Shown: in pieces, positions 1 through 64,000 of the stretch
Numbering within the stretch: position 1 is the stretch's first letter
Layout: every line of letters starts with the position of its first letter
From: Chrysopilus asiliformis
Lineage: Eukaryota; Arthropoda; Insecta; Diptera; Rhagionidae
DNA: 64,000 bases
Assembly: GCA_964034945.1 (NCBI GenBank)
Contig: OZ035960.1
Span: 74,870,585 to 74,934,584 of the forward strand
Direction: 5' to 3'
Made by a program: the position numbers and the translations under genes
Notes under the pieces: model-generated
Told to the model about the DNA's origin: nothing
Seen by the model: the letters and a program-made list of their open reading frames with translations, nothing else
The model's database searches: none

Positions 1-74
1 ACGGTCGAGAATATAAGATAATCATATTTTACGTATTCTAAACAGTGGTCCAATTTTCCCCGCCCAATAACTTA

Positions 75-594
75 TGGCGTTTTCGACTGGCATGCTCTTT
101 TTGCTCTGAAGTTGCTCTAAATTTGCTCACTCTGAGATCTTGTGTTCGACTGAGATTTTTTGATCGCTCGAAAAAGAGTTACGTGTTCGAGTGACGCAAG
201 TACTCCGTATGCGAGCACTAAAAGAGCATTTTTCGAGCAATTTTGTGATCTGCCTAATGTAGTCAGATTTGAGTTGCTCTTTTGAGGTTAAGGCTAACAA
301 AATCGTGTGGAATCGTAAATGGAAGATATTTATGATTTTGATTTCTTGGATTCTTCTTCATCTAGTGAAGAAGAATTTCATTTGGTCAGAAATATATTAG
401 TGCAGTGTCAACTTAAGGGAATTATATCAAAATTAATTTTAATTTGTTTTATGCTTCTTCTTGTTCTTTGAGAAATGCTCGACTCCCAAGCAGAGGTGCT
501 CGAAATCTACTCGAGATCTGCTCGAAATACCTTGCTCTAAACTGGGGTAGAGCGTGCTCTGAATCTGCCCTGAATCTGCCAGTCGAAAACGTCA
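75..594. mobile_element. PIF/Harbinger-like MITE (520 bp)
   Basis: Terminal inverted repeats (TIRs) are TGGCGTTTTCGACTGGC on the left and its near complement GCCAGTCGAAAACGTCA on the right. Both ends are flanked by TTA (72-74 and 595-597), the 3-bp duplication typical of PIF/Harbinger. From 319 there is a short + strand reading frame starting MEDIYDFDFLD followed by a serine/glutamate run, resembling the N-terminus of Harbinger nucleases, so this looks like an internally deleted derivative. No transposase core is left. Confidence 0.75.
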
Positions 595-597
595 TTA

Positions 598-1967
598 GCC
601 TTACTGTTTACGAGAAACGCAACTGTACGAAATTTCAAGTCTCTGGCTCAATCCTTTTGAAAGTTATGGTGTTAATTTTACTCCATATAATAATTCCATT
701 CCAGAATCATTCTTTTGTGATAAATTCGTGAGCGAATTTTATTTTTCCATTCCTAAAATTTTCCATTCCATTCGCGAATAGAATTTTAAAAATACGAGAA
801 TGGAAAAATAAAATTCGTGAGTGAATGAAAACTAAAATTCTCGTGCTAATCATTTGCAAATGAATGAATGAAAAATAATTATTCGCCGTACTATGCTTAT
901 TACACGATTAAAATTATGCCCGCATCGAATAACAATAAACAACGGACGCGAAACGATAACTCACAGCACACAAACGTGTCGAAAAGTAAGATTTGAACGT
1001 TTCGGATGGATCCGAAACGTAATGTTTTGTTATGTTTCGGATATTTCCGTAATCTAAGTGCGAGAATACGGTTTCGTATAAAGTGGTGAATTGCTTCGTA
1101 ATGTTTGAGACGTCATTTTGAGCAATATAGGCAGTACTTACACCACATAAAGGTCTTTTTCCACTTCACTTCGGAAAAATCCGTAACGTTCCGAGAATAG
1201 CCGCCCTGGTTTTGTGTCACAGAAGAAGACACTATGGCCCCTATTATGAATCTCAACTATCAACGATTGATACTTGACAAAATTTATCAACTGAAACAAC
1301 TTTTGGTATTACGAACACTGTCTGATAAAATGCTTCACCATTGTGAATGAAATGGTTTTTACGTTTATCAAAATGTCAATTGTGAAGTTTGGTTTGGTTG
1401 AAATGTCGTCAAAAAGTTCTCTACAATTAAAAAATATGATAAATGTGTGGTACCTCAAATGAAAGGTATTGAAGAGTGCAAGAATATAAAGCATGATATT
1501 ATCCCCCCCCCCCCTTTGTATTTATACCCCACGGAAAAAAGTTTTTAGGTACAATACACTCTCTGCCACCCCCCAGAAAAAAGCTTCTTACAACGTTTGT
1601 GGTCCCCTGGAGGAAGCAAGGAGAGCGCGCGACGGCTAAAAATGCCCATTTTGGATAGGGGATACTCCTCGCTATACACGAAAAATAAGTAGCGTCATTG
1701 GCGCTAAATTGAACTTTAGACCTGCCTTACACGTTCAATATTTTTGCTTCAATATATTGAAGGGTATTGAAAGTCGTATGAATCTCGTCAATTTTGCTTC
1801 AATATAGTCCTTACACGATCAATATATTGAACACAATGAAAATATTGAAAAATTAACAAAAATTAAATTTCGGTCAAAATATAAAAAATCTCAATTTCTC
1901 GCTGTATAGAGTAGGGATGTCAAAAAAGAACCGGTTACCCGGTGTTTTTGCTTCGGTTAACCGGTTT
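598..1967. other. No gene; repeat fragments
   Basis: No coding region is supported. At 600-660 a stretch including aaatttcaagtctctggctc resembles a decayed piece of the mini-me/DINE-like repeat found elsewhere in the window. A run of 12 C lies at 1503-1514. At 1213-1260 (ggcccctattatgaatctc) and 1720-1860 (repeated tcaatatattgaa) there are MITE-like end fragments without a recognisable partner end. Confidence 0.4.
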
Positions 1968-2075
1968 TGACGTGGATACGTTTTGGATTTTGGTTATGGG
2001 GGTACAAATTAGAAAATCGGCTTGCTGCCATGATAACAAATTTGCAATCGATGAAACTCGATAGTTTGTGGTGAC

Positions 2076-2425
2076 TAGAGAGCCTTTAACCTAGAGAGTG
2101 GCCATGCTACCTTAATAGACTGTGCTACTGAGTAGGACAGTCTATTAACTCCAATTAGAACAGTCTATTAGGTCAGTTATAACAGCTTTTTCTCCAGATT
2201 AGAACAGTCTGTAAACAATTTTTCAATTTATCAAAACAACTACGAGTTTCCAAATTTTTTTGATACCTCAAACATGCTATTTTTACATATATTAACCACC
2301 TTCAGTTATTTTGGCAGTTATTTATAACAATGAATAAAATTTTTAAAGTTTTTCGCGCTCGTTTTTCAGCTCGGCGGCCATTTTTAGATGTCCCCATGGC
2401 CACTCTCTAGGTTATAGGCTCTCTA
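2076..2425. mobile_element. hAT MITE with 8-bp TSD and empty-site evidence
   Basis: A 350-bp element with imperfect TIRs beginning TAGAGAGCC and ending GGCTCTCTA. It is flanked by the 8-bp direct repeat GTGGTGAC (2068-2075 and 2426-2433), the hAT-type duplication length. The second copy of the host repeat, near 42345, has a single uninterrupted GTGGTGAC followed by ATCCGAACAG, so it preserves the empty site. No coding capacity. A diverged relative may lie around 34015-34395. Confidence 0.88.
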
Positions 2426-2693
2426 GTGGTGACATCCGAACAGAAACTGTGTTATAAGATGAGTCCTACATTAAAGCATTGTTTAGGGTATTTTGTTATG
2501 TTAAACTATGTTCAATTATCTTTTTAAGAATCAAAATCTAAATTTCCACTGCCGCGGTTATGCTGCGTTTGCTGCTTGTAGTACAGATTTCACATTTATA
2601 CTCTTTTTATGCTTCTCCTTTATGTGTATTGAATCTGATGTATTGAAAGCCAGGTTATTTCGTTCTTTTCGCTCTGAAAAGTGTCGCTCTTAA

Positions 2694-3028
2694 GGCTCAA
2701 CTATGATAAACATAAGAACGCATATGTAAATGTCAAATTCCCAACGAATGTTGACATACATAGCTCTCAAGATAAAAGCTAATCTTCATTTTACCTCAAG
2801 TGGAAATTAATATGGCCACAATATTATTAAATTCACACTAAAATTTTAGGTTATGTTCACTATTTACATATGCCAGTTCCATTTGTGTCGAATTATTCAT
2901 GCTTAACGAAAGTTTAACGAAGGTTTGAAAGTGGCACATGTCTATTGTGGGTAATAACATTGACTTTCTTATTCTGGAAATGACATATGCAGCTACATAT
3001 GCGTTCTTATGTCTATCATAGTTGAGCC
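2694..3028. mobile_element. MITE with about 33-bp TIRs
   Basis: The TIR starts GGCTCAACTATGATAAACAT and is mirrored at the right by ATGTCTATCATAGTTGAGCC. The inner parts, GAACGCATATG and CATATGCGTTC, pair as well. It interrupts repeat R1: copy 2 (near 42605) reads straight through the same position as cttttaacgg. The flanks resemble T(T)TAA, but the exact duplication is not clear. No ORF. Confidence 0.75.
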
Positions 3029-3244
3029 TTTAACGGCAAAATCGTCTGCTGTGGTTTCCGACTCTCGTTCTTGGGAACGAAATTGATTTCTATTTAAGTT
3101 TTCGCTTCTTGTTCAAAGCGGTTTGTGGATCTCGCATAAATATGAATGAAAGCCTCGAGCGATGGCTTTTTGGTATGATGCACACACACATGTAAGTATG
3201 CATTTTACTAGTCAGAGAACGATATTTCGCTCCCAGCATTAACA

Positions 3245-3420
3245 GCCGTCGCACACTTGAGCTAAGCGAGCTCGACTACGTGAACTAAGTTTCTCGCTGA
3301 AAGTAAAATCCTTAGCATTTGCATTGGCGACCACACACTTCAGCGAAACTATGAAACTACATCGCGTAGTCATGGGCGACGGGAACTAAGTTCGCTTGCG
3401 TAGTTCAGCAGTAGGATTCT
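3245..3420. mobile_element. Truncated relative of the MITE at 18972-19478
   Basis: It shares cgtcgcacacttgagctaag, the block ctttcagcgagaaact (in reverse orientation), gcgtagtcatgggcgac and gaactacgcgagcgaactta-like strings with the complete element at 18972-19478. The right end is missing or diverged, so this is a decayed copy. Confidence 0.55.
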
Positions 3421-3789
3421 TGGCAAAATCGATAAATAACGATCTGGAAAGATCGCTAAGGGTATTATTTTGCACAGGTGGTTAATTTTCCCTCTGGCGG
3501 CGAAAATTTAAATACAATCTTGACAGTAGCGGCAAATTTAAAATTTGTTTTAAATTCGACATATCTTGAAAAGTAAACAAATAACAATTTTCTTTCGAAA
3601 AAGTGTAATATTTAGCTATGAAAAGTATTTATATAAGTCGGGTGGTCAGCCGGCAGTTTTTTATGCAATTCTAGATGGATTTCCGCACACTTTTCATTTG
3701 AAAAACAAAATAGAAAAGTCTCCGAAAATCGTTTTAGAATTTCCCCGGATTAGCCAAATGAAAAGGTTTTACGTTTTTTGGAAAAATTT

Positions 3790-4430
3790 TTAACAATCAC
3801 AACAAAAAAATGTAAACACAAATGGTTGAGGTTAAATACAAAAGATTTTTTCTTGCTGTCAGCAATTTCGATTGAATTCAATTTCATTGCACTTTCTTGC
3901 TGCCAACATGTGTTTCCCTTCCTCTTTCCGCACTACAACCGGTTTCTGCTGTTGGCCTCCACAAGCAAGAGTAATTTTAATTTCGCTGTGCGTGAAATAT
4001 ATTTTTTCATCGCCGGTTTGAAAATTTCAACTTGATCACAAAGTAAAGGCGAATTTAATTTCGTTTTTTTTAAGGAAAAGGCAAATGTGAGTAATGTTTA
4101 GACAATTAAGGGACGCATTCAACATTTTATTTCGTTTTTGCCAACGTGACAACAATTAAACAACAATCTTAAGAGGACGAAACTCAAACATTAGTGTTTA
4201 TCGACTGGTACGAGAGCAGTCGTTATGAAAATTCGTATTGGAAGGCTCAGCATTGCCAGAGTCATAGTCGAGGGTAATTTTATTGGAAAGTTGACAGCGA
4301 GAAACAAATACAACGCCATTTTATATCACTACCACAAACATAAAATCTCTTATTCGTATTTATAGATAACGACATCGTTATGGATAACTACATCGTTATA
4401 AGTGCCAAGAATCCTACTGCTGAATACCAT
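3790..4430. repeat. Dispersed repeat R2, copy 1
   Basis: This segment reappears in reverse complement between 43515 and 45705, where it is split by other insertions. Matching strings include gataacgacatcgttatgg (4367), the gagggtaattttattgg block (4270), gggacgcattcaacatttta (4110) and gttgaggttaaatacaaaag (3827). No protein or transposase is recognised, and the ends are not defined. Confidence 0.7.
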
Positions 4431-4970
4431 CTTTCAAACGTTTCGGATTTAGATTACGGAAAAAACATTTCGGCGAGATTCGTAATCCGTAACGTAACGA
4501 AAAATCCGAAATGTTCCGAGAATAGCCGCCCAGCTTTCAAAAATGCTGCATACACCGCGTCTTGATTAACAATTTTTTATCCCAAGAAATATCTCACCGC
4601 AATGAGATTTTTTTGACAGCTGGGCGGAAAATCTGTTGAAATTTTATTTCTCAAGATGGCGATCAAAATAAAAACCTCTTAATGTTATATATTCTCTTCC
4701 AAAGCTTTTTGTATCGTATTGTTTGTAAAAATTAGTTATTTTCGCAACTACTTGTCGGGAGAATTTAGATTCCGCTATCTTGAATCGGGTCATTCCATGA
4801 AATTTTGCAATTGCAAGATTTCATGAAATTTATCTCTGGAATTTTTTATCGCCGTCAACTCGAGCTCTGATTGGTCACACCGCGTCTTGATTAACAATTT
4901 TTCATCCCAAGAAATATCTCACCGCAATGAGATTTTTTTGACAGCTGGGCCGAAAATCTCTTGAAATTTA

Positions 4971-5707
4971 TGCTACATTTACACGAATGACAAATTTGTC
5001 ATTTTTTTCTTGTCATTATGTTAATTCCCGTGTAAATGGCATAATTTTTGTAATTTTTTCTGTCAGAAAATGTCAATCTCTCATAAAAGAATGAACTTGT
5101 CCATTCTTTTATGCCAGATTGTCATTCGTGCAAACGCAATATTAGTTATGACAACTTTAGTATTCAACTTTTGTCATAACTAATATTGCGTTTGTACGAA
5201 TGACAATCTGGGGCCTATTCCACAAAAGTACAATTCCACAATTCACAAATTGTTAAATTGGATATTCACAATTACAAATCCAAAAAAAAACCGTTTCAGG
5301 AACTCACACATTTGTAAATATTTTTTCTTTACATTTTCACAATTGTATTAATTTTTTGTTTGAATTCAAGGAAAAATTTATTCAATATTTTGAGGAACAC
5401 AAAATAAAGACTTGTGAAAACGTTTCGGATTGTAAAATTACTCTGAATTTGTACTTGTGATTTATAAATTGTATTTTAAGAAATGAAAATGTATTTACAA
5501 GTCCTACAATTTGTGAAAAATAGCTACAAATACAAGTCTTGTACTTTCGTGGAATAGGCCCCTGGCATAAAAGAATGGACAAGTTCATTCTTTTATGAGA
5601 GATTGACATTTTCTGACACAAAAAATACAAAAATTATGCCATTTACACGGGAATTAACATAATGACAAGAAAAAAATGACAAATTTGTCATTCGTGTAAA
5701 TGTAGCA
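4971..5707. mobile_element. PIF/Harbinger-like MITE with long TIRs
   Basis: The left arm starts TGCTACATTTACACGAATGA and the right arm ends with its complement at 5707. Complementarity continues inward for about 150-200 bp. The flanks are TTA at 4968-4970 and 5708-5710. At 5114-5211 there is a separate internal palindrome (ccagattgtcattcgtgc mirrored by a close complement). Another MITE is inserted at 5211-5561. A diverged family member sits at 10528-10710. Confidence 0.8.
5211..5561. mobile_element. Nested MITE, GGGCCTATTCCAC ends
   Basis: A 351-bp element with TIRs GGGCCTATTCCACAAAAGTAC and its near complement gtactttcgtggaataggccc. Both sides carry CTG (5208-5210 and 5562-5564). It sits inside the MITE at 4971-5707. 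No coding capacity. The GGGCC terminus and 3-bp TSD suggest PIF/Harbinger, although CTG is not the usual TWA target. Confidence 0.75.
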
Positions 5708-6153
5708 TTAGTACTCAAAATGGCGATGAAAAGAAAACACCTAGTCGCCGCTCTCGCAATTAATGCAATACGTGAAATTGAAAAGGCTGAAACAGAAGAA
5801 CAGACGAAAAGAAACACCTCTTAATGTTATATATTCTTTTCCAAAGCTTTTTGTATCGTATTGTTTGTAAAAATTAGTTTTTTTCGCAACTACTTGTCGG
5901 GAGAATTTAGATACCGCCATCTTGAATTGGGAAATTCCAAGAAATTTTGCAATTGCAAGATTTCTTGAAATTTATCTCTGGGATTTTTTATCGCCGTCAA
6001 CTCGAGCTCTGATTGGTCAATCAAAAATCTCTGCGATGAAAAATCCCAAATCAAGACGCGGTGTAAGAGATGAAATACAACATAAAAATTTCGCTGATGC
6101 TATGACGACAGAGGTCTCTCAGTCAATGCAATCATTTTGCTATTTTTGTTTAA

Positions 6154-6276
6154 CCCTTCGTTGGACCCCTTGGTACAATTGTACCAATTTCAACTTTGAA
6201 CATTCCGTGTGCAGTGTACATAGTGTACACTTTTGTAAATGTATATCGTTGTTTGACAGAGGGGTCCAACGAAGGG
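6154..6276. mobile_element. piggyBac-type MITE (123 bp)
   Basis: Perfect TIRs CCCTTCGTTGGACCCC and GGGGTCCAACGAAGGG are flanked by TTAA at 6150-6153 and 6277-6280. The TTAA target and CCC terminus are the piggyBac signature. The interior has two small palindromic pieces (ggtacaattgtacc, gtgtacatagtgtacac). Confidence 0.85.
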
Positions 6277-7130
6277 TTAACTTAAATTTTAGTGACCTGC
6301 AGCAAAAACAACAGTGAACGCAAAAACAATAATGTTGCCGCGACATATACAATGACTGAATGATAGCGAGAATATTGCATTTTTTGTTTTCACTGAAGTG
6401 GTTGATTTTTGACAGAAGATTATATTAAAAACAATTTCCAGCATGAAAGTGGCAGAAACATCTCTTCGCTGTTGTTGTTTACCACAATCAGTACTTTCGT
6501 TGCATTCGCTGCATTTTTTCCTTAATCGTAATGAAATTGCAATATGTGGCTGATTTTTCGAGAAATTTCACTCATTTTCAAATCAATGTAGGGGAACCCG
6601 GGGCTAGAATTAACAGGGGTAAGTATTAACAAGCCTATTCCCGCCGAAATATACGAGCCAGAATCTCGAAATTTGGGTTTTGTCCATCATTCGATAAGGT
6701 CGATCATATCGTGACGCATCAGTTATAAACTGTTCATTGCCAGTGAGGGTTAAGCACAGAGGCCAAATTTTAGGTGGTAAACGAACTTTTTATGGTTTGC
6801 AATATTTTGATTTCTGTCTTAGTTTTGTATATTATTGAATATAACTTTGCCGATAATGTAAGTTAATGAAGCTATAATTAATAATATCCTCTGCTTTTAT
6901 TACAATCCTTAACTATATTTTTGTGTGTGGTTAATAATTCAAAAAAAGTAGTGTCGGGGCTAAAATTAACAAACCCATGGGGCAAGTATTAACAATATAA
7001 TGTCATAGACATAGAGTAAGAATTCTCATACTATGTTTTTATAGATACAAATTATGTACAAAAAAGCTTCCCTGAGACCTTTTTTTAGATAATAATAATT
7101 GTTTTTGTTTTTTAAAACGACTTAATTACT

Positions 7131-7960
7131 TTCTTCTACGGAGTATAATAAAGTATTGTATTCATGAAAAATTTTGACCTCTTAATTTTGCCTAAAAAAC
7201 ATTTCCCGATCACTCCTGAGTCGATTGGAGTCATATTAAAAAAATGTCTTTCTGTCTGTCAGTCTGTCTGTCAGTCTGTGTACAAGATTTCTCAAAAACG
7301 AATAGAGCTAGCGCCATGAAATTTTATAGGCATGTTGGGTCCTGAAATGGGACGATCCTATCATCTTTTGGTGGAAATCCGTTAACCGGAAGTATCCAAA
7401 ATGGCGGTTTTTCAAAAATCGCAATTTCGTTTTTCTCGATTTACTCCCAAACTACGCGTTTTTTAGTGGCCTTAAGTATGACAAAACTTGGAGAAAATAA
7501 AATTTCCCACACTTTTGTCCTTAGCTATAACTCGATATCTCCACCTGTTATCGAGATAAACCGTTATTTCCAAAAAAAACAGTTTTTTGCGATTATCTCG
7601 AAAACTAACGGGCTTTTGCTGACTGAATGTATGAAGTGAATTAATGAAAATGGCATTCTGCACAATTTTGTTTCTCACCGTTATCCGTTATCTTTTATCG
7701 TTATTGAGATATTTTCATTAATATGTAAAAAATCATATGTTTGCGAATAATTTGCAAACTAACGGTTTTTCGACAAATCAGTTAAAAGAATAATTAAAGA
7801 TGTTAACATTTTCTACATTTTTGCCATTTACCGTAAATTGATATCTTTTACAGTTCTCAAGTTATCTCAAATTTTGTACGTTTTTGATATTTTTGAACAA
7901 ACCAAGAATTTATTGGAGATTGTCTTAGGTTGACAACGCGACAGGGCTCTAGCGTAAATT
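7131..7960. repeat. GTCT-microsatellite repeat block inserted in, or lost from, element copies
   Basis: This block is absent from the second copy of its host element (near 30560). It contains a GTCT/GTCA tract at 7245-7290 and low-complexity text such as ctcaaaaacgaatagagcta. The string gtggaaatccgttaac and its surroundings (7339-7385) recur in reverse complement at 52569-52620 next to a long CAGA tract, so it belongs to a dispersed family. No ORF of interest. Confidence 0.55.
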
Positions 7961-8487
7961 ATGTTCCTTGAAAAGGATATTTATTTGGTTCATTTTATTA
8001 GTTTTTGTGATAATTAATATATTTGAATTTAAAAGGACATATATTTTGTTTATTTTATAATTTTTGTGAAAAAAAAAATCTTTTCTTTTAATTATTTCGA
8101 TGTTAAAACTTATGTTAATACTTACCCCATCGTTGTTAAAACTAGCCCCGTGACCGGGGTTAGTTTTAACCAGGGATGGGAAACGTTATCGTAACGTAAC
8201 GAAATAACGAAATAACGAAATGATTCTCGGGCTATTTCTTCATAATTACGTTATAACGTTATATAAATTCAATTCCGTTACAATAACGAAAAACGTAACG
8301 AAAAACGAAAAAAAAATATTACGTTTTTTCGTTATTTATTAATTTTTCCTTGTTTTGTTCAGTATTATATTTTTGTGAAATTTTCCACAAAAGTTCATCA
8401 AGTATAACCCCACAGACCTGCCACCTGCATAAAATATAATTAAAAATATTGGAGTAGTATTTTTAATCGTATTTTGATTCTAATGTA

Positions 8488-8826
8488 GGGGCCACATCTA
8501 TCAGTTTTCCATCAGTTTTTGGGAAATTGTTGGGAAACTGATTGGTGTGAACGTTCGCGTCAGTCGCGTCAGTCGTATCGTATTAGAATATAACCAAATA
8601 TTATTTTTTGAACTTAATGCAATAATAATGCATGCACACACTCTCTCTTTATTATTCACCGGTATTTTTTGAACTCTACAATCAAAATGAATGGAAAATT
8701 TTCACAAAAAACTGTCAGTCGCAACTGATAGATGTGAACTGGATGTAAAAAACTGATGGAAAACTGATGGAAAACTGACGAGTACCGTAACAGTTGCGAC
8801 TGATGGAAAACTGATAGATGTGGCCC
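8488..8826. mobile_element. Nested MITE, GGGCCACATCTATCAG ends
   Basis: A 339-bp element whose ends pair over more than 30 bp (gggccacatctatcagtttt against aaaactgatagatgtggccc). Subterminal copies of gatggaaaactg repeat on both sides. It lies inside the hAT element at 8171-9879. The flanking duplication is unclear (TA/TTA-like). No ORF. Confidence 0.7.
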
Positions 8827-9040
8827 TTACATAAATCGGATTTTGTTTTGGCCCGATTTCCTCTATTTCTGGAGATACGCAAAAGGAAATCTTTCAAGCA
8901 ACTTTGTTGGTATCGAAATTTTTTTTTAGTAATTCCAGAAGTAGAGTGAATTTCGCGAAAGCTAATTGCGACTCAGAATCAGCGACGTCAAAATAGCCTA
9001 AAATTCTATATCTTTGATATTGACTAAAATGTCGATTTTT

Positions 9041-9604
9041 ATACCCGTATGGTGAAACCAAAGGGTATATTAACTTTGCCAAGATCCCGTCATCGTAACG
9101 CCAAGATCCCGTCATCGCACAAAAAAATGAATTACACCAGTGTGTTTAGAATGATAAAAATATTTAATTTTTGCATGTCCGTCCGTCTGTCCGTCTGTTT
9201 GCCCGTCTGTCTGTCCGTCCGTCTGTGGCGCGGATTGCGGGCGCACGGATTGAGCTAGAGACTTGAAATTTTGCGTAGATCCGTTTTTCGTAAAATGCGA
9301 GGCTAAGTTCGTTAATGGGCAAAAATGGACCAAAATGAACGAAAACGATTTTTGCGAATATCTCAAAAACGGTGCATCTTATCAAAAAAGTCCAAGAACA
9401 AAAGTTATTTAGGATATGATTCTACATAAAACTCCCATACATCAAAATCTGATTAGAATAAATTTTAAAAAATCTTATTGAAAAGTTTGACTTCAAAGTG
9501 GAATTTTGGTACAACTGTTCGAATTTTGATACGAATATCACCATACGGGTTTTCAATTGGCAATTTTTGGATTGCCAAATTGGCAATTATAGCTTTTGTT
9601 ATGT
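9041..9604 (+). mobile_element. mini-me/DINE-1-like (helentron-associated) repeat, copy 1
   Basis: Starts atacccgtatggtgaaacc and ends with tcaccatacgggttttcaa followed by a tail (attgccaaattggcaatta, agcttttgttatg). The start and the near-end form subterminal inverted repeats around acccgtatggtga. A tract of GTCC/GTCT (9177-9222) is the GTCY microsatellite described for dipteran mini-me and DINE-1 elements. The segment atcccgtcatcgtaacgcca is locally duplicated near 9080-9115. Non-coding. Confidence 0.75.
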
Positions 9605-10527
9605 TTTTATTTGTATTTTCTTTTTGCCACGTTTTATGATTTTTTATAGAATTTATTTTTATGGAAACTGAACTGAATTACTTTGTGACAAACTATTATT
9701 AAAGTGCGTTTTTTTGTTTTCAGTTTCCATACAATGTGTAACGAAATATAACGTTATAACGTAACGAAATGAAATTTTTTATCGTTACAAAACGAAATAA
9801 CGTAACGAAATAAAAGTTCAATTTCGTTACGTAACGAAATGTATAACGTTACGATTTTTTATTTCGTTTCCCGTCCCTGGTTTTAACAGATGACATTTTT
9901 TCATAAAAATGATTTTTTTCATATAGTGACTACCTGGTTGAAACTTTTTTTTATTTCTTATGATACCTGAAGACCTACAGTATGGCTAGATATAAACACA
10001 ATATCAAAAATATTATTTGTTAAAAAACTATGACCCAATTTCCAAATTTTGTTAATACTAGTCCCGGCTTCCCCTATTTCACACGGCAGCATATCTATTT
10101 TTGGTCTTGCTTTTGCTGTCGAACCATTGTAAAGGGCCCCATCCATGTATAACATACCATTTTTTGTTTGCGCATGCCAATTTGTGCATGCAAATATCCC
10201 ATTAGTTTGTCTAAGGCTATCATTGGGTATGTTGTTTTCCTTAATAATATTTTGTGGTTTTCAAAATACTGTTTGTGACATAAAATTTAAAAATTAGTGA
10301 CATTACTTTGTTCGCAATAATTTCTGAATGCTTACAAGGCCCTACGAGAAATACAAAAAAACGAAAACATAAATACTGGATATAAGATTGCCTGTCAAAG
10401 CGGCAGCGATTTTCACATCGAAATCTGCTACGAGAACTTCATCGAACTTCACCTTGAGATTACAAAAACTTTCTGCGAATGGATTATGCTGAATTCAAGG
10501 ATCCGCTTCAGAAAGTAACACCTATAA

Positions 10528-10710
10528 TGCTGCGTTTACACAATTGACAAATCTGTCATTTTTTTTGTCATAAATTGTCATATCGTGTAAATAGTATCAT
10601 TTTTGTCATTATTCCTGTCAGAAAAATGACAATGAGGCTGTTTAGATTAGCCGACTTGTCCATTCTTTTATGACAGATTGTCATTATCTGTTATTTATGT
10701 AAACCCAGCA
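10528..10710. mobile_element. Short MITE related to 4971-5707
   Basis: Ends tgctgcgtttacac and gtaaacccagca. The interior shares gacaaatctgtcattttttt and gtccattcttttatg with the larger element at 4971-5707. The flanks are TAA and TTA, so the TSD is only approximate. Confidence 0.6.
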
Positions 10711-10907
10711 TTATACAGAAGCAAGATGGGAAGTAAACGGAAGTTTCCGTTTAACTACGGCAGAGAAAAGAGATGCGCGATAAAAAAAAGTCACCAAGCA
10801 ACACCATCTTTTTCTTTTACACCTTCATGTCATATGGAATTGAAGAAAAAACAAGAAACTTGTCGTTTAGTCAGGGCTAAACCAAGCGAGGTTTTCATAT
10901 CCTTATT

Positions 10908-12006
10908 GGCCGCGTTCAGACGTGGTGGAAACTGGTTGACTTCACCAACTTTCCACTCGATTTTACTGGCCAAACGCTATCGGGTGTATGCGGGGAATTC
11001 ATCTGCTGGCTAGGCCGGGTGAACTTCGTTGAAAACACATACACACATAGAGTTCAATGGTGGGGGTTCACAAAATTTTTCTTGCTACACGCACACATTG
11101 ACACAGCATGTGTAAATACACTGCAGCGCAAAAGTTGAAAAACACTACGTGAGAACGCAAGCAGAGTTTTTCACCCAGAGTAACTCGGTCAGTGTTGCAC
11201 TTTTAGTACAATCGTAATAGATTTAGTACATTTCAAGCTCTAAAAATACCTATTACTTACGTATGCCATTTTTAGCCAAATCTAGTACATTTGGGCCCAA
11301 ACTCAAAATGTATGGATTCTTTCATTATAAACAAACTTTAATTTTGATTCAGCTGCGTGATTTAAAAAAAGAATCTACCTCTCTCTTTTGGAATCTAGTA
11401 TCCTTTTTCGTGAATCTAGTTTATTGTACTCATCATAAAATGCCATACGTATATAGCCTATTTGCTTGTCCCATTCCTGTTGACATCTTTTACCAGTTGT
11501 TCGTTGTTCGTTTGCGCTAAAATTGCTTTTCAGAATGGCATTGTACAGGTAAATTTTGTTTGGTTATGATGTAAGTCCAAAAAACCTAAAAGACATCTCT
11601 TAAGGCATTTTAAAAGGGTCAAGCCTAAGGGAAGCGATGAGCTGCCACTAGAGCCACTGCCCCCAAAGTCCCCCACGGATCAAGAAAACGAGATCCCGTG
11701 GTAAGTCAAACCCAAAATTTTTCTTAAAAGTTTGCAAGTTATGCCGCTTTTTCTTTCTTTCTTCAGTCTGACGAAAGAAAACAAAAAGTGTTATGTCCAA
11801 AAATTCCGCAAAGAATGGTTGCAACAGTTTTCTTGGGTAAAGGATAGGGCTGAATCAGCCTATTGCAAAGTGTGCTCAACAATTATTACTGGCGGATTAA
11901 CAATCTATTACATTTAGTACATTTTAGACAGGCAATTTATTACTTTTCAAAAAAATGAAAGTGCAACACTGAACTCGGTTGATTTCACCTACGTGAGAAC
12001 GCGGCC
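10908..12006. mobile_element. MITE with GGCCGCGTTC ends, carrying a hAT
   Basis: Ends ggccgcgttcagacgtggtg and cacctacgtgagaacgcggcc, flanked on both sides by ATT (10905-10907 and 12007-12009). Between them lies unrelated DNA and the hAT derivative at 11190-11971. No coding sequence of its own is recognised. Confidence 0.65.
11190..11971 (+). mobile_element. hAT derivative with 8-bp TSD and remnant transposase exons
   Basis: Ends CAGTGTTGCACTTT and AAAGTGCAACACTG are flanked by exact 8-bp repeats AACTCGGT (11182-11189 and 11972-11979). The 782-bp element is too short to be autonomous. It retains two + strand exon pieces. One, up to about 11699, ends at a gtaagt donor. The second starts after the ttctttcttcag acceptor (about 11767) and reads KFRKEWLQQFSW then AYCKVC. 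The latter is the typical N-terminal zinc-binding (BED/TTF-like) start of a hAT transposase family. The catalytic core is deleted. Confidence 0.85.
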
Positions 12007-12106
12007 ATTGGCTGGATGCGAACTACATGGTGGGGGAAACAAAATCGATCGCAGCGCACGAAGTGCTAAAATTGACAACTTCGGGCGAGAAATTGTCACT
12101 GTCAGT

Positions 12107-12254
12107 GAAACCTGGTAAAATCTGGTTCGCATATTTTTAAAAGGAAAATTAAAATGGGTTACGGAACGTGTTGTGTAGTGAAACCTGGTAAAATCTGGTT
12201 GTTCGCATATTTTTAAAAGGAAAATTAAAATGGGTTACGGAACGTGTTGTGTAG
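12107..12254 (+). repeat. Tandem duplication of 76 bp
   Basis: The segment beginning gtgaaacctggtaaaatctg and running through atgggttacggaacgtgttg occurs twice in tandem, with ATG codons at 12154 and 12230 (76 bp apart). The second copy has two extra bases (gt) after atctggtt. The duplication spans the presumed translation start of the THAP-like exon that follows. Confidence 0.85.
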
Positions 12255-12359
12255 TGAGAACAATGGACTGAACAAGAACTACAAATTCTACAAATTTCCA
12301 AGAGCGAGTTGGAAATTAGATCAACGAAACAAATGGATAGCTGCTGTAAAGAGGAAAAA
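12230..12359 (+). pseudogene. THAP-domain-like first exon, frameshifted
   Basis: From ATG 12230 the frame reads MGYGTCCVV, then hits a stop after a probable 1-bp shift. In the shifted frame it continues NGLNKNYKFYKFPRASW and NKWIAAVKRK. The KFP motif, the Trp and the spacing fit the N-terminal half of a THAP C2CH zinc finger (found in host regulators and P-element transposases). The second zinc Cys appears lost. The piece ends at a consensus donor gtaagc (12360). The downstream exon is not identified. It may be a host pseudogene or a P-like transposon relic. Confidence 0.5.
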
Positions 12360-12369
12360 GTAAGCCAAC

Positions 12370-12581
12370 CTATGAAATGAAATTTTCACATTCTGGGAAG
12401 TAACACGGCGAATAATTCGAGCTTTAATTGTGGTGATGTTAGGATCATTTTGTCGCACTTCTTCCACTTGTCGTACATGTTCAGCCAGAACCAAATTTTT
12501 TCCCTTTATTGGAGTCTGAGGTTGAAAGGCGATGTCGTGTGTGACAGCTTGAAAGCCGGGGTTGATAACTAATAAACTCAT
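12370..12581 (-). other. Possible exon, unidentified product
   Basis: A minus-strand open stretch of about 70 codons begins at an ATG at 12581 after a pyrimidine-rich acceptor-like tract. It contains NLVLAEHVRQVEEVRQND and IKARIIRRVTSQNVKIS. The last part faintly resembles sequence found upstream of SWIM-type zinc fingers in uncharacterised insect proteins. No zinc ligands are visible, and it converges with the THAP-like exon on the other strand. Treat as a weak candidate. Confidence 0.2.
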
Positions 12582-13080
12582 ATTTACTAAAAATCTAAAA
12601 AAAAACGTTTAATAATTATCAACACCAGACTTGTAAAAGCTTTTACAATTTGTTGAATTTTATTCACTTGCGATTTACATACCGATTTCTTCTCACATCT
12701 TGTTTCGAAATTATTTATTTGTTTGATTCTCGTTCGGTCATTCAAATGTCAAAAATTACGCCCTAGTTGCAACCACTAGATGGCGCTGCCATCACGCACC
12801 CAGCCAATAGCGGTCAAAAATTTGTATTCTATTTACACAACCCTTGCACCAACATCATCATGCTTCCGCGAAATACACTAAAAATAAACGAAATTAACAC
12901 GAAAACTAAATTTTCCACCGAAATTGAAGGTTTGTTTTGATTTTTAACTAACTGACTGCTGAGATTCAAATTTGTGTATTGCCATTGTGCGATTTTTTTA
13001 TGGTTTTTTCGAGGCGCATTACAACTAATTACGCATTACATCTGAGATGTGGCAACACCTGAGATGAGGCTGCACACATT
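12582..13080. other. No gene seen
   Basis: AT-rich sequence without a supported ORF, RNA or complete transposon end pair. The next feature is the palindromic MITE at 13083. Confidence 0.4.
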
Positions 13081-13082
13081 AA

Positions 13083-13223
13083 GGCCTACCCTACACACGG
13101 CAACTTTAGGCGGCGACTTTTCTAAAGTATAGGCGAGAGAAGTGAGGGAAGCGGTGCCCCTCACTTCTCTCGCCTATACTTAAGAAAAGTCGCCGCTTAA
13201 AGTTGCCGCGTGTAGGGTAGGCC
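13083..13223. mobile_element. Fully palindromic PIF/Harbinger-like MITE, copy 1
   Basis: A 141-bp element that is nearly self-complementary end to end: ggcctaccctacacacggca pairs with its complement at the other end, and the arms meet around aagcggtgcccc. TSD TAA at 13080-13082 and 13224-13226. A second copy lies at 19599-19740. RNA from it would fold into a hairpin of about 65 bp. Confidence 0.88.
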
Positions 13224-13715
13224 TAATAACGCAGTATTCCCACAGAAATTGAAATCGCCGGCATGTCGCTTGTTGTCTTTCTCTCAAACTAAATATTTTA
13301 TGAGAACTTTCTTATCTATATTAGGTACTCATTGGCAAAACACTATAATACGAGACTCCATACCAGCAAAGGAACACCTTCTTGCTACATTACGGTTTTC
13401 GGCAACCGGTCAAAGCTTCGAAGATTTGAAGTTCTCACCTGCTCCGGATTTTTTGGATGTTCCCATTTTATTATTTCCGATCGAGGTGGTCATATTGTCG
13501 GCAGTCAGCAACGTACTAACTGCGCCATGTATGCGTAAACATTGTTATCCATGAGAATGCATGTATGCGGTATGATAATTGGGCCTGACGGCTTTCAAAC
13601 ACTTTTGTTTTGTCATACATGCATGCGCAAACAGGAATACTTGCCCATCCGCCATCAAATTGGCGTGCGCAACACCGATGTATGTCACACATGTATCTCT
13701 TGGATGGGGCCCTTA

Positions 13716-14546
13716 CCCCACGGTTCCATTAGACTTTTTTCCAGATTGTATTTAAATCCAATCACGAAAAAATCTAATGGAGACTCAAAAAATCTTGCAT
13801 CATGATTTAAATCTCCGTACTGTCATGATTTTTTCGGCTGCTGAAAAGTAGGATTTTTTTTTACATTTGTTCAGTCAAATTGGCTGATTTCTAGTTGGCT
13901 GCCCTTGATTACCTCCTGGTTGACATTTCTAAGTACGCTATGGAGACACAATAAAAATGAAAAATCATGACTGAAAATGCCCACGCGCTGATTTTTTTAT
14001 TCGCCAAAATATGGAGTGGGGGAAAAATCATGATTCTAAAAAGTCTAACACGCCATCCAGACCTGCCGGAAACTCTGACATAGATGTTAGCACAAATGTC
14101 ATTAGAAAAGTCTGTTGTGACGTAGGTGGGCTGCTGATTATGGCATGACATTTCAGTTCCAAAAATGCGTTGAGCAATAAACAACTCAGAGTAGTAAATA
14201 TGACGATCTGCGATTTCACTTTTTTCTTTAAAATCTCCGCACTAAAATGAAATTCGGCCTCCTGCTGCCCCCACGATGCATTTTTCAAATCATTTTTTTG
14301 TAAAAATTACTTTTAAACAGTATTCGTTTATAACACACAGCCACTCTGCACGTGAAAAATTAGAATCCGCCATCTTAAATTCCATTTATGTCCCCATTTA
14401 TGTTAGCAAAGATGTCAGCAAAAAATGTTAGACTTTTATGTCGTAACAGCTGACATTTCAATCTTCACTAGACATAACATCAGACGTGACAGCGACACTG
14501 ACATCATTCATGGCAGGTGTGGATTAGTAGTAATGGAACCGTGGGG
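13716..14546. mobile_element. PIF/Harbinger-like MITE (831 bp)
   Basis: Ends CCCCACGGTTCCATTA and TAATGGAACCGTGGGG are perfect complements, flanked by TTA at 13713-13715 and 14547-14549. No transposase motif was found in the interior reading frames. Confidence 0.82.
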
Positions 14547-14549
14547 TTA

Positions 14550-15890
14550 AAGTTGATCGACTTAATAAACAGAGTGAGGTCAATCTGGAATGAGCTTTTA
14601 GTGCTGTTTTTCAAAACATTTTCTTATAATCACAAATCCACAAAATAACAACTGAAACCTTCTAACACGGAATATTTCTTATTGTTTGAGGATCAAAACA
14701 TTTTAATCAATTAAATTGAAAACAAAATAAAAAATTCCTCATGATACATACAAATTCCAATCCAATTTCGAAAATGGACGTTTTGCAGGATCCATATTCG
14801 AACAAAAGTGAGGACTGACTAGAGTGACTATATACAATTAGACTGGGGTAATCGGAAAACTGTCGAAAAGTTTCGAACAGTCTTATTTCGAAAATTTTGT
14901 TGAAAAATCATCTTTGCTTTTAGTTTTTTTTAAAAATATTTTTTTTGCTTCATCTATAAAAACAGTACCTACTTAAATGAACCGATAAAAAAAATTTTTT
15001 GCTCAAATCTGTGATATTGAGCAAAAAATTCAAAAATTTTAATTCGCCCTGTGGTAAAGACTGAAGTATAAAGCCGGCCATACATTATGAGACTTGTTCT
15101 AAAAACATGTTGTACAGCTTGTTGTGGCGGAGGCAAAACAGGGTTTTGATTTTTGTCGGAACTAAAATTTGGTACTGCAACCGGCCTATACACGATCCAA
15201 CATTGCCTACAACCGAACCAAGTAGTACAAGTCTCATAATTTATGGCCGCTTAATGGACCTCAGCAATAGCGATAGCAAAAATAAAAATGCTGTCGTGTG
15301 AAATACTTGACTCGCCGATAGACAGAATGATTTTTTTTTGTTTTCACTGAAATTAATTTTTTTTGTTTATTTTTGACAAACGATTTCATTAAAAAGTTTT
15401 CTTTATTAATTATTCGTTGAATTGCTTCCAAATCACGCTTTTTTCCAAGCCACAAAATATCGGATATCCAAAATATTGCGCAGTGGAAACAGTAATATTA
15501 AATTACAGACCTACGCGACACCAAGATAATTTTCACTAAAGCTAGAACCTGAATCGTACGTCCATGCGTCCGTCACGTTGACAGTTCGAGTAGAATCAAC
15601 GGGCTGCTATGAGTACTCCCCTAATAATACGTTTTCCGATGCGGCAACCGCATAGAGTAGGCCGAATTTCTACTTTTACATGCGGCAACGCACGGAAATG
15701 TCAATTCGCAAAAAAGTTTGTTTACGATTTAAGCAATTTAAGTATGGAACAAATTGAAAGTAATTGTTTCGACGATAAACTAATAGAAGAAGTGCAAAAC
15801 AATGAATTAACTCCAGATTCGTTACCGTACCCAACTGTCACCGCATCGAATTGTCAACCGGACGCACGCATCGATGTACGATTCAGGTTC
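14550..15890. other. No identified gene; one small MITE
   Basis: At 15071-15252 a MITE-like pair of ends is visible (aagccggccatacattatga against ataatttatggccgctt, with gagacttgt/acaagtctc inside). A 95-codon + strand ORF starts at 15609 (STPLIIRFPMRQPHRVG) but resembles nothing I can name and has no supporting splice signals. The rest is AT-rich filler. Confidence 0.35.
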
Positions 15891-16145
15891 TAGCATTAAG
15901 AGGCTCTTATCTATTATGCATAAGGCTGTATCTATCCTTTATTTTACAGGTTTATCCTGTATTTTTGAGTGCAATCCTGTATTTTTTTCTATCCTGTATT
16001 TTTCCTGTATTTTATTTTCGATCCTGTTTTTTTTTCAAAAACCTGTATTTATCTTGTATTTGCCTGTATAACCGAGATTTAATGAGGAAAATATAGTATA
16101 TCGTTCCTGTTTTGCTCAGACTAGCACAAATGTTATGAACATTTA

Positions 16146-16544
16146 TGCGGCAGTGACACGACGCTGTTTTGCCAGCGCTGCTAGCTGTTTGGCTGTTAGC
16201 AGCCGTTTCAGCAGCACCGTGTGAACCCTAGTAGGCTGCTACTAACAGCAGCAGCGCGATGATTTTAGCAGCGCTATTGAAGTAGAGACCGTTCTACTTT
16301 GCCAGCGCTACTAGGGATCACGTGACCCTGTTGCATGGTTACTGAGCTGTCAAAAGTCTGATAAGTGGAAAAGTTTGTTTATTTTAAGTTGTTATTATAC
16401 GTTTATTTATTTAAATTTGTGTGTTACGTTTATTATTTAAAAAATCGCCCAAATTCAAATGTCAAACGACGGTTTTGCTGTTTGCCAGCGCTACTAACCC
16501 AATATCTAGCAGCGCTGGCAAAACAGAGTCATGTGACTGCCGCA
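16146..16544. mobile_element. PIF/Harbinger-like MITE (399 bp)
   Basis: Ends TGCGGCAGTGACAC and GTGACTGCCGCA continue inward with ctgttttgccagcgctgcta against tagcagcgctggcaaaacag. TSD TTA at 16143-16145 and 16545-16547. Extra copies of tgccagcgctactag occur inside. Confidence 0.83.
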
Positions 16545-17054
16545 TTAGGCACTCTACTCGTAGCGACTAGAGAATAAATAGCCTCTCGCAAGAAACAGTT
16601 CGTTTTGTGTGTCCGAATATAAATTTTATATTCAATTTATAAACTGAAACATTGAAATATTAAAAGCGATTCTCACGATCAAAACCAATATGAAACTATC
16701 TTGCTTGGAATTCTATGAATTCCTGACGTCGCAGCCTGAAATGCTTCGGAAAATAGCTTCTAAAGATAAATACAACACGTGAGTTGATAATAAAACTCAC
16801 GAAATTGACAATGGGCGCATTCACGGTACTCAACGGTTGAGAGATTTGCTCAACAGTTGAGAGATTTACTCATCATAACCACTGATCGGACGCCATTTTT
16901 TGTATCGGAAAATTACTGCGATACTCTTCTGCTCAACCGATGGATTGAGTATTTTGACAGATAACAACTGGCGTTTTTTGGAAAAACAAAATATTTGAAA
17001 AAACAGAATGGCTTTTCTGGATCAAATTTACAAATTAAATGATATGGAATGTAA

Positions 17055-18305
17055 AGCTAGCATCAGACGAGCACACAAAACCTTAACACGTGTGATGACT
17101 GACGTCACGAAAAAAACTCAAAACACATCTGACACGACACGTCCTTACACTTGAAAAGTGTTGCTATCAGACGGTGTGATTTTTTTTTCCACACAATCGG
17201 ATTTTTGTCCCAAAACGTGTTAACGTCGCTAGTCTTCCCACGAAATTTTGTCACACAATTACACACTGTGTGACGTAGATTGAGTAGTTATCAGACGGAG
17301 TGAAAAGCCTTAAAACGTGTGATGATGAAAGACGTTTGACAGCAGTCGAAATCGTCTGACACACTGATTTGCTATCAGACGGTGTGATAGCTCTCTGACA
17401 TTTTGTGTATTTTTCTCGGTCATTGCTGGTCAAAATTGTGCGCTATTTTAAATTTGTGAAGAAAAATAAAATTAAATTAAAATGTCAAAAAGGAAATATG
17501 AGGAGATGTTGGATATGGAGGTTTTGGCAGCCTATATTTTGAAAAGCAGTGACGACGACGACGACGAGTCAATGGCTCGAAAGTGCAGTTGTTGGACAAA
17601 GGATTGGGTGTCGCGTCGCGAGAAGGAGGGTTTTTTTTGCCAAATTGATGGTGGAATTGCGCTCTGAAGAACTCGAATTGTATCGGAATTTCTTACGGAT
17701 GTCGGTCGGTCAATTCGATAATTTGCTAACAATTGGTGAAGTCGCAGATAGAAACATAACAAAAGCTATAATTGAAAACCCGTTTGGTGATATGGCATTG
17801 TTTGAAGTTTAATTGAACAGCGAACAGTTGTATCAAAATTCCACTTTGAAGTCAAACTTTTCAATAGGATTTTTTTAAAACTTGTTCCAATTGGCTTTTC
17901 ATGTATGGAACTTTAATGTAGAATCATGTCCTAAACAACTTTTGTTCTTGCACTTTTTTGATAAGATGCGCCGTTTTTAAGATATTCGCTATAACACAGT
18001 GCGTGTGAAATGGCACGAATTCATGCCAGTTTACACATTGGGACATTTTCCCACAGTCTTAACACAGACCGAAAAATGTCATCGCACATACCACGTTTTA
18101 CACAGGGTTATCAGACGGAGGCAAAATTCGTTTAACACACGTCAAAAAAATTGTTGTAACACAGGTTATAACACGGTGTGTAAACAAAAATTCTGTCACA
18201 ATTTAAGTTATCAGACGGTGTTAACTGGTGTTACAATTTTGTGACGTCAAAATTACGTCAGTCATCACACGTGTTAAGGTTTTGTGTGCTCGTCTGATGC
18301 TAGCT
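17055..18305 (+). mobile_element. PIF/Harbinger element B with broken nuclease gene
   Basis: Long TIRs (agctagcatcagacgagcac and complement) with TSD TAA at 17052-17054 and 18306-18308. From 17482 the + strand reads MSKRKYEEMLDMEVLAAYIL, an acidic run and DWVSRREKEGFF. After a frameshift near the T-run at 17630 it reads MVELRSEELELYRNFLRM and SVGQFDNLL. This matches the N-terminal region of HARBI1-like transposases. The catalytic DDE part is absent, replaced by a mini-me/DINE-like fragment at 17753-17990. Confidence 0.85.
17753..17990 (-). mobile_element. mini-me/DINE-like repeat fragment, copy 2
   Basis: Reverse-oriented tail half of the family: acataacaaaagctataatt, then aaaacccgtttggtgatatg, through to gagatattcgc. 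It lacks the GTCY tract and the other end. Its position inside element B makes it the innermost of four nested insertions. Confidence 0.7.
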
Positions 18306-18971
18306 TAATATTTTCGAAACTCCGGAGGTGCATCACAGATTACAAACTGATAAGTTGCATTTTATTAGTTTACAAGAGATGGAAATATTTCCAATCGTTT
18401 AAAGAAATTTTTCATTCCGCACTTTCACCGATTCACGGCCTTTAAATATTTCATGCGCAAATAAAAATGTTTGCACTAAATCAGGAATCTGTTGCAATGT
18501 TTGTGGTAACATCATCTTCAGCTAAAAACTCCAAAAACCAGTGGTTTTCCATAATTCCAACTAACAATTTTCACACAACAAATTTTCGTTCCATTTGTCT
18601 ATGACAAGATTGACAGATATCAGCTGTGTAATGTATCGAGGTATTCACGAGAACTCATCGAAATTTACTCAACTGTTGAGTGTTCGTGAATGCGCCCAAT
18701 GACGACAAAAGCAATGATTTTACACTTAATCAATGATACAATAATAATTACATTCACAAGTGTATTGCATTTTGTATGTAAATTTTTTTCAAATAAATGA
18801 CTTGGAACTGTATCCTGTATTTTGAAAAATTTATGCTGTAAAATCCTGTAAAATCCTTAATTTTCGCAGGTTTATCTTGTATTTTAGCCAAAATGAGATG
18901 GGAGCCTTAATTATGCAGAATTGAGGGGATAATTTGTCTGCTGTGTTGCTACATTCATATTCCTATGATAA

Positions 18972-19478
18972 CCGCCATCGCACACTTCAACTAAGCTATA
19001 TGAGCGAGGCTAGCTATAGTTACATAGCCTAGCTTGGTTAGCTCACCTCGTTGCACACTTGAGCTAAGCTACGCGGCGATATTTTCGGTAAATATATGCA
19101 TTTTTCCACTTTATCTGCAGCCATTTTTAGATATAAATTATTTAACGCGATTGAAAATATTCCGCAAAAGAATTCAATTTTCACGTTTTCCTTACACTTT
19201 TATGTCCACAAAATACTACACTTTTGCAAACACCGATTCTACACTGTATAACGCCGAAAATATTTATATGTGAGTGTCAGCGATGCCAGCGAAGTCGTTC
19301 GCGTAGTTGAGGTCTGAACTACGCGAGCGAGCTTAGTCCGCGTCGCCCATGACTACGCGATGTAGTTTCATAGTTTCGCTGAAGTGTGCGGTCGCCAATG
19401 CAAATGCTAAGGATTTTACTTTCAGCGAGAAACTTAGCTCACGTAGTTGAGTCGCTTAGCTGAAGTGTGCAATGGCGG
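18972..19478. mobile_element. PIF/Harbinger-like MITE (507 bp)
   Basis: Ends CCGCCATCGCACACTTCA and TGAAGTGTGCAATGGCGG, with TSD TAA at 18969-18971 and 19479-19481. Internal blocks with gctaagc/gcttagc repeats occur at both ends. A truncated relative is at 3245-3420. Confidence 0.82.
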
Positions 19479-19598
19479 TAATGGTGTCAAAAACTGTTAT
19501 ATGTGGCTCACCGTCCGACTGTCAAAAACAAATGAAAACCAAATACATTCACAACAAAGTGTGCGTAATTGTATGTGAAGGACAACATTGTCGCCTTA

Positions 19599-19740
19599 GG
19601 CCTACCCTACACACGGCAACTTTAAGCGGCGACTTTTCTTAAGTATAGGCGAGAGAAGTGAGGGGCCACCGCTTCCCTCACTTCTCTCGCCTATACTTTA
19701 GAAAAGTCGCCGCTTAAAGTTGCCGCGTGTAGGGTAGGCC
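19599..19740. mobile_element. Fully palindromic PIF/Harbinger-like MITE, copy 2
   Basis: Nearly identical to 13083-13223 but with its central segment inverted. Ends GGCCTACCCTACACACGG and complement, TSD TTA at 19596-19598 and 19741-19743. It lies about 440 bp upstream of the ARMH3 start codon. Confidence 0.88.
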
Positions 19741-20182
19741 TTAATCTGCAAATGCCGTAAATGTTGTGGCGTAGAAAGTTAACTCTATGAAACTCTGCTT
19801 TTGAGTAGAGTTGAGCCAAGTCTGATATTCATCATTCAGTAACTCGAGTAACATTAGCCACAGTAAACTACAAGCATATAGGAACGAGTTTCAGTCAACC
19901 ACGCATAATAAAGGAACGCAATCCCGTGTCTGACAACTCTGAAAAAACGTCAAAGATTTTGTTGAATTGCTAATATTAATTGACGTAGGAGGGATATCGA
20001 GCGGTATGTTAGCGCCAAATTGGCAATTTCGAAGAATGTTCTATTAGTAAATTGCTAATTTATTGACTGATTTTTCAAAAAAAATATTTTCTTAGCTGAA
20101 AAGATACACATTTGTGATAAGCAACTGATAATACAGCTAAATAATTTGTACGAAGGTCAATAATTTGGATTACTTTCGAAAT

Positions 20183-21007
20183 ATGTCGTCGCGCAAAAGG
20201 AGTGGATCCGGCTCTTCCAAACGTCCGAAGGAAAAGGTTGTCTACATTTACGAGTTACTTTTGCATGTAGGTCGTGATGATCCGATGACGGACAATCCCG
20301 AGTTTTGGGACGAGTTTTTCTTATTGCAGCCAAATATCGATAGTCTCGAGAATGAGATTGCGAAGCTGAGTATTGAACAATTGCTTAATGCAAAAAACAA
20401 AATCAATTTGATGTTCTCGAAGTGTATTGAAATGACGCGTTCCAGTACGCAGTAATTCATGTATATCTTGTCTAGAAATTAATTAATTTCCAATATTTAG
20501 CTCACCCACAGAGGCTGTGTAACAGCCTTAGGTCTTTATGCGGTTTGTTTTATGCCATGTTTAAAAAGTCTGCTACCGATCCGAGCTTTGATTTGCTTCA
20601 GATGATTTTTAATCTTCACGACATGGAACAAAAAATGAGAACTTTACTAAACCAGTGTAACATCATATTAAGAGGTCACCTTTGCGGTATTGTAAATTTC
20701 AACCTAATTTTGTTATAAACATTTTAGACGATGTTTCCGAAAACGCAATATTCATGTGTTTGAAATTACTATTGGTTATCGTAACTGGATTTGATAACAT
20801 TTCTCAAAACATACTTCTGGAATATGTAATGATAAATAGCTTATTCGAATCATTTTTACGATTATTGAGTGATTCTTCGTTACGAAACCAGCATGGCCAT
20901 GATGTAGTTATATTATTAACTGTGCTTGTAAATTATAGAAAATATGAAGTCGCAAATCCATATATTGTTCAACTGTCTATATTAGCCGATGAACTTGCAC
21001 TAAATGG
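20183..21007 (+). CDS. ARMH3: ARMH3 homolog, exons 1-3 (N-terminal part)
   Basis: Armadillo-like helical domain protein (C10orf76/UPF0668). In vertebrates it acts at the Golgi with GBF1 and PI4KB. Inferred exons: 20183-20444 (donor gtacgc), 20501-20686 (donor gtattg) and 20728-21007 (donor gtgagt). Exon 1 holds [13 protein letters not shown] and [11 protein letters not shown]. Exon 2 has [16 protein letters not shown]. Exon 3 has [18 protein letters not shown] and [18 protein letters not shown], all family hallmarks. I chose ATG 20183 as the first in-frame Met. The first donor is weak but gives family-like spacing before HP. Intron 2 is 41 bp with this donor, or 53 bp with a gtcacc donor at 20675; both keep frame. 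Exon 3 ends in phase 2. Confidence 0.92.
20687..20727 (+). other. ARMH3: Very short ARMH3 intron 2
   Basis: gtattg ... attttag, 41 bp. The alternative donor (gtcacc, 20675) makes it 53 bp and removes four residues. The longer exon gives the residue spacing ([15 protein letters not shown]) expected for the family and a total of about 687 aa, close to the 689 aa of the human protein as I recall it. Confidence 0.55.
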
Positions 21008-21666
21008 GTGAGTTGTTTGATACTTTTTACCTATTTATCACAATTAAGAAATATGTGTGAAATTGATGTCAATTTTTTAATACTAACCAGGAAAGTTCCG
21101 AGGTGTCTGCCTCCGATTTTGATGAACCTTTTATATGTTGTAGAGGAGTGAAAAATAGGGGATTAATATACAAATGGAAAACCGCCGTTTTCCATTAGAT
21201 GCCGCTAGCAGTAAAATACTGGGCAAAAATGTCGGAGTAGAAACGTCAAATGAAGCTAGGCATCTGGCAACAACTTATCATTAAATTTTCATTGGTGTCA
21301 TATATTTTTTACGCGTGAAAATGTCGAAATTTGAGCCAAATGCGCGTAATTTGCGTGAAGTTGCCTTCAATTCGAAAAATGCCCTAAATTTTGAAAAAAA
21401 AACGACGGGTTTCTATTTGTACTTCCAATGTATCTGCTTATTTCGTGCTTAGTGGGTGACCCGAAAATTATGCAATTTTAAATTTTTCGTCAATTTCTCC
21501 GAAACTATGTGTTCGATTTCAATGAAATTTCAAAGATACATTTATTTTAGCAAGAGAAAATAACTCACAAAGATTTACATTTTTGACATTTTTTCATGGT
21601 TAAAATTATACAAAATTTGTTTTAAAAAGATATTGTATATCTTGAAAACCGTCGATTCTGTTTTAA

Positions 21667-23399
21667 CCTCATCATCCTGGGTTAATTTACAAACAAAAAC
21701 ACCTGGGATGAGTCCCGCGGACTCATATAAAATTTATATATAAAACACTAAATTTAACAGTATTAGAATATTTATTTTTTCACATATTATAAAAAAATTA
21801 TTTATTAACGCAGTTTTTACATATTACTATTTTATGTGAATGTTCGACGCACACATTTTTTTGGGATTCACCGCATATTTGCCGATTCATTCGACCCAGT
21901 GCTATAGGACAAATGTAGCATCTACGCTTCGTTATATTTGTTAGAGGTTTTGATGGTCCTGCATTCTGCTGTTCTTCTGAACCGTAGTGTTTTAACACAA
22001 TCTCTACCACCCCCGCTGTGGATTTTGAAAGGCGAGCAATATTGCGTCGTCGGATGTTCGGTGCAACCAAACCTTCAACTATTTCTCGAAGAAAAATTTT
22101 TCGCCTATCATGCTGATGCGATGCGTTCCGGTTGGGATAAATATTAAGCCAAACAACCTGAGCCGCTATTCCACAAACGTCAATTATATTATAGAATTGG
22201 GCCATTGGCCATCTGTTGGTTTTGCGTTTCGATGAAAATGCATGACACATTTGGTCCAGAGTATCCACTCCTCCTTTTGTAGCATTATAATACAGATTTA
22301 TTGATGACTTGTTTTTATTTTCTGCATCAATTGAATTATCGTGGTGCATTGTAGATAATAAAATTACAGCTCGGTTTTTCTTTGGCACATACATAGCTGA
22401 CTAATGTTTACGAGCAGTTCAACAAGTTTATCAGTTATGAAGAGTGAAAAAGCATCGATCGGAAATTCAACCTGCGTTCCCGGTGACAGTTTCACCTTAT
22501 TGACACCACCTCTAATAATGTTATGTGAGGCCGTTCGTCCAGATGTAAACGGACATGATTTCGATTTGGTGCCATCCTTTCCGGTAATATCAGATTCTGG
22601 TTCCGCGCTCTCTTCACTTTCGAACGCTGATATCTCTTGTTCGTCGGTTACGTCCGAATCAATTTCAAAATTATCTTCCTCATTATCAGATAAATCACTT
22701 TGATTATCTTCCAAAACACTATCCTGATTATTTTCTTCATCACTTTCCTCCAGCGCCATTCGAATTTCTTCTTCTGTAATTGGCCGTTGTCGAGATATCG
22801 TTCTATAAAAAGCACGAGAAAGGTATTTTTTGGTTTTCTTCGTAAAATCAGTTCTTACCTTGCATAAATTGTTTAACTGTTTTGTACCGAATTTGTGTAC
22901 TTTTCACTTGGCTAGAATATTTTATATATCTAAAATATGCAAATACAACTTCCTCAAACAAACTGTTTTTACACTAAATGTCCGTTATTATCACCCAGTG
23001 CATGCACTGGCAATATACACTTATGAGTTTTTATGCACAGGTCAGTGCATTGGGTGCACGCACAAACATAAACTTTATACGCGTAAACCCTGATCGCGTG
23101 TTTTTAACGCACTAAATGCACTGAACGGGTGAATTTTTGTAAATGTGTATGATTTGCGCGGCAAATTTCATACTGAGTCTTTGGGACTCATCAGAGGCTG
23201 TTAAGTTCGTTTTTTGTAAATGATCCTGTGAAAGCTATGGTTGTTGAGTAAAAAAAATATTTTGTTTTTTTTTTTGGAAAAGAAATATATTATATTAGAA
23301 TACATATAGCTCTGCGTATTTAAAAAAAAATGTTTTTTGCCATTTATAAGAAAGCAAAGTTGAAATGTGTCTCAAAGACTCATCCTGGGAGGATGAGCG
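21667..23399 (-). mobile_element. Internally deleted piggyBac element
   Basis: Flanked by TTAA at 21663-21666 and 23400-23403. Outer ends are imperfect complements. Both contain subterminal gggatgag/ctcatcctggg and gactcat motifs. The interior carries the minus-strand transposase remnant at 21798-22759. The 1.73 kb length against the usual 2.4-3 kb fits a central deletion. Confidence 0.82.
21798..22759 (-). pseudogene. piggyBac transposase, deleted and frameshifted
   Basis: The N-terminal part (22759 down to about 22400) is an acidic leader (MALEESDEENNQDSVLEDN...) followed by GGVNKVKLSPGTQV. The C-terminal part (22394-21798) has NATKGGVDTLDQM, containing the third catalytic Asp, then KRKTNRWPMAQFYNIID. 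It ends in a Cys-rich zinc domain (CYICP, CGESQKNVCVEH, CKNC). The middle of the protein with the first two catalytic Asp residues is missing and the two parts are out of frame near 22390. The element cannot transpose by itself. Confidence 0.88.
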
Positions 23400-23680
23400 T
23401 TAATACTACATTTTTTATATCATTTTCACATCATGCAATCTGAATGGCATAGAAATCAATCTACAGAGATCCATAATGTATTTATTTATTTATTTATTTT
23501 AATTAATGTTAGTTTACAAAAAACTATCAAGATTTTGTTTTTTGAACACTGGCTGCAGGGCCTTCGGTTCGACATGATTTTTGTTTTGTTTTGTAGCCTT
23601 ATAATAAGGTGTAATATCTATATTAGTAATTTCTAATTATAAAATACATTTTTTTTTATATTTTAATTATAGTGATTTCC

Positions 23681-26600
23681 TTAAATTTGATTAAAGTATT
23701 TTGTGTTTTTCAAAAAGTTAATTATTTTAATTGAATTTTCATAAGATGGTTCTGTGAGTAGTGATGAGAGAGATGTGTGTCCAATTTGTTTTTTTAATTG
23801 ATCATATTTGCTGCATTCATCTAGTAGGTGGATTATTGTTAGTGGCGTGTTGCAATTGTCGCAAATAGGGCTGGGTTTCTCGGAATTTATTATATGTTGG
23901 TGTGTCAATTTTGTGTGTCCTAAACGAAGTCTAATAATTTTACAACATTCTTTCCTTGGCAATTTCGTGGGAAAATGGGGTGGGAGTAGATTAGGATTGT
24001 AGGCATTGAAATAGTTATTGCTTGAATTCACTGTCCGTAGGTGTCTTGATTCCTGTATCTGTCTTTTTAGTTTGTGGTGGATATCATTGGGGGCAAATGT
24101 GTGCTGTTTGATAATTGGTGCATGTGTTGCTTCTTTTGCAATTTTATCAGCAAAAGTATTACCTTTTATATCTGCGTGACCTGGGATCCACATGATTTTG
24201 ATTTTATTTGGGTGGGCGCATAGGGTGTCCCTTATTTTTAGTATGGTAACCCATTGGTTTTTGTGGTTTGATATTGCATTAATCCCAGCAAGACTGTCAG
24301 AACATATGCAATATTTACCTTTAGTTTTTGAGGCATAGTTTACTGCAAAGTTAATAGCTTCAACCTCGGCATAGAATACCGATGAATCATCAAATAGCGA
24401 GTGTGTACCAATAATTGATTGATCACTTTTAACAACGGCATATGCAATTTCATTCTTATATTTTGATCCGTCAGTGTATATGAAATTCCACTTTTGTTTA
24501 GTTAGGTCTTGGTATATGTACTTAAATAGTGTGTTGTATGTTATATTGTTCGTGTCCTCCTTTTTTAATTGACTTAGTGAGGTATCAATGTTTCTCTGAT
24601 CAAATTTCCAAAAGGGGTGTTTTTTGCTGTATTTTTTTGAATCTCTCCATGAAATATTTAGATTTTCCGCGAGTGAGATGATTTTTGTGATAGCAGATGG
24701 GATTTTTGGGCTTTTTTTTCTGTTTTTGATGTTGTGGTAATCTTTGGATATGGGGGAATTGGAAGAATTTATTATTTTTAGGATGAGTTTGCCTGTGGAT
24801 ATTGTTATTAACTCTTCGATAGTGTATAGTCCGGATTCGATGATCATGTTCAGTATTGGTGTTGTTCTAAAAGCTCCCAGAGCACTCCGAATCGCTGCGT
24901 GGTAAGGACTTTTAATTGGTGTAATGGAGGTAGATGGGCAACGTCCAAATATTGGCAATCCATAGTTTAATTTAGATACAATAATACTTTTGATTACATT
25001 TATAATTGAGTTGGTGTGAGCAAAACTTTTGAAGCTAGCTATACATTTGATTATGTTTAGTCTTTGAAATAAAGAGGCTCTTAATTTTATAATGTGATCT
25101 TTCCAATTAAATCTACTATTAAATATAATTCCTAAGATATTTAAGTGATTGACATTCGTGATATCTAATGAGTTTAAATTAATATTTTTTAGATCGCAAT
25201 TGTGTTTTCTACATATATGCATGTGTTTGCATTTTGTTGGAGAGATTTTTGCTCCAGTTTTAGTGGACCATACTTTTATATTTCGAATTATTTCATCTAT
25301 GTGCTCTATTGTTTCGTGATATGATTTTGGTTTCAAAATTATGTAGAGATCATCAGCATACATTACAAAATCTATTTTTTTGTCTTTTGATAATAGGTTA
25401 CAAAGTTTGTTATAGGCAATTAGGAATAGTACACCTGAAAGGGGTGATCCTTGTGGAATACCGTTCACCGCTTTATATGTGTTTGATAAAGTGTTATTTA
25501 CTTTTACGCAAAACCGCCGGTTTATGAGATAATTCGAGATATAATTTAAGATCTTTGGCCCTACCTTCCATTGTTTTAATTCTTCTATTATAGCGTGAGC
25601 ACCAATCATATCAAACGCTTTCTCAAAATCTATTGCTAATATTGATAGGTGATTTTTGGTGGATAGAGAGTTTGCTACGTAGTGGTCTATGTGGATGAGG
25701 GTGTCTTGGGTACCTTTTCCAATTCTGTATGCAGTTTGGTTACTATTGAATAGGTTTTGAGATTCGGCGTACCAGGCAATTCTGGTTGCTATTATTTTTT
25801 CCATTACTTTGCTTAGGCAAGGGAGTAACGAAATAGGTCTGTAGCTACTTATGTTGAGATTATTTTTGCCAGGCTTTAGGATTGGAATTATGTTAGCGGT
25901 TTTCCACTGAGGAGGAATATGTCCTCTAGAGAAGATTAGATTATATAGGGATAGGAGTCGTGATTTGGCTTGAGTTGAGAGATTCTTAATCATTGGATAT
26001 GAGATTCGGTCTTGTCCTGGCGTGCAGCCTTTTAAGTTAGTTAGTGCATGCTCTAGTTCAAGATAGGATATAGAAGATTCTATTGCTTTTGCAGAAGAGT
26101 GGATTTGATTAGGGGTTGAGTCAATAGTGTGTTTGAGGGTGAGAAATTCTTGGCTGTGATTGATGTCTGAATAATTGTATGAGATCTGTTTGGCAAATTC
26201 ATTACTTATTTGTTTGCAGTCAGAAATTATGTTATCTTCAAGAACAATTTTTTCGATATTTTGATTTTTGGAATTGCCTTTGAGTGCACGTATATTTTTC
26301 CAAACTGTACTAATAGGGATTCTTGGATTTATTTGGTTTGTAAATCTTTGAAAGCTCTCCTTTTTTGCTTGTGTGGCGGTTCGCTTAAATAGTGCATTTG
26401 CTTTTTTGTATGCAATTAAGTTGGAAATGGATGGGTGCTTTTTGAAGTATTTCCATTTAGACTCTTTGTCAGTAATCAACTGTTGTAGTTCTTTGTTCCA
26501 CCAGCAATTGTGTTTTGTTTTTTTTGGTGTATTGAAGGTTCTAGGTATTGAGTTGTTGGCGCAAGTAATTATTGATTTAGTGATTCGGGCTGTTTCTTGG

Positions 26601-27376
26601 TTTATATTATTAAGTTTTTGGGTTTGTGAGAAGGTTTCATCTATTAAGGCAGTAAATTTATTCCAATTGGCATGAGTTAGGTTGAATTTTGGTCGACTTT
26701 TTGGAGTTGGTTGATAAGTTGCGTTTGATATGAGGGTTGTTTTACACGGGAAGTGATCGCTGCCATAGAGATTATCTATTGTTTTCCACTGAGCAATTGG
26801 ACCAAGTATTGACGAGCATAGACTTAAGTCGATATTGGTGAAGCTGTTAAAAGTGGATAAATGAGTAGGAGAGTTATCGTTAAGCAGAATTATATTAGAA
26901 GATAGGATTAGATTTTCTATTTCTTTTCCTTTACTGTTAGTATTTGAACTCCCCCATAGGGGGCTCCATGCGTTGAAATCGCCGACTATTAGGAAAGGAG
27001 ATTGTATTTGGTTAATGATCTGTTGCATTGATTGTGTTGAGATTGTTTCTTGTGGATGTAAGTAAATTGAGACGATGGATAAAGGAAAGTCAAGTTGGGC
27101 TTTTACACCCACTACAAGGTGTTGTGAAGTTATATTCAAACCTTGATAGGGAATGTTTTCTTTTATCAAAATGGCTATACCATTTTTTTTTGCTGTGTTA
27201 CTTGGCAAGTTTTTAAAAATACCGGTATAGCCACGAGGTAGGTGTGGGTTATTTAAGTATGGGCAGTGTGTTTCTTGGAGTGCGATTATGTCTGGACTTT
27301 CTGAGTTGATTAATAAGTTTAGGTTAATATAGTTATTATAATAACCTTTAAGATTCCATTGTAAAATCTTCTTCAT
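23681..27376 (-). CDS. LINE ORF2, endonuclease-reverse transcriptase-RNase H (1231 aa)
   Basis: Domains in order: an EEP endonuclease from the N-terminus (LQWNLKGYYNN, ALQETHC, VGDFNAWSPLWGS at about 130, and SDHFP). The reverse transcriptase follows (LAIDFEKAFD, GIPQGSPLSGVLF and catalytic YADD at about 671-676). RNase H follows (TDGSK at about 966, then FYAEVEA, CSDSLAG, WIPGHAD at about 1061). The C-terminal CCHC-like segment is LRLGHTKLTHQHI...CDNCNTPLTIIHLLDEC. All catalytic residues I looked for are present and no stop interrupts the frame. EN-RT-RNase H order plus a knuckle-bearing ORF1 places it in the I superfamily. It performs target-primed reverse transcription of its own RNA. Confidence 0.95.
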   Translation of the reverse strand: MKKILQWNLKGYYNNYINLNLLINSESPDIIALQETHCPYLNNPHLPRGYTGIFKNLPSNTAKKNGIAILIKENIPYQGLNITSQHLVVGVKAQLDFPLSIVSIYLHPQETISTQSMQQIINQIQSPFLIVGDFNAWSPLWGSSNTNSKGKEIENLILSSNIILLNDNSPTHLSTFNSFTNIDLSLCSSILGPIAQWKTIDNLYGSDHFPCKTTLISNATYQPTPKSRPKFNLTHANWNKFTALIDETFSQTQKLNNINQETARITKSIITCANNSIPRTFNTPKKTKHNCWWNKELQQLITDKESKWKYFKKHPSISNLIAYKKANALFKRTATQAKKESFQRFTNQINPRIPISTVWKNIRALKGNSKNQNIEKIVLEDNIISDCKQISNEFAKQISYNYSDINHSQEFLTLKHTIDSTPNQIHSSAKAIESSISYLELEHALTNLKGCTPGQDRISYPMIKNLSTQAKSRLLSLYNLIFSRGHIPPQWKTANIIPILKPGKNNLNISSYRPISLLPCLSKVMEKIIATRIAWYAESQNLFNSNQTAYRIGKGTQDTLIHIDHYVANSLSTKNHLSILAIDFEKAFDMIGAHAIIEELKQWKVGPKILNYISNYLINRRFCVKVNNTLSNTYKAVNGIPQGSPLSGVLFLIAYNKLCNLLSKDKKIDFVMYADDLYIILKPKSYHETIEHIDEIIRNIKVWSTKTGAKISPTKCKHMHICRKHNCDLKNINLNSLDITNVNHLNILGIIFNSRFNWKDHIIKLRASLFQRLNIIKCIASFKSFAHTNSIINVIKSIIVSKLNYGLPIFGRCPSTSITPIKSPYHAAIRSALGAFRTTPILNMIIESGLYTIEELITISTGKLILKIINSSNSPISKDYHNIKNRKKSPKIPSAITKIISLAENLNISWRDSKKYSKKHPFWKFDQRNIDTSLSQLKKEDTNNITYNTLFKYIYQDLTKQKWNFIYTDGSKYKNEIAYAVVKSDQSIIGTHSLFDDSSVFYAEVEAINFAVNYASKTKGKYCICSDSLAGINAISNHKNQWVTILKIRDTLCAHPNKIKIMWIPGHADIKGNTFADKIAKEATHAPIIKQHTFAPNDIHHKLKRQIQESRHLRTVNSSNNYFNAYNPNLLPPHFPTKLPRKECCKIIRLRLGHTKLTHQHIINSEKPSPICDNCNTPLTIIHLLDECSKYDQLKKQIGHTSLSSLLTEPSYENSIKIINFLKNTKYFNQI

Positions 27377-28625
27377 TTTGGGGGTTAGTTTGGGGTGTGT
27401 TGATATCTTGTATATTTTTAAAATTGGTTTGGTTGTTTTGTTGTGAGATATTTTGATGAGAGTTGGTGGGTTTATTTATTGACTGATCTGTTTTTTCATT
27501 GTTTACTGGGTTTGGATGGGTGTTTATTGTTTTAGTTGCAGGCAATTTTGCTGTGGGGTTGTTTTCTGATTGGTTTGGTATTTCGTTTGATTTGTTGAGT
27601 TCTATTGGAGTCGAGTGATTGCTTAATCTTCTGTTGCGAGCAATTATTGCAGTTTCAAGAGATTCTACAATAGGAGTAGTGTTGAATTCGTTATAACTCG
27701 GGTTGTTTTTTATATAATCGATAGTTTGATGGTATGACCATTTGTTAGTGATTTTGATTTCGTTTATTCTTTGTTTTTTTAAAAGAGAGGGGCACTCTTT
27801 GTGCAAGGCATTGTGGGGATCCTTGCAATTGATACACTGAATTTTAGAACATGGTTGAGGATTGTGAGTGGGAGAAGAGCAAACTTCGCAGAGTTCTACG
27901 CTACGACAATTTTTCTTGGTGTGACCGAATTTAAAGCAATTTTTGCATTGTAATGGTTTGGGAATGTATTGTTTAACCGCTACATTCACGAATCCTATTT
28001 TAATTTCTTTTGGGATTTTGAACGCTCTAAATGATAGAATGTGTAATCCTGTGTTTACAGTTTTTCCATCTATAAATTTAGTTATTTTTTGGCATGCAGT
28101 GACGTTTTGGTCGTTAAGACCTTGCACAATTTCACTTTCTTGTAGATTTCTTAATAGGTGTGAATATACTATACCTTTGCTTGTATTAAGAGTTGGGTGG
28201 AGAGTCACTTCGATTTCACATAAATTTGCTAATTGTTTTACTTTTAGGAAGCGAGTTGCTTGAAGTTGATTTTTAGTTAAGATCAGAATGTCTCCTTCTT
28301 TCGTGAAAGAGATATTCTTTGCATCTTGTGAAATTCCTTCCAAAGCTTTTGCTAATAAGAATATATTGTAGTTTTGAAGTGTTTTATTGGGGTCTTTACT
28401 TTTAATGAGGATAAATTTGGGGCAATCTTTGTGGACTGATGTTATTGGTTGGTTATCATTTTTTTGTAAAGATGGGAATAGGGAGAAATTATTAAGGTCT
28501 AAATTGTGTCTGTTGTTTGTTTTTTTTTTGGCAGGTGGACTGTTTTGATCATGGTTGTTAGATCCTAGAATTTGGTAATAGTTTCGGCGGCCGGAGCCGC
28601 CTGAATTTTCACCCATTTTTAACAC
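27348..28625 (-). CDS. LINE ORF1, Gag-like nucleic-acid-binding protein (425 aa)
   Basis: ORF1 of the I-clade element. A Gly/Ser-rich N-terminus (MGENSGGSGRRN) is followed by a Gag-like region with GLNDQNVTACQKI. Three zinc knuckles lie at about residues 225-275: CKNCFKFGHTKKNC, CEVCSSPTHNPQPC and CINCKDPHNALHKEC. The tail is Asn/Thr/Gln-rich. Such proteins coat element RNA and carry it to the nucleus. The ORF starts with Met at 28616-28625 (MLKMGEN; either Met is possible). It ends inside the start of ORF2. Confidence 0.92.
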   Translation of the reverse strand: MLKMGENSGGSGRRNYYQILGSNNHDQNSPPAKKKTNNRHNLDLNNFSLFPSLQKNDNQPITSVHKDCPKFILIKSKDPNKTLQNYNIFLLAKALEGISQDAKNISFTKEGDILILTKNQLQATRFLKVKQLANLCEIEVTLHPTLNTSKGIVYSHLLRNLQESEIVQGLNDQNVTACQKITKFIDGKTVNTGLHILSFRAFKIPKEIKIGFVNVAVKQYIPKPLQCKNCFKFGHTKKNCRSVELCEVCSSPTHNPQPCSKIQCINCKDPHNALHKECPSLLKKQRINEIKITNKWSYHQTIDYIKNNPSYNEFNTTPIVESLETAIIARNRRLSNHSTPIELNKSNEIPNQSENNPTAKLPATKTINTHPNPVNNEKTDQSINKPTNSHQNISQQNNQTNFKNIQDINTPQTNPQNEEDFTMES

Positions 28626-28789
28626 ACACTAATAAACTATTCTAGAGAGCCTTTTGTTTGTGTGAAACTATATCACTAAAACTACACTGGAAAGTATTAC
28701 TGTGAATTAGAATTTAAACTGTGAACTAGAGCAAGCACTAAATAGACCTATCTCAACGAGTGATTGATTGGTACTGCCATAATGTATTT

Positions 28790-30117
28790 TTTACACATAA
28801 TTTCCATGTTGGACGCTTTTCATAATTTCAGAAAAAATGAAATTACGAAAAATAACCAAATTTGATGTTTGTTAGTGCTGTGAGATGAAGAGACCGTGAC
28901 AAATCTCTTAAATTGTTAAAGTCGCAATTCACCAAAACCCGAGGAACAAATTTATATTAAAATTTCAAAGTAAAAATTAACAGACTTTTATTATCTAGTA
29001 ATATTTTATTATCTAGAATTAGGGAGTGAATTACGTTTTCTCATTTATCCAGCTTGGTTGTGAAGTTTTAACGCCGAATCAGATAAATCAAATAGTTTGT
29101 TTTATAAAATATCTCGCCGGTACATGTTTTTTTTACAGACGAGGGCAGCAGATATAGTGTTCTATGAAAACTGAAATGAACAAGTTTTCCCATGAAAAGT
29201 GTGCGGTTCCGATTCTGTTTCTGTTTAAAAAACTTATAAACACTGTCAAAGTAATCTTATTTTTACACTAGACTTGTTTTTTGTATTGTTCTGAAGGTAT
29301 GCAGAACAACATTTTTCACACAAGCCGTTGACCGGTTGCAGGGTTCAACATTTTAAAACACAAGTTTTGTAATCTTATACACTTTCAAAATGCACTAAAA
29401 AGTGCACAAGTTTTCTCACCAATGTTTTAGTGTTTGAAAAGAAAAATGTTGTTAACGATCGAAAAGCGCCTCTGAAGGGACATTTCGTTATTTCAAATAA
29501 ATAAACACTGCTTTCAAGTGTATACAGTTATGATTACTAATGTTTATATTGGCCCCAATCACAGAAAACGCCGTACGCAAAGTGAGTGCGTTTCTCTCGT
29601 TTTTCGATCATTGAAAACGTTCGAAGGGAGTTGTGAGTCATTCACGTTTGACGTTTCAAATACGCGCCACTTTCATTGCGTATCTGAGTGAGGGACAAAA
29701 GGCAAAAATGTAAGTTTAAAGAATTTAATTGAATAATTAGTACATTTTTAACTTATTATTATAGGAAAAGAACAACAAACCTATCTTTTTTAGCTGTCAA
29801 AATTAGCAAAGACACAAAAAAAAACTTAACGAAAGTTTCATTAAACGCCGTATTCAATGATACGGCGTAAAGTGAAAGTGAATCGAATGGGTGAAGTGAA
29901 TCTCAGATACGCCGTATTCCATGATCGGCACCATTATATTGTTTATATATTCATCAGCTCACATAGTGCGTTTCTATTTATCCTTAAAACAATAAATATA
30001 AATTTTACGCAATAATAAAAATCAGCTTAGTATTCGTTTGCACATCGTACCGTTAAGTTTAGTTAAATCAATTAGATTACTAGTTTTCAATTTTCGTTCT
30101 ATTCGAAAATTGAAAAC
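28790..30117. other. Intronic sequence, one degenerate MITE
   Basis: No ORF. At about 29552-29931 the ends ggccccaatcacagaaaacg and gtattccatgatcggcacc are imperfect complements around acgccgta motifs. Related gaatacgccg strings occur in the element at 32391-33242. The rest is AT-rich. Confidence 0.4.
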
Positions 30118-30936
30118 CATCACTCGATAAGGTCGATCATATCGTGACTCATCAGTCATAAACTGTTCATTGCCAGTGAGGGTTAAGCACAGAGACCGAA
30201 TTTTAGCTGGTAAACGAACTTTTTATGGTTTCCAATATTTTGATTTCTGTCTTAGTTTTTTATATTATTGAATATAACTTTATCGATAATGTAAGTCAAT
30301 GAAGCTATAATTAATAATGTCCTTTTGTTTTATTACAATCCTTAACTATATCTTTGGTATGATTAACAATTCAAAAAAAGTAATGTCGGGGCTAAAATTA
30401 ACAAACCCTTGCCCCATGTTAATACATACTGACGATGACAACATAGAGTAAGAATTCTCATACTATGTTTTTATAGATACAAATTATGTACAAAAAAACT
30501 GCACTGAAACCTTTTTTTAGATAAAAATAATTGTTTTTGTTTTTTAAAACGACTTAATTTTTTTAGTCAATTTATGTTCCTTGAAAAGGATATTTATTTG
30601 GTTCATTTTATTAGTTTTTGTGATAAATAATATATTTGAATTTAAAGGGATATTTATTTTGTTGATTTAATAATTTTTGTGATTTTTTTTTCTTTTAATT
30701 ATTTCCATGTTAAAACTTATGTTAATACTAACCCCATCGTTGTTAAAACTAGCCCCATGATCGGGGTTAGTTTTTTTTTCATATAGTGACTACCTGGTTG
30801 AAACTTTTTTTTAATTTCTTATGATACATGAATAACTACAGTATGGCTAGATATAAAGACAATATCAAAAATGTTACTTGTTAAAAAAATATGACCCAAT
30901 CTTCAAAATTTGTTAATACTAGACCCGGTCTCCCCC
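30118..30936. mobile_element. Truncated second copy of the 6591-10074 element
   Basis: Begins cactcgataaggtcgatcat and ends with ttaatactagacccggtctc. It aligns with 6685-7130, 7960-8162 and 9910-10070, and lacks the left terminus. It lacks the 8171-9879 hAT insertion, with ggggttag followed directly by a T-run and catatagtgac, and lacks the 7131-7960 block. Confidence 0.8.
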
Positions 30937-31174
30937 ATTATAGAATATTTTGATAAAAATTGTGTGGCATTTGCTTTTTGAACTTAGCACTCAAACTTTT
31001 TTTTATTCACACAGCTACTTTAATATCAGTAAACCACAATGGCGGAGTAGTTTCACACAGTTCCAATGTCACACAGTTTATGTTTTAATCAATATATACC
31101 TACACTTTTAAATAGCATTTCTCTTGAAAACTTAAAACATTGATGGGAAAACTTGTTTTGTATTTTTTAGTGTA

Positions 31175-31787
31175 TAATACTATGTTCACACCGACGCAAA
31201 ATTACGTAATTTTGAAGATTTTCGTAATTTTGAACGAAATCACGTTCGAAATCACGAGATTTCCAGTACAAAAGCCTGTTTTCAAAATCACTAAAAGTAT
31301 GTAATTTCCACAAAATTAGGAATGAAATCAAGCAAAAACAATGGTTACAACCCTGCATCACTTATTCAGCTCTCTTCAGCACATCAGTTTTGACGTGCTG
31401 CATTGGAAAAATGGAAATATAAGAAAAAGAAGCCGTGTTCCGCACGCGAAGAGGATATATTAGTAAACAACCTACGTGGGCCAAAAAAATGGACCTGTTT
31501 TTGATGCGATTAGATATGAAATGGAAAATAATTGTTTATTTTCATTACATATAATTTCCATTTTCTTCTAAAGTGTCTAATTCTGTTTGCACATATTTCA
31601 TCGATGTTTTGAATTATATTATTCATCATATTACTAAAGTTCATAGCAATCCTACACTAAAATTCATACCAATCCTGTAGTTGAAATGTCAAGCAAATTT
31701 ACCTTAACCTCTGTGTGAACACTTTGGTTTAAGATCTAAATCATTTCGCAAAATTACGTGATTTTGCGTCAGTGTGAACTTAGTATT
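31175..31787. mobile_element. MITE with AATACTATGTTCAC ends, copy A
   Basis: Ends aatactatgttcacaccgac and gtcagtgtgaacttagtatt are complements with a few mismatches, followed by gcaaaattacgtaatttt inside both ends. The copy at 60525-61171 is very similar along its length. No transposase frame. Confidence 0.78.
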
Positions 31788-32390
31788 AGATTAGAAAACT
31801 AGTTTCTTAAATTGTTTTTTACTTGGTTCTTTTTAGTCTTCGAATTTATATGTATCTTTGCCTTTGAAATATCCTTACGCACTTTTTGACTTCAAAATCG
31901 GATTCAGCGACCCCAAATACTTACATCTTTACGTTACAGGCGAAAAAGTCCTAAATATTGGGTAAATATCCTTCTAAAGCTTTTGCCATCGTTTTGCTTG
32001 TAAAAATTATTTAATTTCACGACTTCTTGCCATGTGAATTTAGATTCCACCATCTTAAATTCGGAAATATAAAAAAAATCACTGGTTTTCAGTTATGAAA
32101 TCTGTCATTTTTTGTCCACGAATTCGAGCTCTGGTTGGACAATAAAAAAATCACAAGATAAAAAATCGCAAGGGGGAAGGCCTGGTAGGAGAGATATGGT
32201 AAATCCGTTTTTTCAAAGGATTTTTTTGCATTTAGAACTCTATGGAAATCAATTATGTAAACTTTCAATTCGAGTAGTTAAATATAATTGACGCGGATTT
32301 GTAAAACTTATTTCAACTGAAGTTAGGAAATACATCCCCTTTAAAAAAAAAACAAAAGTGAACCGTTTTTCCCCGACGGAACGGAGATAG
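31788..32390. other. No gene; diverged repeat fragment
   Basis: 31960-32170 (from ttctaaagcttttgccatcg, including gaatttagattccaccatct and cgaattcgagctctggttgg) is a diverged relative of the repeat at 4675-4870 and 5817-6010. Nothing else is recognised. Confidence 0.4.
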
Positions 32391-33242
32391 TCACCTCTAT
32401 TCTTGAATACGGCGTTACGTTTATTTGCTCGATTAGTGTTCGATCGTGAGCAATCGGTATTCTTGAATACGCAGTATCTATCAACGTTCGATTTGGAATA
32501 ACGCATTGCAACGCATTCGATTTTTGTTATTCTTGAATACGCCGGGAGCACTTTTTTGAGGTTAAATCACTCACTTCAAATTTCTCGCGTTTCATTGGCG
32601 TTTGAATTGAGTGTTTACAAAAATGTAAGGTAAATCTATTATAAGTTTAAATCAAAGATTTTAACAGTGATTTCTTAAAATAGGAGTGCAAAGAAAAACA
32701 CTACAAACACAGACTAGTTTGCATTTTTAATTTCAAAAATGAAAAACAATCCGGACATTGCCAAGGGATATACGAGGAAGTCGCCGATAGAGATGAATTT
32801 ATTGCGCGAGGAAATTCAATGTATTCGAAAGCAGTCTTGTTCAACCGGAAATATTTTTTGAATCTACAAAATTACAAATAAAAATCTATGAGATTCCCAG
32901 TATTTGTATGCACTTTCGCTTCATCGGTTAAGCTCATCAAATCTGAAGAGTGTCTTAGAAATTTTTTCGCTAGCGTAACGAATTCAGCTCCTCTTGCCTC
33001 AATAAATGATACATCAGTGTAGAATCCATGGCTACTGAAGCAAATCACTTCAAACACTTCACTTTTATTGAAAATTAAGAACAAACAATCAAATCAGCTG
33101 ATGTTTGACAGCGCGTTGCCATGCAATACTTTATATACCAAACGCGAAGCTCCCGGCGTTTTCCAGAATACCAATTGCGTAGCGAATCGAATCGAACGCG
33201 TTACGATTTTGATCCTAACGCCGTTTTCAAGAATAGAGGTGA
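32391..33242 (+). mobile_element. PIF/Harbinger-like element with Myb/SANT-like remnant
   Basis: Ends tcacctctattcttgaatac and gttttcaagaatagaggtga pair well. At 32739 the + strand reads MKNNPDIAKGYTRKSPIEMN, which resembles the start of the Myb/SANT-like DNA-binding protein encoded by Harbinger elements (NPDIAKG motif). The rest of the domain is lost. A clear TSD is not seen. Extra copies of attcttgaatacg occur near the left end. Confidence 0.55.
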
Positions 33243-33269
33243 TAATATGCGTTTGGTTTGGAGTTTGTG

Positions 33270-33600
33270 CTTCCTTCCCTCATAAATTTTGAACTACTCA
33301 ACCGATTTCGGTCTCGTTTTTGGCATTCGGCTGGATATGGGTGTCGCAAGGTTCTTGGGTTTAAAAATTCCCCCTCCCCCCCAAAATAAACCCCCTCTCT
33401 TTGTATCTTCTGATCCACTGAACCGATTCCGATCCCGGTTTCGGTATTCCGTTGTAAATAATGAAAGGAATATTTTAGTGTGTAAGAATTCAGTCTCCCC
33501 TTAACGTTACCTCTCCTCTCCCTGTGTATTTTGATTCCCTGAACCGTTTTCGATCCCGCTTCGGCATTCGAGGGACATTATTTGGAAAAAATTGATAATC
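33270..33600. repeat. Three degenerate direct repeats, about 120-bp period
   Basis: Related strings recur: ctcaaccgatttcggtctcg, then ctgaaccgattccgatcccg, then ctgaaccgttttcgatcccg. Each is followed by a ggcattcg/ggtattccg variant. A C-rich segment (cccctcccccccaaaat) lies between the first and second. Not coding. Confidence 0.5.
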
Positions 33601-34621
33601 TAAAGATAATTATTACAAAACAAAATGGTTACCAAAAAACTTTAAATTCAATCGTTTGTTCACTGTTATCTTTAAAAAGAGTGAAAAAAAGAACAAATAA
33701 AAATTTTGAAAACCCCCTGACTAAAGAAAAACCCTAAAAAATTGAAAAACTGAATAAAAAAAATCCTTTAAAAAGGATAAAATAATCATTACTTTGTGTG
33801 CGTCGGGAAAGCCTATTGGTCGTTGAATTTGTGTGGATTTGGACTATAATCTAGGGAATAAACAATGGGACGTGTAAGAAAGGCCGCCGAGCTGAAAAAT
33901 CGGTAAGAAGAGCTTTAAAAATTTAATCCTTTGCCACAAATAATTAGTAAAATAACTGAAATCGGTCAATCTCATATCAAAATTTGGAAAGTTGTAATTG
34001 TTGACACGCCATCATGTGTATAATATAGAGCAGTGCTCCGCAACCTTTATTTGCAGACGGCACACCAATTTTTTTTCTGGAAATTCGGGGCACGCCACAA
34101 AAGAAAATATAAAAAAATTTGTGTATAAAATATTTATAATGAAAAAATTAACAAAAAAATCCTGAAAGAATTATTAAATAGCTATTTGAAATGTTTACCG
34201 CGGCACACCTAATATCATTTCCCGGCACACCAGTGTGCCGCGGAGTGGACATCCGGACTTGTACCAATGGCCGCCGAGCTAAATGTCGTTCTTTGTCACA
34301 TTATCAAAATAACGGAAATCGCTTAATATAAGTAAAAAAACTCATGTCTAGTCGCTCTAGTCCGGATGTCCACTCTCTATATTATGGGCTCTATACACAC
34401 ATACTGGTGTCATAACGCCGACATTGACGCCTCATCTGTTTGGGGCATAACTTTCGAGATATTTAAATTCAACCCTAAATAATAATAAAAATCCTTTAAA
34501 AAGGATAAAATAATATAATCATTGGAGTAAATTTAAAATTGGTTTGCATCAGGACAACCTTGCTCCACAAATTCAACGACCAATAGGCTTTCCCGACGCA
34601 CACAAAGAACCATGCAGGATT

Positions 34622-36736
34622 TGGCGTTTTTTATGCCCCCGGGTTAACTTTTGAACCAGTTCGGGTTTCACTTTCGTATTACCCCCATTGGAAAGGTAAT
34701 TTGCTCTAGTTTCATGGACATAAGCTCTTTTTTGGCGGGGAACTGCAGGGGGATGGTCAGCTGCCATCTTAGGCGCAATGATTTTTTCATGCATTTTTCG
34801 ACGATTTTTATGCCCCCGGGCTAACGTTTGAACCAGTTCGGGTTTCACTTTCGTATTACCCCCATTGGAAAGGTAATTTGCTCTAGTTTCATGGACATAA
34901 GCTCTTTTTTGGCGGGGAACTGCAGGGGGATGGTCAGCTGCCATCTTAGGCGCACTGCTTTTTTCATGCATTTTTCGACGATTTTTATGCCCCCGGGCTA
35001 ACTTTTGAACCAGTTCGGGTTTCACTTTCGTATTACCCCCATTGGAAAGGTAATTTGCTCTAGTTTCATGGACATAAGCTCTTTTTTGGCGGGGAACTGC
35101 AGGGGGATGGTCAGCTGCCATCTTAGGCGCACTGCTTTTTTCATGCATTTTTCGACGATTTTTATGCCCCCGGGCTAACTTTTGAACCAGTTCGGGTTTC
35201 ACTTTCGTATTACCCCCATTGGAAAGGTAATTTGCTCTAGTTTCATGGACATAAGCTCTTTTTTGGCGGGGAACTGCAGGGGGATGGTCAGCTGCCATCT
35301 TAGGCGCAATGATTTTTTCATGCATTTTTCGACGATTTTTATGCCCCCGGGCTAACGTTTGAACCAGTTCGGGTTTCACTTTCGTATTACCCCCATTGGA
35401 AAGGTAATTTGCTCTAGTTTCATGGACATAAGCTCTTTTTTGGCGGGGAACTGCAGGGGGATGGTCAGCTGCCATCTTAGGCGCAATGATTTTTTCATGC
35501 ATTTTTCGACGATTTTTATGCCCCCGGGCTAACGTTTGAACCAGTTCGGGTTTCACTTTCGTATTACCCCCATTGGAAAGGTAATTTGCTCTAGTTTCAT
35601 GGACATAAGCTCTTTTTTGGCGGGGAACTGCAGGGGGATGGTCAGCTGCCATCTTAGGCGCACTGCTTTTTTCATGCATTTTTCGACGATTTTTATGCCC
35701 CCGGGCTAACTTTTGAACCAGTTCGGGTTTCACTTTCGTATTACCCCCATTGGAAAGGTAATTTGCTCTAGTTTCATGGACATAAGCTCTTTTTTGGCGG
35801 GGAACTGCAGGGGGATGGTCAGCTGCCATCTTAGGCGCAATGATTTTTTCATGCATTTTTCGACGATTTTTATGCCCCCGGGCTAACTTTTGAACCAGTT
35901 CGGGTTTCACTTTCGTATTACCCCCATTGGAAAGGTAATTTGCTCTAGTTTCATGGACATAAGCTCTTTTTTGGCGGGGAACTGCAGGGGGATGGTCAGC
36001 TGCCATCTTAGGCGCAATGATTTTTTCATGCATTTTTCGACGATTTTTATGCCCCCGGGCTAACGTTTGAACCAGTTCGGGTTTCACTTTCGTATTACCC
36101 CCATTGGAAAGGTAATTTGCTCTAGTTTCATGGACATAAGCTCTTTTTTGGCGGGGAACTGCAGGGGGATGGTCAGCTGCCATCTTAGGCGCACTGCTTT
36201 TTTCATGCATTTTTCGACGATTTTTATGCCCCCGGGCTAACTTTTGAACCAGTTCGGGTTTCACTTTCGTATTACCCCCATTGGAAAGGTAATTTGCTCT
36301 AGTTTCATGGACATAAGCTCTTTTTTGGCGGGGAACTGCAGGGGGATGGTCAGCTGCCATCTTAGGCGCACTGCTTTTTTCATGCATTTTTCGACGATTT
36401 TTATGCCCCCGGGCTAACTTTTGAACCAGTTCGGGTTTCACTTTCGTATTACCCCCATTGGAAAGGTAATTTGCTCTAGTTTCATGGACATAAGCTCTTT
36501 TTTGGCGGGGAACTGCAGGGGGATGGTCAGCTGCCATCTTAGGCGCACTGCTTTTTTCATGCATTTTTCGACGATTTTTATGCCCCCGGGCTAACTTTTG
36601 AACCAGTTCGGGTTTCACTTTCGTATTACCCCCATTGGAAAGGTAATTTGCTCTAGTTTCATGGACATAAGCTCTTTTTTGGCGGGGAACTGCAGGGGGA
36701 TGGTCAGCTGCCATCTTAGGCGTAATGATTTTTCCA
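34622..36736 (-). repeat. 177-bp tandem array, left arm (about 12 units)
   Basis: Twelve head-to-tail units read outward on the minus strand. Units differ only at a few positions: AAG/ACG (Lys/Thr), AGCAGT/ATCATT (Ser-Ser/Ile-Ile) and gcc/acc. A 713-codon frame stays open from 36714 to 34573 because the unit length is a multiple of three. The outer end runs into a segment (34566-34606) that is an inverted copy of 33797-33838. Confidence 0.93.
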
Positions 36737-39700
36737 TGAAAAAATCATTGCGCCTAAGATGGCAGCTGACCATCCCCCTGCAGTTCCCCGCCAAAAAAGA
36801 GCTTATGTCCATGAAACTAGAGCAAATTACCTTTCCAATGGGGGTAATACGAAAGTGAAACCCGAACTGGTTCAAAAGTTAGCCCGGGGGCATAAAAATC
36901 GTCGAAAAATGCATGAAAAAAGCAGTGCGCCTAAGATGGCAGCTGACCATCCCCCTGCAGTTCCCCGCCAAAAAAGAGCTTATGTCCATGAAACTAGAGC
37001 AAATTACCTTTCCAATGGGGGTAATACGAAAGTGAAACCCGAACTGGTTCAAACGTTAGCCCGGGGGCATAAAAATCGTCGAAAAATGCATGAAAAAATC
37101 ATTGCGCCTAAGATGGCAGCTGACCATCCCCCTGCAGTTCCCCGCCAAAAAAGAGCTTATGTCCATGAAACTAGAGCAAATTACCTTTCCAATGGGGGTA
37201 ATACGAAAGTGAAACCCGAACTGGTTCAAACGTTAGCCCGGGGGCATAAAAATCGTCGAAAAATGCATGAAAAAATCATTGCGCCTAAGATGGCAGCTGA
37301 CCATCCCCCTGCAGTTCCCCGCCAAAAAAGAGCTTATGTCCATGAAACTAGAGCAAATTACCTTTCCAATGGGGGTAATACGAAAGTGAAACCCGAACTG
37401 GTTCAAACGTTAGCCCGGGGGCATAAAAATCGTCGAAAAATGCATGAAAAAATCATTGCGCCTAAGATGGCAGCTGACCATCCCCCTGCAGTTCCCCGCC
37501 AAAAAAGAGCTTATGTCCATGAAACTAGAGCAAATTACCTTTCCAATGGGGGTAATACGAAAGTGAAACCCGAACTGGTTCAAAAGTTAGCCCGGGGGCA
37601 TAAAAATCGTCGAAAAATGCATGAAAAAAGCAGTGCGCCTAAGATGGCAGCTGACCATCCCCCTGCAGTTCCCCGCCAAAAAAGAGCTTATGTCCATGAA
37701 ACTAGAGCAAATTACCTTTCCAATGGGGGTAATACGAAAGTGAAACCCGAACTGGTTCAAACGTTAGCCCGGGGGCATAAAAATCGTCGAAAAATGCATG
37801 AAAAAATCATTGCGCCTAAGATGGCAGCTGACCATCCCCCTGCAGTTCCCCGCCAAAAAAGAGCTTATGTCCATGAAACTAGAGCAAATTACCTTTCCAA
37901 TGGGGGTAATACGAAAGTGAAACCCGAACTGGTTCAAACGTTAGCCCGGGGGCATAAAAATCGTCGAAAAATGCATGAAAAAATCATTGCGCCTAAGATG
38001 GCAGCTGACCATCCCCCTGCAGTTCCCCGCCAAAAAAGAGCTTATGTCCATGAAACTAGAGCAAATTACCTTTCCAATGGGGGTAATACGAAAGTGAAAC
38101 CCGAACTGGTTCAAACGTTAGCCCGGGGGCATAAAAATCGTCGAAAAATGCATGAAAAAATCATTGCGCCTAAGATGGCAGCTGACCATCCCCCTGCAGT
38201 TCCCCGCCAAAAAAGAGCTTATGTCCATGAAACTAGAGCAAATTACCTTTCCAATGGGGGTAATACGAAAGTGAAACCCGAACTGGTTCAAACGTTAGCC
38301 CGGGGGCATAAAAATCGTCGAAAAATGCATGAAAAAAGCAGTGCGCCTAAGATGGCAGCTGACCATCCCCCTGCAGTTCCCCGCCAAAAAAGAGCTTATG
38401 TCCATGAAACTAGAGCAAATTACCTTTCCAATGGGGGTAATACGAAAGTGAAACCCGAACTGGTTCAAACGTTAGCCCGGGGGCATAAAAATCGTCGAAA
38501 AATGCATGAAAAAATCATTGCGCCTAAGATGGCAGCTGACCATCCCCCTGCAGTTCCCCGCCAAAAAAGAGCTTATGTCCATGAAACTAGAGCAAATTAC
38601 CTTTCCAATGGGGGTAATACGAAAGTGAAACCCGAACTGGTTCAAACGTTAGCCCGGGGGCATAAAAATCGTCGAAAAATGCATGAAAAAATCATTGCGC
38701 CTAAGATGGCAGCTGACCATCCCCCTGCAGTTCCCCGCCAAAAAAGAGCTTATGTCCATGAAACTAGAGCAAATTACCTTTCCAATGGGGGTAATACGAA
38801 AGTGAAACCCGAACTGGTTCAAAAGTTAACCCGGGGGCATAAAAATCGTCGAAAAATGCATGAAAAAAGCAGTGCGCCTAAGATGGCAGCTGACCATCCC
38901 CCTGCAGTTCCCCGCCAAAAAAGAGCTTATGTCCATGAAACTAGAGCAAATTACCTTTCCAATGGGGGTAATACGAAAGTGAAACCCGAACTGGTTCAAA
39001 CGTTAGCCCGGGGGCATAAAAATCGTCGAAAAATGCATGAAAAAATCATTGCGCCTAAGATGGCAGCTGACCATCCCCCTGCAGTTCCCCGCCAAAAAAG
39101 AGCTTATGTCCATGAAACTAGAGCAAATTACCTTTCCAATGGGGGTAATACGAAAGTGAAACCCGAACTGGTTCAAACGTTAGCCCGGGGGCATAAAAAT
39201 CGTCGAAAAATGCATGAAAAAATCATTGCGCCTAAGATGGCAGCTGACCATCCCCCTGCAGTTCCCCGCCAAAAAAGAGCTTATGTCCATGAAACTAGAG
39301 CAAATTACCTTTCCAATGGGGGTAATACGAAAGTGAAACCCGAACTGGTTCAAACGTTAGCCCGGGGGCATAAAAATCGTCGAAAAATGCATGAAAAAAT
39401 CATTGCGCCTAAGATGGCAGCTGACCATCCCCCTGCAGTTCCCCGCCAAAAAAGAGCTTATGTCCATGAAACTAGAGCAAATTACCTTTCCAATGGGGGT
39501 AATACGAAAGTGAAACCCGAACTGGTTCAAAAGTTAACCCGGGGGCATAAAAATCGTCGAAAAATGCATGAAAAAAGCAGTGCGCCTAAGATGGCAGCTG
39601 ACCATCCCCCTGCAGTTCCCCGCCAAAAAAGAGCTTATGTCCATGAAACTAGAGCAAATTACCTTTCCAATGGGGGTAATACGAAAGTGAAACCCGAACT

Positions 39701-40405
39701 GGTTCAAACGTTAGCCCGGGGGCATAAAAATCGTCGAAAAATGCATGAAAAAATCATTGCGCCTAAGATGGCAGCTGACCATCCCCCTGCAGTTCCCCGC
39801 CAAAAAAGAGCTTATGTCCATGAAACTAGAGCAAATTACCTTTCCAATGGGGGTAATACGAAAGTGAAACCCGAACTGGTTCAAACGTTAGCCCGGGGGC
39901 ATAAAAATCGTCGAAAAATGCATGAAAAAATCATTGCGCCTAAGATGGCAGCTGACCATCCCCCTGCAGTTCCCCGCCAAAAAAGAGATTATATCCATGA
40001 AACTAGAGCAAATTACCTTTCCAATGGGGGTAATACGAAAGTGAAACCCGAACTGGTTCAAAAGTTAACCCGGGGGCATAAAAATCGTCGAAAAATGCAT
40101 GAAAAAATCATTGCGCCTAAGATGGCAGCTGACCATCCCCCTGCAGTTCCCCGCCAAAAAAGAGCTTATGTCCATGAAACTAGAGCAAATTACCTTTCCA
40201 ATGGGGGTAATACGAAAGTGAAACCCGAACTGGTTCAAAAGTTAACCCGGGGGCATAAAAATCGTCGAAAAATGCATGAAAAAAGCAGTGCGCCTAAGAT
40301 GGCAGCTGACCATCCCCCTGCAGTTCCCCGCCAAAAAAGAGCTTATGTCCATGAAACTAGAGCAAATTACCTTTCCAATGGGGGTAATACGAAAGTGAAA
40401 CCCAA
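36737..40405 (+). repeat. 177-bp tandem array, right arm (about 20.7 units)
   Basis: Mirror image of the left arm, meeting it with no spacer at a dyad between 36736 and 36737 (mismatches only at 734/739 and 723/750 near the centre). Unit variants recur roughly every fourth unit (Lys + Ser-Ser, then three Thr + Ile-Ile units), a higher-order pattern. The 59-residue period starts MAADHPPAVPRQKRAYVHE and includes KNRRKMHEK. The frame 36759-40412 has 1217 codons. One unit has two changes (DYIHE). The last unit ends early at KVKPKS. Confidence 0.93.
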
Positions 40406-40695
40406 AAGTTAGTAAAGGGGCATTTTCGTGCATCGTTCTTTTAAATTTACTGTAATGCTTATTTTATCCTTTTTAAAGGATTTTTTTTTATTCAGGAGTT
40501 TTTCAATTTTTTAGGCTTTTTCTTTCGGGGGTTTTTCATTTTTTTTTTAAAAAACCACAATCGTCTGTATGATATGGGAATAATAGTCTGTATTTTTTAA
40601 ACAAGGTTTAATTTTATTTTATCACGAAAAAATTAAGTTTGTTTTACAGAAAACATGTTTTAAAAGAGCAGTTAAAACAATTTTGTTTATTTCAG

Positions 40696-41583
40696 ATATG
40701 GCCAAATGATATCATCATCGTTAATTGAATTTTGTCGACAGTATATGCAAAGCATAACAATAAATACAACTTCTTGGTTTTCATCTCTTTCGAACATAGT
40801 TGGTAATATGTTTGTTTCAGACGAAGGATGTGAAAGAACTCAACAAATTAAAGCACATAATGCGTTGTTATTGGCACTGTATGAGGCTGTACATTTAAAT
40901 CGGAATTTTATTACCACCTTATCTCATACTCAGGCTGAGACTAGTGCTCCGCCATCTCCTAGTAATACACTTAATACCAATCAACCATTGCCAGATTTTA
41001 CTTCAGTTCCGGCCATCGATATTCCACAATATCCAACAAATCTATTAGTCGCAGTTTTCCAATATTGGTGGAAATTTGTTTTTCATTATTTTTCTATTTA
41101 ACTGTTATTTTTTATAATTCTAGCTCTATTGTAATGCAGGATAACAAATCTGAATCTAGCGCAGCAAATCTAAAGCTCTGTTTTATTATATTAACATGTA
41201 TTTCGGAAGATCAATATGCGAACTCTATGATGCATGATTCTAATTTAACGTTTAAAGTATTGCTTTATCGAGCTCAAATGCGACACAGGAAATTGGGAAT
41301 AGACCGATGGGGTAAATCCCAACCGTTGGCGACAACTCTAATGGATTTACTTGTGGAGTTTATTGTTTCTCATCTAATGAAAAAATTTCCAGTGGAATTG
41401 TATTTACTTTGCGTTGGAATCATACACCGAATTTTGTGTTATCAAAAAAGATGCCGAGTTCGCCTTAATTATCCATGGAAAGAGTTATGGTCAGCATTGA
41501 TTGGCTTGTTGCGATTTCTTGTTAATCAGGAACAAAACCTAATAAAAAAATGCAATACATTTCATCTATCGCTTCAGGTTAAC

Positions 41584-41626
<43 letters not shown>

Positions 41627-41775
41627 AAACTCATTACATATATTTCAGATTATCAACATATTTAATTTGTTTATTACATATGGGGATACTTTCTTGGCAA
41701 CTACTAACAGTTATGATGAACTTTATTATGAATTAAATAGAGAAGAAAAAGTATTCAGTGAAATTCACGCAATGG
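40696..41775 (+). CDS. ARMH3: ARMH3 homolog, exons 4-6
   Basis: Inferred exons 40696-41067, 41124-41577 and 41649-41775. The exon 4/5 junction rebuilds Cys in LLVAVFQYCSIVMQD across a 56-bp intron. Exon 5 carries ISEDQYANSMMHDSNL and MRHRKLGIDRW, and it includes most of the conserved ARMH3_C (DUF1741) region. The 71-bp intron 5 contains a (TA)n tract at 41585-41622. Exon 6 reads IINIFNLFITYGDTFL and SYDELYYEL, then ends with phase 1 at donor gtaagc. All frames agree and no stop is met. The predicted helical-repeat fold is family knowledge. Confidence 0.94.
41585..41622. repeat. (TA)n microsatellite in ARMH3 intron 5
   Basis: About 19 TA units immediately after the donor of the 71-bp intron 5, so intron length is probably polymorphic. 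Confidence 0.85.
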
Positions 41776-42243
41776 GTAAGCATAAAATTGGAATAGTTTG
41801 TCTTTTCCATCAATGCTAAAATATTTCCAATATATTTTTTTTTTAACATAATGAAACGACTAGGTTCGGCAATATAAATGATGTAAATAAAAATCGAGCT
41901 TAAAACTTCTTATTTTCTAATGATGGAAACAATGCGACGCATGTAAAATTATTTGCTGGAAGGTGCGCTATGGACAGAAAATTTTCTAAAAATGCGGCAT
42001 AGGGGAATATTTTTTCGTGTTTTTTTCGTTTCTAACCGCTCTCACCGCACTAGGTTTCGAAGACGTGTGATTCGGCTTTTGCTACAACATTTCGCAACTG
42101 CGTGGTTTTTGTCATAATTTCGTAAATTCTGTTAATAACTTCGATTTGCGTAAATTCGAATGTCTGCGCTTTTTATTTTGAAAAGAAATCACTGCACAGA
42201 AGGATGCTCACTACGCAGTTTAAATCTGCATCACTTTTCTTTT

Positions 42244-42810
42244 GACGTGGATACGTCTTGGATTTTGGTTATGGGGGTACAAAATAGAAAATTGGCTTGC
42301 TGCCATGATAACAAATTTGCAATCGATGATACTCGATAGTTTGTGGTGACATCCGAACAGAAACTGTGTTATAAAATGCGGCCTACATTAAAGCATTGTT
42401 TAGGGTATTTTGTTATGTTAAACTATGTTCAATTATTTAAAAAAAATCAAAATGTTAATTTTCACTGCCGCTGTTATGCTGTATTTGCTGCTTGTAATAC
42501 AGATATCACATTTTATACTCTTTTTATGCTCCTTTGTGTGTATTGAATCTCATGTTATTTCGTTATTTTCGCTTTTAAAAGTTTCGCTTTTAAAAGTTTC
42601 GCTTTTAACGGTAAGAGCGCTTGCTGTGGTTTCCGAATCTCGTTCTTGGGAACGAAAATGATTTCTATTTAAGTTTTCGCTCCTTGTTCAAAGCGGTTTG
42701 TGGGTCTCGCATAAAATGCGATGGCTGCTGGGTATGATGCACACACATCTATAAGGATGTATTTCATTAGTAAGAGAGCAATATTTCGCTCCCAGCATTA
42801 AAGTTCTGTT
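42244..42810. repeat. Dispersed repeat R1, copy 2 (uninterrupted)
   Basis: Aligns with 1968-3240 but without the two MITEs, so it records both empty sites. A local triplication of cttttaaaagtttcg occurs at 42568-42605. Function unknown. Confidence 0.8.
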
Positions 42811-43023
42811 CTCAAAGAACGTAGAAACAAGAGCAAGAATGTAAAAACCATAATTTCGTTCTTGTTCTTTGGGGGGTTTATTGAAATGCTAAATTTTTAT
42901 TTTCCATTGACTTCAATTCCTCCTCGGGAGCAGAACAAAAGACTAGACATGGGAGCGTTTTGAACACTATGATATTTATTTCATACTTCGCTTATCATAA
43001 ACCAATTATAAATAAAATTATTT

Positions 43024-43262
43024 CACCATACGGGTGAAACCGAATATCTCAAAAACGGTACATCTTATCAAAAAAGTGCAAGAGCAAAAGTTATTTAGGA
43101 TATGATTCTATTTACTCCAATACATCAAAATCCGATTGGAATAAATTTTAAAAAATTTTATTGAAAAGTTTGACTTCAAAGTGGAATTTTGATACAACTG
43201 TTCGCCGTTCACTTAAATCTCCATACGGGTTTTCAATGATTGGCAATTATAGTTTTTGGTAT
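43024..43262 (+). mobile_element. mini-me/DINE-like repeat fragment, copy 3
   Basis: The left terminus (accatacgggtgaaacc) is fused directly to the gaatatctcaaaaacggt part, so the GTCY half is deleted. The right end ccatacgggttttcaatgat is present. Confidence 0.7.
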
Positions 43263-43514
43263 GTTTTAAATGAAAATTTGTTTCCTTAATTTCCTTTTCA
43301 CTAAAATTTCTTACTTAAATATCTATTGGCGATCGTTGTAGGCGGATCCACGTCTTCTGGCCGTCTCTACGAGACAGACACCTGCTTTTTCGACATTAAT
43401 GGGCTTCCCGGAGAAAAACTTAAAGCGAATAACTAAAATTGGTAAAAAAAATTGTGTGTATTTTACCTATGAATATTTGTGTACCAATAGTGGGCCCCTT
43501 GGTTCTTGTTATAG

Positions 43515-45378
43515 ATCTGCAGTAGTATTCTTGGCACTTATAACGATGTAGTTATCCACAACGATGTCGTTATCCATAAATACGAATAAGAGCTTTAACG
43601 TTTGCGGAAGTGATATAAAATGGCGTTGTATTTGTTTCTCGCTGTCAACTTTCCAATAAAATTACCCTCGACTATGACTCCGCAACACTGATCCTTCCAA
43701 AACGAATTTTCATAACGACTGCTCTCGTAGCAGTCGATAAACACTAATGTTTGAGTTTCGTCCACTTAAGAATGTTGTCGCGTTGGCAAAAACGAAATAA
43801 AATGTTGAATGCGTCCCTTAACCCAAACAGCATCGAAAAGTACGGGAACATGAGATTTGTTCTTTGCGACTTGAAAGAGTAGAAATTTACACAATCGGGA
43901 TTAAAAATTTACACCTATAATTCACATCCGCGTAAAAGAAGCGAAAGAAGTGACGAGCACGATCTTTGGGGCAACATTCGCTTCATGAAAATCCTGCGGC
44001 GATAGAGCAGCATTTGATGGTTTTCGGGCCGAAATAGTGATTGGCTGTGGAGCCTGAACGTCAGTTTAATTTTGAAGAAGCGTGTGATGGAAAAAGTGAC
44101 GAAACTGCTACCACTAAAGTTTCATTAAAGCTCCCCGTCTGAGAAACACCAAAAAAAATTGATGCCTTCAGCCGCCATATTTCTCACTGACATTTGATGG
44201 AAACGATTTCGTTTCGAGAATTAAATTTCTTATTTCAGGCGAATGACTGAAGGATATTGCATAAAAAGTGGATAGCATACATTTTTGAAACAGCATAATT
44301 TTATTGGCATCAAAATTTCATTGCAAAAGAAAAAAAAATTTTACCGATAAAATAAAATTAAAGAAATTTTTGATTAAAAACAAAATAATTCGATGGCCAA
44401 TTAAAATCTGTTTAAATTTCAGATCCAATATTATCGAAAAATTTTAATGGCAATTAAAATCACGACATGCAACCGGAAGAAAAGTCCATTATAAAATAAC
44501 ACTCCACAAAAGTTTCCATTAATTTGTCGCCATTAGATTTTTCTCGTTCGTCTTCTGCTTACGTTTTTATTTGTTCATCTCTGTTTACTAGCAAGCATTC
44601 GAGGGAGAAAGAAAACCCGCTCGATGATTTGTGTAATTGTGTGATATAATGCCGTCAGATGACGCTCGCGCATGAGGCTACTAATTACGTCCCTGTCGTT
44701 ATAATTGCGACGTAGCAAACCGCAGAAAAGTGTTCCCCACTATGTGTGTCGTTGCGCGTCTCATACGCACAACTAGATACGTATTTGCGACATAAATTGC
44801 TTATCGCCGTGATCTGCATGGTGACGAACTATGGGGATAAACATCATATTTGCTGCCTAAAATGCTATTTGGGAATTGTCTAAACATTACTCGCATTTGC
44901 CTTTTCCTTAAAAAAACGAAATTAAATTCGCCTTTACTTTGTGATCAAGTTAAAATTTTCAAACCGCTGATGAAAAAAATCTTTCACACACAGCGAAATG
45001 AAAAACATAACAAAAGCTATAATTGCCAATCTGGCAATTATTGAAAACCCGTATGGTGATTTAAGTGAATGGCGAACAGTTTTATCAAAATTCCACTATG
45101 AAGTCAAACTTTCCAATAAGATTTTTTAAAATTTGTTCCAATCGGATTTTGATGTATGGGAGTTTTATGTAGAATAATATCCTGAATAACTTTTGTTCTT
45201 GGACTTTTTTGATAAGATGCACCGTTTTTGAGATATTCGCAAAAATCGTTTTCGTTCATTTTGGTCCATTTTTGCCCATTAACGAACTTAGCCTCGCATT
45301 TTACGAAAAACGAATCTGCGCAAAATTTCAAGTCTCTAGCTCAATCCGTGCGCCTGCAATCCGCGCCACAGACAGACG

Positions 45379-45425
<47 letters not shown>

Positions 45426-45705
45426 GGACAGACGGACGGACATGGAAAATTCAATTTTTTTTATCATTCTAAACACACCGGTGTAATTCATTTTTGTGTG
45501 TGATGACGGGATCTTGGCGTTACAAACGGTAAAGCAAAGTTAATATACCCTTTGGTTTCACCATACGGGTATAATTACAGCGGAAACCGGTTGTAGTGCC
45601 GAAAGAGGGAGGGAAACACATGTTGGCAGCAAGAAAGCGCAATAAAATTGAATTGAATCGAAATTGCTGACAGCAAAAAAAATCTTTTGTATTTAACCTC
45701 AACTC
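43515..45705. repeat. Dispersed repeat R2, copy 2 (reverse, interrupted)
   Basis: Reverse complement of 3790-4430, split by unrelated DNA at about 43841-44872 and by a mini-me/DINE repeat at 45003-45572. At 45705 it is abruptly joined to the LOA-type LINE. The 1 kb insertion at 43841-44872 has no recognisable ORF or end pair. Confidence 0.65.
45003..45572 (-). mobile_element. mini-me/DINE-like repeat, copy 4 (near full length)
   Basis: Reverse orientation, from aaaacataacaaaagctata to ggtttcaccatacgggtata. It includes a tract of GACA/GACG repeats at 45370-45440, the GTCY microsatellite on the opposite strand. It lacks the ggggggtacccccc module seen in copies 5-8. Confidence 0.8.
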
Positions 45706-45810
45706 CTGAATCATTTCTCCTGAAGACACTAGAAAGATTGTTAGATATTCATATACGTCAAAAAATTGACCCAAATAAGCTATCTGCATCTCAATACGCA
45801 TACTGTAAAA

Positions 45811-47117
45811 TTCTTTTATTTATTGATTCAACAGATACATTAAACCATCTGAATATATAAAGATGAAACAAACAACTAATTATACAATTTTTTTTTCATT
45901 AAAAATTTACTTAAATTGAAGTCACCTATGTTTTGATTTATATTATAAGCTTTACACATGGCAGCCATTGGTTCATATTGACCATAGTTCGTTCTATGAA
46001 AAGGTTCATAAATAAATCGAGAGTTCCGATTGGCACGACAATGAGCATTAATATTGATTGATTCAAGCAGTTGGGGAGATTGAACATTACCAGACAAGAT
46101 ACCCTGAATGAATAATACTCGATGAGTCTCTCTACGTTGAGTAAGGGTAGGCAAATTTATTAGTCTGAGCCTATCTTGATAAGGTGGCAGTATCAACCTG
46201 TCGTCCCAAGAAAGGTTACATAGAGCGAAACGTAGAAAACGCTTCTGAACTGCCTCAATTCTGTTGGAGTGAACTGAATAAAAAGATGACCACACTATGC
46301 AGACATATTCTAGAATAGGACGGATAAAAGAGCAATACAAAATTTTCATGACATAGGGGTCAGTGATTTCACGAGACCATCTTTTTACAAAACCTAACAT
46401 TGCATTCGCACGACTGGTGATTTGGTCAATGTGAAGCTGAAAAGTTAACTTTTCATCAAGGATCACACCAAGATCAGTAACCTTGCTAGATCTAGATAAG
46501 GTCATACAACACGTGTATGTAAAAAAAATAGGTTTGCAGGCGCGAGAATATGTTATTACGGAGCATTTTGGAAAGTTGAGAGTTAGACCATTTTTTGTGC
46601 TCCACTCTGTAAAGATATTCAAATCTGATTTGAGAAGCGATGAATCATGATCGCAGCTAATTATTTTAAATATTTTTAAGTCGTCCGCATATTCTAGAAT
46701 TTGAGTATCTTTGAGAGTCGAGAAGATGTAATTTATGTATAAGTTAACAAGGAGAGGACCCAAATGACTACCCGGAAGTTACGTCAAATTGTTTAGACAA
46801 AACAGTTAAAAATTTAACTTTGAAAGAGCGACCATGCAGGTATGAAGAAATCCACTTAAGGAAGGAGACACAAAATCCGATTCTGCTCAATTTGAAAATC
46901 AATATGTTATGTGGAAGTTTGTCAAATGCTAATATCAGTGTAAATACAGTCAATTTGATTTCCTTTTTCAATTTCTTTAATACAAATGTTTGTAAATTCA
47001 ATTAAGTTGGTGGAAGTGGACTTTCCTTTAATAAAACCGTGCTGGTTTGACGATAATAAAGATTTACATCTAAAAGACACTGAATCACTTACTAGTGATT
47101 CGAAAATTTTGGCAAGT
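45811..47117 (-). pseudogene. Jockey/CR1-like LINE fragment inserted in the LOA relic
   Basis: 5'-truncated minus-strand reverse transcriptase: LAKIFESLVSDS, SSNQHGFIKGKSTSTNLIEF, a broken DISI..AFDKLPHN, GPLLVNLYINYI and catalytic YADDLKIF. The C-terminal part follows (VTDLGVILDEKLTF, SFIRPILEYVCIVWSSF, ending KFLMKKKLYN at 45876) and no RNase H. The 3' tail has AATAAATAAAAG near 45820. There are at least two frame breaks, around 46765 and 46925. Clade assignment beyond the Jockey superfamily is uncertain. No clean TSD. Confidence 0.8.
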
Positions 47118-48736
47118 CCGTGGAGACAGCTATGCACACTCTGGTTCACACAATAGAAAAATCACTGGACCTCAAGGAATACACAATGGTTACCTTTCTA
47201 GATATTGAAGGAGCCTTTAACAATGTCGTACCCGAGGCTTCATAGGAGCATTACAGTATCTTGGAGTAGAGGCTCCTTTAAGCGAACTGATAAATCTAAT
47301 GCTAACAGGCAGGATTATCAACTCAAAGCTGGGGAACTCATCTGCAAGAAAATTTGTAAAAAGAGGAACCCCACAAGGGGGAGTACTCTCCCCACTTCTT
47401 TGGATACTAGCAATTAACGAATTGCTCCAAATCCTGGAAGCGGAGGGCTGCAAAGTGATAGCTTACGCGGACGACGTTGCTATAGCTTTTTCAGGGAAGT
47501 ATCCTACTACCTTGAAAGATCTAACACAGAATGCTCTTTCTAAACTATCTACTTGGATAAACAAATGCGGTTTAGCGGTCAACCCGCATAAAACCGAAAT
47601 AGTCCTCTTCACCAGGAAATACAAAGTTCCTCAAATCGACCTACCTGATAAATGGCACCAGCCTAGTCTGGACAGACAGGGCCAAATACCTGTGTATTAT
47701 TCTGGATAGGAAACTAAACTGGAAACTTAATACTCAGGAAAGGGTTAAAAAAGCCTCAGTGGCCATCCACTCGTGTAAACGAGCCATTGGATCAAAATGG
47801 GGAATAAAACCATACATGGTTCACTGGCTATACACGTCTGTTATCAGACCCATACTTATGTACGGGGTAATCGTTTGGTGGACAGCTTTAGACCAAGCCG
47901 CACACCGAGATTCACTAGGGAAAATACAAAGAATGGCTTCAGTGTGTATAAGCGGAGCACTGAGAACGACTCCTACGAAGGCACTGGAAGCCCTTCTACA
48001 TTTGGTTTCCCTAGACTTTTATGGCAAGCAGATGGCGGCATGTGCAGCTATCAGGGTAAAAGTCTCATTAACATGGTATAATAATACTGAAAAATGACTT
48101 TCCAGTATTCTTAAGAATTTTCAGCTAGTCTCAAGAAATATAGACTACACTATATCCAAACCTTTTTTTGAAAGGAAATTTACCACTATTATCCCTTCCA
48201 GGCAACAATGGGAGGATGGTACTATCCAAAACTGTAACACAGTGCATTTTTACACAGGGGGATCCAAACTGGATGGGAGAGTGGGTAGAGGGATCTACTC
48301 TGGTCATTTAAATATCAGTCAATGTCTCCGCCTACCGGATCACTGTAGTGTATTTCAGGCCGAAATGATGGCAATTAAAGACGTTACCGAGTGGCTCAAA
48401 AATAATGTTGTATCATCTAGAGATATCAGCATCTTTACCGACAGCCAAGCGGCAATAAAATTCCTAGAATCTATCGCACTTACATCAAAGGTGGCACAGG
48501 AGTGTAAGGCGTCTCTAAATGAGATGTCAGAATATTTCAACATCAACATCGTTTGGGTGCCAGGACATAGTGAACGAGAAAGCGGACGAACTTGCTAGGA
48601 GAGGCACAATTGCGCCAGCTCTACCTGTAAAGGAGAGTATAGGCATACCTATGGCAACGTGCAAACTTCTGCTAAGTTCTGAAGCGCTAAACAATGCAAA
48701 CCAGAGATGGACACGGGATAGAACGTGTACCGTCAC

Positions 48737-49487
48737 CAGGGTTGGGACTTGAGGATGTGTAAAAGGTACTATTTTTGCCCAAAAAGGGTACTAGATTGAG
48801 ATAATGTGGTACTAGATTATTTTTTAACTATCGTGCAACCAAAATCATTTTTCATGCTTATTACATAGGAGTCAAGAAAAATCTGAATCTCGTAATTGTA
48901 GAAAAAAAGTCCTTGACCCATATGCATTGACTTTTGCGCTGTAAATATAACTGTTCTCGGTCAAAAAATACTCTAGAAAAACTCCTAAAAACCAATAAAA
49001 ATTGTCTAGATGTATTATTTTAAATTTTCGCTTTTATTTCAATTTTAAATTTTTGTATAAACTCCATCTAAAAACTTAAATTTCGAGAAGTATTTTGAGC
49101 TATTGCTAATATAAATCATATTTCCGTGGCCTACGATTGATTTTCATATCTCCCTTAATAAGACGAATTCAGTAGTCTTTAATTAAAGAGTTGTGGCGGG
49201 ATCATTTAAAAAAGTACTTTTTTTCTAATACATAGAAAAGCGATGTATTTTTAAAGGGAGCTTTAAATTCAGATTGTTATAACTTTAATGACAGACTGCC
49301 TTGGACATCGAAATAAGGAGACAAAGAATAGATCACAATTGTAGCTAGATCACAATCGTCACACAGATAAAATCATATTTTATATAAACCTTGAAAAGGT
49401 ACCAGATTCATGGGCTGTGGTACTAGGGTACTAAATGAGTCAAAAAGGTACTAGATCTAGTACATAGGGACTAAAGTCCCAACCCTG
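48737..49487. mobile_element. hAT MITE with exact 8-bp TSD in the LOA LINE
   Basis: Ends CAGGGTTGGGACTT and AAGTCCCAACCCTG, 751 bp, with TSD ACCGTCAC at 48729-48736 and 49488-49495. Repeats of gtactaga occur at both ends (ggtactagat). No ORF. Removing it rejoins the LINE reading frame around GTGTACCGTCACC-AAACG. Confidence 0.92.
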
Positions 49488-50363
49488 ACCGTCACCAAAC
49501 GTATCCGGCCAAAGCTAGACAAAAAACGTTCCAGTAGACTCCTCTCACTACAACGAAACGCGATCAGCACGATAGTGGGAGTAATAACAGGGCATTGCCT
49601 AATTGGCAGACATGCCGATAGGCTCGGAGCTCCCTCAAACGCTTTTTGCAGAAGCTGTGGGGATGTGGACGAGGAAGAGTCGACAACTCATCTTCTCTGT
49701 CATTGCCCAGCTCTAGCTCAATGTAGAAGAACTCATTTGGGTAGTTTCTTCCTAAACGATCTGGAGGACTTTAGCGCTATAAATGTCGCAGATCTACTCC
49801 GCTTCATCTACTCCAAATGGTTCGAGCTACAGGGAAATGGATCGTTACGATTCACGTGATATCACAATGGGTCATTCCTGGCCTAAGTGTGCCTTTTGGC
49901 AGCCACTCCAACCTAACCTAGTTTTTTTAGCTTTATTGCGTAACACAAACAGTTACGTGCTCTACGAGTCGTCCCACAACACTGCAGTAAAATTAATTTT
50001 TTGCTTGTGTAGCAGTAAAACTATATCAACATGGGATCGGAAACCATGAATTAAACCATGGCTTTAACCTTAACACTGTGTACTGGGGTGTATTACGCTC
50101 CAGGCACATTCAAATTTCAATAAAATGTTAATGAATACAATTTGAAAAACTTCATGAAAGTCGGTCAACTCAGACTCTAGTTTCAAGGCTTCAAAAAAAT
50201 ACTAGCACTAACTGTGTACTGGGGTGCTACATAAACTTCAGTAAAAAGTGAACGGATGGATGGAGTTTTTTTTAGCAGGTGGTATCTGGGGATAATTTTA
50301 CATGAACTTAGACCATGAAAATCAGTAAACTCTTACTCAAGTTATAACGTCTGAAAGACAAAA

Positions 50364-51328
50364 CATAACAAAAGCTATAATTGCCAAGTCGAACTTTCCA
50401 ATAAGATTTTTTAAAATTTATTCCAATCGGATTTTGATGTATGGCAGTTTTATGTATGTAGAATCATATCCTAAATAACTTTTGTTCTTGCACTTTTTTG
50501 ATACGATGCACCGTTTTTGAGATATTCACAAAAAACGTTTTCGTTCGTATGGGGGGTACCCCCCTAATGGTCCATTTTTGCCCATGAACGAACTTAGCCT
50601 CGCATTTTACGAAAAACGGATCTGTGCAAAATTTCAAGTCTGTAGCTCAATCCGTGCGCCCGCAATCCGCGCCACAGACGGACGGGCATGCAAAAATTAA
50701 TTATTCTTATACCCATTATTCTTATACCGTGAAACCAAAGGGTATATTAGATTTGCCTTACCGTTTGTAACGCCAAGATCCCGTTATCACACACAAAAAT
50801 GAATTACACCAGTGTGTTTAGAATGATAAAAAAAATTGAATTTTGCATGTTCGTCCGTCCGTCTGTCCGTCCGTCCGTCCGTCTGTGGCGCGGATTGTTT
50901 TTCGTAAAATGCGAGGCCAAGTTCGTTCATGAGCAAAAATGGACCATTAGGGGGGTACCCCCCATACGAACGAAAATGTTTTTGGCGAATATCTCAAAAA
51001 CGGTGGATCTTATAAAAAAAGTGCAAGAAAAAAAGTTATTTAGGATATGATTCTACATAAAACTCACATACATCAAAATCCGATTGGAATAAATTTTTTA
51101 CAAAATCTTATTGGAAAGTTAGACTTCAAAGTGGAATTTTGGTACAACTTTTCGAATTTTGATACGAATATCACCATACGGGTTTTCAATAATTGCCAGA
51201 TTGGCAATTATAGCTTTTGTTATGTTTATCATTCTAAACACACTGGTGTAATTCATTTTTGTGTGTGATAACGGGATCTTGGCGTTACAAACGGTAAGGC
51301 AAAGTTAATATACCCTTTGGTTCACCAA
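50364..51328. mobile_element. Cluster of three partial mini-me/DINE-like repeats
   Basis: Copy 5 (minus, about 50364-50725), copy 6 (plus, about 50730-51228) and a 100-bp end fragment (minus, 51229-51328) abut head-to-head and tail-to-tail. Copies 5 and 6 contain the 14-bp palindrome ggggggtacccccc between aatggtcc and catacgaacg. Copy 6 has GTCC/GTCT repeats at 50853-50885. Confidence 0.78.
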
Positions 51329-51558
51329 AAAATACTTTGGATCAATACGAAGTGGCTTGATTTTTTACCTAGCAAGATTTTGTAATAACGGATTTTCCCT
51401 GCTTGTAATATAGATCTCCAAGACTTATGTTGTAAAATTACAGCTCAATCGGTCGAGTGGAGCTCTTTAGAGCGAGGAATCGGCTTTTTTCTGCATTTTT
51501 CATCAATTTGTTCGACAAACCAACAACACAATTCTACACTATTTTTGGTTTCGTGAAA

Positions 51559-51645
51559 TTAATGCTTTGTATTTTGATTTGAACGCCCATTTTCATAATA
51601 AGCCTGAATAACTTTAATGCGTTGCTCGATTGTGTATCTTTCCAT
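51559..51645 (-). pseudogene. mariner-like transposase N-terminal fragment
   Basis: From 51645 the minus strand reads MERYTIEQRIKVIQAYYENG then RSNQNTK before a stop. This is the typical start of the helix-turn-helix region of mariner-like transposases. Nothing of the catalytic domain follows. Confidence 0.6.
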
Positions 51646-52149
51646 GGTTCAAATTGAGTTAGTCTGAAATTGAGAAATGTCAAATGAAATGCAGAAAAAA
51701 ACTTGACGTTTAGGTGTGGTTCACATTCAACATCGGCCCTTAAAATTTAACCACCCTTTATTTGCATTAGTATCTTCAATTTCTTCGACCTCCTATACAA
51801 CTTTAGTTGGTGAAATTAAATTCGTTTATTGAACAAATTGAAAAGTTTTTTCTGAAATCTTATGTCTTAATATTCGACATATCATAGTCATATATAGATT
51901 CCAATCCATACAATTTGAGGACCAATGATATTTGGCATCATTGCTTCAGCGTGAGAAACTAATTTTGGCGATTTTGGTTCTCCTCCGTCAGTACCATAAA
52001 TATGCTATTAGTTTTGAGCAACTTTCTGCTTTGTTCTTTTTTTAATGTTCTCATATTTTCTTTTCGGTACGTCCAGGGTTCTTATGACACCACCGGACCT
52101 TGTATGACTTCTGTTGCAATGTCTATCCATTTTTTTGTTTTTATTTCCA

Positions 52150-52560
52150 CAAATTTGTCATAGTTTTGCCAGCTCCTCGACTCTCTTATTGCCATATATG
52201 TTGCTGTGCCCGGGGACCCAGCATAGTCTAACGGCGTGTTGGAGGCGGAGTTGATTAAGTGCTCTGGGGCAATTAGACACGGTTTTTGACTTAATCGTCG
52301 ACGAATCCAGTGCCTTGATTGCTGCCTGACTGTCGACGTAGTTTGTAACCCTTGTTCTGGGTAGTTCTCTCGTCATTATCAAGCTTGCAGCTGCTCTTAT
52401 TACATAGACCTCAGCTTAAAATACACTGCTCTCGTCAGGCAGTTTGTAGCTTTTTTGGAGGTTAAGGTTCTCCGAGAAAACTCCCGCCCCGTGCCTTCTT
52501 CAGTTTTAGATCCATCAGTGTAAACTGAGACTTCTTGCTCGTCTATGACACCGTTGATAT
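52150..52560 (-). pseudogene. LINE RNase H domain fragment
   Basis: Minus-strand pieces of an RNase H: VSVYTDGSKTEEGTG (about 52525), SSVF.AEVYVIRAAASL (with a stop), YVDSQAAIKAL and LCWVPGHSNIYGN. All catalytic positions are recognisable but the frame is broken. It is separate from, and differs from, both LINEs upstream. An I/R1/LOA-type origin is likely. Confidence 0.75.
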
Positions 52561-52568
52561 CCCAAAGT

Positions 52569-52815
52569 TAACGGATTTCCACCAAAAGTTGATAGGATCG
52601 CCTTATTCCAGGACAAAACATGCCTGTTAAAATCATGGCTCTATTAGACAGACAGACAAACAGACAGACAGACACACAAACAGACAAACAAACAAACCGA
52701 CAGACAAACGGTCAGACAGACAGCTAGACAGACAGACAGATGGACAGACAGGCGAACAGAGACAGACATACAGACAGGGACCGACAGACAAAGACAGGCC
52801 GACAGATCACACACC
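52569..52815. repeat. CAGA-rich tract with repeat arm
   Basis: The segment 52569-52620 is the reverse complement of 7339-7385. It is followed by about 150 bp of imperfect CAGA/CAAA repeats (52647-52800), a greatly expanded version of the short GTCT tract at 7245-7290. Confidence 0.75.
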
Positions 52816-53514
52816 TAAACTTTTTATCCATAGCCATTTATTTTTTTTTATTTATATGCATACATATGCAATAGGTACAAATTTCTAACCGGTAGATTTC
52901 AACAAAAAACAATTTACAAAAAATCCAAGTTGTAAAAAGAAAAATAAAAAATTACAATTTACGTAAAACTTTCTTCCGAAACATATTTCGCGATATATTA
53001 AAATCTAAAACATCTGAGCATTTGTTAAATAAAGTAATTGGGTCGTTCCATAGATATCCTACTACTAGATCAAGCCATTTGCTATCTCAAATAGACCACT
53101 GAAACGTCAAAAAGTTATGACGAGAAAAAGGGACAAAGCTAGTAAATTCTGGGAAATTAAAATTCTGGAAAAAAATGCTTATGCAGGTCCCCGACGGAAT
53201 ATTATTCAATCCCTATACCAATTATTCATGTTAATATTCAGAGCTGCCACATACCACTTTAAATTTAGAATTGAATAGAAATTCAGAACTGATTCGAACA
53301 TCTGACATCACTAAAGTTCCAAGAAAAAATGAGACAACCATAGTCACGCTGTCCCATATTTTTGGTACGGAATTGTTCGAGTGCCGCGATCTAGTAGTAG
53401 GATATCTGTGGGTCGTTCACTCCATACAATTTTACATAATTATGACCAATATTGTCCCATTTTAAATTCTACCTTCTAAAAGCATTTGCAAATATGGAAC
53501 AGCGGATGAAAAAT
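52816..53514. other. No gene; one probable MITE
   Basis: At about 53041-53430 two arms pair around atatcctactactagatc and gatctagtagtaggatat, each near gggtcgttc. The intervening text is AT-rich. No supported ORF. Confidence 0.4.
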
Positions 53515-53524
53515 GAGCGAATTC

Positions 53525-53956
53525 CATGGTACTTACAAACTAAGGTAATATATTGCGCATGTTTCATTCCCTCTCTTTCTTTCATTGTGACGTCACGTGA
53601 ATCACACTTTTGTATTATCTACATAAGAAAAGCTTTTGAAATTACTTTCTTGACCAATAAAATAAGGTGTAAATGGTGTTCTGGTTGATTTTATAGCTGT
53701 AGATTGAAAAAATTTAAATCAAAACCATTTAATGAATTTAATAGCCAGTTTTATTTATTTTTCTTTTTAAACTTGAACGTTTTTCCCTTAATTTTTGGTT
53801 TCCAATTCTTATTCTAAAACACATTTTACATTGCAAAAATATTTTAATTATATCTACATCTGACATTGAGATATTTACAACAGACATTAATGTTTGTATA
53901 TAGTTAAATACAATTTTGGAGACTCGGAATATATTACCTTAGTTTGTAAGTACCAT
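53525..53956. mobile_element. MITE with 10-bp TSD, Mutator-like
   Basis: A 432-bp element with TIRs of about 30 bp (atggtacttacaaactaagg and complement) flanked by the direct repeat GAGCGAATTC at 53515-53524 and 53957-53966. A 9-11-bp duplication is the Mutator-like range. No transposase. Confidence 0.7.
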
Positions 53957-54111
53957 GAGCGAATTCTATGAGTTAGACGCTTCATTCGTTTAGTAGTGTT
54001 TCTGCTGTTGATGCGAGCGGTTGTGTGCCGCTTTTTTTCCTCTTGTAGACTGAGGTACAGTGAGGTACAAACATTCACGCCAGTACAGTGAGGTACAAAC
54101 ATTCTGTCATT

Positions 54112-54641
54112 ATACCCGTATGGTGAAACCAAAGGGTATATTAAATTTGCCTTACGGTTTGTAACGCCAAGATCCCGTTATCACACGCAAAAATGAATTA
54201 CACCAGTGTGTTTAGAATGATAAAAAAAAAATTGAATTTTGCATGTCCGTCCGTCCGTCTGTGGCGCGGATTGCGGGCGCACGGATTGAGCTAGAGGCTT
54301 GAAATGTTACGCAGATTCGTTTTTCGTAAAATGCAAGGCTAAGTTCGTTAATGGGCAGAAATGGACCATTAGGGGGGTACCCCCCATACGAACGAAAACG
54401 TTTTTTGCGAATATCTCAAAAATGGTGCATCCTATCGAAAAATTCCAAGAACAAAAGTTATTTAGGATATGATTCTACATAAAACTTCCATACATCAAAA
54501 TCCGGTTGGAATTAATTTAAAAAAATCTTATTGAAAAGTTAGACTTTAAAGTGGAATTTTGATACAACTGTTCGCCGTTCACTTAAACTTCGAACAATGC
54601 CATATCACCAATAATTGCCAGATTGGCAATTTTAGCTTTTG
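54112..54641 (+). mobile_element. mini-me/DINE-like repeat, copy 7
   Basis: Near full length, starting tacccgtatggtgaaacc, with a short GTCC tract (54246-54262), the ggggggtacccccc module (54373-54386) and tail gccagattggcaatttt. The inner part of its tail carries cgaacaatgccatatcacc instead of the usual catacgggt. Confidence 0.78.
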
Positions 54642-54779
54642 TTGTTTTATTGTCAATCATGAAGCGCTGAAGACGTGATTCGGATTGGGAGAAAAATTAT
54701 TTTTAGGTATTGTAGACAATAATGGAAATTTGCAGAAATTCGAAGATGACTCTACGCTCGGTAAACATACACTCGCAGT

Positions 54780-56282
54780 CAGTGTTGCCGAAAGTTCAAG
54801 AGCAAAATTCCATATGTGTAGGTACAACACGTATGATTTTTCCCTACTTGGAGAGTTATTTTTCCCTACAGTAAACACGATGAAATTTGAATTTGTGGAA
54901 TAGGAATGTACTATATAGGAATATAATATAAAATTAAAAAACATATTTTAAAACATAACAAAAGCTATAATTGCCAATCTGGTAATTATTGAAAACCCGT
55001 ATGGTGATATGACATTGTTCGAAGTTTAAATGAACGGCGAACAGTTGTATCAAAATTCCACTTCTAACTTTTCAATAAGATTTTTTAAAATCTATTCCAA
55101 TCGGATTTTGATGTATGGGAGTTTTATGTAGAATCATATCCTAAATAACTTGTTCTTGCACTTTTTTAATAAGATGAACCGTTTTTGAGAAATTCGCAAA
55201 AAACGTTTTCGTTCGTATGGGGGGTATAATGGTCCATTTTTGCCCATTAACGAACTTAGCCTTGCATTTTACGAAAAACGAATTTGCGTAACATTTCAAG
55301 TCTCTAGCTCAATCCGTGCGCCCGCAATCCGCGCCACAGACGGACGGACGGACGGACATGCAAAATTCAATTTTTTTATCATTCTAACACTGGTGTAATT
55401 CATTTTTGTGTGTGATGACGGGATCTTGGCGTTACAAACGGTAAGGCAAAGTTAATTTCAGTGTTGGGCAGAATTCAATCTGACTAATGATTGAATGATT
55501 GAAAAAATCAATCATATTTTTTTTTTTTGATTTGTGATTGAATTTGTTAGTCATTAATCATTCGTAACTTTGATTGTGATTGATTAGTTTTAATCATAAT
55601 CATGATTGAAAAACTAACTCTTATGATTGATTTTAATTTCAGTTTTTACTTTCCTCTATAGAGGTAAGTATTATATTCATGACGGAGACCGACTCATGAA
55701 GTCATGAGATGCTTACATCTGATATTTTTGTAGTCAAAATGTAAATTAAATTACAAACGATAAAAGTTCCCATACTCACGGGACAACATTTATGTCGGGT
55801 TATGGGAGAAGTTCGTTTATCAGAACAAGTTGGATTTGCGAATTTGGTCATAAGAAATGTCATTTCATGTTTTTTGTTGTTTGGTAATTTGAAATTATTT
55901 GAGTTTTGATTGTTTTTCCTGAAGCCTACTATCATTTCTATACAAAAATTTGAGCGCGAAATTGAATTTAATCATTCCTATCCTTGATTGAAATTGATGA
56001 TTGAAAAACTAATGATTACTGTGTTCAATTATGATTATGACTAATGTATTAATCATGACTGAAGTAATCATGACTGAATTGGCCACGACTAAATTTTTAA
56101 TTGATTGATCAATCAACTAAAAAATTAGTTGGTTAATATACTCTTTGGTTTCACCATACGGGTATAAAAAATGCTAAACATTTTTTTTTGTAAATATTGG
56201 AATTTCCCTACAAATAGATGAATTTTGAGAAAACTTCCCTACGCTTAATTTTAGAGAAATATCCCTACACTCGGCAACACTG
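54780..56282. mobile_element. hAT element with nested insertions
   Basis: Ends CAGTGTTGCCGA and TCGGCAACACTG, flanked by CTCGCAGT (54772-54779) and CTCGCGGT (56283-56290), an 8-bp duplication with one change. Subterminal repeats of ccctac occur on both sides. It contains mini-me/DINE copy 8, which is itself split by another element. No transposase remains. Confidence 0.83.
54948..56167 (-). mobile_element. mini-me/DINE-like repeat, copy 8, split
   Basis: Reverse copy, 54948-55451 plus 56129-56167 (actctttggtttcaccatac). The intervening 55452-56128 is AT-rich DNA full of attgattga/aatcaatca motifs, starting cagtgttgggcag. It looks like an inserted element, with GTTAAT on both sides. The ggggggtac module is partly deleted here. 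Confidence 0.75.
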
Positions 56283-56339
56283 CTCGCGGTGGTGGGCTAC
56301 CTTGTCTACACTCAACGTTGTGTGGTTTGCAGTATTTAA

Positions 56340-57060
56340 ATATTAGTAGTCTAAGAGGGATTGGTGCTCGGCTGTCCTGCGTGGTCGCAGCCCCAATTCT
56401 GCCAGAGAGATTTGATCCTTGGGTTCGTCAGGTTGATTTGTGACTTCCCCGTGCACAACTGCTGTAGCTGGTTTTTTAGCTGTCCTTTCGGTATATAGCC
56501 GAGTAATAGTTTTTTTGGTGTTTGTCCTGTCACCCACTGTGGCAGGCAATTAAGTGGTAGTGATTAAGTTTTCGGGTAGTCCACGACTAAGCCTTGAAGC
56601 ACTTAGACCACTAGGCATGAGGACTTCATTGGATTTCGTCGAGATCCGAATCCCAATTTCACCCATCCGTTCGAGCTGTGGTCGATGCGATTGCTTCTTC
56701 ATTGGCCCGAGACATCTAAATTGCCGTTTTAATGTGCTTGATCATATTATTCTCACAGTATTTTTCAAAAGCTTTATATGAAAACGCTGTTCCACGATCA
56801 GTCTCGCGTTTGCATCCAAAATTGGGCAACCTTATTCTCGCGCATGCCAATGTGGACCGATGGACCCACAAATATGCCTGTTTTAACCTGTCCACATGCT
56901 ACACCCACTGTGTTGCGCTCAAGCTTACGAACGATCTCATACCCCGTACATTACGTAAAACATAAGGCTCACAAAATCATTTCCACTAAGTTTAGAATTG
57001 TAGTAACGATGATCTATCCCACTTCTGAAAATGTAAACCGAGATTATTGAAATTTTTACC
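56340..57060 (-). pseudogene. Ty3/gypsy integrase relic
   Basis: Minus-strand frames, broken by stops and shifts, contain FGCKRETDRGTAFSYKAFEKY (catalytic-core Asp region near 56810) and MSRANEEAIAS, where the normal core has a PRANGQVER-like motif. Further on is a piece equivalent to the KTPFELLLGY segment (TPKKLLLGYIPKG near 56490). It is a decayed piece of an LTR retrotransposon polyprotein. No LTRs or protease/RT parts were found nearby. Confidence 0.7.
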
Positions 57061-59937
57061 GCCTTCTTGGTGAACCCGTTGTTGGGTGAATGGGCCGGTT
57101 TTTAGAGAAAAGTAATTTTAAATGAAACACATCAATTTATAGTTAATCAAAAATTATTTTATATTCCGGATGATTCTAAAACGGGCAACTACTTTTTATT
57201 GCTAGTCACTTCGAACTTTAAACAATGAATAAAAGGCAGATTCCATTCTGAATGATCCGAGGAGATTTATACGGATCATTTTTTATATACCCCTATGTGT
57301 TGTGAGTAATTAGGGGTAATATGGCGTCATAATTCAGACATCGCTTTTTGGATCCTATGACTTATCATTGTGCATCGTATCGAAAAATTTATAAAGACTT
57401 ATAAAATTTATAAAGAAATTTATAAAATATTTTTCTTTCTTGGAACCAAGGGACCAGTAAAAGAACTGGTCGCTTCAACAAATACAGATTTAAACCTATT
57501 TCGTCTTTATAAATGTTTGTACGGGGAGGGGGAAGGAGTGGTTCGATTTTACCGGTTAAGTCTCTAGCTCAATCCTTTCGAAGCACACCGTGTTTACGGA
57601 CAGTCGGACATGCGGAAATCAAAATCTTTTGTCATCCCAAACTCCCTGGTGAATAAATAAATTTTTCGATACGATGCACCGTTTACGAGCAAAAAAGGAA
57701 AAAAGTATTGAATTGGTAGGGGAGCCGTAAATTTATAAATAATTTTTAAAGGCAATTGATTCGGATTGTGAAATATATGTACTTCTCGTAAGTTCCTATG
57801 AACTATCCGATAAATAAAAACAATTTCTGTAACAGAGAAGGGCAGGGTGACATTACTATATCTGACGAGGGCTTTGTAACTTGCCTGAGCGCGGAGCAAT
57901 ATGACTTTCATGGTGATAACACAACACCACAATTGCACTGGACCTATTGCAAGTTAAAAGAACAAACTCGTGTGTTAATTCATTTGAATGCACAGTCGAA
58001 AACCATTTCGCATTTTCAATAAATGCACAACAATGAAGCTTACAACTTTGTAGGGTTAATGCATTTGTGACAGAGAATACTTAATTTTTGGATGCTGTAC
58101 ACACGGTGTAAATATTTCCCTGTTGTTATTGAAACTTTACCTGGAGTAGCTGTAAAACGTTGTAACGCATTGTAAATTCCCACTTCCAAATGGAGGTGAA
58201 CATTGTTCGCAAGAGTACGGGAAAAGTTCACTTGGCCAAAAAATCGACTCCAGTCGGTGAACTTTTTTCTCTGAATACCTTCGCCTATCGGGCATTTCTA
58301 CGTAAGCAAAAAAAATACAGGTAACTTTTTTTTAGATACTTAACCACATCTAGTAAAAAATCGACCATGGAATATTTTGTTTTTAACCATTGAATCATTT
58401 CTGATTCGTGGTTCTTACTCGATCTTTTTAGCATCGAACTCTATTGGAATTTCTCGGCTTACAGGTCATAAAAATATAACAAAATGTTATAATATTTTTG
58501 TGGATGTTTTCACATCCGAAAAAAATCCTCGGGGCATAAGTACTCGAATCGAATCTTATCCCAAATCCTGTAAGTGTGCGTGGAACCTGGGCATCAATCC
58601 TGTAACGAGACGCGTCTCCGTCTTTGAGCTGAGACGGCGACACATTTTTCTAATCATGTATCGCGACACTAAAAAGTTTGAACGTTTAATGGATTGAATT
58701 TCTTAAATCAATTATAGGTTATGCTAAATAAAGCTTTCCGAGTGTACAATACGGACCAGTTTTGCTCACTACAGAGACGTCAAAATAAAAATGTTTGGAT
58801 TAGCTGAACTTAATTTTGTGTTAACTTCACCAGAAAAAAGTGAATTACTAGTTATTCGCAAGTTTTTAAGACACAAAAATGATCCGTTCCAGCTCACCTC
58901 AAAACAGTAATGTATAATTAAAAGATTTTTTGCTTGAAGTGAATAAAAATCAAATCCTCCCACAAAAGTTTTTTCTTTTTGTTGCCGGAGGCACCACTGT
59001 CAACCGCGCCCCTCGCTAAGGCATTGATTTCATCCATGAACCTTACAAGGGTTTCCCACTGTTTTTCATTCGTTATCTTCCTGAAATAATATAAATTTAT
59101 TATAATTTAACTTATATTTACTGTGGTTCCTCCATTGTGAAATGACAGACGGAATGACACTGAGCGACACCTAGAACTGTGTCGCTGAATGAAAAGACGC
59201 GTCGCTAGTATGCAACGACGCGTCGCCATACACGATTGCTTTTCATAATGAAAGACGCAAATTGGTGTCTGCGTCTCGTTACACGATTGATGCCCTGGTA
59301 AAGTAGATTTTATTGACGGCTTTCATGCCAGAAACATTCCCCTAGTTCATTATTGTTACTACTTTTATATTTTCACACCAAAAAATTGGTTAGTTACCGT
59401 CTTACAAAAAAATTTCATGGAAAAGAGTGACTAGAATTTCCATTCCATAATATCTTTTGTGCATGTATAGTCTTGTATAATGATATTTTATGTAAAATTA
59501 TGTAATTCCCATTGATAGACTGAAAGTCTTTACCAATTGTACTAATAAATAAAAAATATCTTTTGTGAAAAGCCAAGATAACTTCCTTTCATTTTGATAT
59601 AAATATTATGCATATACATAAGTAGGTCGCAGGATATGATCTTTTGAAAAACAAATGGTTTCATGCCAACTGAATACAAAAACGGATTTGAATCTGCTCA
59701 GTGCAAGATTCCTAGGCAAAACAAGGACGACAGCGGATTTATACGGTTAGTGTTAGTTTTTCAATACATATAGTGAAGGTTAAACTCACTCCTTAATCCT
59801 AAGTTTAATCCAAATTGGTTCAGTGATTCTCGAGTTAATATCTAAAAAGCCTTAAACTGCAATAACCGAAAGTTTCTCATTGCTTTTTATTATAATAATC
59901 GAAATTTTTAATTTTTTTATTTAATTTTTGAAAACAG
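57061..59937. other. Intron 6 remainder; no gene identified
   Basis: 57560-57660 holds a decayed mini-me/DINE-like piece (agtctctagctcaatccttt, then ggacagtcggacatgc). A 106-codon + strand ORF starts at 58377 and matches nothing I know. At 59150-59290 gacgcgtcgc/gcgacgc strings form weak inverted repeats. No other structure stands out. Confidence 0.35.
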
Positions 59938-60320
59938 TTCTCAGGTATACAACAATTCCTGAATTTGAATACAAGGAAGATGTCCTTAAAGTGATGAATT
60001 CTTTAGTTAACATCTTGGCCATAGTAAAGCACTTTCAAAACAAAATTAAAGAATGGTTAGTTGAAAAAGGTCTTTCAACTCCCACTGAAGAGCAAATCTT
60101 AGAAGTTGTGAGGAAGAACTACGATTTGACTTTGAAACTACAAGATTCCTTGGATCAATATGAGAGATATTCTGAGACGCCGAAGCACAATTTGTTTTTT
60201 AGTTCTTTGGTACGAGAAGTTGTGATTGATACGAGAAAAACAATCAATGGATGCATCAAGGATGGTTGCATGCAATGGATGCATCTTTCTCCGCGAAGAG
60301 ATATATTAACTAATCAATAG
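59938..60320 (+). CDS. ARMH3: ARMH3 homolog, exon 7 (C-terminus)
   Basis: Last exon, 383 bp including the TAG stop. It carries the conserved tail: VMNSLVNILAIVKHFQNKI, EEQILEVVRKNYDLTLKLQD and LDQYERYSE, then LVREVVIDTRKTI. Summing the seven inferred exons gives 2064 nt (687 aa), close to the roughly 690 aa typical of the family. The acceptor is aaaacag after an AT-rich tract. Confidence 0.94.
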
Positions 60321-60329
60321 TATGTGTGC

Positions 60330-60335
60330 AATAAA
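60330..60335 (+). terminator. ARMH3: ARMH3 polyadenylation signal
   Basis: AATAAA ten bases after the stop codon. If used, the 3' UTR is only a few tens of bases long. Confidence 0.6.
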
Positions 60336-60471
60336 ATATTTTTTTAAATTTATTTAAATTCTTTTTTTTACTTTAGATTAATATTCTCAAAAAAACTCGT
60401 TACCTCTTCAATAGATCGATTACGGTCTATTCAGCTAGATGTTTTCATTTTGGTCGGATACCGAATAAATA

Positions 60472-61663
60472 AAGGGTCTTTCAACAAGGACATAACAATT
60501 TTGTATTTTAATAAAAACTCACACTAATACTATGTTCACACCGACGCAAAATTACGTAATTTTGAAGATTTTCGTAATTTTGAACGAAATCTTGCTCGAA
60601 ATCACGAGATTTCCAGTACATTAACCTGTTTTCAAAATCACTAAAAGTATGCAATTTCCATAAAATTACGAACGAAATCAAGAAAAAACAATGAATACAA
60701 CCCTGCATCACTTATTCAGCTCTCTTCAGAACATCAGTTTTGACATCTGTGCTGCATTGGAAAAACGGTAATATAAGAAAAAGGAGCCGTGTTCCGCACG
60801 CGAAGAGGATATATTAGTAAATCTGTGGTCTGAAAAAATAAACAACCTACGCGGGGCAAAAAAATGGACATGTTTATGATGCAGTTAAATATGAAATGGA
60901 AAATAATTGTTTATTTTCATTACATATAATTTCCATTTTGTTCTAAAGTGTCTAATTCTGTTTGCACATATTTCATCGATGTTTTGAATTATATTATTCA
61001 TCATATTACTAAAATTCATAGTAATCCTACACAAACTTCCTCGATCCATTTTTGAACTAACGTAGTTGAAATGTCAAACAAAATTACCTTAATCTCTGTG
61101 TGAACACTTTGGTTTAAGATCTAAATCATTTCGCAAAACTACGTGATTTTACGTCAGTGTGAACATAGTATAAAACTTTTTTTATGATCTGGCAATGCTA
61201 AAACGTCAGTCAAGGTTTACATTTTTATCATGGTGAAGTTCACGAACGAGCCACGTTTGGAAATTATTAAAACTTACTACCGAATTTCTGAGTCCGATGA
61301 AATGATAATGCAAATGATGGTCCGGTCGAATGGCCACCTCGCTCATACGATTTAACGCCGTTGGATTTCTTTTTATGGGGTTATGTTAAGTTGTTGGTTT
61401 ATGCCAACAAGCTAACAACGTTAGAGGAGCTCAGGAACAATATCGAACGCGAAATTGCCAACGTTCCGGCCGATATGTGTCGAAAATTGGCTCCAAAGAA
61501 TCAATCAGTGCAAACGTGCTCGCGGTGGCCATATGAACGACATCGAATTTCATACTTAAATGTCACATGTCCACTACACCTGGAATAAATTTCAGCCCGA
61601 TATTTCAATTATTCTGTGTTTTATTTAAATACAAAATAGTTATGTCCTTGTTGAAAGACCCGA
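60472..61663 (+). mobile_element. Internally deleted mariner-like element
   Basis: Ends gggtctttcaacaaggacat and atgtccttgttgaaagaccc pair over about 38 bp, with TA on both sides (60470 and 61664). The + strand has the transposase start at 61230 (MVKFTNEPRLEIIKTYYRIS). It is fused after about 28 codons to the C-terminal catalytic part WPPRSYDLTPLDFFLWGYVK (61330). The end ...CKRARGGHMNDIEFHT is one frame off. The middle of the protein is missing. A MITE sits at 60525-61171. Confidence 0.85.
60525..61171. mobile_element. MITE with AATACTATGTTCAC ends, copy B
   Basis: Second copy of 31175-31787, inserted between the left TIR and the coding part of the mariner. It has a few extra short insertions relative to copy A (for example catctg near 60743 and tctgtggtctgaaaa near 60822). 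Confidence 0.8.
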
Positions 61664-61893
61664 TAGTTTTTAAAGCCCTTGAAATTGTGTGTCGTTTGAC
61701 AAAAGTTGGAGCACCAGTAAATGATGGTTAAAATTGTCAGATGTAAAACGTCATTATCGTAAGGTTTGACATCTGTCGACAACATAACCTTGAAATATTA
61801 GTGAATTTTTATCAGCCTCAAAAGATGAAGCATTCTTACGGCGCGGTATTCATATGCTGAAGAAAGATGGGAAACAGTAGTGGCAAGCGATGG

Positions 61894-61937
<44 letters not shown>

Positions 61938-62029
61938 CTTTAGTTTTTATATATAAATTACCACTAATTTAATTATATTTTGTGTGATTAGGCTTATTGG
62001 TCAATTAAAACAATTTCTCATGTCAATAA
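61664..62029. repeat. (TA)n tract and filler
   Basis: About 18 TA units at 61898-61933. The remainder shows no ORF. Confidence 0.6.
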
Positions 62030-62041
62030 ATGTTACATTTA

Positions 62042-62083
62042 TTATCGACGTTTCGTCCGTTTTCACAGGACGTCTTCAGGATC
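62042..62083 (-). ncRNA. Hammerhead-ribozyme-like motif of the Penelope element
   Basis: Minus strand: CTGAAGA, then a GTCC...GGAC stem with loop tgtgaaaac, then GAAAC and GTC. This order matches the CUGANGA / stem II / GAAA core of the minimal hammerhead motifs known in Penelope-like elements. One extra base lies before stem II, as in other insect copies. Activity cannot be judged from sequence. Confidence 0.55.
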
Positions 62084-62320
62084 TGAATATAAATGAATAA
62101 TAATAATAATCATAATAGTTTCTCTTAGTGAATTCTTATTAAAAACAATGTTTTTTCATTTACTTACAATTTTGAAAATTTTTGGACACTTTTAAAAAAC
62201 AAATTTAACTTTTAATACAAATAAATAAATTAATTAATTAAACATATAACAAGTTAAAAATATATTTTGCTAGGGACAGAACTAGTAGTAGTCAAGAGAT
62301 GTCAGGTTCTTTTTTAGTTG

Positions 62321-63285
62321 TCATTTCAATATTGCACAGTAAGTCGCATTGACCGCGTCCGTTGTATCTGACTTTTTATTCATACTATTTTCAGTATTAT
62401 AAATGTGCAAGGCTTCTAATATAAATCTTTTCCTTTGGTGTTGTTCCTTGTCAATAATTTTAGTGTTTTCAAAGTCAGGTACATGATTATTTTCGATGCA
62501 ATGATCAGTGAGCGCCGTTTTATTTACCCCTTTATTTTTTAGATCGGATTTATGCCCTGCAATCCTATTTTTCAGGTACTGCTTTGTGGTCCCCACATAT
62601 TGCATGTGGCAATCCGCATGTTCATTACCTCTGCAAGGAATATTGTATACAACATCATGCTGATTCCATTTTGTGGTTCTATCCTTTAATTTTGTAAAGA
62701 TGTCTCCAACAGTTTTTTTTATTTTTGAACGCCAGCTCAATATTCGGACAAGATTTATTCAAAACTCTTTTAACACCTTCAGATATATCTGGAATATACG
62801 TCATGCTCACATATTTTTTGGGTTCCCTGTTTTGTTCCTCGTCTCCGGTTATTAACATCAGATCGACATTTTCGAATTATGTTTTGAATAGCTTTCTTTG
62901 GAAAATTGTTAATTTTTAATATATCGTAGATGTTTCTTTCTGCATATTCTTCATATTCTACACTGGTCATCTCAAAAATCTTTTTCGCGTAGTTCGTTGC
63001 CGTATTTAGAATCTGGTACCTTGGGTGGGTAGAATGATAATTCAATAATCTGCCGGAAGCATATTCTTTCTTAAACCACTTTGTTTTTACGGATCCCGCG
63101 GTACGAATGATTGTTACGTCTAGGTAGTTTATTACGCCATCTTTTTCGGTGTCCACTGTGAAGATCAATCTATCATGGTAGCTATTCAATTTTCCCAGAG
63201 TTTCATCTATTTTTTCTGTTTTTACCACAGCGAACAGATCGTCAACATATTTTACCATTATTTTATGCTCATAAAATAAAACAAT
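62321..63285 (-). pseudogene. Penelope reverse transcriptase with GIY-YIG endonuclease, 5' truncated
   Basis: The RT part (63285-62779) starts just upstream of the catalytic MVKYVDDLFAVV and includes DGVINYLDVTI, ATNYAKKIFEM and YIPDISEGVKR-type sequence. The endonuclease part (62740-62321) has VVYNIPCRGNEHADC, then QYVGTTKQYLKNRIAGHKSD. The two are one frame apart, probably from a single indel in the A-run near 62722. The N-terminal RT motifs are absent. The protein would reverse-transcribe element RNA and nick target DNA. Confidence 0.85.
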
Positions 63286-63490
63286 TAACTGACGAGCATA
63301 AAATAATGGTAAAATATGTTGACGATCTGTTGACGAAGATGCGGATTGCCACATGAAATATGTGGGGACCACAAAGCAGTACCTGAAAAATAGGATTGCA
63401 GGGCATAAATCCGATCTAAAAAATAAAGGGGTAAATAAAACGGCGCTCACTGATCATTGCATCGAAAATAATCATGTACCTGACTTTGGG

Positions 63491-64000
63491 GCCTATTGCG
63501 GTTATCGATATCTATTCGATCGACCATCGTTGGCCGGAACGATCGAAAAACAATTAGGTATTGCGTAAGGTTCATCGTTCAAGCAATCGCTATTGTGAAT
63601 TTTTTAGTGTTTGACGTTTGGGAATTCACATTGTTGAAGTTATTTTAATGTTTAAAAATGACTTCAACGCAGAAAATACAATATTGAGCTCCCTTAAAAC
63701 ATAGAGGAGGTGGATGACAATGGCTATATGAGCGAAATTACACCAGAGGACGGTTTTACAAACCAACGTCAAGGCGAAAATATTAGTTGAGTTCTTTGAA
63801 TTGACCAATATTTCAAATCTATGTGAATAAAACAGTTTTTAAGTTCATTTTTTATTTAAATTATTTTTATACCACTTTGGTCTTATTTATCTTCATTTTT
63901 TCAACCAATTTTTATATTGGATTTTTGATCGAGGTTTTGATCAAGATATTCCTCATTAATAATTTCCTAATGTGTACAAATACTTCCATTTTATTATTAG
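63491..64000. other. Unassigned end of the window
   Basis: 63489-63530 (ggggcctattgcggttatcg) looks like one end of a MITE whose partner is not visible. No supported ORF or RNA. Confidence 0.4.

Follow-up and report, generated by a model that had tools for sequence, protein, structure and literature searches.

We propose that two head-to-head arrays of a 177-bp tandem repeat in the genome of the rhagionid fly Chrysopilus asiliformis (contig OZ035960.1) most likely represent a non-autonomous foldback-type DNA element located in an intron of an ARMH3 homolog. Two observations support this assignment: the tandem-repeat arms meet at a CATG of the repeat unit without a spacer, and terminal segments of approximately 60 to 100 bp, which lie beyond both arrays, are related to each other in inverted orientation. 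The window refers to the whole stretch of DNA that was analyzed (64,000 nucleotides), and all positions are those of the window. The features discussed are as follows.

21008 to 40695, plus strand: inferred intron of the ARMH3 homolog, which holds the element (GT donor, AG acceptor, inferred exons joined by a single open frame)
33695 to 33792, plus strand: terminal segment at the outer left; matches 40452-40547 in inverted orientation (E 2.6e-26; 85.3% over 102 columns)
33792 to 33833, plus strand: segment of 42 nt, repeated perfectly in inverted orientation at 34566-34607
34474 to 34538, plus strand: terminal segment at the inner left, which contains ATCCTTTAAAAAGGAT; matches 40439-40496 in inverted orientation (81.5% over 65 columns)
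34566 to 34607, minus strand: segment of 42 nt adjoining the left array; repeats 33792-33833 in inverted orientation
34573 to 36714, minus strand: 713-codon open frame over the left arm (from the ORF list)
34611 to 36738, minus strand: left arm; 12 units of 177 bp
36735 to 36738, no strand: dyad; CATG of the unit itself, common to the first unit of both arms
36735 to 40406, plus strand: right arm; 20.7 units of 177 bp, which show a higher-order period of 4 units
36759 to 40412, plus strand: 1217-codon open frame over the right arm (from the ORF list)
40439 to 40547, minus strand: terminal segment on the right; matches the two left terminal segments in inverted orientation

The initial annotation described a zero-spacer palindrome of a 177-bp tandem repeat, with about 12 units leftward and about 20.7 units rightward from the dyad, and both parts of this description were confirmed. 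Tandem Repeats Finder delimited a left array (34628-36738; 11.9 copies) and a right array (36735-40403; 20.7 copies), each with a period of 177, 98% matches, and 0% indels. The 12 left units point left and the 20.7 right units point right (i.e., away from the dyad). The inverted-repeat search recovered a repeat of 2126 nt without a spacer (34611-36736/36737-38862; 99%), and a comparison of the arms over 12 whole units at zero offset gave 23 mismatches in 2124 bp. At the center, only CATG is exactly palindromic, and the base pairs 3 and 14 outward from there are mismatched. The innermost left unit (36562-36738) carries two private changes adjoining the dyad (unit positions 5 and 16), which are absent from the other 31 whole units. 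At the outer ends, the outermost left unit has diverged at 6 of its final 13 positions, and the last, partial unit of the right arm is diverged and lacks 10 bases. The G+C content of the unit is 46%. With both arrays masked, no further copy of the unit was detected in the window at an E value of 1e-3.

The order of variants along the units differs between the left and right arms. The best of the 18 offsets tried between the arms gave 11 mismatches in 1239 bp, and no offset approached identity. Within the right arm, self-mismatch was 0.39% at a shift of 4 units, compared with 0.61 to 1.23% at the other eight shifts (1 to 9). The left-arm minimum was also at 4 units (1.20%; the next value was 1.26%, and the range extended to 2.64%), so the contrast between the arms in higher-order period is one of degree. 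Five distinct whole units occur in the right arm and six in the left arm, three of which are common to both. Only 8 variable sites were found across the 31 units compared (20 right and 11 left, excluding the outermost unit on the left, which is diverged, and the incomplete one on the right), and the amplification thus looks recent. These comparisons support a separate expansion of each arm, the mechanism of which we infer below.

Similarity between the flanks extends beyond the arrays. The flank-versus-flank local score was 74, while the maximum in 1000 Markov shuffles was 41. As read from the sequence, an alignment is possible in which both arrays stop at one and the same GCAT within the unit, with GTTCTTT next on either side; after GTTC, the left flank carries 68 bp that are absent from the right flank. 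Foldback-type elements are characterized by long inverted terminal arms, by tandem repeats within the arms in numbers that are unequal between them, and by a related, inverted outer flanking domain at both ends. The 2126-nt repeat together with the related terminal segments, the unequal copy numbers of the two arrays, and the flanking similarity correspond to these features. The locus is therefore a good structural match and a candidate, rather than a proven, member of this type.

Several points stand against the foldback assignment. The left end is rearranged, containing two terminal segments, the perfect 42-nt inverted pair (copies 732 bp apart), and further repeated DNA in between; the position of the true left boundary is thus uncertain. 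With the left boundary rearranged in this way, no target-site duplication, which in foldback-type elements would measure about 7 to 10 bp, stands out in a search that also covered exact 7- to 12-mers of the flanks; the best flanking 11-mer pair agreed at 10 of 11 positions, which was reached in 68 of 100 shuffles. The pair CAATCGT(T/C)TGT at 33649 and 40558 was rejected as a target-site duplication for being at chance level in shuffles. No transposase is linked to the element, no middle domain is present, unlike in Tetris (see below), and the window contains no copies of the terminus outside the arrays beyond the three listed segments. The region between the left terminal segments has features of its own: 33844-33983 is an inverted match to 2279-2417 (73%), a 17-nt perfect inverted pair occupies 34243-34259 and 34359-34375, and, within 33834-34473, a short MITE-like stretch was recognized by eye near 34030-34245.

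The inferred exons at 20730-21007, at 40696-41067, and from 41124 onward join in one open frame with GT/AG borders, which places the element inside an inferred 19.7-kb intron. The Pfam family PF08427 (ARMH3_C) matches 41065-41733 (E 2e-32) and 59928-60317 (E 3.1e-22). The exon at 20730-21007, the ORF of which has no Pfam match above the cut-off, is assigned to ARMH3 via the joined frame. The 3' splice site lies 283 bp past the end of the right open frame and 148 bp past that of the right terminal segment. The same intron holds a jockey-type LINE (23681-28625, minus strand) with a 1231-aa ORF2 matching endonuclease, reverse transcriptase, and RNase H, and with an upstream 425-aa ORF that has a zinc-knuckle match below the cut-off; its best named relatives are tephritid fly proteins (approximately 40% identity), with unnamed entries ranking higher, and would on their own suggest an insect host. 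The intron also holds a transposase relic (21798-22394, minus strand; DDE_Tnp_1_7, E 1.4e-8), which we take to be of the piggyBac type. Elsewhere in the window, RVT_1 matches at 45876-46763 and 47299-47706 mark additional pieces of reverse transcriptase within 45876-48598, and two ORFs at 62321-63450 (minus strand) appear Penelope-like by eye (i.e., a reverse transcriptase tail and a GIY-YIG-like part), with no Pfam match above the cut-off. Rfam (gathering threshold) and tRNA scans of the window returned no hits.

An ordinary satellite array that underwent an internal inversion or template switch at CATG, unconnected to mobile elements and with flank similarity due to an unrelated older repeat, would account for the homogeneous units and their higher-order period. 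The unit length also falls within the range of insect satellites; for example, the cited section on Bactrocera tryoni (Table 2 of PMC4367827) lists five satellites of 154 to 182 bp, one of which is 177 bp, a comparison that concerns length only. However, an inversion within one array would leave unlike outer ends, whereas here inverted similarity links the flanks outside the two arrays, and an alignment can bring both arrays to the same end point of the unit. We consequently regard the satellite explanation as unlikely.

The initial annotation stated that each arm is open throughout (713 and 1217 codons), which is correct as it stands. Our results do not support reading the open arms, taken alone, as a sign of an undescribed repeat protein. 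A real gene, or gene pair, encoding a basic protein of tandem 59-residue repeats is favored by the absence of stop codons from this frame in all 32 whole units (20 right and 12 left). However, since the length of the repeat is a multiple of three and the unit contains no stop codon in one frame, the long frame amounts to one 59-codon observation that has been copied, not to 713 or 1217 independent codons. Random circular 177-bp units had one or more open frames out of six at a frequency of 0.49 under a Markov model of the unit and 0.126 under a Markov model of the window (20,000 trials each). Additionally, a distance of 44 bases across the dyad separates the start codons of the two frames, and each frame has at most a few non-repeat residues. 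All 8 variable sites are non-synonymous, while 387 of 510 random non-stop changes are (P of about 0.11); this small sample makes for a weak test of selection, in which the frame shows no sign of constraint.

A coding-like periodicity of bases in the open frame is a further point in favor of a gene. The frame scored 3.9 when the model was trained on the inferred ARMH3 exons. Of 2000 random open units, 0.2% reached this value, as did 1.3% of 627 non-coding open 177-mers taken with overlap from the window. In contrast, 15% of these 627 non-coding segments score as high as the unit under a jockey-trained model, and 4.3% do so when both training sets are combined. None of 78 jockey coding segments reached 3.9 under the ARMH3-trained model, which therefore fails to recognize coding DNA in general, and the RNY count of the unit is ordinary (15 of 59, against a random best-of-six mean of 17). 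The periodicity is a hint that the unit was once coding, and is not evidence that the arrays code; the unit may derive from a captured piece of a coding exon.

A four-unit protein matched 14 Pfam families up to an E value of 1, two of which passed the curated whole-protein cut-offs (DUF7843, E 5.9e-6; DUF2501, E 1.3e-5). However, no stretch passed on its own for either family, and a single unit in two rotations matched no family up to an E value of 1. We thus took these matches as sums over copies and rejected membership in either family. The protein database search of the 59-residue repeat that the initial annotation had suggested as a check revealed no relative at an E value of 0.01 among the best 7993 word-sharing candidates for each of two queries (236 and 713 aa; candidate lengths of about 130 to 413 and 392 to 1248 aa, respectively). 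A jockey protein query gave 262 matches at an E value of 1e-30, which indicates that insect proteins were covered and does not bear on the detectability of a 59-residue relative. A single-sequence fold of three units contained two helices per unit (mean pLDDT, 70.7; pTM, 0.19), a point in favor of a gene. Among solved structures searched by sequence, the unit had no match at an E value of 1, and three pieces of the ARMH3 exons gave zero, zero, and one match (E 0.49), none of them useful. No exact match to a 24-base pattern of the unit or a 25-base pattern of the terminus was found in viral contigs, nor to the 24-base pattern in one scan of prokaryotic genome contigs, collections from which this genome or its close relatives may be excluded. 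A back-translated search of the viral contigs matched five stretches, none of which was confirmed, and three peptide words of the unit had no occurrence in the literature searched. On balance, a gene for a repeat protein is highly doubtful.

Similarly improbable, taken as a whole, is a scenario in which a piece of a coding exon was captured by the foldback element and expanded head to head, such that, when transcribed with the ARMH3 intron or on its own, a kilobase-long hairpin would yield siRNAs that silence the parent gene. Transcription through the whole intron could allow the arms to pair over approximately 2.1 kb. Should the unit indeed be a captured exon, the growth of a foldback element would be linked to the birth of hairpin-RNA silencers.

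Fold-back reads are known to yield zero-spacer palindromes, but such a read predicts an identical variant order and an identical flank on both sides; since the variant order differs, as the initial annotation had argued and as we confirmed, and the arms are also unequal in length and end in different flanks, the arrays do not look like a simple read fold-back, and an assembly or library artifact is a very unlikely source of them.

The preferred foldback reading suggests the following history. An ancestral palindromic element would have had one or a few units per arm, the unit perhaps originating from a coding exon. Unequal exchange or replication slippage would then have expanded each arm separately, to 12 and approximately 21 units. 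Insertion into the intron, for which no duplication was found, would be a further step. The long open frames would be a by-product of copying a stop-free unit with a length that is a multiple of three. The locus looks like a recent case in which the arms of a mobile element gave rise to head-to-head satellite-like arrays inside an intron. It also serves as a warning that, where the length of a repeat is a multiple of three, a long ORF is one unit of evidence.

The palindrome had initially been put forward as a candidate for something undescribed. This may hold for the sequence of the unit, for which no relative was found in the searches above, and does not hold for the architecture, since foldback elements with tandem-repeat arms are already described in the cited sections of previous reports (PMC4079207, PMC3573991, and PMC3169594).

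Drosophila hairpin RNA loci, such as hp-CG4068, resemble the 177-bp element in consisting of inverted repeats, some in tandem multiples; according to the portion of the report cited, these loci differ in being recognized by primary transcripts and Dicer-2-dependent siRNAs (PMC10317233). Tm1, a Mutator/Foldback element of Meloidogyne, is described in the cited excerpt as carrying variable numbers of repeats of approximately 14 bp, with one member holding the Cg-1 gene; it differs in the length of its repeats (13 to 15 bp) and in its 9-bp target-site duplications (PMC3169594). Galileo, a foldback-like element of the P superfamily, has long inverted arms with internal tandem repeats that are unequal in number between the arms. 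In its F group, the two arms of a single copy carry unequal numbers of repeats of approximately 210 bp. As far as the cited sections describe, it differs in having up to three such copies, 7-bp target-site duplications, and a known transposase gene (PMC3573991).

We also compared the element with Tetris, a foldback element of Drosophila virilis with repeats of approximately 220 bp (TIR-220) in its inverted arms. According to the cited sections (PMC4079207), Tetris differs in possessing a middle domain, target-site duplications of 8 to 10 bp (none was found for the 177-bp element), and AT-rich repeats (approximately 70%; cf. the G+C content of the 177-bp unit). The two share inverted arms, an outer flanking domain, a variable number of tandem repeats, the lack of a conserved ORF, and growing arrays. 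Two alleles of Tetris carry three and four repeats, its arrays reach up to 66 copies, and the authors of that study regard it as the source of long satellite arrays (PMC4079207).
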